From Boswellia sacra (lineage: Eukaryota; Streptophyta; Magnoliopsida; Sapindales; Burseraceae): a DNA stretch of 64,000 nt. Under the pieces are notes generated by a model. That model was not told the origin of the DNA. It saw nothing but the letters and a program-made list of their open reading frames with translations, and did not search any database. A program made the position numbers and the translations under genes. Location: positions 310,001 through 374,000 of the forward strand of contig SNVD02009890.1 of NCBI GenBank assembly GCA_013180625.2, read 5' to 3'. This document shows positions 1 through 64,000 of the stretch, one piece after another. Position 1 is the first letter of the stretch. Each line of letters opens with the position of its first letter.

Positions 1-1530
1 GTTTGTTATTGGAAGACAAATGCCAATGAGTTTTTTTCTGCAATCATGACTTTGGAAGATGGATAAAGCAAAATAATACTCGTTTCCATTTTGGTGATGA
101 AAAATAACCATTACTTTGCAACCAAATTAAGTATCTAATTAAATTGTATAAAAATCTAGGACACCATTGCGATGAGAAGTTTTGTAGGTTTTGGTTGTTC
201 TTAGAATATGATTTTCATGATCCCCATATAAGAAACTATCACAAGCTTGAGTTGATAAATTCAAAGTGAACTTAAATATAACTTTTTTACAAGTTCAAAA
301 AAGCGTCAATTATGAGAACTTTGCACTCTGTTATACTTTTTAAAACATAATTTACCATTCTTCCGTGAAAACTCACCAATTGTTTCCAAAATCAAAACAA
401 AGTTCTTTTATTAATAATTAAATTACTAAAAAGACAAAAAAAGGAGCCAATGAGAGCCCATTATTTAGCCCAATATCGGCCTGCACAAAACTTGGGAAGC
501 CCAAGACTACAAACTGTGGCCCATTCGAAGAAAATGACCCCATCGGTTTTCCAGACACAAAAGCCGCAAGAAATGCAAATATCGCGATATTTCCAATTCG
601 AACGTGTAGTATTTATCTTTCTAGCTCCTATGAGATAATTTATCTTTTAGGAAATATACGTATAAAGTACCGTGCACTTGGTTTCTACGATGTCGTAGCC
701 CCTAGTTTATCCAATTGTAATTACCCACGTGTAATTCAGAATATAACAGACGTAATCATCTTTGTTTTGGTTTATTTATTTATTTTTTTCATAAAAATGA
801 CAAAAATTGGGCTTTCTCGATATTTGCACATTTCTTTTAGATTAAAACACGGGACCACTGCCGACCAATCTGATCCACTTATAGAGAGTAAAAAAATGAT
901 AAGACCATTATACCCTCCCTCAGAGGACACGTTTTGGTCTTTTTCGAAGTTTGAACTGATGGTAACACCGATTTTTAATTCCTTTTTTATTAACTTTTGT
1001 ATTTTTTGACGATCAAATAAGTGACTTTTGTTAACTAAAGGAATAAATATCTTATCTCTCTTTCAAATCCATTAACACAAGTTGAAATTGTCTTTTTTAT
1101 TTTTAAATTTTTGAGATTTGATCAGAATCTAAGTGACTTTTGACGAAGAAATAAATATATGATTCCTCTTTCAAATTCATTTACGTGAGATGATTAAATT
1201 TTCTTCTATTTTATCTTATTTTTGCTTAATTTGATTTAATTTTTTAAAAAGTAATAAAATATAAACATAAACAAAACAAAAAATCTAAATAATGTGCATA
1301 TTTTAAAAATAAATTAAAATTTTATGGCTTTAAAATATAAAGACAAGAATTTGTCAAAAGATATATCGATATATGGTTTTATTTTTGTAAAAAGAGAAAA
1401 CAAATGTTATAATTATAAAAAATTGAAAACAGACCAGCAAATCAATATCAATATCCGCACAGCTAGCATGTCCAGGGACATGATAGTAAATTTAAGACAT
1501 TTGAATGGCCTCCGAACTTTCCCATCAAGC
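1..1530. other. Intergenic, AT-rich
   Basis: I see no supported gene here. The open frames are short, rich in Phe, Lys and Ile, and show no family resemblance. The last part is the upstream region of the invertase gene. Confidence 0.6.
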
Positions 1531-1534
1531 TGTC

Positions 1535-1542
1535 TATAAAAG
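1535..1542 (+). promoter_or_regulatory. Probable TATA box of the invertase gene
   Basis: The octamer TATAAAAG lies about 280 bp upstream of the invertase ATG. It is followed by a C/T-rich leader and a likely 5'UTR intron. Its position fits a plant TATA box; transcription was not tested. Confidence 0.55.
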
Positions 1543-1631
1543 CCCGTCGCAGCACAGCTCCGCAAATCTACCCATCTTCGCACTATTTATTTCTCTCTCG
1601 AGCGGAAGCAGTTCTTCAACGTCTCTATACT

Positions 1632-1808
1632 GTAAGTAAAGAAAATTTAGTTTAATTTAATTTAATTTTTTTAATTTCTCATTTTAGCTCCCAATATATT
1701 CCCTGTTTTTCATATTTCAAGATTAACAGAGCTGTGTATATATATACATATATGCATAGATATATATAGATATTTACTTGTAATTTGGTTCATATAATTT
1801 GAAAACAG
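1632..1808 (+). other. Probable 5'UTR intron of the invertase gene
   Basis: A strong donor (GTAAGTAAAG) at 1632 and an acceptor after GAAAACAG at 1808 bracket a T-rich stretch with a TA-rich run. The ATG follows 9 bases later. Leader introns are common in plant housekeeping genes. This is inferred from splice consensus only. Confidence 0.5.
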
Positions 1809-1817
1809 AAAAAAACA

Positions 1818-4800
1818 ATGAATACCGGTAGTTGTATTGGAATTTCTTCAATGAAACCTTGTTGTAGGATATTGATTGGTTACAGAATCTCATCAATTTT
1901 TGGAGCTTCTCATATCAAATCAAACCATTCAATTACATACAATTTGTCGAAATCACAATCTAACTCGAAGTCAGTTGTTCATGGTAGGAAAGATAATGTC
2001 AAGTGTCAAGTTATAGGTTACAATAAGTGTATAGTTGATCCGAATCGGAGGGCTTTGTATGTCTCCGATTCGAATTGGGATCAATCTATAGGTTTAGGTA
2101 AGAATAGGAGTAGTATTCGTGTCAAAAAGGATAGTAAACGGGGTATTTTAGTAATCCCCAATGTAGCATCGGATATTAGGAACCATTCAACATCGATTAA
2201 GAGTCATGTTAATGAGAAGGGATTTGAGAGGATTTACATTCAGGGTGCTTTGAATGTGAAGCCTTTAGTGATTGAAAGGATTGAAAATGGAAATGAAAAT
2301 GCTGTTAAAGAAGAAGATAATAAGGTGGACGTTAATGGCCCCAGTGTAAATTTAGATAATTTGAAACATTTGAATGAGAATGTTAAAGCTGAGAGAGGGG
2401 TGCCAAAGATTGAGGAGGAAGCGTGGAAGTTGCTTCGGGATGCGGTTGTCACTTACTGCGGAAATCCAGTTGGGACAGTTGCAGCTAATGATCCTGCAGA
2501 TAAGCAGCCGCTGAATTATGATCAAGTGTTCATTCGTGATTTTGTACCCTCGGCACTTGCCTTTTTGCTAAATGGGGAAGGGGAGATTGTTAAGAATTTT
2601 CTTCTTCACACATTGCAGTTACAGGTACTTTATTATCCAAATACCTTAATATTTTTCTACAATGCATTTTTAATTTCATTTCCTTCTTCTTAAAGTACAG
2701 TAAAGTAAAGTATAGGTGTTTTTGTTTGACGCTGGTCATTATTTGGATATGAATTGCACTGATACAATTAGGATCTAGAAGGCTGCCTTGTTTATAATGG
2801 TCTCACTTATAAGTTCAGCTATCAGCTAATTGATTAGATATGTGCATCTGATTTTGGCTAGATGCTCGTTGACTCTTGTAATTTGGCATTTTATGGATGT
2901 TCTGGATATTCTTTTCTGTGTTACTAGTAAAGAGGAGATTCTTTCTTTAACAAGGTAAAGTTTAGCCTTCTTTTCACTTATATTCAAGATCTGAATCAAT
3001 GACTTCAAATCCCAACACTCCTACATAATAAAAAATAGAGAGAAAGAAAAAATGAAAAATGAAATGCCATTAGCTTGCTTCTAGGCTAATTGATAAGGCT
3101 TCTTGGTGGAACTTTCTTCTATTTTTCAATAACTTGTCAGACTTCAGCTCTGTTTTCTTTGTCAGCTTTGGCAGGTTTTCAGATTCTAAATTAAATAAAA
3201 TGTTCTTTGTTTGATTGTCAGAGTTGGGAGAAGACTGTGGACTGTTATAGTCCTGGACAAGGGTTGATGCCAGCAAGTTTTAAAGTTAGAACTCTGCCTC
3301 TTGATGGAAGCGATGGAGCCTTTGAAGAAGTTCTAGATCCTGATTTTGGTGAATCAGCCATTGGTCGTGTTGCCCCTGTTGATTCTGGTAAGACACTGCA
3401 AAGTTCTGTTTTATGTAGCATTAGTAACTAGTAGTTTCTCTGTAGTTATTGTTGTTGGAAATCACTAGTTATATAATTTTCTGCAATCTGAATTTCTGTT
3501 CAGTCCCTTGCCAAATTAGAACACTGTAGTTTTTAGCACTTCCTTGACTCTTGAAATTTCTTCACATTTAACTGGATTTTGTTTTTTTAAATTAATATGT
3601 TGAGTGTTGACTACTTGGATAGGGCTGTGGTGGGTCATTTTGTTGAGAGCATATGGAAGGATCACAGGTGACTATGCATTGCAGGAGAGGGTTGATGTCC
3701 AGACAGGCATAAGGCTGATCCTAAATTTGTGTCTAACTGATGGATTTGATATGTTTCCATCTCTGTTAGTGACTGATGGTTCCTGCATGATTGATAGACG
3801 GATGGGTATCCATGGACACCCTCTTGAAATCCAAGTAAGAAAATATTCTCAATATAGGTCCAAGAAATGTATATTGTACACATGTATTGACTCAATATGG
3901 TTGTCGATTCTGTGCATTTATTGCATATTTCAAAAAAATTTATGTAGAGAAAATTGATATAAAGTTCTTTTTTTAATCTTTTTTTCCCCACTGATGATTA
4001 AACTCATGTTTTCTTGACAAATCTCATTTTGCAGGCCTTATTCTATTCTGCGTTACGGTGCTCCCGGGAGATGCTCATTGTCAATGATGTGACGAAGAAT
4101 CTGGTAGCTGCAATAAACAACCGACTTAGTGCACTTTCGTTTCATGTCAGAGAGTATTACTGGGTGGATATGAAGAAAATCAATGAGATCTACCGGTACA
4201 AAACAGAAGAATACTCTGCAGATGCCATCAATAAGTTCAATATCTATCCAGATCAAATTCCTTCATGGCTAGTAGATTGGATACCCAATGAAGGTGGCTA
4301 TCTGATTGGCAATCTTCAACCTGGTCATATGGATTTTAGGTTCTTCACACTTGGAAATCTTTGGTCCATTGTTTCTTCTTTGGGTACCCCTAAGCAGAAT
4401 GAGGGCATTCTGAATTTAATTGAGACTAAATGGGATGATATTGTTGCTCATATGCCTCTCAAGATCTGTTACCCTGCTTTGGAGTTTGAGGAATGGCGTA
4501 TAATCACTGGCAGTGACCCTAAGAACACGTGAGACTCTTTTTCAAAAACGAGACTATTCTGTTTTCATGTGAATAAAATTATTGATATTGCTCTATTTGT
4601 ATGCAGTCCATGGTCGTATCACAATGGTGGATCTTGGCCAACACTCCTATGGCAGGTGAGGATAATAGCCTTCAATGTAAAAGATTTTTCTGAATGTTGT
4701 TCTTGTGTTTGATTGTGGTATCGAGTTTGGGTTATTTAGAATTTATTACCGACCAATAAAAGTAGTGATGACTTATCATTTGGCCTGTCTAATTAAATTT

Positions 4801-5202
4801 TGAGTATTGGCTTTATCTTGTTGATACGAATTAATTAATTGTACTTGCCGGGTCGTTTGCCAATTGATATTTCAGTTCACGCTGGCCTGCATCAAGATGG
4901 GAAAACCAGAATTAGCGCGAAAGGCAGTTGCTTTGGCTGAGCAGAGACTCGCAGGAGATCAATGGCCTGAATATTACGACACACGAAGTGGGAGGTTTAT
5001 AGGCAAGCAAGCTCGGCTTCACCAGACTTGGACAATTGCTGGTTTCTTAACCTCGAAGATGCTTTTAGAGAACCCTGAGAAGGCATCCATGTTGTTCTGG
5101 GAGGAAGACTATCAACTACTTGAAACATGCGTATGTGCACTTAGCAAAACTGGTCGGAGGAAATGTTCACGCTTTGCTGCAAGGTCCCAGATTCTTGTCT
5201 AA
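1818..5202 (+). CDS. A/N-INV: Alkaline/neutral invertase (GH100), organelle-targeted type
   Basis: Hydrolyses sucrose to glucose and fructose at neutral to alkaline pH. The coding exons I infer are 1818-2624, 3222-3387, 3623-3834, 4035-4528, 4607-4655 and 4876-5202. All have GT-AG junctions and they sum to 2055 bp, giving 684 aa. About 200 N-terminal residues are poorly conserved and Ser/Lys/Asn-rich, as in the members with a mitochondrial or plastid transit peptide. The GH100 domain starts near [13 protein letters not shown] and includes [89 protein letters not shown] (from about residue 603) and the usual Cys-rich C-terminal tail ending in SQILV. Length and the six-exon layout fit the mitochondrial/plastid (alpha) clade. 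Which organelle it enters cannot be settled here. The gene looks intact and converges on the GA2ox gene. Confidence 0.95.
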
Positions 5203-5873
5203 TGCCAACGAACATCTCGTGAAACTCTTACTGTTTCTGCATCATTTACTAGCGTAGTTGCAAAACTTTAGAAAACAATAAAACCAAGGACGAGCACTCT
5301 CATTCAAAAACACGTTTTGGAGGTGACTTCATTTTTAGCAGCCAACATTACTGTAAAATATTTGATTTGTTGTAAAGTTCATGGCTGTGTAGGACTGATT
5401 TGATTAGATGGCTGTGTTTTTAGATAGCCTCTAACTTGATGACATGTTTATGGGTGAAAAATGGGATTTATGTTCTTAAAATTACAAGCATTTGGACAAT
5501 GTACGTAACTTAATAAATCTTGTTTTTATGTTTATTACAAATTTGAAGCCATTTGTTTACTTATCTTCTGATTCATAGATTTTATCTCAATCATGTTGCT
5601 TATGTTTCGTAATCTTAGCTTTTTACTGAGAGATGAGCTTTATGGCCAACAAATGGGTCTGTTTGGCAAAAAGACTAAATAAACAGAAAATCTTCCGCTG
5701 ACAACTGAACTACATTAGTACAGTACGACAAGCCATATACCCGATCCCATCTATGCCACTTTCTGAAAACAAAAACTAAGGGAAGAGATGTATAAACAAA
5801 ATTCCCTATTATGGGGGTACACCCTTGACGTTGCTTTTAATGCTACGACATAATAGACTATATCCTTGATCCA
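5203..5873. other. Convergent 3' intergenic region
   Basis: This holds the 3' untranslated ends of the invertase (plus) and GA2ox (minus) genes. Short AATAAA-like motifs occur near 5275 on the plus strand. I see no other feature. Confidence 0.5.
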
Positions 5874-8757
5874 TCAAGCACTTTCTTCATCTCCATACTT
5901 TCTGAAGAGGCCAAGACGGCTATCTCCAAGCCGTAGAGAATATGCAGCTTTCTTGTATTCGGCCCAAGTGAAAGCCCTATATAAAGAAGGCTCGTTGGCT
6001 GAGACCATTTCTGGAGGAGCGGCAATCCATGCATGAAGCGGTGGTGCCCCAAAATAGGCCATTGACATTCTTGACTTGTATGAGTTGCTCAGGGCTCTGT
6101 GCCTTACGCTCACAAACTTTCCATTTGTCATAGCCTTTAAAATGCAAGAAGGAAATACATATATTGTCAATCACTTCAGATTGTACTTGCAGAAGTTTAT
6201 ATAATATCAAATTACAAATCCACAGTTAATGTACTTATAAACTCCAGCTGGAGAATAGGTACGGGAAGCTAGTGCCTACCCGAAATACGGGAACAAATCT
6301 TGCAAAGTTCATTTTGAAAAATATCTGTATCTCGAGAAAAGCTAGGACCTGTCTACATCATTTCCTTTTCTATTGACAGACCATTCTGATATTTTTATAG
6401 GGTTTTTGAAAGCAAATGTAAATTCTATTTCCACGAAGCAAAAACAAAAATCTTGGATGTTGCCTTGCCTAGTTACTCAAAGACCCATAAATGCCAATAC
6501 ATGCGTAGCCAAACCAACTAACAAGGGACTTTTCAGTTCAATCTCTTAAACGTAAACACTGATATCAATTACTGAATTCACAGGCGCTCATTGGATAGAA
6601 ACTAATATGTGGGTGCCACAGTGTCATAAAAAAACAGAGCTGCAGCGGAAAATTTGCTGTAAGTGATTCCCAATACACATCAGTTGCCATCAATCTCAGT
6701 CCAATGACTCCAATCCAATTCACCTTTATTGATTGTATGATTACCACGAGAAATAGAGATAAAATAAAGGCTTGTATAGACCTACCTGTAACACGTCACC
6801 CACATTAACACAAAAGGTGGTTGGGTCAGGTGAAACCGGCATCCAGACACCTTCATCTAGAGAAATTTGCAAGCCACCCACATCGTTGGATCTCAAGATG
6901 GTGAGGATCTGAGGGTCAGAATGCTCTCCAAACCCAACCTTAGAGGGAGATGGAGATGTGTCCACGTTACCCTTGCAGAGCACAGGTGGATAGTGATTCA
7001 GCCTGAAAACTGAGTCATTATCAACGTCCCTGATGAGGCTACTAAACACTGATATGTCATGGACCCACAAGCCTTCTGCAATCAGATCCAAGATCTCACA
7101 TGCCAAGTCTCTAACTGCTTCTATGTAACCACTCACGGCAGACCTGTCATGTACACACACAGACACATAATCACTTATCACACGTCAAACAAGTAGCCGA
7201 GTAGGGTAGGTTAAACTCGCACTGTCTCTCTGTCAATGGCCACTCCTTTGCATTGCTTTTATCATTTTTTTTTTTGGTTTGGTTTGCTTCTTTTAGGAAG
7301 ATAAGTCATTTTTACAGTTCTCTATTTTTGGGTTAATTTTATCTCTACTTTGATTTGATTGATCCTTTCTTGATGTTTCTCTGTGATTGTCACAGTCCTG
7401 CTACTGCTACTACTACTCCTCCTGCTGCTACATTATTCTTTTCTCACAGTGTGGCTGGATACAGGCTCAGGCATGTGCTTCTGCTTGCTGGAATAGCGAG
7501 TGGGAACAAGTGCTTGTTCTGTGATAAAGATGGAAAGTGTCTTTGACATTTTTTATCCCACTTTCCACAATCACTTTAATCCATGCATCTACACTCCACG
7601 TGGCACTTGAATTAAAGTTTCAAATTATTTCTAATTCTAAAGCTCACGTGTATTTCAAACTAAATTCAATTCCTCTCAACATATATATATTTATAGCAAT
7701 TATAATCATGATCCTAAGTAGATGCGTCTTTTCTTTCTTATTTTCCTTTTGTTGATTTACTACCGAAAAAAAAAAGATCAATACCCTTTTATATATGTCA
7801 ACTTCTCTTTATCGAAACGTGCACCATGTTAAATGAATTTAGCACCGTGCACTGGATATTATGCAAACGAGCAATAAACTTAGACGTGCATAAACCCTAT
7901 AAAGTTTAAGAGCATAGATAGGTGCAGCTGAAAGCTATGAAATAAAATAAAATAAAACCCATTTCACGGATAGTTCCTAATACCGGGATTATAACTCATA
8001 AAACTAGACAAGTTACGCCAGTTGGCAAGTGGGAAGAACTTGTAAGCATGGTCCGATTATCTTCTACTCTTCTTTATTTCATTTAAATTAAAAAAAAAAT
8101 CCATATCATGCATGCATAAGACTAAGACTTATCAATATTATTGAATATTTCTAAAATTTATTTTGCCATAATATTATCCATGAATGCGAAGCATCATGTG
8201 GCCGACTGCTTGCCATTGTTACACTGAATATACACATAAAAACAAGCTCAAAACCTACCAATATATTGCCAACTTTTTTAGTGATTGAGAGAGAAGTTGT
8301 AGTTCTACATGCAACAATATTTTTAACACGTAGCAAGAAAGGTATAACATTAATTCGAGCTGTGTAAGTACCTGAATTTTGTCGGGTCATTAGAGATGGA
8401 TTTGGATCTTTGAGCAATAGAGAGAGGGTTGGTGTGAAGGAGAAGATATTCAACCTCTCCCACGTCACCATTGAACCCTATATTCTTGCAGCCATAACCG
8501 AAAGGATTGGCCGGGCCTGCTTGCAATTGTTGCTTCTCAGTGAGTGGTTTGGCAAAGAAGTTGAGACTCTCTTCCTCCATTTTTGAAATGACGTCGTCAG
8601 GGACACCATGGTTTATCACCTTGAAAAATCCATACTTTTCACAGGCTTTTACTATAAGCTCCGCCACCTCGGACCTCTCAGCTGAAAGGTCGATGATAGG
8701 AAGCTCAATGGATTGGATTTTCTCACTGCGGATAGGAGTTGGAGAGGCCAACACCAT
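5874..8757 (-). CDS. GA2ox: Gibberellin 2-beta-dioxygenase (2OG-Fe(II) oxygenase)
   Basis: Inactivates bioactive gibberellins and their precursors by 2-beta hydroxylation, using Fe(II) and 2-oxoglutarate in the cytosol. Three exons on the minus strand, 8757-8372, 7143-6786 and 6134-5874, join with GT-AG sites into 1005 bp, or 334 aa. The N-terminal DIOX_N block ([22 protein letters not shown]) is followed by the catalytic core. The Fe ligands are His203 and Asp205 in GFGEHSDPQ and His260 in [10 protein letters not shown]. Arg270 in [10 protein letters not shown] is the expected 2-oxoglutarate contact. The [18 protein letters not shown] block and the length match GA 2-oxidases better than GA 20- or 3-oxidases. 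Intron 1 is about 1.2 kb and intron 2 about 0.65 kb. The gene looks intact. I did not assign it to a numbered paralogue. Confidence 0.93.
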
Positions 8758-8920
8758 CTCTCTTAAAGAAATGAAACGAAACGAAACAAAACAAAGCTAG
8801 CTCAAGTGTTTGCTCCTTTATTTTCTTATGTAAGAAAGAGAAGAGAGAACGAGAGAGGAGACACCAAAGAAGAAGAACAAGAAGATATGAAAGCAGTGAA
8901 AAAACTAGTGCTTGTATGTG

Positions 8921-8927
8921 ATATATA
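8921..8927 (-). promoter_or_regulatory. Possible TATA box of the GA2ox gene
   Basis: On the minus strand TATATAT occurs about 165 bp upstream of the GA2ox ATG, followed by an A/G-rich leader. It is positioned as a TATA box would be, but AT-rich sequence makes chance matches common. Confidence 0.4.
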
Positions 8928-9021
8928 CTGGCAATAGGAAACCAGCTAGCTTAGCTTGAAGAAAATAGATTATAGATAGAGAGAAGCCTGAATATAGTTT
9001 GCATATTATATTATGCTACTT

Positions 9022-9041
9022 GAGAGAGAGAGAGAGAGAGA
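9022..9041. repeat. (GA)n microsatellite
   Basis: An uninterrupted GA run of about ten units in the GA2ox promoter region. Read from the gene it is a CT/GA tract of the kind common in plant core promoters. Confidence 0.85.
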
Positions 9042-9059
9042 TTATAATATCATATTTTA

Positions 9060-11940
9060 TATATAAATAAAAAGAATTTTATTGGGTATTCAGCGCAGGA
9101 ATCAGAGACTTGGGCTTGGGTGAAGAAGTACAACGAGCAAATTCCTGTTGACTTTCTACAATGTCCTTGGACTTTTTTTCTCATCACCCTTTTATTTTTT
9201 TGATTAACTTTTTGTTATCTTTTCACTCTTTTTTTCTTTTTTGCCTGATAAACTTTCTGTATTTTAATCAATTAACTCGCTCAATTAAATAATAAAATAT
9301 GTAACTATTTTTTTGACTTCACTGTTGTCTAAACCTAACCCCACCCTCCTGTCCCTCTCTCCCCCTTTTCAAATTCCATGCTTCATCTGCAAGCAAGCAG
9401 CAAGCCTTCTTGGACTAAATTCTCGTCAGTTTGACATAACACAACCACACTGTGCTCTATCCTCGTTCTCCAAGGCTCAGGCTGCCACTCCTTTCCACGT
9501 GCTTTTCATTGTTTATTGTAAACTTTCTAGGTTTATTTAATCCCTAATCTCTTTTTGACCCATTACAGCCAAGTTAAAGTTAGCTAGGCCTAACCAACCC
9601 GGGTCAAAGGTTTACAGAACTTTCGGCTTTCATTTCATATTTTGATCTTGACAATTTACAAACCCGGTAACAATATGACCATCAAGACGAGGCTAATTAA
9701 TTCGCGAGTAATCAAGTTGATGTAGTATTGTTTGACTTTTGAGTGCGTGTAAATAATAATCAAATAATTAAGAAAGGAAACAATAATAGACCCAGCAACT
9801 TTGGTGGAATAAAGTAGTTGTTATATACTAATGTGGGTAATCAATGTCAATAATGCAGGTGATAGAAGATGAAGTGAGGATTAGATTAGGAGTACCTAAT
9901 CTCCTACTATAAAGAGAAATGGCTTTTGACTCAAAAAAACTTGTTGTTGACGGTTGACCTCTACACAAGTCTTAAGGTTTGCATTCCCATGCAATCACCC
10001 ACTTATTATATGTATATATACAATTTAATTTTTATAGGAAATAAAGACGAAACTTCCCTCTCCCCTTCCCTCTCCTCTCGTTAATGATTTTGCATAAATC
10101 TTATTTTAACAAATTGACAACAAGATCCAATCTCTATCACTTTTTATAAAGAGATTCATGGAGTAGTCAAGATTTGCCATGTCAAGTCTTAACAAGTCAA
10201 GCCTTGGATCGACACTATATATACTACGATATACTATACCATGTATATTATCATTACTAATTGAATGATGTTGTATGGTACAAATATATCTCATAAAATA
10301 TTATAATAGTTTTTGTTTTTGTATTGAGCAAACAAAGAGATACTAGAAAATGGGATATAAATATATAAAGTTGGGTCTAGCACGTAAAAGTTTCTTAATG
10401 ATTGATGAAGAGCAAGTTGAAGTCAGAATCCAACCTTCAACTTCAACCCCATCAATAATACATTAGACACAGAGAGCGAACAATTTGTTATTGGAGGCAG
10501 CCAATAATTGCCCGACAACAAGCTATGTTTGTTAATTGATTAATTCACCTAGCTCATACCTATAGCTATTAATATATATAAATTTAAATTTAAATATTTG
10601 TATTATCTGTTGGTCATTGCATATATTATGATTTAAACCGTGAAAAATGATATCCACTTTTAATAAACGATCCCTTCTTTATATATATTTATTTTTATTT
10701 TTCTCTGTTGTGGCATCACAACAACTACACCTCCTAGAGTACTCTTTTGATCAAATTAGTATGATATATTATAATATAGATGAAATAAATCTTGCGCTTG
10801 CCACATTATCAAATTAAGCCGATATCAAAGCTGTAAAGACAACAATTATATTCCTTGGTGGGGAAATGTGTGCATGGACCAGCAAGAAATGGGCCATGGC
10901 CCCAAGAAAATGACACCATTAACCCCCAATCACATACCACCAAACTGCCCTTCCGGTTGGCGGTTTCAGAGTCTTCATTTTTCTGTGTTCCGATTCCAAA
11001 GCCTAACAATTTATTATTATTTCCATAAGCTACAAGGTTTTCTTAATTAGTTAGCTCAAAGAATGTGTAAAATTGGTGGCAATTCTGCATATGAATGAAA
11101 GGAAAAATATGGCTATATCTAAGCTCTTCATTTTATATCTAAATTTACATTTACAATGTGAATCCATTAGTAATCATGACTTACGAGATGCAAAATTGGA
11201 AAACTCTGACCTTGTTTCTTGGTAGATTGGTAATGAGAAATGCGTATGATTGAAAAATTTCCACCATCAGTTGAATCATCAAACTGACAGCTTGCTATGC
11301 TTCATGACCAACAAGTGTTTTGTGTGTATGTGTACATATGTATTAAAAGAAATTAAATTATTTTACGAAAAATGTCAATTAGAATAGGGGTATAATGCTA
11401 GTGGAGGTTAGGATGTTGAATTTTCAAGTCTTTTCTGAATGTAACCTCTGGAAAATGATAGATTATATCTGAATTGATGTCGTATTCATTAAGTGGTTGA
11501 TTGTTGGGGGAGTTTCGGAAATCCAAATTCTCCATATTTATTAACTTGACTAATCTATTGAACAACCAATCAGATCTACAAAACCCTATACAAATATTTA
11601 TTTATTTATTAACCAATAGTGCACATCATTACATTTCATAATTTTTGGAGACTGAATTATCATGGCAGTGATTGGGACATTTTAGTGATAAAAATTATTT
11701 AGAGAGCAGAAGTATTCAAGAAGCTGTCTTCTATCATCTGGATTTTGTTTAGACTGCAAAGTTATAAGACAATTTTTTGTTTAAAATAACGAACTAAAGA
11801 ATGTGAATGACCAAGAAGATAAAATCATAGACATAAAAACAGCCTAAGATGTTAAAAGTGTTTCACAACATTGGCACAAAAAGAATCTGCATTATATTTC
11901 TATTGTCTATTAATTCACTGGATACTATTCCACGCAAAAA
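9060..11940. other. Intergenic region without recognised genes
   Basis: AT-rich sequence with short ORFs only. Nothing in it resembles a protein family, tRNA or rRNA. Part is probably the distal promoter of GA2ox. Confidence 0.5.
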
Positions 11941-11949
11941 GTTTATCTA

Positions 11950-12745
11950 AATGTGCTTTTGATACTATTTTTCACACTAGCTTTTGTATATGTTTTGTAT
12001 ATCTAAAAGCCCTTCTTGAGATCATAGAATGACTTGACGTGATTCATATATAGAAATAGAATAGCTTTTATTCACAAGTATAAGATTTAAGTTAAAACAT
12101 CGTTTGAAAGGCAACAGCTTTGCTTATAAAGCCGAATTTTGTTCTCCCTGCACATGTCCTTGTTGACCAAGAACTAAACAATATTATTAGCCACTATATA
12201 CTGTTAAAGCTATGTAACTTCTGTTACAGTATTGCTAGAAATTGCAAATAACTTGACTCCCTGTAAGACTGTATAGCATAGCAATTTGGTATGGTGTGAA
12301 TGGAAAAGGTTTGAGAAACGTAAATTTACTGTAAAGATTATAACAAAACTAAACTAATTTGAGTTGGTCTTAGATTGTGATTTGTGCATTAGTGAAGTAC
12401 AAAGCTGCCAATTATCTCTTGCGAGGGGGGCCCGTGTGTTGGAATATTGAATGTTTTGAAATTTTATAGCCCAGAAGAAGAACCAAGCCTATTGTAGCCT
12501 GGCCCATATGCATCACAGTGGAAGTCTGGAATCAAACCTGATAAAAGTGTTAAAAAAGCTAAATGGTAAAGCCCAACAGCTTTTTGACAATATAGAGAAG
12601 CCGGACGGCTTATTAACCGAGGCTCTAGGATCACAGAAGCAACAGGCAAGCTGTCATGGAATGGTATTTTTAGCACTAAAACTCTTTTCTAGGGTCGCTA
12701 TCATATAAATGTGTCTGCCACATTCGAAATAAAATTTGACCAATT
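11950..12745. repeat. Diverged duplicated segment, copy A
   Basis: This stretch matches, in the same orientation and order, the sequence at 18751-18803 plus 23936-25745. Shared blocks include GGCTCTAGGATCACAGAAGC (12620 versus 25619), the block around GAGTTGGTCTTAGATTGTGA (12361 versus 24664) and CCATATGCATCA (12504 versus 24810). Copy A is the compact version; copy B carries insertions. I could not identify what the unit originally encoded. Short ORFs in it are not conserved between the copies. Confidence 0.75.
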
Positions 12746-13401
12746 TGATATGCTTTTCCTCAATGCTCTGTTGATGGTATATGTGGTCTTAAAGGTATAA
12801 TGTTGACTTTACAAAGATCAGTTAATTACTTAATCGCTTAATCGCAATTGAATGACGGTTTTCATTTTTGGTGGGATAGAGCTACGTGGATTATTTTATA
12901 TATAATAATAATAAAACATTTAGAAAACCAAGAACTAAAACTGCAGTTACAAAGAAGTGTCAAAACACATCCAAAGCCAAACGAAGCAATCAAATAAACC
13001 TGGACTTTGTGGCGAGACTGAAACATTGTAAAAACCATTTAAGTGACAATACAACACAAAACAGTCTCTTCGCAACGCGAGGAGGATGGTTCTGTTGGGA
13101 GAGGGACACGCCATCATCCAACAACGGCGCCATCTTTTTAGTCAAATGTAACCTTACGGAAAGAGTCAGTGCTTATTAACCAATGGAGTGATTGATAATA
13201 AGAGATACACGTCAAACCTTTCTGTCTATCCCCAGAATCTGAGTCAAGAAGAAAACAGCTACACTGGGGTTGGCTTATGAGAAGAAAAAAATTCTGGAAA
13301 AATATGGAAATACAATAAATTATAACCTATCAGTTTCTCGTCATATTGAATGCTTATAAATCAAAAAGGCTTGAGATGCCATTATGTAGCTTTTCTTGCA
13401 T
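12746..13401. other. Intergenic, no recognised gene
   Basis: No supported coding region or repeat pair. One short open frame (12886-13179) has no family resemblance. Confidence 0.45.
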
Positions 13402-13406
13402 AAAAT

Positions 13407-13811
13407 TGTTGAAAATTTAGATATCACCGTACAAACGGTGCCTTTAGATACCATTGTTACAACCTCTGACAACGTTTTGTAAACTTTGATATAACATTGT
13501 TATAAGCTTTTTAACATGAAGTGTTGTGACATAATAAATAGAGGAGAATATGGAATATATAGAACATACTCCATAATAGAAGTACTCCGTGATGGAAGTA
13601 TTTCACAATGGAAATATAAGCATTATATGAAACAATATGAAATGACCTTTATACAGACATTACATGAAACAACTAAAAGATGAATGTAGGATCGCTATTA
13701 ACCACTACTAACACGACAGATTATATAGGAAATCTCTAATTTGTAGTGACTAATTCAACTACAATTTCAACAATTCACTTCCTAAATAATAGGTTTAAAA
13801 TTATCCTAACA
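13407..13811 (-). repeat. 3' LTR of the 2.1-kb Copia element
   Basis: Direct repeat partner of 15111-15508. It is bounded by TGTTGAAAAT and TTATCCTAACA and followed by the minus-strand polypurine tract. Confidence 0.85.
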
Positions 13812-15097
13812 TTCCCTCCCTTAAACTGAACATACTTAAATATTCAGTGTAACACATATATACAGAATCTCACTCAAATTGGATCCCAGTTGTTTGACTA
13901 AAGTTCCTCAAGAATCTTTTGTCATGTAAAGCCGAACAAAATTGATTCTTGTTTTATTTTGTACAACAGATCTTAGTCAGCTTTATAACCATGCAAATAC
14001 CTTAGAATCCTCTTTGCAACAAACTCAACTTTATCAAAATCCTTTCTCCTAGATCACCATGCAAGAACAAGGTTTTTCCTTGAGTACTCTCAACCAACTT
14101 TCAAGACTTATTTCTCATTGCAATTTGTAGTGTCCACTTCCACAACAATTTATTGCATCTGCAAAAGACCTTGGCTTAAGTTTAACCCATAGCTAATCTA
14201 CATAACCAAACCTTAGAGGAGAACACTTCTCTTTCCTTGATCTCTCCCAAGCTAGGCCCTCTAACCTCACTTTCTAGATCACCTAATTGTCTCCTTGATT
14301 TGTAAACATTATAGATCACCTGACGAAAACCGATTATTAAATTCATCACAGTAATTTCACCCTTTACTGTAAAGTACCTAACTATGCTACACTCTGTGGA
14401 CAAATTTGTTGAACTTTTTGTCATAATACTCAAGACCCTTTTCTTTTCTCAATCACTTGACTGACTTCCCTATTGCAAAAGCATCTCGACGTTGTTTGTT
14501 AACAAATATAATATTCACAAATCCTTGAAGGAGAACCAAATGTTAGAAGACCTACCACCATATTTTCCATCACAAATGTTGTTACACGTTTTGATAGTTG
14601 GTAATAGGACAAAAGTTGTTACGTTCTGTTGTTGTTTGCTGTTGCCAGTATTGTAATACAATAAAACTAAGATGACCGCGATTTCAACCTTTGATATTTC
14701 CACAATCTCTGTATCTATCCTGATGAATTTTCACGATCAAGACCCCTCTAATTTCCTTGGGAATCAATGGCTTTCTCCTTTGCCCTTCTAGCTCTTCTTT
14801 TGTGTATTAGTTAAAATGACACCACTTGCTGGTTCAACTATACCAGTAGCCACGACTTGCCAATAGTTCTTATACTTGAAGAAAATCTCTATCATTAGCT
14901 CCAATGGTTACATTGACCATTAGGAGAGGAGTCATTGGTTATATGAAGCCATGACTGTCGCTGTAGTAAAAGTGACTCTAAATCTCACTTTTTGCCTCTT
15001 ATGGCTTCTGCACGTGGCTCTGATTATACCCCAAGATTATCCCTTAATCATCCACTGTGAGACTTAACAATTTCATCACATTGGATACTTGGGTCTT

Positions 15098-15109
15098 GTT
15101 CTGATACCA
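15098..15109 (-). other. Primer-binding site
   Basis: On the minus strand it reads TGGTATCAGAAC, matching the common plant initiator tRNA-Met primer site TGGTATCAGAGC. It begins one base inside the 5' LTR. Confidence 0.8.
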
Positions 15110-15110
15110 T

Positions 15111-15508
15111 TATTAGAAATTCAGATGCCACTGTTATAAATAGTGTCTTCAAATACCACTGTTATAAACTTTGATACCATTTTACTAACTTTGACATATC
15201 GTTGTTATGAGCTTTCTAATATAAAGGGTTACAATAGACTAAATAGAGAAGAATAATCTATGTATTATATCAAATGTACTCCATGCTAGAAGGATTCCAC
15301 AATGGAAATATTCCACAAATTACACAATATGAAATGGCCTTTATATAGGCATTACATCAAACAACTAAACCATGAAGTTAGGACCACTACTAACCATTAC
15401 TAACATGAAAGATTATAGAGGACCAGTAATCCTTAATTTGTAGTGATCAATTCAACTAAAATTGCAAAGACCCACTTCCTAATGAATAGGTCTAAAATTA
15501 TCCTACCA
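15111..15508 (-). repeat. 5' LTR of the 2.1-kb Copia element
   Basis: Direct repeat partner of 13407-13811 with many substitutions. The terminal dinucleotides are decayed on the side where the intact copy has TG. It is followed by the AAAAT target duplication. Confidence 0.85.
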
Positions 15509-15513
15509 AAAAT

Positions 15514-18500
15514 ATCAATGCTAAAATTTAGCTAAGGTAGAAATCTATTGATGAAATAAATATCTTAAAGTCATAATGGCTAAAACTGAATGACATTTTC
15601 TTAAATTCTATTTATTAACATTAAAATACTCATTTCATATATTGTTTGTAATTTTATTTCAGTGACTCATTTTTTGATATACTTAGCAGTTGAATTTTCA
15701 ATTTGAGATAAGTGCTGGTACAAATTCTCATAACCTTGTCAGCCTTTGTAGATGTTATTATTAGAACTTTCATTGAAATCTTTGTGTTTGAAGTTTGTAT
15801 TGTTATCTTTAATTTTAGCGACTAGAGAAGTAACCATGAATAACTGAGATCTTATAAAGGAAGAAGTGATATGGATGCTTATAAATTATTTTTGTTAGTA
15901 TGTGTTTTTTGGAACATGAAGACTTTTCAAACCTATAATGCACTCCAAATGACCATGGTCATGTATTATTACTGCCATGGTCATATGATTACTGATGAAA
16001 ATTTTCTTCAAACCAAATTCAACTTATCCCACAACATCAACATTTGATAAAACTGTAGCTTTTGGGTGCTGCCTAAGTAACTTCACTGTTGTTTCCTATA
16101 ATAATTTCATACAAGCATTGGAGAAAATTAAATTAGAAGCTACTAAGGAATGATTTCTGAGAGCCTTTCAAGTATCATTACATGACAATTACTCTTGAAT
16201 TCCTACTGCAAAATGATTTTTTCTTTTATGTGCATCATAATAATATGTTTCAATCTGTGTTTTTGTTTTCTAATGTGGTTTGCATGTACACCTGTCTGTA
16301 GATAGACCTTTTGTTGAATACTATTATGTATGTAATAACATAAGATATGATAAGAAATGTGTCCTAGATTTAAAAGATCGTCCATTTTTTTCTTTTTCTT
16401 TTTCTTTTTTTTCATGTGGGGATCCTTTATAAACCAATTCTCTTGACCAGTCTTCATTCATGTTCATACCCTCCACTTTCTACAATTTAGCATATGTTAT
16501 TTTGTCATGAAATCCTAACAGTCTATTATGCTTACTGTTTTTATTTTTATTTTTTTTTCTAATAGTACCTATTACTCTTGTAGCAAGCTATACCTTGCAG
16601 GCTTATGCAGGGCATGCCTCTTAATGTAATAGTGACATTAGCTCTGGAATATAAATCAACACTCTGGTGCTCATATTTCCAAGACTAGCATTGAAACTCT
16701 CATCCTTGACATCTATTGGCTACAGAATTGGAGAATATTGTCTATGCTTGATGTTAAAACTGACAAATTGACACACTTTTGAAGATGAAAGGTATGCATA
16801 GTAATGTTGAAATTAGAAGAGTTTAAAATGAACCAACATATTTCTTTTGTTGCATATTTCCACAACCTTTCTATCTGGATTTGTTAATGGGATGGGTTGG
16901 CACAATCTTTTTTTTTTCTCATGGACACACCACTAACATTCTATTTGTTGGGATACAAATGTAGATTACTTGAAATCTGTCAATAGTCTACTCACTGGCC
17001 TTTGAAGAATGTATTCATATGTTACATGGCAACAATTTTCATTCTTGGTTTTTATCCAACCAATTCAACTCATGAATATGTTGATGATTATGATGAGTTT
17101 TGATAATTTCAGTTGTTGTTTCTTTCTTTGAACTTCATATATTTTTGAAGATTAATTTTTCTAAGTAATTAGTTTTTTGTAGGTTGTTCTGTTAAATTTA
17201 TGTTGCACTTAGAAATCCCACCAGGTGGAGCGGTTATCTGGCATCAATTACTAGACTGAAGTATTTATGTTTTACTTTCTTTTTTTTTAACTATTTCTAG
17301 GAAAAGAAAATATAGAAAAAAACAAAAAGAGAGAGAGAAAGGCATAAAGATTATTACATTTTTCTGAGTTCTTGGCTTCATTTGATTATGTTTGAGCAAA
17401 TCACAGCCATATATGGATTCACTAATCTTTTGAAGTATATATATGATAAATTATAGCCATAAAAATTCTAACCTCTATTGCTCCATATATATATTCATTT
17501 ATATATTTAAATAAAATGAACTATTAACATAGCAAACATCAAACAACCAATTAATATACAAAAATTGTTGCTAATGGGCAGCAAAAAGGATTTAAAAATT
17601 TATTAACATAAGAACAAAAGGCATGTTTATAATAATATGAATTCCCAATTGTGAAACTGGTTGCAAAAGAAGGGAAATTGGCCACTTAGAATTAACTTCT
17701 TCAGAGGTTCGTTTGATATCTAAAAACTATTCAGCAACAATTGAACAAGAGAAGAATGTTGCAGTGAACCAAAAAAGTTTTGGTAGAATTGGATCTAAAA
17801 GTTAAATTAACTTTTATTTGTGTAAAATCTAGATAACATTTTACAGATGTGTTAAGTTTGCTACTTTACGTAAAAGCTTAAGCATATAGGTTTAGGTTAA
17901 CACTAATTTTATACTTCAATAAGATGCTCAAATGAAGTTGTAAAAGTTTTAAAAAATTCACAAAAGTTCGATGTCTATGATTTTTTATATCCTAATAGTC
18001 TATAACAAAGAATCAGATAGACAAAGAAACAACCACAAATTGATTACTTGAACTGAATAAGCAAAAGACATGACAAAACACCAACCAAACACTTTTCTTT
18101 CAATCCATTCACTTTTGTTCCAATTAATGATCAATTCAAATCAATCAACAGTTTTAGGAATCCTACTTTTTGATGAGTAACAAGAAGTTAGTGGGTTTGT
18201 TTTTATATTGGTTGGTTTTAATTTTTTTTATTAATTTTATAAATAATATAGAGTTAACATTAATTTAAATGCATTGGTAAATGTTTGTTTTGAAAAATAA
18301 TATTTTGAAAATAAAAACAAACATAAATATAAATTCTTCATCATCTTTTCCTTCCATTACAAATTTAGAATTACCAACAGCATTGTTATTCCTATTCATT
18401 CCAATATTGTGTTTTGGTAGCGAAAAGTAAAGGAAGAAACAAGTGTGGAAAGAGCAATAACCATTGGCATTCAGTAATAAAAGTCAAAAGTACAAAGATA

Positions 18501-18750
18501 AAATTGACAACAGCAAAACAAAATTGAATTTCCTTTTCCAACCCCTACGGCTACCAAAAACCATGGTGATATTAAAAAATATGGGCATGGGATAAGAGTG
18601 CTTCGGCAAAAAAGAGTCAAGATGCTCGTATACAAATTAAATTAATTATATAATTCTCACTCAATGCATTCTATACCTGTAAGGGGAAATATGCTTCCTT
18701 ACCCTGCGACTACCAAATTGCCCTAAGCCCTTAACTAACTAATCCTTATC
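15514..18750. other. Intergenic region without recognised genes
   Basis: Long AT-rich stretch with many in-frame stops in all frames. I found no gene, paired repeat or RNA gene. The pyrimidine run at about 16385-16411 is simple sequence. Confidence 0.5.
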
Positions 18751-18808
18751 AATATTTGTGCTTTTGCATGCTAGCTTTTTGCATGTTTTGTAATGCTAGA
18801 TTTAGATA

Positions 18809-19350
18809 TGTTAGTTTTGGCTCATAAATCTTAGAAGAATTCGGTGTCAGACTTGGGAGACTTGTGCTCCTGTACAAGTCTCGTAGAGATATTACGCTCC
18901 TACATAAGATCGGTTGTGCCACTGCAGAACGTCGGGATAGTTCGTACTTCAGGCAAAGACCTTACGCTCTTTTGCAAGACACATTGTGTCGCTGCGCAAT
19001 ATCGATTATTGTTAATGAACTAGACATTATTTAAAGGGTTTCTTTCTTGTTTCAAAGAAGATTTCTAAATATTCTATTGTAGGGTTTTTAAGGAAATGAA
19101 AAGAGATAAGAAAGAGAGTTATTCCTTGTGAGAGAAAGTATTGTAACACCTTGTGATCCATTCTTCTTCATAGTGAAATTCTTTTACAATCTTTCCAGTA
19201 GATGTAGGTTCTCCTTGAACAGAACCACTTAAATCTTAGTGTTGTCTCTTGTGTCATTCTTGCTTGATTGTTTGCTTGCTTCGGTTGATTTCTTTATCAT
19301 TGCTTGATTCTTGGATGGAATTGATTGGCAAAGATCTTGGTTTCATAACA
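18809..19350 (+). repeat. 5' LTR of the Copia element
   Basis: 542 bp, starting TGTTAGTTTTGG and ending CATAACA. It pairs with 23387-23935. Confidence 0.9.
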
Positions 19351-19351
19351 A

Positions 19352-19366
19352 TTTGGTATTAGAGCC
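19352..19366 (+). other. Primer-binding site
   Basis: TTTGGTATTAGAGCC directly after the LTR differs by one base from the usual initiator tRNA-Met complement TGGTATCAGAGCC. Confidence 0.8.
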
Positions 19367-19424
19367 TTGGGTTTGGCTTGTTTCCGCATACAACTTGTTT
19401 GTGAAAATTTCTAAGTGAGAAGTA

Positions 19425-20150
19425 ATGACTGGAACAAAGTTTAAAATATGGAAGTTTGATAGGAAGGGTAATTTCGGTCTTTGGAAGAAGAAGATGAGGG
19501 TAATTCTCGTGCAGCAGAAGTGCTCAATGGCTTTTGAAAGTAAAACTATCATGAAGGATGATCTATCAGAAGAGCAAAAAGATGAGATCATGAAAATAGC
19601 CTATAGTACTCTCATACTTTACTTGTTTGATGATGTGTTGCATCAAATCAATAGAGAGGATACTATGATAAAAGGTTTGGCTAAAACTTGAATCTTTGTC
19701 TAAATCTTTGTCTAATAAGATTTATCTTAAAGAGCAATTATTTGGGTTCAGGATGGACCCGTTTAAGGCACTAGAAGATAATATTGACTTTAAAAAGATT
19801 ATGATTAATCTTGCTAATGTTGATAAGAAGATTAGTATTGAAAATCGGACATTTATACTCTTGAAACCTCTACCAGATAATTTCAAGGAAGTTATTAAAT
19901 ATGGTAGAGATAGTCTTGATCTAGATGTTGTACTTAAGGCTCTTAGATTTAGAGAGCTTGAAATTAAGACTGAGAGAAAAATTGAAAATAATGGAGAGGG
20001 TTTAACCGCAAGAGGTAGATTTGAGAAGAGAGAGCAAAAAGGTAAGGGTAAGTCAAGATCGAAGTCTAAATTCAAGTGAGAGAAGAGATGCTATCATTGT
20101 AAGAAGGAGGGGCACTTCAAGTGTGATTGTCTTGATTGGAAGAATAAAAC
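19425..20150 (+). pseudogene. Copia gag with zinc knuckle, broken
   Basis: The capsid region begins at the ATG at 19425 and continues to a frame change near 19690. A second frame runs 19696-20079. Just beyond its stop the sequence encodes a CCHC zinc knuckle (CYHCKKEGHFKCDC), so the stop at 20077-20079 cuts off the nucleocapsid motif. The region before the knuckle is highly basic (KGKGKSRSKSKFK). Two lesions make this a pseudogene. Confidence 0.88.
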
Positions 20151-20219
20151 AGAGAAAGCAGTTGAGGATGGTGATGCAGTTGTGGCATCGACATCTGACT
20201 ATGAATGTACACAAGTTTT

Positions 20220-21420
20220 GACAATGTTAGACATAAGATCTGATGGTGAGTGGATTCCTGATTCAGGCTGCATTTTCTACATGTGTCCTAAGAAATAATG
20301 TTTTGCTTCTTATTAGTCTATTGATGAGGAAAAAGTTCTGATAGGGAATAATATATCTTATGATGTGGTAGGAATTGGTTGTACCAGATATAGGATGTTT
20401 GATGGGTTTATCAGAATCTTGGAGGAAGTTAGGCGTGTTCTTGGGTTAAAAAGGAACTTGATTTTTTTTGGGCATGTTGGATAAAACGGGTTGTAAGTGT
20501 AAGAAGTCCTCTGGGATATTACGTGTGACAAAGGGAGCACTAGTTGTCATGAAAGCCAAGATTAGTAATGGTTTGTATATGTTGCAAATGAAGGTTTTAA
20601 CTGGTGAACTAGCAGTCAGAGAAGCCTCTGATAGGATAAAACCAAGCTTTGGCGTCAAAGGATTTGGTCATATCAGTAAGAGAGGTTTGAAGAAACTATG
20701 TAGTCAAGGGTTATTGTGTGGTGATCAAGTGGGTGAACCTGAGTTTTGTGAGCACTATGTCTTTGGGAAGCAATGTCGACTACATTTCTCAACGGATGTT
20801 CATACTACAAAGGATACTCTTGATTATGTACATTCAGATCTTTGAGGTCTAGCTAGCAAGCCTTCACATGGTGGTAATAGGTATTTCTTATCCTTGATTG
20901 ATGATTATTCTAGGAAGGTATGAATTTACTTATTAAAACATAAGAATATAGCTTTTTAGAAGTTTAGACTGTGAAAAAAGTTTGTACAAACTCAGACTGG
21001 TAAAAGGATGAAAAAGCTTAGGATAGATAATAGGCTTGAGTTTTGTAGTTATGAGTTTGAGTCTTATTATAAAGACCATGGGATTGCGAGGCATAAAATA
21101 GCTAGACATATCCCCCCAAAAAAAAAGGCTTAGCTGAGAGAATAAATAGGACTTTGGTAGAGAAAGTTAGGTGTGTACTTTTTAATGTAGGATTGGGACA
21201 AGAGTTCTAGGCTGAAGTTGTGAATACTGCAACTCAAAAAATAGAAGTCTATCTATAACCATTGATTGTAAAACACCTAAGAAGACGTGATATGGTAGAT
21301 CAGCTAGTTATGATAACTTGAGAGTGTTTGGTTGTACAAGAGAAGTTAGAGCCTAGAGCATTAAAATGTATCTTTATAGGCTACTTCGAAAGTATAAAAG
21401 ATTATAGATAGTGGTGCAAG
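20220..21420 (+). pseudogene. Copia protease/integrase remnant
   Basis: Fragments recognisable in order: a protease-like stretch (WIPDSGCIFYMCPK), the pre-integrase zinc finger region (GHISKRGLKKLCSQGLL, then CEHYVFGKQCRLHF) and the start of the integrase core (TLDYVHSDL, then GGNRYFLSLIDDYSRK). They are separated by in-frame stops. It is inactive as it stands. Confidence 0.8.
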
Positions 21421-21916
21421 GCTTAGAAAGTATCAAAACCTATTGTTAGCAAAGTTGTTATCTTCAATGAAGATGAAATTTCTGCATTAGTTGTGCAGCA
21501 TGGTGGAGTTTCTAGGATAGACAAATCTGAGGCATCTGGTTTATAGTTGTAGAGTGTTGGTTTTGAGATAGAGTTTGTAAGCATTATTCGTCAACAAGTA
21601 ATCGAAGATGCACCCGAGACTGAGCAACAACAACTACCACAACCAAATTATAAACTAGCCAGGGACAGAGAAAGGAGGCCGATTAGACCTCCAGTATGGT
21701 GTGGACACTCTTACTTTAAATACGATCGATGTCATTGATGGGAAGGAGCCACTTACATACCTTGAGGTCGTGAGTTGTGATGAATGCATCCAATAGAAAG
21801 CGGCAGTGTTAGATGAGATTATTTGTTGAATAAGAATAAGACGTGAAAGATTGTAGAGAAGCCTGAAAAACAAAAAACTTGTTAGTTGTAAACAGATATT
21901 CAAACGAAATGAATGG

Positions 21917-22762
21917 TTGTCATGTGAGAAGCTTAGATATAAGGCTAGGCTATTGGTTAAGGGTTTTATACAGCGTGAGAGAATTGATTATAATAATATA
22001 TTCTTTCCAATGCTGAGACAAACGTCAATAAGAGTTCTTCTATCACTTGTGACATGTTTTGATCTTGAGCTTGAGCAAATGGATGTCAACACTGCGTTCT
22101 TGCATGGTGAGTTAGAAAAGAATATCTACACGAGCCAGCTTGAGAGATTTGAACTTTTAGGTAAAAAAGATTGTGTTTGCTTGTTGAAAAAATCATTTTA
22201 TGGTTTGAAGTAAAGTCTAAGACAATGGTATCTCCGATTTGATAAATTCATAGTAAAGAAATGTTTATCAAAGAGTTCCTATGATAACTGCGTTTACTAT
22301 AGGGGAACTACATATCTTGACATGGTCTACTTGCTCTTATATATTGATGATATACTCATATCCAGTAAAGCAATCTCAAAAGTTCAAGACTTGAAAGAGT
22401 TGCTTCAAACTGAGTTTGATATGAGAGACTTAGGAAAGGCTAAGAGGATATTAGGAATGGACATTCACAGAGATAGAAACAAAGATATACCCTTTTTGTC
22501 TAAAAAAAACTATCTTAACAAAGTATTGCATTGGTTTTACATGAGTGGTGTAAAGACTATTAGTGTACTATTAGCAGCGCGTTTTACACTCTCGTTTGAG
22601 CTATGTCCTAAGACAAATGAGGAGAAACTTCAAATGGACAAGATTTTATATGCGAATGCAATAGAGAGTGTCATGTATTTGATGGTGTGCACTTATCCAG
22701 ATATTGCACAAACTATATTAGTTGTCAGTAAGTTTATGGTAAATCCAAGGAAAGTTCATTGA
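21917..22762 (+). pseudogene. Copia reverse transcriptase remnant
   Basis: Two open pieces hold the Copia RT domain: KARLLVKGFIQRERIDYNN, LEQMDVNTAFLHGELEKNIY and KKSFYGLK in the first, then LLLYIDDILISS (the YxDD catalytic motif) and MRDLGKAKRILGMDI in the second. A stop after the YGLK motif divides them. It belongs to the element at 18809-23935. Confidence 0.88.
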
Positions 22763-22975
22763 GAAGCAGTAAAGTGGTTCTTGAGATATTTAAAGGGTCA
22801 ATCAGTAGAGGATTGGTGTTTGGCAAAACGAAACAAGAAAGGACATTTTTGAAGGGCTTTGTTGATGCATATTATGTAGGAGATCTTGGTAAGAGGAGGT
22901 CCTAATGGGCTATGTGTTCATATTTGGTGGAGGATGTGTTAATTGGAAAGCTTAGTTACAGTCCGTTGTTACTTT

Positions 22976-23318
22976 ATTAGCTAAAGAGTCTAAATATACA
23001 GTTGTTACTGAAGCTATAAAGGAAGCTTTGTTGTTAATGGGGTTGGTACTTGAACTTGGAGTGTCAAAAGAGTCTATGACTATGTTTTGTGATATTCAAA
23101 GTGTTATACATCTGACGAAAAATCAAATGTATCATGAACATACGAAACATATTGATGTGATATTTCATTTTGTTCGTGATGTTGTAGCAAAAGGGTTTGT
23201 GAAAGTGGATAAGATTCCTACGCAAGATAATCCAGTTGACATGGCTATGAAGGTAGTACCATTGAGTAAGTTCTTTCATTGTTTGGATCTGTCAAAGGTC
23301 CAAGATGAGGTTCCTTAA
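22976..23318 (+). pseudogene. Copia RNase H remnant
   Basis: The motifs MFCDIQSVIHLTKNQMYHEH, TKHIDVIFHFVRD and GFVKVDKIPTQDNPVDMAMK are the standard C-terminal Copia RNase H. The upstream part of the domain is broken by stops. Confidence 0.85.
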
Positions 23319-23386
23319 TGAGTTTGATTGCGGGAAGACTAAAATGTATTATGGAGATGGAGGATTTGAGATCCCAGGTAAAGATT

Positions 23387-23935
23387 TATTAGTTTTGGCT
23401 CTAATCCTAGTAGAATTTAGTGTCAGACCTAGGATACTTAAGCTCCTACGTAAATCTGGCAAAGATGTTACGCTTCTGTGGAAGATGGTTATGCCGCTGC
23501 ACAACGTCAGGTTAGTTTGCGCTTCAGGCAGAGAGCTTGCGCTTCTGTGCAAGGTACATTGTGCCACTGCACAATGTCAGTCACTGTTGACGAACTAGAC
23601 AACATTTAAAGGGTTTATTTTCTATTTCAAAGAAGACTTCTGAATATTTTCTCGTAGGGTTTCTAAGGAAACGATAAAAACTAAGAAAGAGAATTGCTCT
23701 TAGTGAGAGAGAGTATTGTAACACCTTGTAATCCGTTCTTCTTTGTAGTGAAATTCTTATATAACCTTTCCGGTAGATGTAGGTTCTCCTTAAATCAAAC
23801 CACTTAAATCTTAGTGTTGTCTCTTGTATTATACTTGCTTGATTGTTTGCTTGCTTTGGTTGATTTCTTTATTGTGCTTTGTTATTGCTTGATTCTTGGG
23901 TGGAATTGGTTGACAAAGATCTTGGTTTCACAACA
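23387..23935 (+). repeat. 3' LTR of the Copia element
   Basis: 549 bp and diverged from the 5' LTR. The first dinucleotide has decayed from TG to TA, and it ends CACAACA. The purine-rich stretch at about 23350-23368 is the likely polypurine tract. Confidence 0.88.
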
Positions 23936-24187
23936 AGATAAATAAAAGCACTTTTCAAGATTTAGAATACATGAAGTGATTCTTAGAATAGCTTTTTTTT
24001 TAAAAAAATTATTTTTTAACAAATATAAGATTAAATTAAAACATGGTTTGAAAGATAACAATTTCCATATGAAGTCGAATCTTGGCTCTCCTTGTGCATG
24101 TCTTTGTTGGCAAAGAACTAAAAAATATTAGCCACTATTGCTAGAGATCCGTAATTGTTTATCACTTGACTCTCCATACGACTATAT

Positions 24188-24570
24188 ATTAGGGGAAATG
24201 CTACGATACCCTACCTGGGGATACTAGTACCTCAAAGCAAATAAACTTTATTAAAGTATGTATTAAATTGTAAATGTTTATATAAAAATAACAAATTAAA
24301 TTAAAAAATTATAAATGTTGTAGTATCCTTATGCATGAAGATGATCAATTTAGTCGATTCCTTTCTCTATGAGTGAATGCATACATATATTTGAAAATTT
24401 TTCTTATTTCTTTGATATACTGTTGTCAATATGACTGTGAATGTTAAATATGAATAGCGACAATTGGAATGCTTTCTACTCCAAGAACAAGTAGTCACGA
24501 CCAACTTCAACTAAAGTTCCATTAATAATATAGAGGAAGAATGAAAGGAGTCTCTTATCGAGATGGATAT
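24188..24570. mobile_element. Unclassified insertion in copy B, MITE-like
   Basis: Compared with copy A, copy B has about 0.38 kb extra here, starting at AGGGGAAATGCTACGATACC. No clear inverted repeat or target duplication could be fixed by eye, so both class and exact ends are uncertain. Confidence 0.3.
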
Positions 24571-24845
24571 AAAGTTGTATCTAGCAAAGCAATTTGGTAT
24601 TTTGTGAATGGAAAATGTTTGAGAAACATAAATTTACTGTTAAGGTTGTGATAAAAGCTTATTTGAGTTGGTCTTAGATTGTGATTGGTGTATAAGTGAA
24701 GTACAAAAGTGCCAATTATCTTGTTGAGAGAGGGGTCAACGTGTTAGTGCTATTGAAAGTTTTGAACTTTTCTGGCCCAGATGAAGAACAAGGCCTATTG
24801 TAGTATGGTCCATATGCATCAAAGTGGAAGTATGAAATTAAACCT

Positions 24846-25523
24846 AAGGGTGGTAATTTAGGTCACGATACGCGAACCAAATATGACACGAAAATTTAAG
24901 GGTTTGGGTTTGCCTTAATCGTATTCGGATCAGAATTTTCAGTTCGTTTAATAATCATGTCATGTTCATATTGAGTATCTTTAACTTACAAACACGATTA
25001 TGACATAACTCATTTATGACACGAATCTGTTTATGACATGAATCTATTTATGACACGCATATATATTAAATACGATTTGCACGAATATAATTTAAAACTA
25101 ATACGATTATTGACACGAATAATATTTTATAATTTTTACACATGTTAAATAATGTAAATTAAAAATTATAATATTTTATTATATTAATATAATTAGAAGG
25201 ACATTAGAAACATCACCTTTAATTTCTAATTTTCGAAATCAAATATTGAAGTTTGTATTATTTCTTGGTATTTAGTTTTATTTAATTTTGTATATTATGT
25301 TTTAGCTTTTTCATTTAAAAATAGGATTTAATAAATAATCTTATAATAATCATGTTATAACTATAATCGTATTATAATCGTATCATAATTATGTCGTAAT
25401 TATAATTGGTTGTGTCAATCATGTAAACGTGTCATAATCGTATTAAAGAGATTTTATTCGTGTCTAATATAAATATAATCTGTTTATTATTCGTGTTTGT
25501 GTATCGTATCATGTTACGTCTAA
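24846..25523. mobile_element. Non-autonomous hAT-like element
   Basis: This insert is absent from copy A, which gives the empty site (AAACCT directly followed by GATAAAA). Flanks read TTAAACCT and TTAAATCCT, consistent with an ~8-bp target duplication. The left end AAGGGTGGTAATTT and the internal ACACGAAT/TACGATTA-rich sequence match a common plant hAT-type MITE pattern. The inverted ends share GATACRCRAAC in opposite orientation. No transposase ORF is present. Confidence 0.6.
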
Positions 25524-25745
25524 TTAAATCCTGATAAAAACGTTAAAAAAGTTGAAAGGGGAGGCTCAATCAGATTTTTGAGAGACAATATAGAGAAGTC
25601 GGACGGCCTATTAACAGAGGCTCTAGGATCACAGAAGCATCAAGCAAGCTGTCATGGCATGGCTTGCCTACCACTAGAACACTTTTCAAGGGTCGCTATC
25701 ATGTAAATGTGTCTGCCATTTTTCGAAATAACATTGACCAATTTG

Positions 25746-28500
25746 TCCAAAATGTGTGCAAAATATTAGATTATACTGCATTTGGCTTCCACAGACAGGG
25801 CTCGCACATGCCCTTAGAAAACCTTAGCCTGTTATGGGGTTTTTGCCAGCTTTGTCCAGAATATTGACACTGTTACTTAGCTTACAGTTCGCTACAGTAA
25901 CACTTTTATGCATGGTCATTGAAATGGGTTTACTAAAAATTCATCTGAAATGAGAACAAAATCATAAAAAGAAAACAATGGGAGAGTGGGGTAAAAATTG
26001 CAGAGACGTATCTAATTTCCTAATGAAGCAGACCTAAAAGTCAAGCAGTTCAATTATGATTCACCTCTTCCTTTTTGAGAAAACCAAAGCATTGCTCTAT
26101 TTTTTTCATCAAGGCATTATTGACAGGTCATCTATAGATTGATAGGCGTCAGATGGCGATCCCCTTCTTTTGAAGGGTCGTGGAAGGAATGATTTTGAGA
26201 AAAAGTAACGAGGGCTAATGAATGAGCCATGTTAGTATGTTACCCAAAGATGGTAAAAAGTTTGAAAATAATGGGCCCCTTGTTGGTGCTACCCATAACA
26301 AAAGAGAAAGGGCTCAGATAGGATTCAAGGAAAATCATTAGAAATTAGGATTAGGGTATACCTCAATTCAAAAGCTCATGTAGCTTTTTATTTGGTCACA
26401 TTCTCTTCGGTCTTCTCTGCCACCAGAAAGCCAGAGGTAAATAGCTAATGAGTCAGGTACAAGGCAAAGGCATTGAACTTTTTAGTGGCCACTTGTGAAC
26501 ACCATCATTATGTGCTTGAAGTCACCACTCTCTAACCCCTTTATGGTACACTAAATTCTAAAAGTAAGTTTATGCAGACGTGATATGTACCAAACTTTGC
26601 CTGGATATTAGAAATATATTGGCTGAAAGTGAAACCACAGTTGAATATAGCAAAGGTGATTGTTGTAGGCCCTAGATCTACTTACGGTTGTAGCAATCTA
26701 GTTGGCATATGCCCTAGTTTCAAGATTCTAAAAAAGCTATGAAAATTCCCTCTGTTCTTTGAAACTACTTCGATGAATTTACACACTTTCATTTTTAATT
26801 TCTGTGGTTTTATGCACTTGTCTTCTCATAATCAGAGGTAAATATTTCTTTCTCCAGAGCCATAGTAACTATATCAGCATCAGCAACATGTTCAGCAAAT
26901 TTTGCAGTGTAAATAATTTTCATCTATTGATGTCACTGGTTTTGTAGTTTAAGTAGTATAATGTAAAAGATGTCAAAAGGTTTCCATGTGACATGTCCAA
27001 GAGATATCTACATCCTAATCTCCGCCTGCACATCTTAATCACTATGCAGGCTACTTGTGTTATCTTGGGTGGGACAAATGTCAGAATCGTAGTAAACTCT
27101 CATTAGGGCTAGGTAGCTACCATTTGTTCACGATTGAATTAATAACTGAAGAATAGGTATGATAGCAACCAAGCTAAGTGATTAGTTATTATTTTTGGCC
27201 AAACAGAGCTTAAAATTTTCTTTATCGTTTTTGAGTGATGTAGACTTGTTTCCAATGACGTTTAGGTACCTTTAGCGTAATTATGCCTAGTTGAACAATT
27301 CCTGGAACGATGATTCATCTTTTTAACTTGTATGTTGGCAAGATACTATGTTATTATATTATTATTTCTTCCCATCGAGAGCTTATATTGGTGATTAAAG
27401 TCATTCATCAGTAAACCATATTATTGGTTTTTAATTCTTCTATATGCAAACTTCGTAGCCCCTCGCTAGACTTATCCCAAAATGAAAGAGAATGCTCCAT
27501 TTTTCGCTGCTCTTCGATTGCATACCTTGATCAAGAGCATAAACATTTGGAAAACATATTTGTATGGCCTGCAACCTTTTACTTAATACAAGATTGAAGG
27601 GTTAATCCACCTACAACTCGGCAAGAAGATGATGAATATGCAACTATGGACGCATGTTAAAAAATCTTTTTACCTAAAAGTTGATTGGTGCATATACTCG
27701 TGCGATAACGAGCCTCATGAGTTGTCATTTACTTGAAAGTTTTAAATTCGTAAGTGAGAATTCAACATTAATTTATCACTTAATAATGCATATGCCACTG
27801 CCAGTGTGCTTATTCGAAGTCTGTAAAAATTAAGATGGTGTTGGAGTTTAGCGTTTTATAGCTTAGGCGTTTAGACATGTGAACTGGGAGACGGAGGTGG
27901 GTCATTCGATTGTCTTTGCATAAATGAAGAAAAAATATATTAGTTGAAAATAGGTCCACTTTTAGGGGTACCCTTTTTCTACTCTGACCTCGTGCACATT
28001 TATGAGGAGTGGGGAAAAAAAACTTCAGAGTGTAAGCGTAAATTGCTTTTCTAGGAGTGACTTTGTTGTTTTGGGTTTGAAGAGAGAGAGAGGAAAAGGG
28101 GGAGGAGAGAGTGAACTCCAATAATACAGTGGATATGCTGTACATAAGAGCAGTCACGAGGAGAAGTCTCACACGGATCTGAAAGAATATTTATTCTCTT
28201 ACTCGCTTCTCAGAAAACAACATAAAAAACAACGAAACTGATGCCTGCAACAGCATATTTCTGCTCACATACTAACAATTGAAATTGATGGTCTTAACAG
28301 AATAAGAAAGACAGTTTTCACTGTCAATACATACAAAGAAAAAAAAAACGCTTTATTTATTTAGTTTACTAATGCTTCAAGTAGTCTTTAAAAATTAACT
28401 CAAACATAACATAACATCTTATCTTGCAACATTTTCCTCCTAACTTCTTACCCACATTACAATTGAGGGTCTTCTTCGTTGCTGCAGGCACGAGCTAGCT
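25746..28500. other. Intergenic region without recognised genes
   Basis: No family-level coding similarity, tRNA or paired repeats seen. The ORF at 27810-28172 on the minus strand has no recognisable motif. The right end approaches the TAS3 transcript. Confidence 0.5.
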
Positions 28501-28572
28501 ATGAGGGGTTGTCTCTTTGAAGTCTTTAATTGAACAATCACGAGGAAATTAAGATTCTACTCTTGTTTCAAA

Positions 28573-28593
28573 CAGCTCAGGAGGGATAGACAA
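28573..28593 (-). promoter_or_regulatory. 3' miR390 target site of TAS3 (cleavable)
   Basis: Complementary to miR390 over a continuous 16-nt core (TATCCCTCCTGAGCT in the transcript sense), spanning the slicing position. Mismatches lie only at the extreme 5' base and the 3' end of the miRNA. Confidence 0.93.
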
Positions 28594-28709
28594 GGAAGGA
28601 GAAGATGAGTTGGGCGGAAAGGGGGAAGAACGGTGATCAAACTCTATATCAGAAAATCCTGATAAAGAGCTTACTTACCAAAAAAAGATAAAATAAAAAA
28701 ACACAAAAT

Positions 28710-28751
28710 GGGGTCTTACAAGGTCAAGAAAAGGTCTTACAAGGTCAAGAA
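28710..28751 (-). ncRNA. Two tandem tasiARF siRNAs
   Basis: Two 21-nt units, 28730-28710 and 28751-28731, each read TTCTTGACCTTGTAAGACC in the transcript sense. They differ only in the last two bases. This is the conserved ARF-targeting tasiRNA; the exact head-to-tail duplication is typical of long TAS3 genes. Confidence 0.96.
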
Positions 28752-28822
28752 GACTAAAAATCAAAAAAATATTCAAAACAAACAAATTAAAAGAAGTAGA
28801 ATGAAGAAGAAGATTGTTGTAA

Positions 28823-28843
28823 AAGCTCAGCTAGGATAGCACC
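28823..28843 (-). promoter_or_regulatory. 5' miR390 target site of TAS3 (binding, non-cleavable)
   Basis: Matches miR390 except at positions 9, 10 and 11 and one 3' position. Mismatches around the slicing point are the hallmark of the 5' TAS3 site, which binds AGO7-miR390 without being cut. Confidence 0.93.
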
Positions 28844-29344
28844 CAATTAAAATGAGGTAACCACCGTCACAAAACATCTCTTGGCTCTCATCAATTGAAA
28901 GCTTTCCATGGAAGCTCCACTTTTTGGAGGGTTGTACATCATCTTTAATATGTGTGGCTTATACTTCCATGCATGATTTTGCCTCCAAAGGGACCTGCAT
29001 GAGGACAATATATAGCATACATATTTATAAACTTAACAACTCATGGAGTAATTCATCTTAAGAACAAAAAGAGAATCCATTTTTTGAACTAGAAAATTGA
29101 TCTTATCTAGCTACTATAATTGTGTAACTTCATGGAGAGCATACATATAAGTTTTGCGAGTATGTATATGATACTGCCAATAATTTTTAAGTAATTAAAA
29201 ACCTTACAGAAATAGAAATAAATGAAATTTTGACATTTTATATTGCACAGAATAGATAGCTTTCATACCTAGCAGAAATTTGAGTCTCGCTTTCGTCTTC
29301 GAAAGCTTTCATATCTCTCTTCTCTCTATGCACGGAGAGAGAGA

Positions 29345-32300
29345 GAGAGAGTAGTTGGATGCAAGGGAAAAATGAGGATGCAAGGTTAGCTTATAAGGAA
29401 GGAGGGAGAGATTTTGAGGACTAGCACGGCCAGTGGGCTGCCCTGATGGACCTGACAATGACAGGTCTAAAGGCCCAGAAAGAATATAAACGGACTTCAT
29501 GACGTCATCCGAGATGGGCCTGCCCGCTCCACCTGACCTTCCTGCCCTGCCCGGCCGACCTTTCGTTTCTTTCCTTGATCGGGTAATTATATAAAAAATA
29601 TTTTGTTAAAAATAATTAGAAAGTAGAAAACGGGTCAGTGAATTGGCCTGGCCACACTGTACTTGCGGTCTCCGAAATAAATACAGAAAAAATATTAAAT
29701 AATAAATCTAAAAGCCAAAAAGGAAATTACTGTTCTGTTGGTGTTTTAGAATTTGGGCATTATCCGTACAATGGGGATAATTAAGATGATCTTCTGTCTT
29801 CTTGTCCATGTGGCAGCTATTGGTCCGTTGGAATTGATGATATGCTTGTGTGGTTTCAAGAACTCCCACGTGTATCACCTAATTTATTCCCCTAAGCCAA
29901 TTGCCGTAGAATAGGAAGGAACGCAGAACAAAAGCACAAGCACTCCGAAACAAGTGCCTTTTTTTTTTTTTTTGAAGTGAATCCTTTCCGGCTTAAAATA
30001 TTTCGAATTTCATTAGCACGTTGTAAACATAATCACATTCCTTTAATGATATTTTTCAAACGAAGATTATGCACTAATCGAATGAGGGTCGGTTACTGTT
30101 AAGGAGGCAGCATAATGTTGTCCTATCAAAGAATTCGGCGTTAAACTGCACGGTAACACTGGAGAAACATAAATACAAAGTCAGCTCTTTACGTTTGATC
30201 AGAATTAATTAATTAGAGTATGCTTTTGGAATGCTATTTATCTCAAATTTGGAATGTTGTATTAGTACCGGCTGTAACAATTAATCAACGTATTGGCGCC
30301 ACATTCCAAAATAAGCTTTGAGCTAAGTCCAATTCTTGCTCGCGAGAAGATGGACACAGCTGTTTTTGCGCGAGGGTCGGTCCAATACACATTCAATATT
30401 CGATGAAATAGCATAGCAAGCAGCGATTGAGCGCTTGGGCATTTTAAATTTAGCTGGCCTCTGTGTTGGGCAATAAGATGGGTGTTTACCTAATTTTCTA
30501 GAGCTATATATATCCAAAATAAAAATAATTTTTATTGAGGCCTGTGGGGAGACATTAATATAACATCACAGTCTTCTAAGATATGGTCAAAACAATGAGC
30601 AAATCTCACCTTCCCCAATTCCTTGGCCTGCGTTCTTTGTAACCTATTACATTAATTTATTATTTTAACATGCCTTTGACTCCTCTTCTCCAGAGCCAGC
30701 ATGGATCATGTTTGGTTTGTAAATTTGTACATAAAATATAATCATAACAACCCATCATCTTCAAAGTTGGAGCTCTAACTAGCTATAGCTTTAGCAACGG
30801 CAAACGATAGAAGTGATTGCACAATTGGCTAAGTGGCACTTTGGTTATGTAATGTGTTAACATTTTGTGTGAACGTTGACCTTTTCCATGATCAGTCGTG
30901 ACCTTATTGTCCACTTTCAGTCAGTGATAATACTCTTACAGCTGGTGCTTGCTCTTCCATATTATTCCCTGTCCACCTGACCATAAGAAACGGCCATTAG
31001 TGCTCAGCCTCTTTCTGTGCAGCGGCAGGCCCCTGTTTTGTGCCCTTTTATTCCCAGGTCATGCCAATGCTGTGCGGGCATGACATGGGTTCAGAAGCCA
31101 TACACACTTAACCGCTTTGTCATTTTTCATTTTGTATGTATGCATACTACTACTGCTCCTGCGCATACACACACACACACACGTACATTCATAGCAAATG
31201 GTTCTGATGATTGAGAGTAGTCCTCGAGTTCTCTCACTATAAGCTCTAAATGATTTTGCGCAAAGCGGTGCTATTATTGCATGCCAAATCATTATATCTT
31301 GCTTTAGTTAATATCAGAAAAACAGGGTTTCAAACATATTATTATTATTATTGGCCTCAATTTGTACTCCATTGTGATGCTTACCCATCAGCTAATTCTA
31401 CTTGAAAAGGGGTCACTTCAGTTGGAAAATGACTGGACGTCTTCATCATATTTTGCAAGATAATAACAACTGAGGATGGAAAGATAACTATTGAAAACTT
31501 TACTCATGACAGTAACATGTAGCTAGCAATAATATGTGAAAGCTATTAATTTTCAAGAAAACTCTAAGATTGACCCACCGGCAAATTATTTGTGCTTATA
31601 ATTGAAGAAGGAATTCGATGTGACCTATGAGACCTCCAATCCGTATAACATAAACTTTATTTGCTTACAAGGAATCACTACAATACTAGCAGACATTCAC
31701 CACATGGACAGCATATAAATTAGGAGATTCATAATTTTTAAGTGGAAGCTTGAAGCTGTTCACATGAGGTGGCTTTGAATGATGAAATTGCATATATATA
31801 ACCAAATCAGGAAACCAATAATGCAGAAAACAAGGATAAAGCATAGTTGAAAATAGTGAATCATTCGTGAATATATGTTAACCGTACATGTCCCAAAGTG
31901 GCTTGTTTTGGTGCTTTGATCAGGAGAGGCCCATTTGGGCTAGAAACGTACAAAAACCTGCAAAGATTCTCTCAGAGCAATGTGTGAGTGATTTGAATTC
32001 TGGTTTCATAGTCCAACTACAGTTTCCAGGTAAAATGGTGACACCCCCTATGGGTCGGTGACCTTTTCTGTTTAAGATATGAAAAAGCGGGCGCTTAGTC
32101 ATCTGTTACTCTCTTTAAGGAATAACTCAAAAATTTATGGTAATTAAAATGTTCTGTATCATTACCTTTCAATCTTACCATTGATAACCAAGAGTATTCT
32201 GCGTTTGGTTTGGGTGCATATAATTTGGTCTAATCAAATCAAATAAATTGGTATCCAAACCAACCCCATTAAACGAGTGATTCAAATCAAACCAAACCAA

Positions 32301-33700
32301 TCTAATTCATTTTGAGTTAGTTTGGCTTGAGGTCAATTGGTTCAAACTTGAGCTTAAAAGTTATTTAGTTGAATAACATTTTAACTTTTATGAAATTACC
32401 ATGAGAGAGGAAATTAAAATTTTAATACAAAATTAATTGGCTTGAGTTAAAGGCCATATGTCTCTATCATTTAAACACCTCATTTTCTGTAACTACAATT
32501 CATATTTCTTATTATAACTTGTATATAGATACATATAAACATTAACATATTCATAATAAATTGACTTGAATTTATAGTATTATGTTAAATTCAAATAATT
32601 TTACCCTTTGTATATTAGTATTATATTTTCAACAAGTTCTTTTTTGGCTTTTGAAGATAAAAAAAAGAATTCAATCAATCTTAAACTTTGGGTTTTTCTT
32701 AAATGATATATTGTTGACACCCCTAAAGTTTAGTTCAGCTAAAACTTAAATATAAAAATTTTAAAAAGTAGCCTTCAAACCGTATAATTTAATATAAAAG
32801 AATGATATTAATTAATAACAATTTACAAATTCCTTAAAGTTTTTAAATTAAATTTGATTTTATAGTTTAGTAAAAATTGATATCAACTCCCTTAGAATTT
32901 AGTAATTTTATTAAAAACAAGGATTAAAATTTAGTTTTAGAAAGGTACAGGCCGATGATAATTTAATAAAAAAATAATGTAATACTTATAATTTATATAT
33001 AAATAATATTTTTTATAATTTAAATTAATAAAATATTATTGAATGAGTAAAAAATAAAGATAAATAAGAGAAATTAATTTATATAATATAATAATTATTT
33101 ATTAATTAATATTTTGATAATTTCGATTGTAAGAAAAATTAATTATAGATGTTATATAAATTGTAGTATTACTTTTCGGAAAAATTCAAAAGTGAAAGTG
33201 AAATCCTATGAGGCCCACAATCTCTCATTTGTAACAACATATCTGACTTCCCATTATGATTAGGGCGACGCGGCCCACCCCTCAAATTTTCGTCATAATT
33301 AATTATTTAATTAATTAATTTTCCTCTTCTCTTTGTTGAAGTAAAACGGTGCCGTTTGACTCCTGTAGATGATAGATATCGTCGATAGACTAATTACCAA
33401 TTCGTTGAAGGGGAATGAAAAGTAATAAAAGTCGTGATTTATGATTGGGGTTCAATGTTTCTTGTACCACATGATCACTTCTTCCTGAAAAATAATTGAA
33501 CCCTCTCTTCCACGCGCCAAGAGAAAAAAACCGTTTTGTCACAACCCTACAACGACAAACCCTATCTCATTGCAGTCACAGAGATACGTATAGGCGGGAA
33601 AAGAAACTGCGTGCAGTTCACGTACCTGTTGAGCGACAATCAAATTTTTTGACTGTTATGACTGACACTGACATTTATCATCATAAGGATCACTAAACTT
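29345..33700. other. Intergenic region without recognised genes
   Basis: Contains the upstream region of TAS3, a (CA)n run at 31166-31182, and AT-rich sequence. A stretch near 32200-32350 rich in AACCAAACCAA-type motifs looks like a degenerate repeat, but I could not fix its ends. No protein gene is supported. The final 0.5 kb is the SFR2 promoter and leader. Confidence 0.5.
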
Positions 33701-33774
33701 TCCACGTCACTATGCTTGGTGAGAAGACTGAACTTACGTTTTTGTTGTTTGATTGGAATCGAAAACCTGAGGAA

Positions 33775-36700
33775 ATGAATTTGATAACACTGTTTGTTTC
33801 GGCCACCAAACTTGCTGGAATTTTAGCGACGGTGACAGTCGCAGCCAATGCCTTCTCTTTTTCTCGTTACCGGAAGAAGAATCTGCGGCCGTTTCGCTCT
33901 CCTATTGATGAGTCTGCCGATGTTCTGGCATCCTTTAATGTCGACGGTTAGTAAAGCAAATCCTCACTTTTTTCGCTTCTTGATTAACTTCATAATTACG
34001 TAATTTAATGTTAGCGTAAGCAAGCATAGGAAGCTTAAAATTAGCAACGCAATATTTTTTATTAGCTACTTAATTTAGATAAGATTCTCATGATAATTGT
34101 TGGATGTGGTGGAGTGGATGCTTCTCAATCTGGTTAATGCATGTTGAGGAGCATTGCCCTTAAAGTTACATTTGCAATTGAATTCTTTTGGCATTAAAAC
34201 GCAATTTTTAGGCTGTTTTAATACAATTACAGTAAAACCTGTCTTTAGGTAATGGTTTGGTAAATTGTCCAAGAAATAAATTGACGGGATAATTAATATA
34301 TTGGTTTTTATAGTCTGTTTGCTGTGTGAAATTTGGACTGAAAAAGCACTTGGGTTTTCAAGTTCTATCGCTATATAATGATAAGTAGTGCTGTCTTCTA
34401 TGGTGGTTAGGTGAAGGAGAAAATGAGTTCTTCTTTGGGTTGGCAACTGCACCAGCCCATGTTGAAGACAGGCTTAATGATGCCTGGCTCGAGTTTGCAG
34501 CAGAAGACCCTAGCTGCCAATCAAATCACAAGGTCTCGCAACCAGTGGATGCAATAATGGCTTCTGCTACTGGTGATGGTGGGTCTCAGCCACCTTCATT
34601 ATCAGGTAAAGAAGTTAATAAGACAATGAAGATAAAGAAGCGTCTTAAGATAGCCATGGAAGCTATGATTAGGGGGTTGGAGAAGTACACAGATGAAGAA
34701 GGAGAAGAATTAGATGCACCAAATGAAGAAATCCATCATAAAGTAGCTGCATGGCATAATGTTCCTCACCCGTAAGCCTAAGTATATTTTCTTTAGAATT
34801 TAGAAGTTGGGGTCATGACAAAGATATATTTTACTTTGGTCCAGCCCCGGCAGCATTTTTTTTTTTTGATTAACCGTTGCATTTATAAACATCGTGTCTT
34901 TGTTCTTGTTTGAAAAATGGATTGCTTGAATTGGTTTCAGTGAGGAGAGGCTACGATTTTGGTCAGATCCTGATACTGAACTCAAGCTGGCCAAAGATAC
35001 TGGAATCACTGTGTTTCGAATGGGAATGGACTGGGCAAGAATCATGCCTCAGGAGCCTGTCAATGGGCTTAAAGAAACTGTGAGTCCGATGCTCATTTGT
35101 CATATTTCGTAATCAATTCAATATCTTTTGATGCATACTGGAATTTAGTCCAATGTCTAACTTTTGTTTATGATAAGTTCTAAATGTTTTAGTTTTACAA
35201 AAAAAAAATTCTGATAAAGCTTGTGCTTAGTTTTGTTGTATAATGTTCTGTCTTAGGTTAACTATGCAGCACTTGAGCGATATAAGTGGATCATCCACAG
35301 GGTTCGGTCTTATGGAATGAAAGTGATGCTTACCCTATTCCATCACTCATTGCCACCATGGGCTGGTGAATATGGTGGCTGGAAGATGGAGAAAACTGTT
35401 GACTATTTCATGGATTTTACCAGGTTAGCTTTTTGCTGCTTGAGTTTTTGCGGGAAATATTTTATCTGCTGTTCAGATTGCTATTTTACTTGCTAATTAG
35501 ATTTAGGTTCTAGCAGTGATCACTCTGTTACTCATTTTGCTTTCCACTATATGCGACAAAGATCATGATATCACACAATTATCAACTGATTAGTTTAGTC
35601 AAAGCGGAAGATTATCTGGGTTTCTCATTTATATCATATTTCCAAATTGACTAGTAGGTAACCTTTAAAACACAGGATATGCAGTGACCATGTTGAGATC
35701 TGAAGAATGGGAAATGATAGTCGATCAATGTTTGGTGTTTTAGCTAGTTCCATAATCTTGTTAACTAGATCAAACAAGTGAAGCAACAAAAGGGGGAACT
35801 TAGAGGGTCTCAGATAAATTATAAACATTTTTAGTTATGGCTGAGGAAGGCATTCTGTTGGGGATTTAGGTGGACTGGTTGATAAATGAGAAACCAAATC
35901 TGTATTTGAGAATTCGCAAAATTAAAACCACCATATCATCACACCAACGACGATAAAATGGTGGTTTGATAGATGGTTTCTTGCATCATGGAATCAATAG
36001 CTAATTTATTTATCTGTTTAGTAACAAAGATTCTTCATAATTGCTTAGGAAATTTGGACTGGGAAAATAGGAGGATGGTTATAGTTAACTTGTTGTTTAA
36101 TTATGTTGATTTTGTTTCTTGCAGCTAACATATATGGTGGCTCTTTTTTGTGGAATCAGTGGAATGACTGATATTTATGTTATTAGTTCTGTAAGCCTGT
36201 GTATTCTGCTTTTTGGCAGGCTTGTTGTTGACAACGTATCAGATGTGATAGACTATTGGGTGACATTTAATGAGCCACATGTCTTTTGTATGCTTACATA
36301 TTGTGCGGGGGCTTGGCCTGGTGGTAAACCGGATATGCTGGAGGTCGCCACGTCTGCTCTACCAACTGGTGTTTTCAATCAGGCCATGCATTGGATGGCC
36401 ATTGCTCACTCAAAAGCCTATGATTATATCCATGGAAAAAGGTTTCTCTCTATGCATAGAAGCTCTGCACAAGAAGAATCTAGTGAATAATTTTTCTTGT
36501 TTATAGGACAATTTGGACCATTCAGTGGGTTGATAACAATTATACACAGACACAAGCATTTGATGATCATCCTAGCATTAATCTAAAACATATACTCGGT
36601 TAACTCCTCAACAACCTCAGAATCTTAGTAACTGAATACTGCATTATCATTATATTCAGCAGGGACATTCTTTGCTATTTCACGGCTATCATATCTTTTC

Positions 36701-38457
36701 TCATGATTACGTTCTTTTTGACATCTGTCTCCTTACTTGCCTAATCAGATAGCTTTTAAACATTCTTAGTGTTATATTGCTTCTCCATCTTATTAGTTTT
36801 TTAAAACTTCTCTTCTTTTTTCAACAGCATGTTATCAAACGCAAAAGTTGGGGTGGCACACCATGTATCATTTATGCGGCCATATGGTCTCTTCGATGTT
36901 GCTGCAGTTTCAGTGGCTAATTCCCTTACCCTCTTCCCGTATGTGGATAGTATTTCTGAGAGGCTGGATTTTATAGGCATTAATTACTATGGCCAGGTCT
37001 TTATTAATTTCTCTTCCGATATTGCTATCATCTTTGTCTTAGAAACAGACTAAAACTTTTCCTTGTGCAGGAAGTGGTCGCTGGTGCTGGCTTGAAGTTA
37101 GTGGAGACTGATGAGTATAGTGAATCTGGACGTGGTGTATACCCTGATGGCCTATATCGCATGCTGATTCAGTTCCATGATAGATACAAGCATCTGAATA
37201 TACCCTTTATCATTACAGAAAATGGGGTTTCTGACGAGACAGATCTCATCCGTCGGCCATATCTCATTGAACATTTACTTGCTGTTTATGCAGCGATGAT
37301 AATGGTTTTGACTCTTTAAACTTTTCACCTATCTGGATTTGGTTATCCCATAATTAGCTCATTCCTATAATTCATTTACAGGGTGTTCCTGTGATTGGTT
37401 ATATCTTCTGGACCATTTCTGATAATTGGGAGTGGGCTGATGGTTATGGTCCCAAGTTTGGTCTTGTTGCTGTTGACCGTGCCAATAATCTTGCCCGGGT
37501 TCCACGTCCTTCATACCATCTATTTACCAAGGTTAAAGCCGATTCTGTCTGTTTTAGCTTTCTTGGTACTTTCTTTCTCTTTTTCTTAACAGTGTAGGAG
37601 GAATCTCTATTTCAGGTTGTGACCACTGGTAAAGTCACACATGGAGACCGAGCACGTGCATGGAATGAACTCCAAGTAGCAGCTAAATTGAAAAAAACTC
37701 GACCTTTTTATCGGGCAGTTAATAAATATGGTTTGATGTATGCAGGTAAACTTAGAAACTTAAATTCTTTTGATTCAAGTCAAAATTTATCTCATTTTCC
37801 TGTTTGCACTTGTCGTATTCATTCTCTATCATTTGTTTTGAAAAGATGGATTTTTGTTCACTTGTTAACTTTTGCTTTAGCTTGCACTAACTAGATTCCA
37901 GACATTTAGCTGAATCCATAACTCTTCTTTAAATAACTACAAGAAACCAGAGCAAAAATAACTCTTCTTTAAATAACTACAAGAAACCAGAGCAAAAATC
38001 AAACTAGATGTGAAGAGTAAAAGATGCTCAATATCGAAATATTTTAACTCAAATAAATTGCACAAAAGAACTGTTTGTCTTACCTTGTAACTTCATTGCC
38101 CAAGTACTTTCTAATATGGTTGATAAAGTTTCCAATACAGATAACGATCTGATTTAACTTCTCACTGGCTGTGGTTGTAAATATATATAATTTAATTATA
38201 TTTTGTCTTAGACCTCACTAAATAATTTGTGTTGTAATCCTTATTTCGTCCCATTGTCAGGAGGTCTTGATGAACCAATGCAGCGACCTTTTGTTGAACG
38301 AGATTGGCGGTTTGGACACTATGAGATGGAAGGCCTGCATGATCCAATAAGCCGCTTATCAAGATTCATTCTGCTCCCATTCACCCTCCTAAGGAAAAGA
38401 AAATCTCAGAAGGATAATGCTGAATTGGTGCTTCAGCCTCTTGAATTCAGCCTCTGA
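33775..38457 (+). CDS. SFR2: SFR2 galactolipid:galactolipid galactosyltransferase (GH1 family)
   Basis: Converts monogalactosyldiacylglycerol into oligogalactolipids at the outer chloroplast envelope, protecting membranes in freezing and dehydration. Ten exons: 33775-33946, 34411-34771, 34941-35079, 35257-35423, 36220-36441, 36828-36996, 37071-37304, 37382-37531, 37616-37745 and 38261-38457. They sum to 1941 bp, or 646 aa. The hydrophobic N-terminus (MNLITLFVSATKLAGILATV) is the usual membrane anchor, so I start there rather than at the upstream in-frame ATG at 33712. The GH1 acid/base Glu298 lies in TFNEPH and the nucleophile Glu460 in IITENGVSDE. ISDNWEWADGYGPKFGL and the C-terminal RPFVERDWRFGHYEMEGLHD are SFR2-specific. 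Exon 7 must end at a weak donor (GTTTTG) to keep AAMIM-GVPVIGY in frame. The gene appears intact. Confidence 0.95.
37918..37997. repeat. Perfect 40-bp tandem duplication in SFR2 intron 9
   Basis: Units 37918-37957 and 37958-37997 are identical (beginning ATAACTCTTCTTTAAATAAC). A perfect pair in an intron is either a very recent slip or an assembly duplication. Confidence 0.95.
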
Positions 38458-38547
38458 TTGTTTGGAGTAAGGTATGCCAACTTTCAATTGGTTTGAGAGT
38501 GCTTCTACCACTATTTTATCTTGACATCTCATAACCATGAAAGGTAG

Positions 38548-38655
38548 TCAGTTTTGGTTGGGGTTGGGGGAGGGGGTGGGGTAGTGGGTTGGGGGAGCGG
38601 GCGCGGTGGGTGGGCGCTGGGGCTGGGGGTGTGGGGCGGCGGTGGGGGTGGGTGT
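38548..38655 (+). other. G-rich tract downstream of the SFR2 stop, G-quadruplex-prone
   Basis: About 105 bases of almost pure G/T with many runs of three to six Gs on the transcribed-sense strand. It lies within 200 bp of the SFR2 stop, probably in the 3'UTR. A donor (AAG|GTATGCC, about 38471) and acceptor (GCTGCAG|CATCG, about 38955) suggest it may be in a 3'UTR intron. The minus-strand Pro-rich ORFs across it are an artefact of this composition. Confidence 0.8.
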
Positions 38656-38959
38656 TGCATCTGTGGGCAGACTGTCCCAAGTAACTAGAATCAAAATCTG
38701 AAATTGTTGATCCTCCCAAACTGTAGTTGATGCTTTTGTCTGCATGAAGGATTCTAATCTAATTAGAAGCTTAGGGTACTGGGCCTCATGTCTACAGTTT
38801 GTGCTGACTCCATGACAAGCTGTTCTCATTGTTTCCAATACTTTATTCAGTCATTGTTATTTGCTTAACATCTACGTCTGTCTTCCTCATAATATTTTTT
38901 ATTTATTTTTTTCTTAAAGTAGCTGATGACATGAGGTTTCTTCTGAATGCTGCAGCATC

Positions 38960-41126
38960 GACCTGATTCTATCCTTAAAGAGACAAGTTTACAACAAATA
39001 GAGATTAGAATGGTGGCAGATCTGATTACTACTTAAGTGTACTGGACAGGTATTTTAGTTGATGTGTATGCTGTAGAACAGCGGGGACTAAATTCTTGGC
39101 AGCTTGACTGTGATACTAAAGTACTCGTACAGGTCGATTCATCTTTTGAATATTGGGTACAGCATCATGTATATATTTTCATTCAAAATTATAATGGTTA
39201 CGTTTCTGGTATAGAGTTCTCATTTTAGAAATCATGCTGTTGCGTTAACGTCATTAACTATACGAGTTATGACGTACCATGGTCTTGTACTTATAGATTT
39301 TCCCATTCCCTACGATAGATCAACCTATGGATGAGCAGTTCAAAACAGTCTTTTCTTCTTTAGTCAACCAATTTAATGTTGGATAATTAATCTAACAGGG
39401 CAACACCAATTTCATACTTCCAAAGTTTCTTTCCAAGCATCTCTGCCAGCTACAGTTAAGGTGGATATTTTTTCAGTCAGTTATTTTTGAAGTTGATCTA
39501 CAATTACAAGAGATGCCAATCTGATCGGACGATACGAGTGGATGAAAAATCATAAGTTCCAAGCTTTATTGTCAGGAGGGGACCATGGCCATTACAGCTA
39601 TTCAGAATAACAAAGACAAAGAATAGAGCTGACTTCTGATTACTAAGGTCATGATCAAGTAGAGTTGATTGTAATTTGTAATTTGTAAATGTGTTGTGTG
39701 GTTGATAAATTGAACATCATCTGGTTTGGATCGGGGCCTTTGGCACTTGGCAGTGGGGACACGGAAGGCAGAAGTTAACAGTCTCTGGCTCGCGATACTC
39801 TTTTAGAGCTCTTGACTCTTGAGCCAGCTCTGAAAACTACCCGGCCTTCTTGGTTTCATCGCCGCAAGTTTCAATGCGACGTGGGCCATTCCATGTTGAA
39901 ATTGCTTCTGTGGATCCACAGTCAACAGAACTGAACACAGTTTTAGTTCCAGGTTTAATTGGAGAAAATCAAGCCCAACTCTGGCTGGATATCCGCAGTC
40001 TAGTCCATATTAAGGAGAGGTGAGAAGACTATGAAACGCATGCCTGTTTTAAGAGTCATGAATTAAATACTGCGCTTATGACTAAATTTCTTGTGAAATT
40101 GAAATTTTTATTAATAAATTATTAAAAAGAAGTTTTATATTGAAGAAAGGATAAACTAAAATTTATAAAAATAAAGTGGACGCTCCTTAATATCTCTATA
40201 TTTATTTGAAAAAGCTCACACTTTGAGTTCCTTGGACCAGTCCAATTCAATGTTGGCACGTTTACACAGTAAAATCTTTTGTGATTATATAACACAATTT
40301 TGGGAAGTGTAATACTGTTCTTGTTTGTAAACAAAATTTATATGTCAAACTTAGGGAATAAAAAAAAAATTTACATCTAACAGATCGCATCTACCAAAAG
40401 AAAATATTTTATTTTAGTTCAACCCATAATCACATATGAAATAACTTATGGTATAAATTTAGCATAACATTGTTAAAGAAATAATAAAAATATAAGTCAA
40501 GAACAAAAATATGATAAACTAAAGAGCAAAATCCAATTGAAGTATACAATCAAGAGGTGACTTGACAGTGATTAAGATGGAAATGAGTGATGTTAATGAA
40601 AGGATACCTAAGAAAGAGGAGCAGGTCAAGTCAGTCACTGCCTGGTCAAAGCCCTGTTGTCTATTGAGGCTTCTCATCTCCTTGGAGCTCATAATATATG
40701 TACTACATATATAATTGATTTTCTTAATATGTACTATCTATATAACTGATTTTCTTAATATTGACGACAACATGCATATTTTCCCATCTCTCAGCTCGTC
40801 GTTTCTGGTGACCAAATGGATTGCCCTCTTCGGTTGCGTGAAAGATCGGAAGAGAATAGAGAACAAGCTTTGCCAGCATATTCCAGGACAGCTTGCATTT
40901 TTTCTGAGTATATTCTTTTTTATCAGCTGATACCTCAAGGAATTCAAACCAAACCACTATGTACGATTAACCTTCCAACGATTGTAATTTGCACACGTTG
41001 ATCATTTAACAAACAACTACTAAGAAATAACCGTAAGTAATTTACAACACCAAGAAATAATGAATTACCTATATATATTTTGATAACATAAAATAAACGT
41101 ATTTATAATTTGATAAAATTTCACTT
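38960..41126. other. Intergenic region between SFR2 and the DUF538 gene
   Basis: The first few hundred bases are probably SFR2 3'UTR. Near 40690-40760 there is an imperfect ~32-bp tandem duplication (GATTTTCTTAATAT occurs twice). No other gene is supported. Confidence 0.5.
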
Positions 41127-41666
41127 TTACCCTTCTAAATTCCTGCCGAAATTTCCCCCCGTCTGCAGCTTTGATTTGTTCACCTGCTTCCATTCACGAT
41201 CCTGGAACACCGATATGGGAAAGGACTTGGATAAACCAGCAGGAGTCTTAAACGTAATGGAGCCATGTGGAGAATTATCATTTACATAAATTTCACGTAA
41301 CGAAATCCAAATCAAAAACTCCTTTGCTTTGACACCCGTCAGGTTCCTGATCTTGTTCGGCTCAAAATAGGCTGTAACTTCAGTATCAAACAATACAATT
41401 ATGTTATCAAACTTGTGCTCTCTCCTTTGCTTGTGTTTAAGCCATACAAAGCCGATATCTTTCACGTACCCGCATTCTTCTATGTCTTGTAGAGTTAGTA
41501 GACCCACCGGCAAGCCAATGTCCTCTAACAACACCGTGAACTTCTCTCTGCAGGTTTCATCTCCGTGATAAACTTCAGCTTTGGCCTTCATCTCTTCCGT
41601 CACCAGAGGCATCTCTCTCGTCCTCTGTCTCCTTGATCCAGACGTCAGAATGCTTGATGTTAGCAT
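41127..41666 (-). CDS. DUF538 family protein, single exon
   Basis: A small plant-specific protein of the DUF538 family, whose molecular role is not firmly established. The frame is intronless, 179 aa from the first ATG. Family resemblance begins at Met19 (ATG at 41612), where the sequence reads MPLVTEEMKAKAEVYHGDET. It continues through GLPVGLLTLQDIEECGYVKD, GFVWLKHKQ, VTAYFEPNKIRNLTGVKAKE and ITFKTPAGLSKSFPISVFQ. The 18 residues before Met19 (Ser/Arg-rich) are not typical of the family, so translation may really start at 41612 and give 161 aa. A TA-rich element at 41747-41732 could serve as TATA box. The gene looks intact and stands at the edge of the transposon-dense half. Confidence 0.9.
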   Translation of the reverse strand: MLTSSILTSGSRRQRTREMPLVTEEMKAKAEVYHGDETCREKFTVLLEDIGLPVGLLTLQDIEECGYVKDIGFVWLKHKQRREHKFDNIIVLFDTEVTAYFEPNKIRNLTGVKAKEFLIWISLREIYVNDNSPHGSITFKTPAGLSKSFPISVFQDREWKQVNKSKLQTGGNFGRNLEG

Positions 41667-41731
41667 AACGTGAGGTTCTTATAATTATAAATCTTTTTTT
41701 TTTTTTCAAAGGAACTGGGGAATATGAATGG

Positions 41732-41747
41732 TTATATATATTTATAA
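41732..41747 (-). promoter_or_regulatory. Possible TATA box of the DUF538 gene
   Basis: On the minus strand TTATAAATATATATAA lies about 70-85 bp upstream of the first ATG, a sensible spacing. It is also simple AT sequence. Confidence 0.4.
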
Positions 41748-41816
41748 CTTATCAAAGACCAGAAAATGTATTTAATGGTTCACTATTGGGGTTAATCAAT
41801 ATATACTTCTGTATAA

Positions 41817-44018
41817 GGGAATAATACCGTACACTACCCTTATAGTTTTGCATAATATCATACAGAAACGTATTTCTATGTTTCAATCTTTAAGTTTACG
41901 TATTCGTATCTAGTGAACTAATTCCATGGACTTTTTTAATATTTAACTTATAAAATGACTTTATTACTCTTGTCGTAAAATAAATTTTTTTTTTTTAAAA
42001 AATTTTCCCTTCTTCTTTCTACCGTCTCTCATCTCCTTTCTCGTCTCTCCCTCTGTCTCTCCTCTTCCACTGCCATAACCTCCACCGCGTCCTTTTCCAC
42101 CTCCAGTTCGCCACCCCGCCACCAACACTCTCCATACCCAGCCATAAAATCCCCACTTCATCGCTTCACCACCGATCTCCTTCTTTCTCTCCACCATATC
42201 GCGCCACCATCCATTGCAATCTCCATGCATTTCTTCTTTCTCCGATCCATGAGCTCAACTCGCCATCTCCATGCATTTCTTCTCTCCCGTCGATCACCTG
42301 CAGTCCTCTGTTTTTCATCACTTCTCCATAGCCCGATCTCCTCCACCACTTTCCTCTCATCTCTTTTCCGGCCATTTCCTTCCCTCCAATCACCGAGACC
42401 CAAACCCCATTTAAGATTACTTTGTCTAAAATTTCTCATCCTTGTATAATGTCTAGCAAACCTTGGCATCCATATCTCTTCTGATATTATAGTTTACACA
42501 AATAGTATTATGCAAAAACTACGGTTGTCAGCATTACCATTTCGGTACAGATCAAGCACTGATTTCATGTTATAAATAATCAACACAATCTTACACATAA
42601 TCTTGAACCCAACTTTAAAGCCAAGGCTTAATCTTATATATGCACTTCATTTAAAAGATAGGACTAGCATAATGGTGAATGGCATTGGCACTGGTTTACC
42701 ATGATTCATAGGGTTATTCGCTTGCTCTATGCCTGCTGCCTGTTGATTATGCAGTCTCTCTGTCTCACATGTTGGGATAGGATTTTTTTTTTCAAAAATC
42801 TGCATTGAAGTTGTTTGAGGAATCTCATTAGGAGTTTGAGGAATCTGGGTGGGAGTTTGAGGAATTTGAGTAGGAGTTTGTTCTGTTGGCATTTATTGAC
42901 ATTCATCTTAGGATTGTTTTTGTTGTAAAGGAAGGTGGTTGTGTTCCTCCACGAGGGAGATGGGATTTGGGTGTTGCTGCTGTCGTGGGTTGGTTATGGT
43001 GGTATGCGATGAAAGAGCGAGAGAAAGTGGAGAGGAGTTGAGAGGGAAGGAGGAGAGCTAGGCTGGGTTTTTCGTTGCCATGAATATGCTTTGACAAAAA
43101 TTCCCTTGACCATTTATAAAAATGTAAACATAGTTAATCCACTGGACCAGGATGATGCACATACGTAAACTTAAAGATTGGAATGATGTAAATACGAAAC
43201 TTCATTTGTGAATGATATTAGGCGAAATCATAGAGGTAGTAAGTGGCGGATCCAGAAATTTATGAGAGAGGGGGCACTTTAGATATTTGAATATTTATAA
43301 TTCACTTGATAAAACTTAAGGTAAAAGAATATATTAAAAAATAATAAAATTATATTCAGATAAGAGGACATTAGAATTATAAGTGCTCAAAATTATAATT
43401 TATAAGGAGTATTAATTTTCTTTGAACTTGATGTCAACAAACAAGTAGATTTTCTTTCAAAATTTCTGTGTGTAATTGTTCAAAGAAGATTATTTTATAA
43501 TACATTTTTTTTGGTTGAAAAAGACTACAAACAAATGAAATAAAGTAAGTCTCTTACACATAATTTTTTAATGATATTTAATTGTATTAAAAATTATAAA
43601 AAGATTTAGTTATTATCGTTATCAAGATTTTCAAATTAATACTCTTCTAGCAACAATTAATTAATTTTTTAAGACTATAAAAGAAAACATAAAGAGAAAC
43701 ATATAATTTATGTCAAACTAAATAAATAAGAATTAAAAAATCTAAAATTCTATAATTAAATAAAAAAATAACAATTAATTATATTAATATATAAACTTAT
43801 ATTGTTGTATGGATGAAAGGTTTTTATAGGTGAAAGAATTGAGAAAATGAAAAAATAATGTAAAACTTGAAATTAATTAAGTTTTTTAAGAAAAGGGTAT
43901 AAGAGTCACTATCTAAAATAAGGGGATCAAAGTGAATTTTTTAAATTTTAGAAGGGGCCCAGGCCCTCCTGGTCCCTGTGTAGGTCCGCCACTGGAGGTA
44001 GTGTATGATATTACCCCA
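41817..44018. mobile_element. DNA transposon with long terminal inverted repeats (MULE-like), non-autonomous
   Basis: The left end (GGGAATAATACCGTACACTACC onward) and the reverse complement of the right end (GGGGTAATATCATACACTACC onward) match over about 100 bp. The match includes the identical block CAATCTTTAAGTTTACGTAT in opposite orientation at about 41886 and 43180. The right repeat is split by a hAT-type element. Long TIRs suggest a Mutator-like class. The interior (41980-43100) is pyrimidine-rich with no transposase and may be captured genic sequence. No clear 9-bp target duplication was found. Confidence 0.6.
43241..43994. mobile_element. hAT-type non-autonomous element
   Basis: Terminal repeats AAGTGGCGGATCC and GGTCCGCCACTG are inverted, and a perfect 8-bp target duplication GAGGTAGT stands at 43233-43240 and 43995-44002. 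Removing it restores the right inverted repeat of the enclosing element. No transposase is present; the interior is AT-rich. Confidence 0.88.
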
Positions 44019-44785
44019 CTTTGAAAGTAATCATTTTAAAAGAAATATGAGAAAATTAAATACTTGTATAAATTAGAAAGTGTATTATGAGATACATAAG
44101 TGAAAATCTTTTTTTTTTTAATTATCTAGTCAACTAGAGTTGACAAAATGCAAATATAGATTAAAAGGTTCATTGAGCTTCAAACCAGTAATCGCACGTT
44201 AGTCATGAACAGCTGACAAGCACAATTCTTTAAGTGCTCATCAACTCATCTAAAATAAATTCAATTAAAATTTGAAACTTATTTAAAATGGTATTTTGAA
44301 TTTTAAGATTTAACATGACTAAATAATCAAACAAAATATGAAATCTACTAAATTAAAAGAGTCCCTCCATTTTACTTTTGTCAAATTAACCCCTATATTA
44401 AATTTAATATTTTAAAAAAAGAATTAATATTATCTTATCAAAGAGACCTTAAAACATCATGACTTAGCTTCATAAGTTGCGTAGTTAAGTGTAACCTCAA
44501 AGTGTAGCCTTAGGCAGTTTGTTTAAAATATAGCATTAAACTTAATATTAGTTCATACATTTTACATTTATGAAATGGAGATTTGTTCATTCTTTTATTC
44601 TCAATATAAGAAATATTTCATCATTAAGTGATAATTGTAATTTTGTAAATTGGAAATGGCCAATTTGTTAAATTTTTATCTAACCTTTGGAAGTTGCATG
44701 TAAACTTAATTGGCATACTTTAAAGTAATAGTTTTGTGGTCCTCATAATTTCAAAAATGAATTATGATTGATTCATATACATTAG
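44019..44785. other. Intergenic, AT-rich
   Basis: No supported gene or bounded repeat. Confidence 0.45.
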
Positions 44786-44929
44786 GGGTGTCAATTCATG
44801 TCCGCAAATCATGTTCATGTCGTATCAAGTAATGACACAACAAAGATGACCCAAAACAAATATGACATGATTATTAAACGGGTAATACGACATGACACGC
44901 TAACACGAATAATAAACGGTTCATTTCCG
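44786..44929. mobile_element. hAT-like MITE fragment, truncated by a Copia LTR
   Basis: Begins AGGGGTGTCAATTCATGT, a typical plant hAT-type MITE end, and carries ACACGAATAAT motifs like the element at 24846-25523. It stops where the Copia LTR starts. Confidence 0.5.
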
Positions 44930-45162
44930 TGTTAGACACTAAAGAGACATGCAGAGAATATGAAAGTTTTCATTATTTTTTCTGCTATGTTACAACAGCA
45001 TATATAAGCTTTCTCTAATACATAGAACATGAAATAAATCTTCCTAATTTATAGGGAGAATAAGTCAGCTCCTATGATCTCTCTAACAGCTCGCCAAAGT
45101 CTTACTTTCCTAAAATAAAATATTCTACATAATTACACACAATCTAGAAAGACATTTCAACA
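44930..45162 (-). repeat. 3' LTR of the truncated Copia element
   Basis: 233 bp with the ends TGTTAGACAC and CATTTCAACA. On the minus strand it directly follows a classic polypurine tract (TTGAGGGGGAG). Confidence 0.82.
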
Positions 45163-45169
45163 CTCCCCC

Positions 45170-46326
45170 TCAAGCTGGCATGAAAATATAACTCATGGCA
45201 AGCTTGCTCACTAGGTTCTCATACTGTGCCTTAGGAAGTCCTTTGTTGAGTATCTCTGCTACTTGGCTGGTAGTAGGAATGTAGGACATGCATATTACAC
45301 CATTGTCAATATTCTCCTTGATGAAATGTTTGTCCACTTCTACATGTTTTGTTCTGTCATGTAGAATAGGATTGTGAGCTATGGAGATTGCAGCCTTATT
45401 ATCACAATAGACTTTAATAGGTGCAGGCATAGGACCCTTCAATTCTTCTATAAGTCTTTTGATCTAAAGCCATGTGCTACAGAGTGAAATTATGCTTCTG
45501 CACTACTCGTCACCACAACACTTTGTTTTTTGCTTCTCCAGGTGACTAAGTTCCCTCCTACAAAGGTGCAATAACCTGAGGTAGATCTTTTATCACTTAG
45601 TTGCCTGCTCAATCTGCATCGGTGTAGGCTTCTATTTGAAGATGACATATTTCTTTACAGGAGTCCTTTTCTTAGAGACCCTTTGAGGTATCTTAGAATT
45701 CTGAACACAGCTTCGAAATGAGTAGTTCCTGGTGAGTGCATGAACTAGCTTATAACACTCACTGTGAAAGCTATATCAGGTCTTGTATGTGCTAAATAGA
45801 TTAGTCTTCCAACCAATCTTTGATAGCGTTTCAGATCCTTCACATCTTCTACCTCCGCTGCCTTTAGTTTCACATTTGGGTCAATTGGAGTTTCTGCAGT
45901 TTTACAACCTGTCATTCCTGTTTCCTTGAGTAAATCAAGGATATATTTGCATTGGTTGATAAAGATACCCTTCTTGGACCTTGCAAACTCCATCTCGAGG
46001 AAATACTTTAGTTTTCCCAAATCCTTGATGTCAAATTCGATCTCAAGCCTATTCTTTAAGCTATTGATCTCAGGAAGGTTATCACCAGTCATGATAATGT
46101 CATCTACATACATAATCAGAATGTCAAATTTTTCTTCAATGGAATGCTTGAAGAACATAGTATGATCGGCTTGACTTTGTGAGAAGCCATGTCTTCTTAC
46201 AGCATCTCTAAATCATTCAAACCAGGCTCTCGGCGACTGCTTTAGACCATAAAGAGATTTTCTTAATCTGCATACCTTGTCTCTTCCAAAGTTTTCTTTA
46301 AATCTGGGAGGCAAGTCCATGTATAC
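45170..46326 (-). pseudogene. Copia RT and RNase H remnant
   Basis: Minus-strand reading gives the RT block [19 protein letters not shown], then a stop, then ILIMYVDDIIMTGDN (YVDD catalytic motif), FDIKDLGKLKYFLEMEFA and QRLVGRLIYLAHTRPDIAFT. The RNase H piece follows with VYCDNKAAISIAHNP and HDRTKHVEVDKHFIKE. Stops divide the pieces. It resembles the Ale/Retrofit type. Confidence 0.88.
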
Positions 46327-46868
46327 TATCACGCCCTAAAATCTATTATTTAGAGACTTTAAGGGTGATTAATTAAGAAAAATAATAAAAAGACATCATT
46401 AATATATCCTCTTTTTTTTTTTTTTCAAGATAATTTTCTAATTTACACATATATTTATACATACCACATGAATCCATTACAACATCTGGCTATTTGTTCA
46501 AAATAACTTTACATACACTGGTCATTAAACTTAGTACATAGGTTGATAATTACATAATAAAATTTCCTATCACGATTTAGGTTAAGTCAAAACATTTTCC
46601 AAAACCATCGCATGTATGTAAACGCCCAGACCCCTCATGAAAGCTCTGGAACACCACTAGTACGAATATCTTTTTGTGTACCTGTGGAGGGAGGGGGTAA
46701 GCATATAGCCTAGTAGGAAAAATTCTAACATTGTATTAAATCACAAGCATTCAAATAGTTACTTAATTACATAGTTACACAACCAATTATAATAAGTCAA
46801 ACAATCATTCCCATTCACACATCAAGGTATCACTTATTCACTTGACAATCAAAATTTTTCATCTAATG

Positions 46869-47042
46869 TTTCCCTTAGACCCATATCCAAACGACCCATC
46901 CAAGGTCTAACATTTCAAATTTATATTCGTGTTCCCCTTGGATCCATATCCAAAACGGCCCATCCAAGGTCCAACACTAAGAATTTCATATCCGCATTCT
47001 CCTTGGATCCGTATTCAAAACGGCCTATCCAAGATCCAATGC
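46869..47042. repeat. Short tandem array in the Gypsy LTR
   Basis: Three imperfect units of about 60 bp share CCTTGGATCCATATCCAAA and CGGCCCATCCAAGGTC. The paired CCTTGGAT/ATCCAAGG words give each unit hairpin potential. Confidence 0.75.
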
Positions 47043-47306
47043 ATACACTTATAAACCTTTAAATATAATTTCTAATTGCATATGAAAAATATTGATACCA
47101 ATTTCCACACTCTAAGAAATTAATTCTAAGCTTCAACCATATTATTCATTCCATGCCACTACACAATTCAACTGCAAATCTTTAACTTTGAAAATCTGCT
47201 ATAATTTGCACACTCAACCAATTTAAGTAAGGTCAGTTGGAAATGAAAGATTCAAGTGTCTAGATTCAAAATAAAATGTAATATTTCTAAAATATGTCCC
47301 AAAGCA

Positions 47307-48040
47307 ATACAGTTTTTATGAAAAATCCAGACCTGTCACTAAACTAATGAAAATTTCAGGATTTCAAGCTCAAATTAGAAAAGTCACCAAAAAGTGTACA
47401 AAAATGGTTTTTAGGTGATTCAACTTGGAAATGAAAGTTTATGGAGTCTATTATAAGTTAAAAATACTAATTTTACAGAATTAACATCTAATGAATACAG
47501 ATTTGTGAAAATATTTAAGCCTCTCAGATGAACAATGCAATTTCCAGATTTCAACTTCCACTTTCAAAAATTCACCAAAATTTCATTTCCAATTCAAATT
47601 TAGTGAAACCAGTGCTGAATTAAAGCTTGTCATGTCTACTTTTCAAAAAAAAAAAATGGATTTCTCAAAACTAGTCTCATAGGATACAGATTTGCAAAAA
47701 TGTTCAGGTCTGTCGGATGAACAGTACCATTTCCAGATTTCAACCTTAAATTTCAAAAATTCACAAAAATTTCATTTTAAATCCAAATTTGGTGAAACTA
47801 GTGATAAATTAAAGCTTGACATGTCTACTTTTCAAAACAGAAATTGGATTTCTCAAAACTAGTCTCACAAGATACAGATTTGCAAAAATGTTCAAGTCTA
47901 CCGGATAAACAGTACCATTTCCATATTTCAAGCTCCAATTTCAAAAATTTACCAAAATTTCATTTTAAATCCAAATTTAATGAAATTAGTACCTATTTAA
48001 AGCTTCATATATCTATTTTCCTAAACAAAAGAGAAATTGT
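47307..48040. repeat. ~188-bp tandem array in the Gypsy LTR
   Basis: Related blocks starting ATACAG(A)TTT occur at 47307, 47495, 47684 and 47872, spaced 188-189 bp. The last two are the most alike (GATACAGATTTGCAAAAATG). Confidence 0.8.
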
Positions 48041-48806
48041 ATAAATCATAGTCCAAAAAAATGCAGTAGCCCAAAGAACGTAGAACAGTCACATGAATTA
48101 TAACTTCCCTCAGGAACAACATCTCCTTCACTTCATAAGCACATAATTTCACAAGTAATTCATCATCCAAGTAACAAACAATCAATTTAACAATAAATTA
48201 CATGTATTACAACCCATATCAATTAAAAACAACAAAAATAAATAATAAGATTTAAGTATAGTGTTAGAAAATCCCTACTTGGTTTCCAAACCTATACACC
48301 TCTTTGATTTTTCCCTTCTTTTCCTCTCTTTTTCTTCCTTCTCTTTTTCTTCTTCTTCTTCTTCCCTCTCTCTCCCTTGCCATAAGACTCTCCTCTTCTA
48401 TAACAAAATAAAACAAAAATAAATGCCTCTTTGGAACCCTAATGTCTCTTATATACACAAGGCCTTAACTTATGGGCCTAAGTCCACTTATTTTTAATCC
48501 AAGCCCATTTAATCCTTACCAAATTCTAACACAAGCCCACAACTATAATCCAACCCAATTCACATTTATTTAAACATGGTTTTACAATTACTTCATGGCC
48601 TAAAGCCCATCAAATTCAAATAAAATTACTCAAATACCCTTAGGCATATTTTCTAAATTTTGTAATATATATATACATACATATTCAGATACATATTTTG
48701 GAATTCTACAACCTACCATCCTAAAAAAAATTTCGTCCTTGAAATTTGAAAATATGAGTATGAAATTACCTCTTGCATTCAAAAGCTCAGGATACTTTTT
48801 TTGTAT

Positions 48807-49721
48807 CTATGACTCTAACTCCCATGTGGCCTCTTCAATGCCATGATGCTTCCACAAGACCTTGACTAACGGAATGGTCTTGCCACGTAGGACTTGTGCT
48901 ATTGTGTCCAAAACTTGAATAGGAACCTCTTCATATGAAACATCTTGTTGAATATCCAACTCACTCCAATCCAGTACATGTGTTGGGTGAGGCTTATACT
49001 TCCTTAGCATCGATACATGAAATGTGTTATGAATTCCCGATAATCGTGGTGGCAATGCTAGCTCATAAGCTACTTCGCCAACCCGTCTTAGAATTTCAAA
49101 TGGGCCAATGTAACGTGGAGCTAGTTTACCTTTTTGTCCAAAACGCATCAAGCCTTTACGTGGAGACACTTTTAAAAACACATGGTCACCCACTTTGAAT
49201 TCTAACAGTCGTCTCCTTTTGTCAGTATAGCTTTTCTGTCGACTAAGAGCTGTAAGTAAACGTTGGCGTATCAACTTCACTTTTTCTGTTGTCTCTCGTA
49301 GAAGCTCGGGTTCTGATAAGGTAGTTTCTCCCACTTCTATCCAACATAAAGGGGACCTACACGGCCTACTATAGAGTGCCTCAAAAGGTGCCATTCCAAT
49401 ACTTGACTAGTAGCTGTTGTTGTATGCAAATTCTACAAGTGGTAGATGATCCTCCTAATTACCTTGAAAATCCATCACATAAGCCCTCAACATATCTGCC
49501 AAAATTTAAATAGTGTGCTCTGATTGACCATCAGTTTGAGGATAAAAAGCTGTACTAAATAACAATTGTGTACCCATAGTTCTTTAAAGGCTTTGCCAAA
49601 ATTGAGCTGTAAATCTAGGATCTCTATCTGATACCACTGAAACTAAAACTCCATGCAATCTCACAATTTTTTTTAATGTATAGCCGACTCAAAATATCCA
49701 CCAAATCGGTTGTACGGATAG
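48807..49721 (-). pseudogene. Gypsy integrase C-terminus and chromodomain
   Basis: The open part (49394-48807) reads from MAPFEALYSRPCRSPLCWIE through HVFLKVSPRKGLMRFGQKGK and RYIGPFEILRRVGEVAYELA to the chromodomain tail PLVKVLWKHHGIEEATWELE. The upstream integrase core (49721-49395) is recognisable but crossed by several stops. The chromodomain would steer integration to marked chromatin. Confidence 0.88.
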
Positions 49722-51095
49722 TGATGAACACTTAAATATGTATGTTTAATAAGATTTTAGTTCATCATATTGCATTAATAGTGTCATTAAATTCCTCAAC
49801 TTAAGCATATTTGTAGTCTTTGCATCTTTGGAATTAACTTCCTCTTAATTTTGGTTTTGTTACAGGTTTGGTAAAATGGGCATAACTCCCTATTTATAGA
49901 TCAAAATGGTGCAATTCTTAATGTTTTGGAAAGCTGATTCAATTGTCTACAAGATTGCATTTCACAAGTATCATCAAATTCGGGCTCTTAGTGGACCAAA
50001 ATTGGGCTTGAAGTGAACTCATCTACAGTCTCGACCCAGTCTGACCAGGCCTCAGTATTTGGACCGTATCTCTCAAAATACGTATCCAAATTGTGCAAAT
50101 CAATATGTTCTAGAAATCTGAGAGAAATATCTACAACTTTCATGAAGACATATGATTAAAATTCTCAACATTTCAATGTCAAAATTGATGATAAAATTTG
50201 GTGCCTAATGATCCCAATTGTCAAAGATATTTACAACTAATATTTGACAATTATGCTCTTATAATTTGACATTTTTGCCCCTAGATGTATCTATAAATAG
50301 AGGTGCCTTGTGACCCATTAGGGCATCTTGGCTTTGGCTGGAACATCTTGGCCTTTGCTGGGATCTTGTATTGTGTTTCTCTCTCGTTTTAATGTTATTA
50401 ATGAATTTCATTTTTCTTGCATTTTGTGTTCTTTCTCTTATAATGTCTTGCTAATTTCTCTCTAGCTAAGGTGAAAGGGTGAAACCCTTGATATGAGAGT
50501 AAGGATTCTCTAACCCTTAATATGTGCTTAATAATCATAATCTTATGTTGTTTATATGATTTATATTTATTTTCCTAATCAATCTTGACACCACTCGTAA
50601 AGTGGAGGTCTTGATCCATTGTAGACAATCCTTGGCACATCAAATGCTTGGATCCTTTCTAGATGTCGTATGGTTCTTTCTTACTGACATGAATCTAGTT
50701 AGGAACCTTGATTTGTTGTAGACGTATGATGATTGGCACATTGGATGCTTGAACCCATTTACGAGAAGTGGTATAAATATTGGTAACGAAACAAATATAA
50801 TTCATATAACTAAAATGGGTTGTTTATCCTTATTCGAAATATCAAGGGCGGATCCCCTAACCTTAGCTCTCATTATTATTGTGTTAATTTCTCTTGTGTT
50901 TTAGTTATTCTCATTTATTAACTTGTTCTTTACTTATACTTGTTGATATTATGTTGTCACCTCTTCATATCACATTTGCTTAGCTTATAATTTGTAATGC
51001 TTAAATTCCCTTCCTTGTGGATCGACCCCGGTCTTACCGGGTTTATTACTTCGACACTCCTATACTTGGGAGGCAATCCTTTTTCGGATGTGTCA
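49722..51095 (+). mobile_element. Solo LTR with perfect 5-bp target duplication
   Basis: 1374 bp from TGATGAACAC to GATGTGTCA, flanked by GATAG on both sides (49717-49721 and 51096-51100). It splits the integrase of the Tekay-like element. The end sequence (CTTGTGGATCGACCCC, then TTATTACTTCGACAC) resembles the U5 end of the Tat/Athila-type LTR at 55400-55490, which gives the orientation. No internal region remains, as expected after LTR-LTR recombination. Confidence 0.88.
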
Positions 51096-51100
51096 GATAG

Positions 51101-51941
51101 GAAGAAAATATAATGCTTTTGTTAACCTATCTACAATCACCCATATTGCATCCTTTCCTCTAAAAGAATGTGGTAATCCAGTAACAAAATCCATGGTGAT
51201 GTAGTCCCATTTCCATTCTGCTACAGGAAGTGGTTGGAGTAATCCTGTAGGCCTTTGATGCTCAGCCTTCACTTGTTGACAAGTAAGGCATCTGGACACA
51301 TATTTAACAACATCCCTTTTCATTCCTTTCTACCAAAATTGTCGACGTAGGTCATGATACATCTTGGTACCACCAGGATGAACAACAAATTTAGAGCGAT
51401 GAAATTCCTTAAGGATGTCATCTTTACACTGTCTACTTGATGGAACAAAGATCCTGCCCTTGAATCTTAAACTCTCATCCAAACCAATTGTCTAATCAAC
51501 ACTTCTATCATCGTGTAACACTTGCTCATACAAGGCTCTAGTTTTTAAATCTTAATGTTGTAACTCAATCACTCTATGCATAAGAGACGATTGAGCAACA
51601 AGTGTAAAAAGGCGAATTTGATCTCCGTGATCCTCAACCAAGATATCATAATCACGAATAGATTGCAAAATGCTCAATTCTCCTATCAATGCACTAACCA
51701 TAGCCCTCAACTTTCTACTTAATGCATCAGCCACCACATTTGCTTTACCTGGGTGATATTAGATAGAGAAATCATAGTCTTTCCAATACTCCATCCATCT
51801 TCGTTGTCTCAAGTTCAAGTCTTTTTGGGTGAAAATGTATTTCAAACTTTTATGATCACAAAAGACTTCAAACCTTTCGCCATATAAATAATGTCGCCAA
51901 ATTTTCAAAGCATACACTACCGCAGCAAGTTCTAAATCATG
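51101..51941 (-). pseudogene. Gypsy RNase H and integrase N-terminal remnant
   Basis: Minus-strand order: RNase H tail ([54 protein letters not shown]), the linker MVADALSRKL, then the integrase zinc-binding and core start ([46 protein letters not shown]). Stops separate the pieces. The reading continues beyond the solo LTR at 49721. Confidence 0.88.
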
Positions 51942-52736
51942 CGCTACAAGAAAAAAGACAATAGATGACTGACATTTTATGATAAAAATCATTATATCAT
52001 ATAAGAATGATAGAGTCGTGATAGAATTATGAACTATCAAAAACTTAATGATGTACAAATGATATATTTTTAATCTATCAAGAATTAATGATAGAATAGT
52101 GATAGGAATTAATTCTATCAAAAACTTTATGATAGAAATTTATTATTGACCATGTTTGACCAAATTTTAAATTAATATTTTATTAATTAAAAGCAGAATG
52201 TAGCATTTAGTTTTATGGTCAAATAATTTTTTTATAAAAATATATATATCACTGCAATAGGAAATGGTGCGTTTAAACCCGAATGCGGGAAAACCTAAAA
52301 TCAATTTCCTGACTTTGTGCCTTTTCTCTCAGTTTCCCCCCTTTGCTGCCCTCAAATATGAAATCGATTCGCTGTTCTCTCTCACTTAACCTCCTCACCG
52401 TCCTTTGCCGCTCAACGGCCATCACCATAGCCATTGATCTCATCAGCCCATCCACCACCATCACCAAGGCCTAACCGCTACTTAAAACAGAAGCTCACCT
52501 TGTCGATTCCCCCCACGCCATTGTCTTCTCCATCATCAATTGTAACTCTGATGCTGTTGCCTTGCAATCAAACTGTTGAAAGCCGTGTGTGGTTTATCCT
52601 CGACTTTGTCTGCACCATAAGTGTGATTGACTGGGGAACAGTCGACAAAGCGGGTCTGAAGGGGTTGTTAGGCTGTTAATAGGGGTTTTTAGTAGTGAGT
52701 ATTGGGCAGCAAGGAAAGCAACGATGGAGATGCTGT
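51942..52736. mobile_element. CACTA-like transposon end with subterminal repeats
   Basis: Starts CGCTACAAGAAAAAAGACAA, one base from the usual CACTACAAGAAAAA terminus. Subterminal ATGATAGAA/TCTATCA words recur in both orientations to about 52140. The part at 52260-52700 looks genic in composition, but I recognise no product. The other terminus was not found. Confidence 0.55.
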
Positions 52737-53040
52737 CACTATAACAAAAATGACATTTAATATCAGCTTAATAATAGCATTTTAGAGTGAATGCTATAAA
52801 AAAGCTTCTATTAATAGCATTTTATAGAAAAATGCTATGGTTTTTATTTATTATAATTTAATAACAATTTATTCATAACATTATTCTAAGAATGCTGTCA
52901 TGGAAATTATGTTGATAACATTTACCAAAAAGAATGCTATTACAAAATTAGTATTATTAATATTTTAGGAAAATGCTATTAATTATACTATTTTATAGCA
53001 ATCTTTAAACGTTATCCAAAATTATAATTTTATAATAGTT
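52737..53040. mobile_element. Second CACTA-like end
   Basis: Begins CACTATAACAAAAATGACAT and carries many short AATAGCATTTT/AAATGCTAT subterminal repeats. It differs in sequence from the element to its left, so it is a different family, possibly inserted into the first. Its second terminus was not located. Confidence 0.55.
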
Positions 53041-54068
53041 ATAATATTTGTAAACACCCTCTTTCTAATATGTGAAGGGCGCGGACTAAAATTTGGTGCC
53101 CGCTAAAATGTTATGTCTGGCATTTAAAACTCTAACTGACAAAAAAATTCACGTGAGAAAATAAAAGAAAAAGAAACAGCAAGGACTTTTGTTTCTGGCA
53201 CTCCCTCATACCTATCTCGGTCTCTTTCCCGAGTTGCTCTCTCGAAGGTGATATTCTTTCTGCATTTGTTCTCTCCTTGTTTTTCTATTTCCTTCTTCTG
53301 CAGCTATCACCACTCTTTAAACCCTCTAATTTTTCAAATCTTGATGTTTCTTAATCTGGGTATAAGGTAAAACTGCTTGACTAGAGAGATGACGAGACTT
53401 TCCTAGCCTCGCAATCGAAGCTTCCTCTAAACCTACCCCTCCATTTATCTGTAACACATGTACCTCTGATTTGTTTCATTCAATTCATATATTTTTCTTT
53501 TAATTTCAGTAATTTGTGCAATTTCTTTGATTTTGTTTCAATATGTTAGATTAAGAATGCGATTTGGAATCTGTTTATGAGATTTTTATTTTACGGGTTA
53601 TTTGTTCCAATGCTAAATGTAGTTTTCACCTAGAATGAAATATGTTGTTGTCATCGAGAGAGCTTTCGCCTAGAACGACTTAATATGCGCCCAAAAGGCA
53701 CTGGGAGAAGCTTTTAGATTGAGTGCTCGTGGTTCTATTAATGAACCAGTGGGGGATGCCAAACAAGTATTGTCTCATAGTATGTTATTTGGGATCTTTG
53801 ATAAAAGAATAGTTAGGTTTTTTGGTAGCTTCAATTTTATTGGTATTGACAAAACTAAAATGTCACCTGCTAAGTGCTTGATGAAATTACTAGGCAAAAT
53901 GTCACTTGCATTTTGCATTGAAAATGTGAAACCTCTGAATTTGTAAATTATATTAGATAATAGTCCGCCTTTTGATTTTATAAAACTTTAGAAAACTGAA
54001 AATTAACAACACATCTATTTTGTTTTTGAGTTTTCATAGGCTTATATATAAAGGTTAGTTACTGCCAT
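53041..54068. other. Unassigned sequence between CACTA ends and the Gypsy element
   Basis: Less AT-rich than the surroundings in parts, with a leader-like C/T-rich stretch (53190-53300). A 75-codon frame (53719-53946) matches nothing I know. It could be captured gene sequence inside a CACTA element. Confidence 0.4.
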
Positions 54069-55490
54069 TGATAGGTGTCTATTTATGTATTACTTTTATA
54101 TCAATTCGTCCATGTTTCTTTGCTATATTCCTTGGTATTTTTATGTTTTTGTGTGGTTTTGTTGTTTGTAGGAGTTTTGGAGCAACTTGCACAAAAATGG
54201 AGTAAAACCCTTCATTTTCACCTCTGCTAGTCAGTGATCTTCTCGGATTTAATTGTATTGATATACAATGAACCCGATGACATATTATATACCGTTGGAA
54301 AGCTCTCGAAGTCTATTTTCTGGAGAAATTTACGGTTTATAAATCCATTCAGTGTACCAAAAGTTGTAATCAAAACAGTGTGAGATGTATAGAAATATAA
54401 TTCCACAAGCCACTGTAGCATGTATAATACGGGGCACTGTAGCAAGTCACTGTAGCAGAGTATTTAAACACATTTTAGGGTTTTATTTTCATAACTTGAA
54501 GAGGGGAAAACGTGGGAGGAGGCTGCATTTCTGGATTTCTCTCATCCCTTGGAGTTCTTGAAGGAGAAAGAAGATTTTGAAAGAGGAGGAACTACAATTC
54601 CAAGAAGATTCATCTACAAAGAAGATTTTCAAAGAATTTGCTAAGTTCTTTCTTTCCTTTTCAATTCTGGAATTTCTCTGTATTGTATTTGTTATTCTGA
54701 TTGAATATGTGTAACTAAATCTGAATTGGTTGAGGGTGATTTCAAAGCCCTTGATATGGATTTTGTGAGTTGATTGTGTAAGAAATTGTTATCCAATTCT
54801 CTAATTGAAGTTGCTTGTATTTTCCCATATCTAATGCTTATGATTGCTTACTGATTGTATTTGGAATGGCCAACTGAATATAATCTGTTGTTGTCTATTG
54901 CTAGATTAGAAATCTTGATCCGTAATTGTCATGAATTTCCAATCATTAGTAGCAAAATTGTGATCAGAGATTGCAATTGGAAAATACAACCTAGGTTAAA
55001 TAATCCGAACTTGTGTGATTATTGCTTAGATCAACCTATCTTTCTCATCGTAATGCTTCTATTGAATTAAACTTAGAGAGCTTGTTCTAGGTTGTTTAAT
55101 GGATAGAGATTAAATAAAGAGCTTGTTTTATTTAACAACAAAGTAAGGAAGATTGGGATAACAGAGCTTGTTGTTATCTACGGTTGATAACTTCAATGCT
55201 GTAATTGGATTACAATTCTATGTTAATTCACAAATTCATATCTTGTGGCAGAGAAAGAACCCTTAACCAAGTGTCTCTCATTGATCTTTCATTCAAATTA
55301 ACTTCTGTTTTGTTATTCTTAATTTGCATTCTTATTTCATTTAGTTAATCATTCAACAAAACCCCCCTGTTTAGTTTATTGTTGCTGGAAAATAACAAAT
55401 TCAATTAGAATCAATCCTCGTGGGAACGATATCTTACTTATCACTTTATTACTTGTGCGACTAGTATACTTGCTAGTTTCGAACGCATCA
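54069..55490 (+). repeat. 5' LTR of the cargo-bearing Gypsy element
   Basis: 1422 bp, from TGATAGGTGTC to AACGCATCA. It differs from the 3' LTR by scattered substitutions and small indels only. Confidence 0.93.
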
Positions 55491-55495
55491 AGTTT

Positions 55496-55514
55496 TGGCG
55501 CCGTTGCCGGGGAT
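55496..55514 (+). other. Primer-binding site, tRNA-Asp type
   Basis: TGGCGCCGTTGCCGGGGAT five bases after the LTR is the primer site known from Athila/Tat-lineage elements and is complementary to the tRNA-Asp 3' end. Confidence 0.9.
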
Positions 55515-55602
55515 TGATTTTCTAATCGATTTGTTATTTTGTTTTCATTGTTGATTCATATTTTCTTTGTTTTTCTTTTCTGATTGTTTGTGTTTAGACA
55601 AC

Positions 55603-56631
55603 ATGGCAGTAAACTTCTATCAATTCAGTAGCGGATTTGAGCCACAAGTACCATGGAGAGTAACTGAGGTAAGCACTCCGAACATTGAACAACAACTTTC
55701 TGAGCTAACCTCTCTTGTGGAAAACATGGCTGTAGGAGATATGCAAAAATCTTATGAATGTGGGATATATTCTACGATGGAGCATCCAATCGACATGTAT
55801 CCAACTTTACAAGAAGAATATATGGAACAAGCCAATGCCATGGGTGGATTTCCAGGACAAACGAGGCAATGGTATGATCCTTTCTCTAGCACTTACAATG
55901 CTGGATGGGAAGATCAACATAATTTCAGTTACTGGAATCATCAACCAATCACTCCAAATGTTATACCAAATCGGCCACAAAGTTTCAATCAACCTAGAGT
56001 GCAGCAACCATTTCAAATGCAACCACCACCAATGCCGCATCCAGCACCGCAACCAGCTTCGCAAAACTCAGGTATTTCTCTCGAAGATATTATGAATGCA
56101 CTTGCCACTAACACAATGCAATTCCAGCAGGAAACTGGGGCAAGTATCCAAAACCTGGCAAATCAAATAGGACAATTGGCTACTAGCATGAGCAAATTCG
56201 AGGGCCAAGACTCAGAAAAATTATCTTCCCAAGCGGTGATCAATCCAGGAGAGACTGTTAGTGCGATAACTTCACAAGGTGGAGAGCAATTAGATATCTT
56301 GCCAAGGAAATCACAAACTGATGAAGGAGATGACACCACTTCCACCACGAACATAACATTGACTTCTCAGGTAAATCCTACAACCCTCATTCCTTCATAT
56401 GTTTCTCCTCCACCTTTTCCTAGTAGATTTGTAAAATCGAAGAAGAAGGAACAAGAACGGGAAATCTTGGAAACTTTTCGCAAGATCGAGGTAAATATAC
56501 CACTTCTGGATGCTATCAAGCAATTACCTCGTTATGCAAATTTTCTCAAGGAGTTATGCACCAACAAGAGAAAGTGGAAAGGAAATGAGAAGGTAAGTGT
56601 GGGGGAAAATGTTTTCAAAAAACTGTTTTAA
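55603..56631 (+). CDS. Shortened Tat/Athila-type Gag
   Basis: 342 aa from the ATG at 55603. The C-terminal gag region is present: GFPGQTRQWYDPFSSTYNAG, a Pro/Gln/Asn-rich stretch, a helical LEDIMNALATNTMQFQQETG segment, and VKSKKKEQEREILETFRKIE followed by LLDAIKQLPRYANFLKELC, the usual lead-in to protease. The N-terminal capsid domain expected upstream is missing: only about 75 residues precede the C-terminal region. So this is an internally deleted Gag, which would have to assemble, if at all, with help from an intact relative. The frame closes before protease. Confidence 0.82.
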   Translation: MAVNFYQFSSGFEPQVPWRVTEVSTPNIEQQLSELTSLVENMAVGDMQKSYECGIYSTMEHPIDMYPTLQEEYMEQANAMGGFPGQTRQWYDPFSSTYNAGWEDQHNFSYWNHQPITPNVIPNRPQSFNQPRVQQPFQMQPPPMPHPAPQPASQNSGISLEDIMNALATNTMQFQQETGASIQNLANQIGQLATSMSKFEGQDSEKLSSQAVINPGETVSAITSQGGEQLDILPRKSQTDEGDDTTSTTNITLTSQVNPTTLIPSYVSPPPFPSRFVKSKKKEQEREILETFRKIEVNIPLLDAIKQLPRYANFLKELCTNKRKWKGNEKVSVGENVFKKLF

Positions 56632-56636
56632 CAAAG

Positions 56637-57504
56637 AAAATTACCTCCGAAATACAAAGAAAAATGCCCAAGTAACGTTCACCATTACATGCACCATTGG
56701 TAAAACTAGGTTTGAAAGAGCTACGTTAGATTTAGAAGCATTTATTAACATCATGCCATATTCTATTTATGCTTTTTTTAAATCTTGGACCATTTGCGAA
56801 AACTGATATTACCATTCAACTTACCAAAAGTGTTGTGGAAGATGTGCTTGTGCAGGTGAATCAATTGGTTTTTCCAGCAAACTTCTATGTCCTTGAAATA
56901 GAGGATGAGACATCTCCTAATCCAACACCGATTCTTTTAGGGAGACCATTCTCGAAAACTGCTAGAAACACGATTGATGATCATTATGGCACTTTCACCA
57001 TGGAGTTTGATGGCAAAGTGATCCGTTTCAGTATTTTCGAGGCAATGAGTGAGCACATAGGGACAGAAAATTCCAAAGAACCAAGAAGTTTGATACAAGT
57101 GTCCAAAGAAATGGAGGAAGCTATGGCATGCTTAGATGAGACTATAGCTATAATCACAAACAGGTATGATGTTTCGTACATTGAATTGCCTTTATCTAAT
57201 GAGAAACTTCTTCCTTCTGTGATGAAAGCCAATACCTTAGAGCTTAAGCTACTTCCAGATTATTTGAGGCATGTGTTTTTGGGTGACAAAGATCCTTTGC
57301 TAGTTACAATAGAAATGGGCCTTGCACCACTACAAGAAGAGAAACGCGTCCAAGTACTTAGAGTTCACAAAACAACTATAAAGTGGACGATTGCTAACAT
57401 CTAAGGCCCAGCCATATGCTTGCACCATTTCTTGTTCGAAGAAGGATCCAAGCCCACTAGAGAAGCACAGCGGAGATTGGATCCTCCCAGGATGGAACCA
57501 ACGT
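56637..57504 (+). pseudogene. Protease and start of RT, mutated and truncated
   Basis: Two frames carry the retropepsin-like domain. The block around CTIGKTRFERATLDLEAFIN has Glu where the active-site Gly of the D-x-G motif belongs. After a shift near 56790 come VEDVLVQVNQLVFPANFYVL, TPILLGRPFSKTARNTIDD and the linker into RT (VHKTTIKWTIANI). A stop at 57402-57404 is followed in frame by the first RT residues (CLHHFLFEEGSKPTREAQRR). The sequence then jumps at about 57500 to the end-of-pol signature. Confidence 0.85.
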
Positions 57505-57552
57505 CGGGCTGAGGACGTTAAACCAAGCGCTTATTGGGAGGCAACCCAATGT
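57500..57552 (+). other. Deletion junction to the end of pol
   Basis: The sequence GACGTTAAACCAAGCGCTTA, followed by TTGGGAGGCAACCCAATG, is the stretch normally found at the very end of pol in Tat/Athila elements. Here it follows the first 40-odd residues of RT directly, marking a deletion of RT, RNase H and integrase. Confidence 0.75.
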
Positions 57553-58042
57553 TTTTGAAAAATAAATAAAAGAAAAGAAACGAAAAATAAAATAAGGTAA
57601 TAATGATCGATTTTTGTGTCTCGAGGAGATTCCTTTCGTAGGCCATCAAATTGATCAGGTTTTATCTCTCTTTGACATCTGTCTTATTTGTCTTTATTTG
57701 TTTTTACTTGTTTTTGATTTTTGTTTGTTATTGTGTTGTTATCTCTTTTATGTGTTTTTAGTTTCGTTTCTGCTCTTTTCTTTTCCTTCCTTTTGTTTAA
57801 TTTGATTATTTCGTACTTCGAATTCATTTGTGCAACAGCTTGAGAAACATCCAAAGGGGAGCTGAAACCATTGCCCGAAGGTTTGAAACGTGCATATCTG
57901 GGAGAAGAACAAACTCAATCGCATTATCGGTAATATCTCTCCTTTTCTTCTCTTCAATGGATGTCGATATCTTTCTATCGAACCTTCGTAAATATTTCCC
58001 TTCACTTCCTCAAAATGCTGTGTTTAAAATTTATAAAGTACG

Positions 58043-58314
58043 ATGACTAGACTTTGGACATTGATGCTCTTAAATGTGCCTGCTGATATCCGATGGCTTA
58101 TCGAAGCCAAGGTGAGATTCTCCGGTGAGCCGGACATTAATCTCGCAAAATACATGCCTGGTCTAGGAAAGAGCTACTACGCCAAGAGGCGAAGAGCGAA
58201 GAGGTTACAAGTATGCTATAAATGTGCTAGATAGAATTGTAACCAGACTTGTCGTTCATTAGGTTTTGCGTCCAGGAATAGAGAAGATAAACTTTCATTA
58301 TTAAGAATGGTTTG
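58043..58314 (+). pseudogene. ORF like the Cys-rich nucleic-acid-binding protein of carla-like plant viruses, with internal stop
   Basis: A 63-codon frame opens at 58043 and stops at 58232. Its last third has a Gly-x-Ser-x-Tyr-Ala run, then a basic cluster (KRRRAK) and a Cys-x2-Cys pair. This is the arrangement of basic region plus zinc finger in the 3'-proximal NABP of Carlavirus-type plant viruses. Beyond the stop the same frame supplies a second Cys pair (Cys-x3-Cys) and a Gly-Phe-containing tail, and closes at 58312-58314. So one stop codon splits what looks like a four-Cys finger. The ATG overlaps the stop of an upstream frame as ATGA. In viruses such proteins bind nucleic acid and can suppress RNA silencing. 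Here the role is unknown, the frame is broken, and the identification rests on motif pattern alone. Confidence 0.45.
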
Positions 58315-58732
58315 AGTAATGAGTCGCTGGATAATGTTTTGTTAACTCTCGAGTCACATTCTTGTGGACTTGTTCAGCGTGAATTGCTTAATCTATGGAC
58401 CCAATTTCGTGATGAATTGCAGTGTTATAGTCTAGGGAATCTGACTAAAAACGACCATGTTTGCCAGTTTATAAAAAAACTGGATGGGAAGCAAATCCCC
58501 GACTCATAGAAGGCGTTTCAGCCGTTACTGGACGTAAAACCAGAGGAAGATGTGAGCCACAATCACAACTACTTGTATATTTGAATGTGTGTTGTTATTG
58601 TCAAATTTTTTTCTTGTTTCGATTGATCTGATTATCAATGTTGTTTTTGTGTTTTGTTGTTTGTTGATTTTGTTTGTTTTAATTTCAAGTTTTCTTTTTG
58701 ACAAACCATATGACTACCCTATGGCATAAGTA

Positions 58733-58995
58733 CACGTGGGAGACAAGTGTGGAGGTTTTGTCAACCTCCACCGAAAGTGTATCTCTATTTTTTATGCTTC
58801 ACGTGGGAGACAAGTGTGGGGTTTTTGTCAACCCCCACCGAAAGTGTATCTCCATTTTCCATGCTTCACGTGGGAGACAAGTGTGTAGGTTTTGTCAAAC
58901 CTCGCCGACAGCATATCTCATTTTTTCAAATCTTGGGGCGATAAATCTGCATCGAGCAACCCCCACCGAAAGTATGTCCCCATGTTTCAAAATTT
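58733..58995 (+). repeat. Array of 67-bp repeats with hairpin potential
   Basis: Units at 58733-58799, 58800-58866 and 58867-58935, with a decayed fourth to about 58995. Each has CACGTGGGAGACAAGTGTG, an inverted repeat with TTGTC in the loop, and ACCGAAAGTGTATCTC or a variant. Unit 1 pairs GGAGGTT with AACCTCC, unit 2 GGGGTT with AACCCC, and unit 3 AGGTTT with AAACCT, so stems survive base changes. Confidence 0.88.
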
Positions 58996-59116
58996 GAGAG
59001 TTTTATGGGTGTATATATACATTCTGCATATTTTCATATGTCATTCCATAACCTGTCTTGCAATTGAAAAGCATAATATCTAACGTGTCTTACACAAGAT
59101 TAGAGCACTTGTAGAA

Positions 59117-59766
59117 ATGGAGAAAACACCAATTCACCGATTCCGCAATATATGCGTATTTTGCGGATCGCAATTTGGTAAAGATGGAGAGTTTACCACA
59201 GCAGCTCTTGATCTTGATAGGACATTAGCTGCGAGGGGTATTAATTTGATTTATGGAGGGGGTAGTCTTGGGTTAATGGGGTGTGTGTCAACATCTGCAA
59301 CCCTAGGCAGGAGCAAAGTCCTTGGCATTATCCCTAAACCTTTAGCTGTGCAAGATTTCGTAGGCAACACATTCGGGGAAGAGTTACAGGTCTCTAGCAT
59401 GCATGAGCGTATTGCACATATGGTTGTTAAGTCCGATGCATTTATAGCTTGCCTGGTGGTTATGGTACATTAGAGGAGATATTTCAAATCACCTCTTGGG
59501 CACAGCTAAACATCCATCGGAAACCCATTGGTTTGTTAAATGTTAATAATTTTTTTGATGGTTTGTTTTCCTTTCTTGATCAAGCTGTAGAAAAAAATTT
59601 CATCTCACCGTCAGCAAGGCAAATGCTGGTTACAGCTTCAACGGCAGGGGAGTTAATTGACAAACTACAAGAATTCGTCTATTTGCCTGATCCAACAATG
59701 GCTCAGATAAATTGGTTTGGAGAAGACAACAAAAGGCGTCAACTGGATTTAACCCTCCATCTGTAA
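59117..59766 (+). pseudogene. LOG: Intronless LOG-type cytokinin riboside monophosphate phosphoribohydrolase in a retroelement, frameshifted
   Basis: LOG enzymes release active cytokinin free bases from cytokinin riboside 5'-monophosphates in the cytosol. The frame from 59117 shows FRNICVFCGSQFGKDG, the nucleotide-binding INLIYGGGSLGLMG, VLGIIPKPL and SSMHERIAHM. After a shift at about 59450 it continues with PGGYGTLEEIFQITSWAQLN, KPIGLLNV and AINTERNAL-like C-terminal helices ending DLTLHL; together about 215 codons, the normal LOG length. The shift equals a loss of two bases just before the PGGYGTLEE motif. Catalytic Arg98 is kept, but the next residue, normally Lys, is Ile. Plant LOG genes have several introns; this copy has none, which points to capture through RNA. 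The break may be real or an assembly error. The only part I am unsure of is whether any product is made. Confidence 0.9.
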
Positions 59767-60660
59767 TCTCTACTTGCTGGTTTGCTGAGTTTTTGTTTGC
59801 TTTCTTTTTAGTGTGTTTATTTGAGATTTTTCATGTCATTTTTTTTGAGTTTTTTCAGGTTATTTCTTTCGTCCCAGGTAATATTTTCTAATCTCGATTT
59901 TTAGAGTGGTGGCTTAAAAAGTTTAATTCCTCTTGAAACGCATTCTGGATCTCTTCAATCCATAATGGCTGAATAAGGAGGCTAACTTCTAACTTTTTAG
60001 ACCCATTCTAACTGACTTGTTTTTGTTTGCTGGCTTGTTGGACTTTGTTATTTTATGAGTAAGTTTAGTTTTATGTAATTTAGAGTTGTTATGTGTTTTA
60101 GTCTTTATCAGTTTCGATTCAAAAAAAATTGTGGAAAAAACTTGAGAATGGCAGAATATGGGGTTTCTTTAACCCTTGAAACGCATTCTCTCTAAATAAA
60201 TCTGTAGTTTGTTTATTTCATGTTATTTGAAGTGTCTTGTTTCTTGTTTTGTTCCTTCATAATAAAGGTATATAGGCTGAAAACCTTAAGTCTGCGGGCT
60301 ACTGGTCCTAAGGATTGTTGAAATATACAATCTTGACTCAGGTGTAACAACGCCACGTACCTCTTTTCTTGCTTTTTGTGGGTCGATGATAAGATAATGA
60401 TTGAATTAAGAATAACTCTTGGAAAATGATAAATGATGCATGGATCTGTGTGCTTGAAATGTTTATTGGTTTTCACTTTGCTTTTGATTCCTTGCTCAAC
60501 ATTGAGCACTGAGCTATTATCACTGAGTTATTTGTTCACTTAGAGAAAGTTTATGTAATTCAAATATTTCTTCAGATTTCAATGAATTCTAGAACTTGTT
60601 TGATGGTCACTCGAGGTGAAATCCTAGACTGTGCAACATTGGGGAAATGATTTAGGCCAT
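59767..60660 (+). other. Non-coding cargo or tail downstream of LOG
   Basis: T-rich sequence in which GAAACGCATTCT recurs near 59936 and 60178. No coding region is recognisable. Its origin, LOG 3'UTR or element tail, is unclear. Confidence 0.5.
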
Positions 60661-60692
60661 CTTTGGACCGTTTGAGCCTTAATAGCCAACCT

Positions 60693-60711
60693 AGATGTGT
60701 ATAAGAGACAG
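60693..60711 (+). other. Tn5/Nextera mosaic-end sequence, likely assembly artefact
   Basis: AGATGTGTATAAGAGACAG is a perfect 19-base copy of the Tn5 mosaic end used in Nextera libraries. The 15-mer GAGCCTTAATAGCCA lies on both sides (60674-60688 and 60711-60725). The two bases before it are CT, as in the mate-pair junction adapter. A natural plant origin is very unlikely. Confidence 0.93.
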
Positions 60712-61764
60712 AGCCTTAATAGCCACCCTTGACTGAAATTGATCCCTAGTTACCCCCTTTGAGCCTTTGTAAGCCTTTTTCTTTGTTAACTCACTAAAAG
60801 ATTTCCTAACCTTAAATGAATTTGTTCCAAACAGTTTATCCCTTACCTATAAGCATGTAGATCATTCATAATTAAATTCTGAGCTATGTTTTGGTTTTGG
60901 GAAGTTAGAGGAGGTTGGGATGTGTCATGAGCAATGCAAGTGAGTCCTATTGTGTTTGTAAAAAGAACAAAAAAAGCCAATCTGTACTTATCGTCCACGT
61001 ACTTACACATTGAGGACAATGTGTTGTTTAAGTGTGGGGAGGGGAAGTGTAATAAAAAAAAGAAAAAAAAGAAAAAAAAGAACAAAAGAAGAAGAATAAG
61101 AGATCTATACCCTTAAGTGTTCTTAAAAAGAATGAAACAACAAATTGTGGGGGTGTAGTTTTCTTTTGTTTTCTGCAAAAAAAAAAAAAGAGATTGAGTG
61201 TTCTAAATAAGTTTGGGGGAGTAACCTGGTGAATTGAAATGAAGTTGTGTTATAGGGTTGAGCTCTACATAGTCTTGAATGATTTATGTGTTTGTGGGTG
61301 ATTTGAGCCAAATTATTATCCTTTATCATACCTTCACCCAAGCCCAACGTTACAAGCTTAATAAAGTCCTACTTGATCCTTGGTGTTGTACATGTCTACA
61401 TTAGTGGAGAGTGACTTGAAAAGCAGGCCTATGGAGTTCATTTATACACACATCTTTACTATTAAATATGATTCATTTTTAAGCATAAACTCATACGGGT
61501 TACAAGTGATTAGGTGAGAATGGCTCTACACACACACACTTGAGGAATTGAAGTGAAGCGAAACTAATCTTTTCGGATAAAATTGTTGATCAAGTGCATT
61601 ATTTTGAAGTTTTCCTTGGGTTATAATTAAGTACAATCTTTGAGGCCTATTTGCAGATGAAGCATTTGTGTGTTTTAATTTTTTGTTGATTATATTTCGG
61701 TTTAGTTTTATTTTATATTGTCGTAGTTGCTTGAGGACTAGCAAAGTCTAAGTGTGGGGGAATT
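60712..61764 (+). other. 3' tail of the Gypsy element up to the polypurine tract
   Basis: Non-coding, with the words typical of Tat/Athila tails (CACATTGAGGACAATGTG followed by TTTAAGTGTGGGGAGG near 61007-61045). It also has an A-rich run (61050-61090) and ends in the polypurine tract GTGTGGGGGAATTT at 61752-61764. Confidence 0.7.
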
Positions 61765-63174
61765 TGATAGGTGTCTATTTATGTATTACTTTTATATCAA
61801 TTCGTCCATGTTTCTTTGCTAAATTCCTTGGTATTTTTATGTTTTTGTGTGGTTTTGATGTTTGTAGGAGTTTTGGAGCAACTTGCACAAAATGGAGTAA
61901 AACCCTTCATTTTCACCTCTGCTAGTCAACCATCTTCTCGGATTTAATTGTATTGATATACAATGAACCCGATGACGTATCATATACCGTTGAAAAGTTC
62001 TCGAAGTCTACTTTTTGGAGAAATTTACGGTTTATAAATCCATTCAGTGTACCAAAAGTTGTAATCAAAACAGTGTGAGAAGTATAGAAATGTAATTCCA
62101 CAAATCACTGTAGCATGTATAATACGGGACACTGTAGCAGGTTACTGTAGCAGAGTATTTAAACACATTTTAGTGTTTTATTTTCATAACTTGAAGAGGG
62201 GAGAACGTGGTGGAGGCTGAAGCTCTGGAATTCTTTCATCTCTTGGAGTTCTTGAAGGAGAAAGGAAGCTTGGAAAGAGGAAGAACTACAATCCAAAGAG
62301 AATTACATCAAATTTGCTAAGTTTTTCCCTTCCCTTTCATTTTCTGGAATGTCTCCATGTTGTATTGTATTTACCACGTTCTTAAACATGTGTAACTGAA
62401 TCTGAATTGGTTGAGGGTGATTTCAAAGCCCATGATATGGTTTTTGTAAGTTGATTGTGTAAGAAATTGTTATCCAATTCTCTAATTGAAGTTGCTTGTA
62501 TTCTCTCATATTTAATGCTTATGATTGCTTGCTGATTGTATTTGAGTGGCCAACTGAATATAATCTGGTTTGATTTATTGCTAGACTAGAAATCTTGATC
62601 CGTAATTGTCTTGAATTTCTAATCATTAGTAGCAAAATTGTGATCAGAGATTACAATTGGAGAATTTAACCTAAGTTAAATAATCCGAGCTTGTGTGTTT
62701 ATTGCTTAGATCAACCTATCTTTCTTATCATAATGCATCAATTGAATTAAACTCAGAGAGCTTGTTCTAGGTTGTTTAATGGATAGAGATTAAATAAAGA
62801 GCTTGTTTTATTTAACAACAAAGTAAGGAAAGATTGGGGTAATAGAGCTTGTTATTATCTACGGTTGATAACTTCAATGCTGTAATTAGATGACAATTCT
62901 ACAATTAATTCGCAAATCCATATCTTGTGGTAGAGAAGGATCCCTTAACCAGCTTTCTCCCATTGATTTTTCATTCAAATTTACTTTCTGTTTTGTTATT
63001 CTTTACTTGCATTCTTATTTCATTTAGTAAAGCATTCAACAAAAATCCCCCCCTGTTTAGTTTATTGTTGCTGGAAATAACAAATTCAATTAGAATCAAT
63101 CCTCGTGGGAACGTATCTTACTTATCACTTTATTACTTGTGCGACTAGTATACTTGCTAGTTTCGAACGCATCA
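61765..63174 (+). repeat. 3' LTR of the cargo-bearing Gypsy element
   Basis: 1410 bp, matching 54069-55490 from TGATAGGTGTC to AACGCATCA. Confidence 0.93.
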
Positions 63175-63594
63175 TGTATGTAGATTGTAAGTCTAGCATT
63201 ATTGTAGAGTTTAAGTTATTTATAGGTTGTAAGTTTAGTATTACTGTTTTGTTTGTTATTTAGAAGTATCATATAACTTTCCAATAAGCTCGTGCATTAA
63301 AATCATTGTATTTGTTTTACAATGATTGAAGTATATAATTAATTAATGAAGTTAAGGGAACACATATATTAATTCTGTCACAGCCAGTGATGTCTATTTG
63401 AGACAGTAATATTTAAATTTCTCTAGAGAAGTAAAATTCAAGGAACTTTAAGTAGAGACCTAACTGGAATAATCCCTTTACAAGTTTTCTCAAAAGGTTC
63501 TGTTCCATATTCAACCCAGGAATTTAATTTAATTTGTCTATAGTAGGGTACTGAAGTTCCAGGAAATTTAAAGAGAGAGATTTCAGTTCCTTAA
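63175..63594. other. Short unassigned stretch
   Basis: AT-rich with the repeated phrase TAGGTTGTAAGTTTAGTATT/TAGATTGTAAGTCTAGCATT at its start. No gene seen. Confidence 0.4.
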
Positions 63595-64000
63595 TGTGAA
63601 GTGTAAGGTGTGAAGGCATTTTGCCTTTCACACTGCCTTCACACAATCCCACATCGGTGGGATTCAAAATCAAAGTGGGGAGGCGAGGCTATATAATAAA
63701 GCCTCCTCCTCCCCTTACACTTGTATCAAGCTTCTGTATTAAGCTTTTCTCTTCTTCTTCCCTTGTAATCTCCTCCATTTTAATTGTGAGAGAGATTGTA
63801 ATATTTTTCTTTATAGTGAAATATTTTCGGTCTTGTCCCGTAGAGGTTTCCCTCAAATTGAGGGTTTTACCACGTTAAATATTTGTGTCTTTATTTTCTT
63901 TAATTGCCTTTAATTTATTTATTGTGCGAAGGCTGAGCCGCCCAAGTTGTCTATTTTATTTATTGTGGAGGGCAGTGCCACCCAAATTGTTATTTCTAAC
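63595..64000 (+). repeat. LTR of a Copia-type element running to the window edge
   Basis: Starts TGTGAAGTGTAAGG. It has a promoter-like TATATAATAAAGCC (63690-63704), a pyrimidine-rich leader, and a U5-like end (GGTCTTGTCCCGTAGAGG, then GGGTTTTACCACGTTAAA) of the form seen in many plant Copia LTRs. The window stops at ...TTTCTAAC, probably one base before the LTR end. The internal region lies outside. Confidence 0.65.

What the first reader, a model, noticed from the sequence alone, without database searches (positions are those of the whole stretch)
54069..63174. A Gypsy retrotransposon carrying a cytokinin-activating enzyme gene and a viral NABP-like ORF as cargo
The two LTRs, tRNA-Asp primer site and polypurine tract define one element. 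Its pol is nearly all deleted, yet 4 kb between pol and the 3' LTR holds an intronless LOG-type gene, an ORF resembling a plant-virus Cys-rich nucleic-acid-binding protein and a hairpin array. Extra ORFs downstream of pol are known in plant Tat-lineage elements, but a hormone-activating enzyme with a virus-like factor is a combination I do not recognise. If the family amplified, it could spread a LOG source under LTR control.
Basis: partly seen in the sequence, partly recalled or inferred. Interest (0 to 1): 0.92.

Follow-up and report, generated by a model that had tools for sequence, protein, structure and literature searches.

The report
Retrotransposon with hormone and virus-like genes
A worn-out plant jumping gene carries broken copies of two borrowed genes, one for a plant-hormone-activating enzyme and one resembling a plant-virus protein that can block RNA silencing, and intact relatives of both are found in other flowering plants.

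Summary
The features are real. LTRs 54069-55490 and 61765-63174 (92.1% identical), a tRNA-Asp-type primer site, a polypurine tract, gag/protease-like remnants and almost no pol enclose a LOG-like and a carlavirus-NABP-like gene. This copy is dead: both cargo genes are broken, there is no target-site duplication, and an exact Tn5 adapter (60693-60711) sits between LOG and the 3' LTR. LOG domains in plant Gypsy elements are already in print (PMC9289625, citing Steinbauerova 2011). I found no report of the NABP-like gene in such elements. It has a large family: 896 protein clusters at E<=10 (120 listed, all E<=1.3e-37), with named members in Populus, Acer, Xanthoceras, Rhamnella and Orobanche; 20 of 24 tested match Pfam Viral_NABP. 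The LOGs form one group beside Arabidopsis LOGs; all 19 full-length members end in LxLxL, 18 after a basic patch (EAR-repressor-like). I read this as a silencing-suppressor plus LOG accessory module of a eudicot Athila-like lineage; function and linkage are not shown.

The parts
54069..55490 (+). 5' LTR, TG...CA, 1422 bp
55496..55513 (+). primer binding site TGGCGCCGTTGCCGGGGA (tRNA-Asp type, tRNA recalled), 5 nt after the LTR
   Evidence: sequence read
55603..56631 (+). gag-like ORF (342 codons from ATG); no Retrotrans_gag Pfam match, so probably truncated or diverged; label from recalled Athila-type motifs
56736..57404 (+). protease-like remnant at the start of pol (label recalled; no Pfam match)
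57405..57560 (+). pol deletion scar: recalled RT-start-like peptide runs into a recalled end-of-pol motif (GGGAGGCAACCCA)
   Evidence: motif names recalled
57957..58043 (+). NABP-like gene, N-terminal piece (21/27 identical to P0129)
58037..58234 (+). NABP-like gene, core with basic patch KRRRAKRL and first CxxC; ends at a premature stop
58235..58312 (+). NABP-like gene, second half of the finger (16/24 identical to P0139)
58291..58509 (+). NABP-like gene, C-terminal piece in another frame (50/69 identical to P0137)
58733..58926 (+). 67-bp tandem array, ~2.9 copies, palindromic, first two copies with a PPT-like AAGTGTGGRG
59117..59473 (+). LOG-like gene, first part from ATG; homology lost where the frame shifts near 59446
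59446..59766 (+). LOG-like gene, second part with PGGYGTLEE and C-terminal NKRRQLDLTLHL
60693..60711 (+). exact Tn5/Nextera mosaic-end sequence: assembly artefact inside the element
   Evidence: identification recalled
61750..61764 (+). polypurine tract AAGTGTGGGGGAATT
61765..63174 (+). 3' LTR, 1410 bp

Best explanation
A decayed copy of a eudicot Athila-like Ty3/gypsy family whose 3' accessory region holds two genes: a betaflexivirus-NABP-like zinc-finger protein and a LOG enzyme captured from the plant. Shown: the window's structure and decay; full-length, conserved relatives of both proteins in other eudicots; one LOG group next to two plant LOGs; an invariant LxLxL tail on the full-length members of that group. 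Inferred: that the relatives mostly lie in LTR elements; that both genes form one module; that the NABP-like protein, like Chrysanthemum virus B p12, damps small-RNA silencing and/or acts in the nucleus; that LOG makes active cytokinin and/or, through its basic plus EAR-like tail, acts in the nucleus as a repressor-recruiting nucleotide-binding protein. Together they would favour expression of the element in dividing or meristem cells.
For: LTR/PBS/PPT anatomy. Pfam NABP hits above cut-off for the window core; at E<=0.001, Viral_NABP matches 20 and Carla_C4 19 of 24 aligned family members. 896 clusters at E<=10, a listed cluster with 566 members. CX2CX4CX3C in 77 of 87 held members of 140 aa or more. 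LOG group of 23 rows with support 99/98 beside two Arabidopsis LOGs. PGGxGTxxE in 18 of 19 full-length LOGs; R98 and E121 (catalytic by recall) invariant in 18 of 18 aligned; LOG fold with best PDB hit E 5.6e-22. LxLxL near the C-terminus in 19 of 19 full-length LOGs of the group and 0 of the 78 other full-length listed hits, on a tail predicted disordered (pLDDT <50 for residues 196-217) whose last six residues are more conserved than random picks from that stretch (p 0.0024). LOG P0013 and NABP P0139 both list a longest contig of 8723 bp, both with source ENA. CVB p12 is a nuclear activator and silencing suppressor (PMC7588395 abstract).
Against: No second DNA copy was read: the own-genome search did not complete (13 tries), viral-contig scans found no NABP relative and only four LOG-like loci of 38-44% identity that I did not examine. 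The shared contig length could be coincidence (my rough estimate ~1%). No activity is tested. Of the first eight NABP hits, three miss the Pfam cut-offs (P0006 below, P0007 and P0008 no match). The NABP model is poor (pLDDT 59.8) and no viral fold match reached E<=0.001. The finger spacing is CX2CX4CX3C, whereas viral NABPs as I recall them have CX2CX12CX4C. The 78 LOG controls without the tail are unnamed or bear bacterial names; ordinary plant LOG tails were not available, apart from two alignments that end before the tail. The tree tool warned that long branches meet between the bacterial and the LOG group, and only two ordinary plant LOGs were in the tree.
Confidence: 0.6

Rival explanations
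1. Two independent captures: the NABP-like ORF is the general accessory gene of the lineage, LOG a separate later addition, with no joint function.
For: NABP clusters outnumber LOG-group clusters in the listings, although the two searches differ in sensitivity. The window order is NABP, then a repeat array, then LOG.
Against: One full-length LOG and one full-length NABP list the same 8723-bp contig length; both genes occur in the window copy.
Confidence: 0.3
2. Assembly or recombination chimera: the block from LOG or NABP to the 3' LTR was joined to another element's 5' half, by unequal recombination or by the assembler.
For: No target-site duplication (3 of 5 bases differ, while LTR divergence predicts about 0.4); the pol deletion; the Tn5 adapter at 60693-60711.
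Against: The same 14 bases on both sides of the adapter suggest one locus with an unremoved adapter. Relatives of both cargo genes exist in other plants, and LOG in Gypsy consensuses is published.
Confidence: 0.2
3. The NABP resemblance is a short basic-plus-CxxC convergence, not descent shared with viral NABPs.
For: The finger spacing differs from what I recall for viruses; no significant fold match; Pfam scores are modest where they pass (21.3-36.6 bits), and 3 of the first 8 relatives do not pass.
Against: Two Pfam models pass their cut-offs for the window core, and the Viral_NABP match spans 86 profile positions in P0139 and 90 in P0004. 11 of 25 weak BFVD matches are named proteins of viruses that I recall as betaflexiviruses, nine of them called RNA silencing suppressor.
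Confidence: 0.3
4. LOG cargo is a passenger without selection, a retrocopy carried along by the element.
For: The window copy is broken, and several Diplodiscus relatives are short fragments.
Against: 18 of 19 full-length relatives keep the PGGxGTxxE motif and 19 of 19 keep the tail.
Confidence: 0.12

Closest known systems
Plant Ty3/gypsy elements with a LOG/YgdH extra domain (Citrus, Populus trichocarpa; PMC9289625, citing Steinbauerova 2011)
   Same: LOG-type domain inside Gypsy LTR retrotransposons of eudicots
   Different: A NABP-like gene and a C-terminal LxLxL tail are not mentioned in the sections read; its full domain figure and supplement were not seen
Athila / OTA lineage of Ty3/gypsy
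   Same: tRNA-Asp-type PBS, long non-coding 3' region, extra ORFs between pol and the 3' LTR
   Different: No RT or integrase left to place it by phylogeny; no Athila ORF-1 Pfam match in the ORFs scanned
Carlavirus/betaflexivirus NABP (cysteine-rich silencing suppressor, e.g. CVB p12)
   Same: Pfam Carla_C4 and Viral_NABP matches; basic patch followed by a Cys finger
   Different: Up to 182 aa with a long conserved C-terminal part; CX2CX4CX3C spacing; encoded in plant DNA
Endogenous betaflexivirus replicase-like sequence of cucumber (CsFRLS1, PMC3136472, passages read)
   Same: Betaflexivirus-related sequence in a plant genome, next to a retrotransposon-like sequence
   Different: Replicase fragment, not an accessory ORF inside LTRs, not described as a repeat family in the passages read
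Plant LONELY GUY (LOG) phosphoribohydrolases
   Same: Fold, PGGxGTxxE, neighbouring position in the tree
   Different: Separate group on a long stem, single-ORF gene calls on short contigs, C-terminal basic patch plus LxLxL
Phalaenopsis Gypsy elements with AlkB demethylase (PMC9289625)
   Same: Captured host-like gene that may counter host control
   Different: Different enzyme, orchid lineage, activity shown in vitro

Membership tests
LTR retrotransposon (Ty3/gypsy) | paired direct LTRs with TG...CA, PBS and PPT | tested here: met
LTR retrotransposon (Ty3/gypsy) | 5-bp target-site duplication | tested here: not met
   GCCAT vs TGTAT; older or recombined copies can lack it
LTR retrotransposon (Ty3/gypsy) | gag-pol with RT upstream of integrase | tested here: not met
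   no RT or integrase match in the eight ORFs scanned in the element; pol is deleted in this copy
Athila lineage | RT/INT phylogeny | not testable with these tools
   no RT or INT found in the copy; no other copy fetched
LOG phosphoribohydrolase | homology and PGGxGTxxE motif | tested here: met
   window PGGYGTLEE; 18 of 19 relatives; TIGR00730 matches 18 of 18
LOG phosphoribohydrolase | intact reading frame in the window | tested here: not met
   two frames
LOG phosphoribohydrolase | NCBIfam equivalog CtkRMPhLog cut-off (300 bits) | tested here: not met
   P0014 124.4 bits; all 18 match at E<=0.001; the model serves bacterial and archaeal annotation
LOG phosphoribohydrolase | cytokinin riboside monophosphate hydrolysis | not testable with these tools
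   needs an enzyme assay
Betaflexivirus NABP | Pfam Carla_C4 / Viral_NABP above gathering score | tested here: met
   window core above both; 5 of 8 first relatives above both; E<=0.001 in 19 and 20 of 24
Betaflexivirus NABP | viral finger spacing CX2CX12CX4C (recalled) | tested here: not met
   CX2CX4CX3C
Betaflexivirus NABP | silencing suppression | not testable with these tools
   needs an assay
EAR repression motif | LxLxL short motif (recalled) | tested here: met
   19 of 19 full-length LOGs of the group; binding to a co-repressor not testable

The most novel reading that the evidence does not exclude
A widespread eudicot Ty3/gypsy lineage keeps a two-gene counter-defence and host-reprogramming module: a protein sharing ancestry with RNA-virus NABP silencing suppressors, and a LOG enzyme refitted with a nuclear, EAR-type repressor tail. 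Retrotransposons and RNA viruses would thus share a suppressor gene, in one direction or the other.
Probability: 0.3. Interest if true: 0.87.

Novelty: new variant of a known kind. Interest (0 to 1): 0.62.

Why it matters
If the NABP-like family is a retrotransposon gene, plant transposons encode a relative of RNA-virus silencing suppressors, which would make transposon counter-defence against small RNAs directly testable and pose the question of which side captured the gene. The LOG group with an invariant LxLxL tail suggests a hormone enzyme reshaped for a nuclear role. This particular copy is only a fossil.

Tried and rejected
Rejected: that this copy is a working LOG source (frameshift). 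Rejected: that LOG in a Gypsy element is unprecedented (PMC9289625). Not used as evidence: the NABP fold model (pLDDT 59.8), except that its weak viral matches are rich in betaflexivirus proteins. Led nowhere: LTR search in phage records; tblastn of the NABP core in phage records; viral-contig scans with NABP (none) and LOG (four loci at 38-44% identity, not examined); genome-contig scan with LOG (569 relatives, 80 kept, bacterial by title, not used); Rfam (none); PDB search with NABP P0001 (nothing below E 0.14). Print searches. No listed paper was seen to describe a carlavirus-type NABP in a plant LTR element; one search found none of the four Pfam names in a fitting paper (two unrelated glyoxalase papers). 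Searches listed only part of what they found (7 of 8, 10 of 2,614, 12 of 49), the library is open-licence only, and the figure and supplement of PMC9289625 that list all extra domains were not seen.
Full report
What is there. By its gene content the window is plant DNA: it holds alkaline/neutral invertase and 2OG-dioxygenase exons and Copia and Gypsy remnants; the host is not known. The element runs 54069-63174. Its LTRs (1422 and 1410 bp) start TGATAGGTGT and end CGAACGCATCA; 1288 of 1399 ungapped sites agree, 71 transitions, 40 transversions, K2P 0.084, or about 3.2 My at 1.3e-8 and 6.0 My at 7e-9 per site and year (rates assumed). A tRNA-Asp-type PBS (recalled tRNA) begins five bases after the 5' LTR, and AAGTGTGGGGGAATT precedes the 3' LTR. 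Flanks GCCAT and TGTAT are no target duplication; with this LTR divergence only about 0.4 of 5 bases should differ, so recombination between copies or misassembly must be considered, and then the LTR age is not an insertion age.

Coding remains. A gag-like ORF (55603-56631) and a protease-like ORF (56736-57404) have no Pfam match at a useful E-value; their names rest on recalled motifs. Pol is gone: the start of an RT-like peptide runs within about 150 bases into a recalled end-of-pol motif. No RT hit was found in the eight ORFs scanned.

NABP-like gene. Pieces lie at 57957-58043, 58037-58231, 58235-58312 and 58291-58506. The core passes both Carla_C4 and Viral_NABP cut-offs. A search with it found 8 proteins at E<=1; 5 of these 8 pass both Pfam cut-offs, P0006 falls below and P0007 and P0008 do not match. 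A profile of five of these plus the window core found 896 clusters at E<=10 among 7992 scored candidates; the 120 listed all have E<=1.3e-37. Named sources are Populus x canadensis, P. alba, Xanthoceras sorbifolium, Acer yangbiense, Rhamnella rubrinervis and Orobanche gracilis; Rhamnella is a rosid and Orobanche an asterid, the others are rosids by recall. Large clusters (566 members in one) point to a repeat family; that these repeats are LTR elements is inferred from the window alone. Of 124 proteins held, 39 are exactly 182 aa, which seems also to be the longest that the search admitted (1.75 times its longest row, my reckoning), so longer members would not be seen; the window's C-terminal piece stops at the same place as these. 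CX2CX4CX3C occurs in 96 of 124, and in 77 of 87 with 140 aa or more. Of 24 near full-length members aligned (chosen by me from the list), Viral_NABP matches 20 and Carla_C4 19 at E<=0.001. The structure model is poor (pLDDT 59.8); against BFVD nothing reaches E<=0.001, but 11 of the 25 weak matches are named proteins of viruses that I recall as betaflexiviruses, nine of them called RNA silencing suppressor.

LOG-like gene. The two pieces match Arabidopsis LOG-type structures (E 3e-28 and 7e-29). The first piece found 250 proteins, 120 listed. The best 30 (P0009-P0038) include 19 of full length (200-230 aa); several named ones bear differently numbered chromosome names of Diplodiscus trichospermus (now Pityranthe, Malvaceae), some of them fragments, and one is from Melia azedarach. 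A tree of 37 rows puts the window piece, the 19 and three Diplodiscus fragments in one group (99/98) next to Arabidopsis LOG3 and LOG8 (87/65), with 12 bacterial-type LOGs apart (100/100). Only two ordinary plant LOGs were at hand, the label TE for this group was mine, the root is a midpoint, and the tool warned of long branches meeting. All 19 end in LxLxL, 18 of them after a stretch with three or more K/R within five residues, against 0 of the 78 other full-length hits listed, which are unnamed or bear bacterial names. The fold is LOG (best PDB match 2a33, E 5.6e-22); residues 196-217 are predicted disordered, yet the last six are less variable than random picks from that stretch (p 0.0024). 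The resemblance to NLS plus EAR motif is recalled knowledge and untested. NCBIfam TIGR00730 matches 18 of 18, while P0014 stays below the CtkRMPhLog equivalog cut-off.

Linkage. LOG P0013 and NABP P0139, both full length, each list a longest contig of 8723 bp with source ENA. By hand I counted 22 NABP clusters (list) and 5 LOG clusters (P0009-P0038) with contigs of 3-12 kb, so a chance match is about 1%. Matches among short contigs (905, 977, 1389 bp) also occur, between different sources, so this is a hint and not proof.

Artefact. The exact mosaic end of Tn5 libraries sits at 60693-60711 with the same 14 bases on both sides. It does not touch LOG or NABP, but the stretch linking LOG to the 3' LTR was assembled through it.

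Prior work. PMC9289625 (abstract, sections 12 and 17 and passages read) reports the YgdH/LOG domain in Gypsy consensuses of two Citrus species and, without its filter, Populus trichocarpa, citing Steinbauerova 2011 (not held; I recall two Athila-like elements with LOGL4-like ORFs). PMC7264820 (passages), PMC6317226 (passages and section 9), PMC3136472 (passages) and PMC6338049 (passages) do not describe an NABP-like ORF in plant LTR elements in what I read; PMC3136472 reports a betaflexivirus replicase-like sequence in cucumber. PMC7588395 (abstract and opening text) states that CVB p12 activates transcription in the nucleus and suppresses silencing in the cytoplasm.

Verdict. An ordinary dead insertion, but of an unusual family. 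The LOG cargo is known; the virus-NABP-like accessory gene and the LxLxL tail of the LOG group are, as far as I could search, undescribed.

Noticed in passing
window 60693-60711: Exact Tn5/Nextera mosaic-end adapter sequence in the assembly, flanked on both sides by AGCCTTAATAGCCA.
   Followed up: yes
window 58733-58926: 67-bp tandem array, ~2.9 copies, palindromic; its first two copies contain the PPT-like AAGTGTGGRG that also recurs at 56595, 61030, 61209 (as AAGTTTGGGG) and 61750.
   Followed up: partly
window 1803-4532: Alkaline/neutral invertase exons (Glyco_hydro_100), + strand.
   Followed up: partly
window 6741-8796: 2OG-dioxygenase exons on the - strand, gibberellin 2-oxidase-like by recall.
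   Followed up: partly
window 41127-41678: DUF538 protein ORF, - strand.
   Followed up: no
window 22214-22762 and 45745-46212: Two Copia reverse transcriptase (RVT_2) remnants.
   Followed up: no
window 47495-48030 and 46867-47039: 188-bp x2.8 and 65-bp x2.7 tandem arrays near a Gypsy (Tf2-1-like SH3) remnant at 48807-49406.
   Followed up: no
P0017, P0022: Two LOG-group proteins with extended lysine-rich linkers before the LxLxL tail.
   Followed up: no
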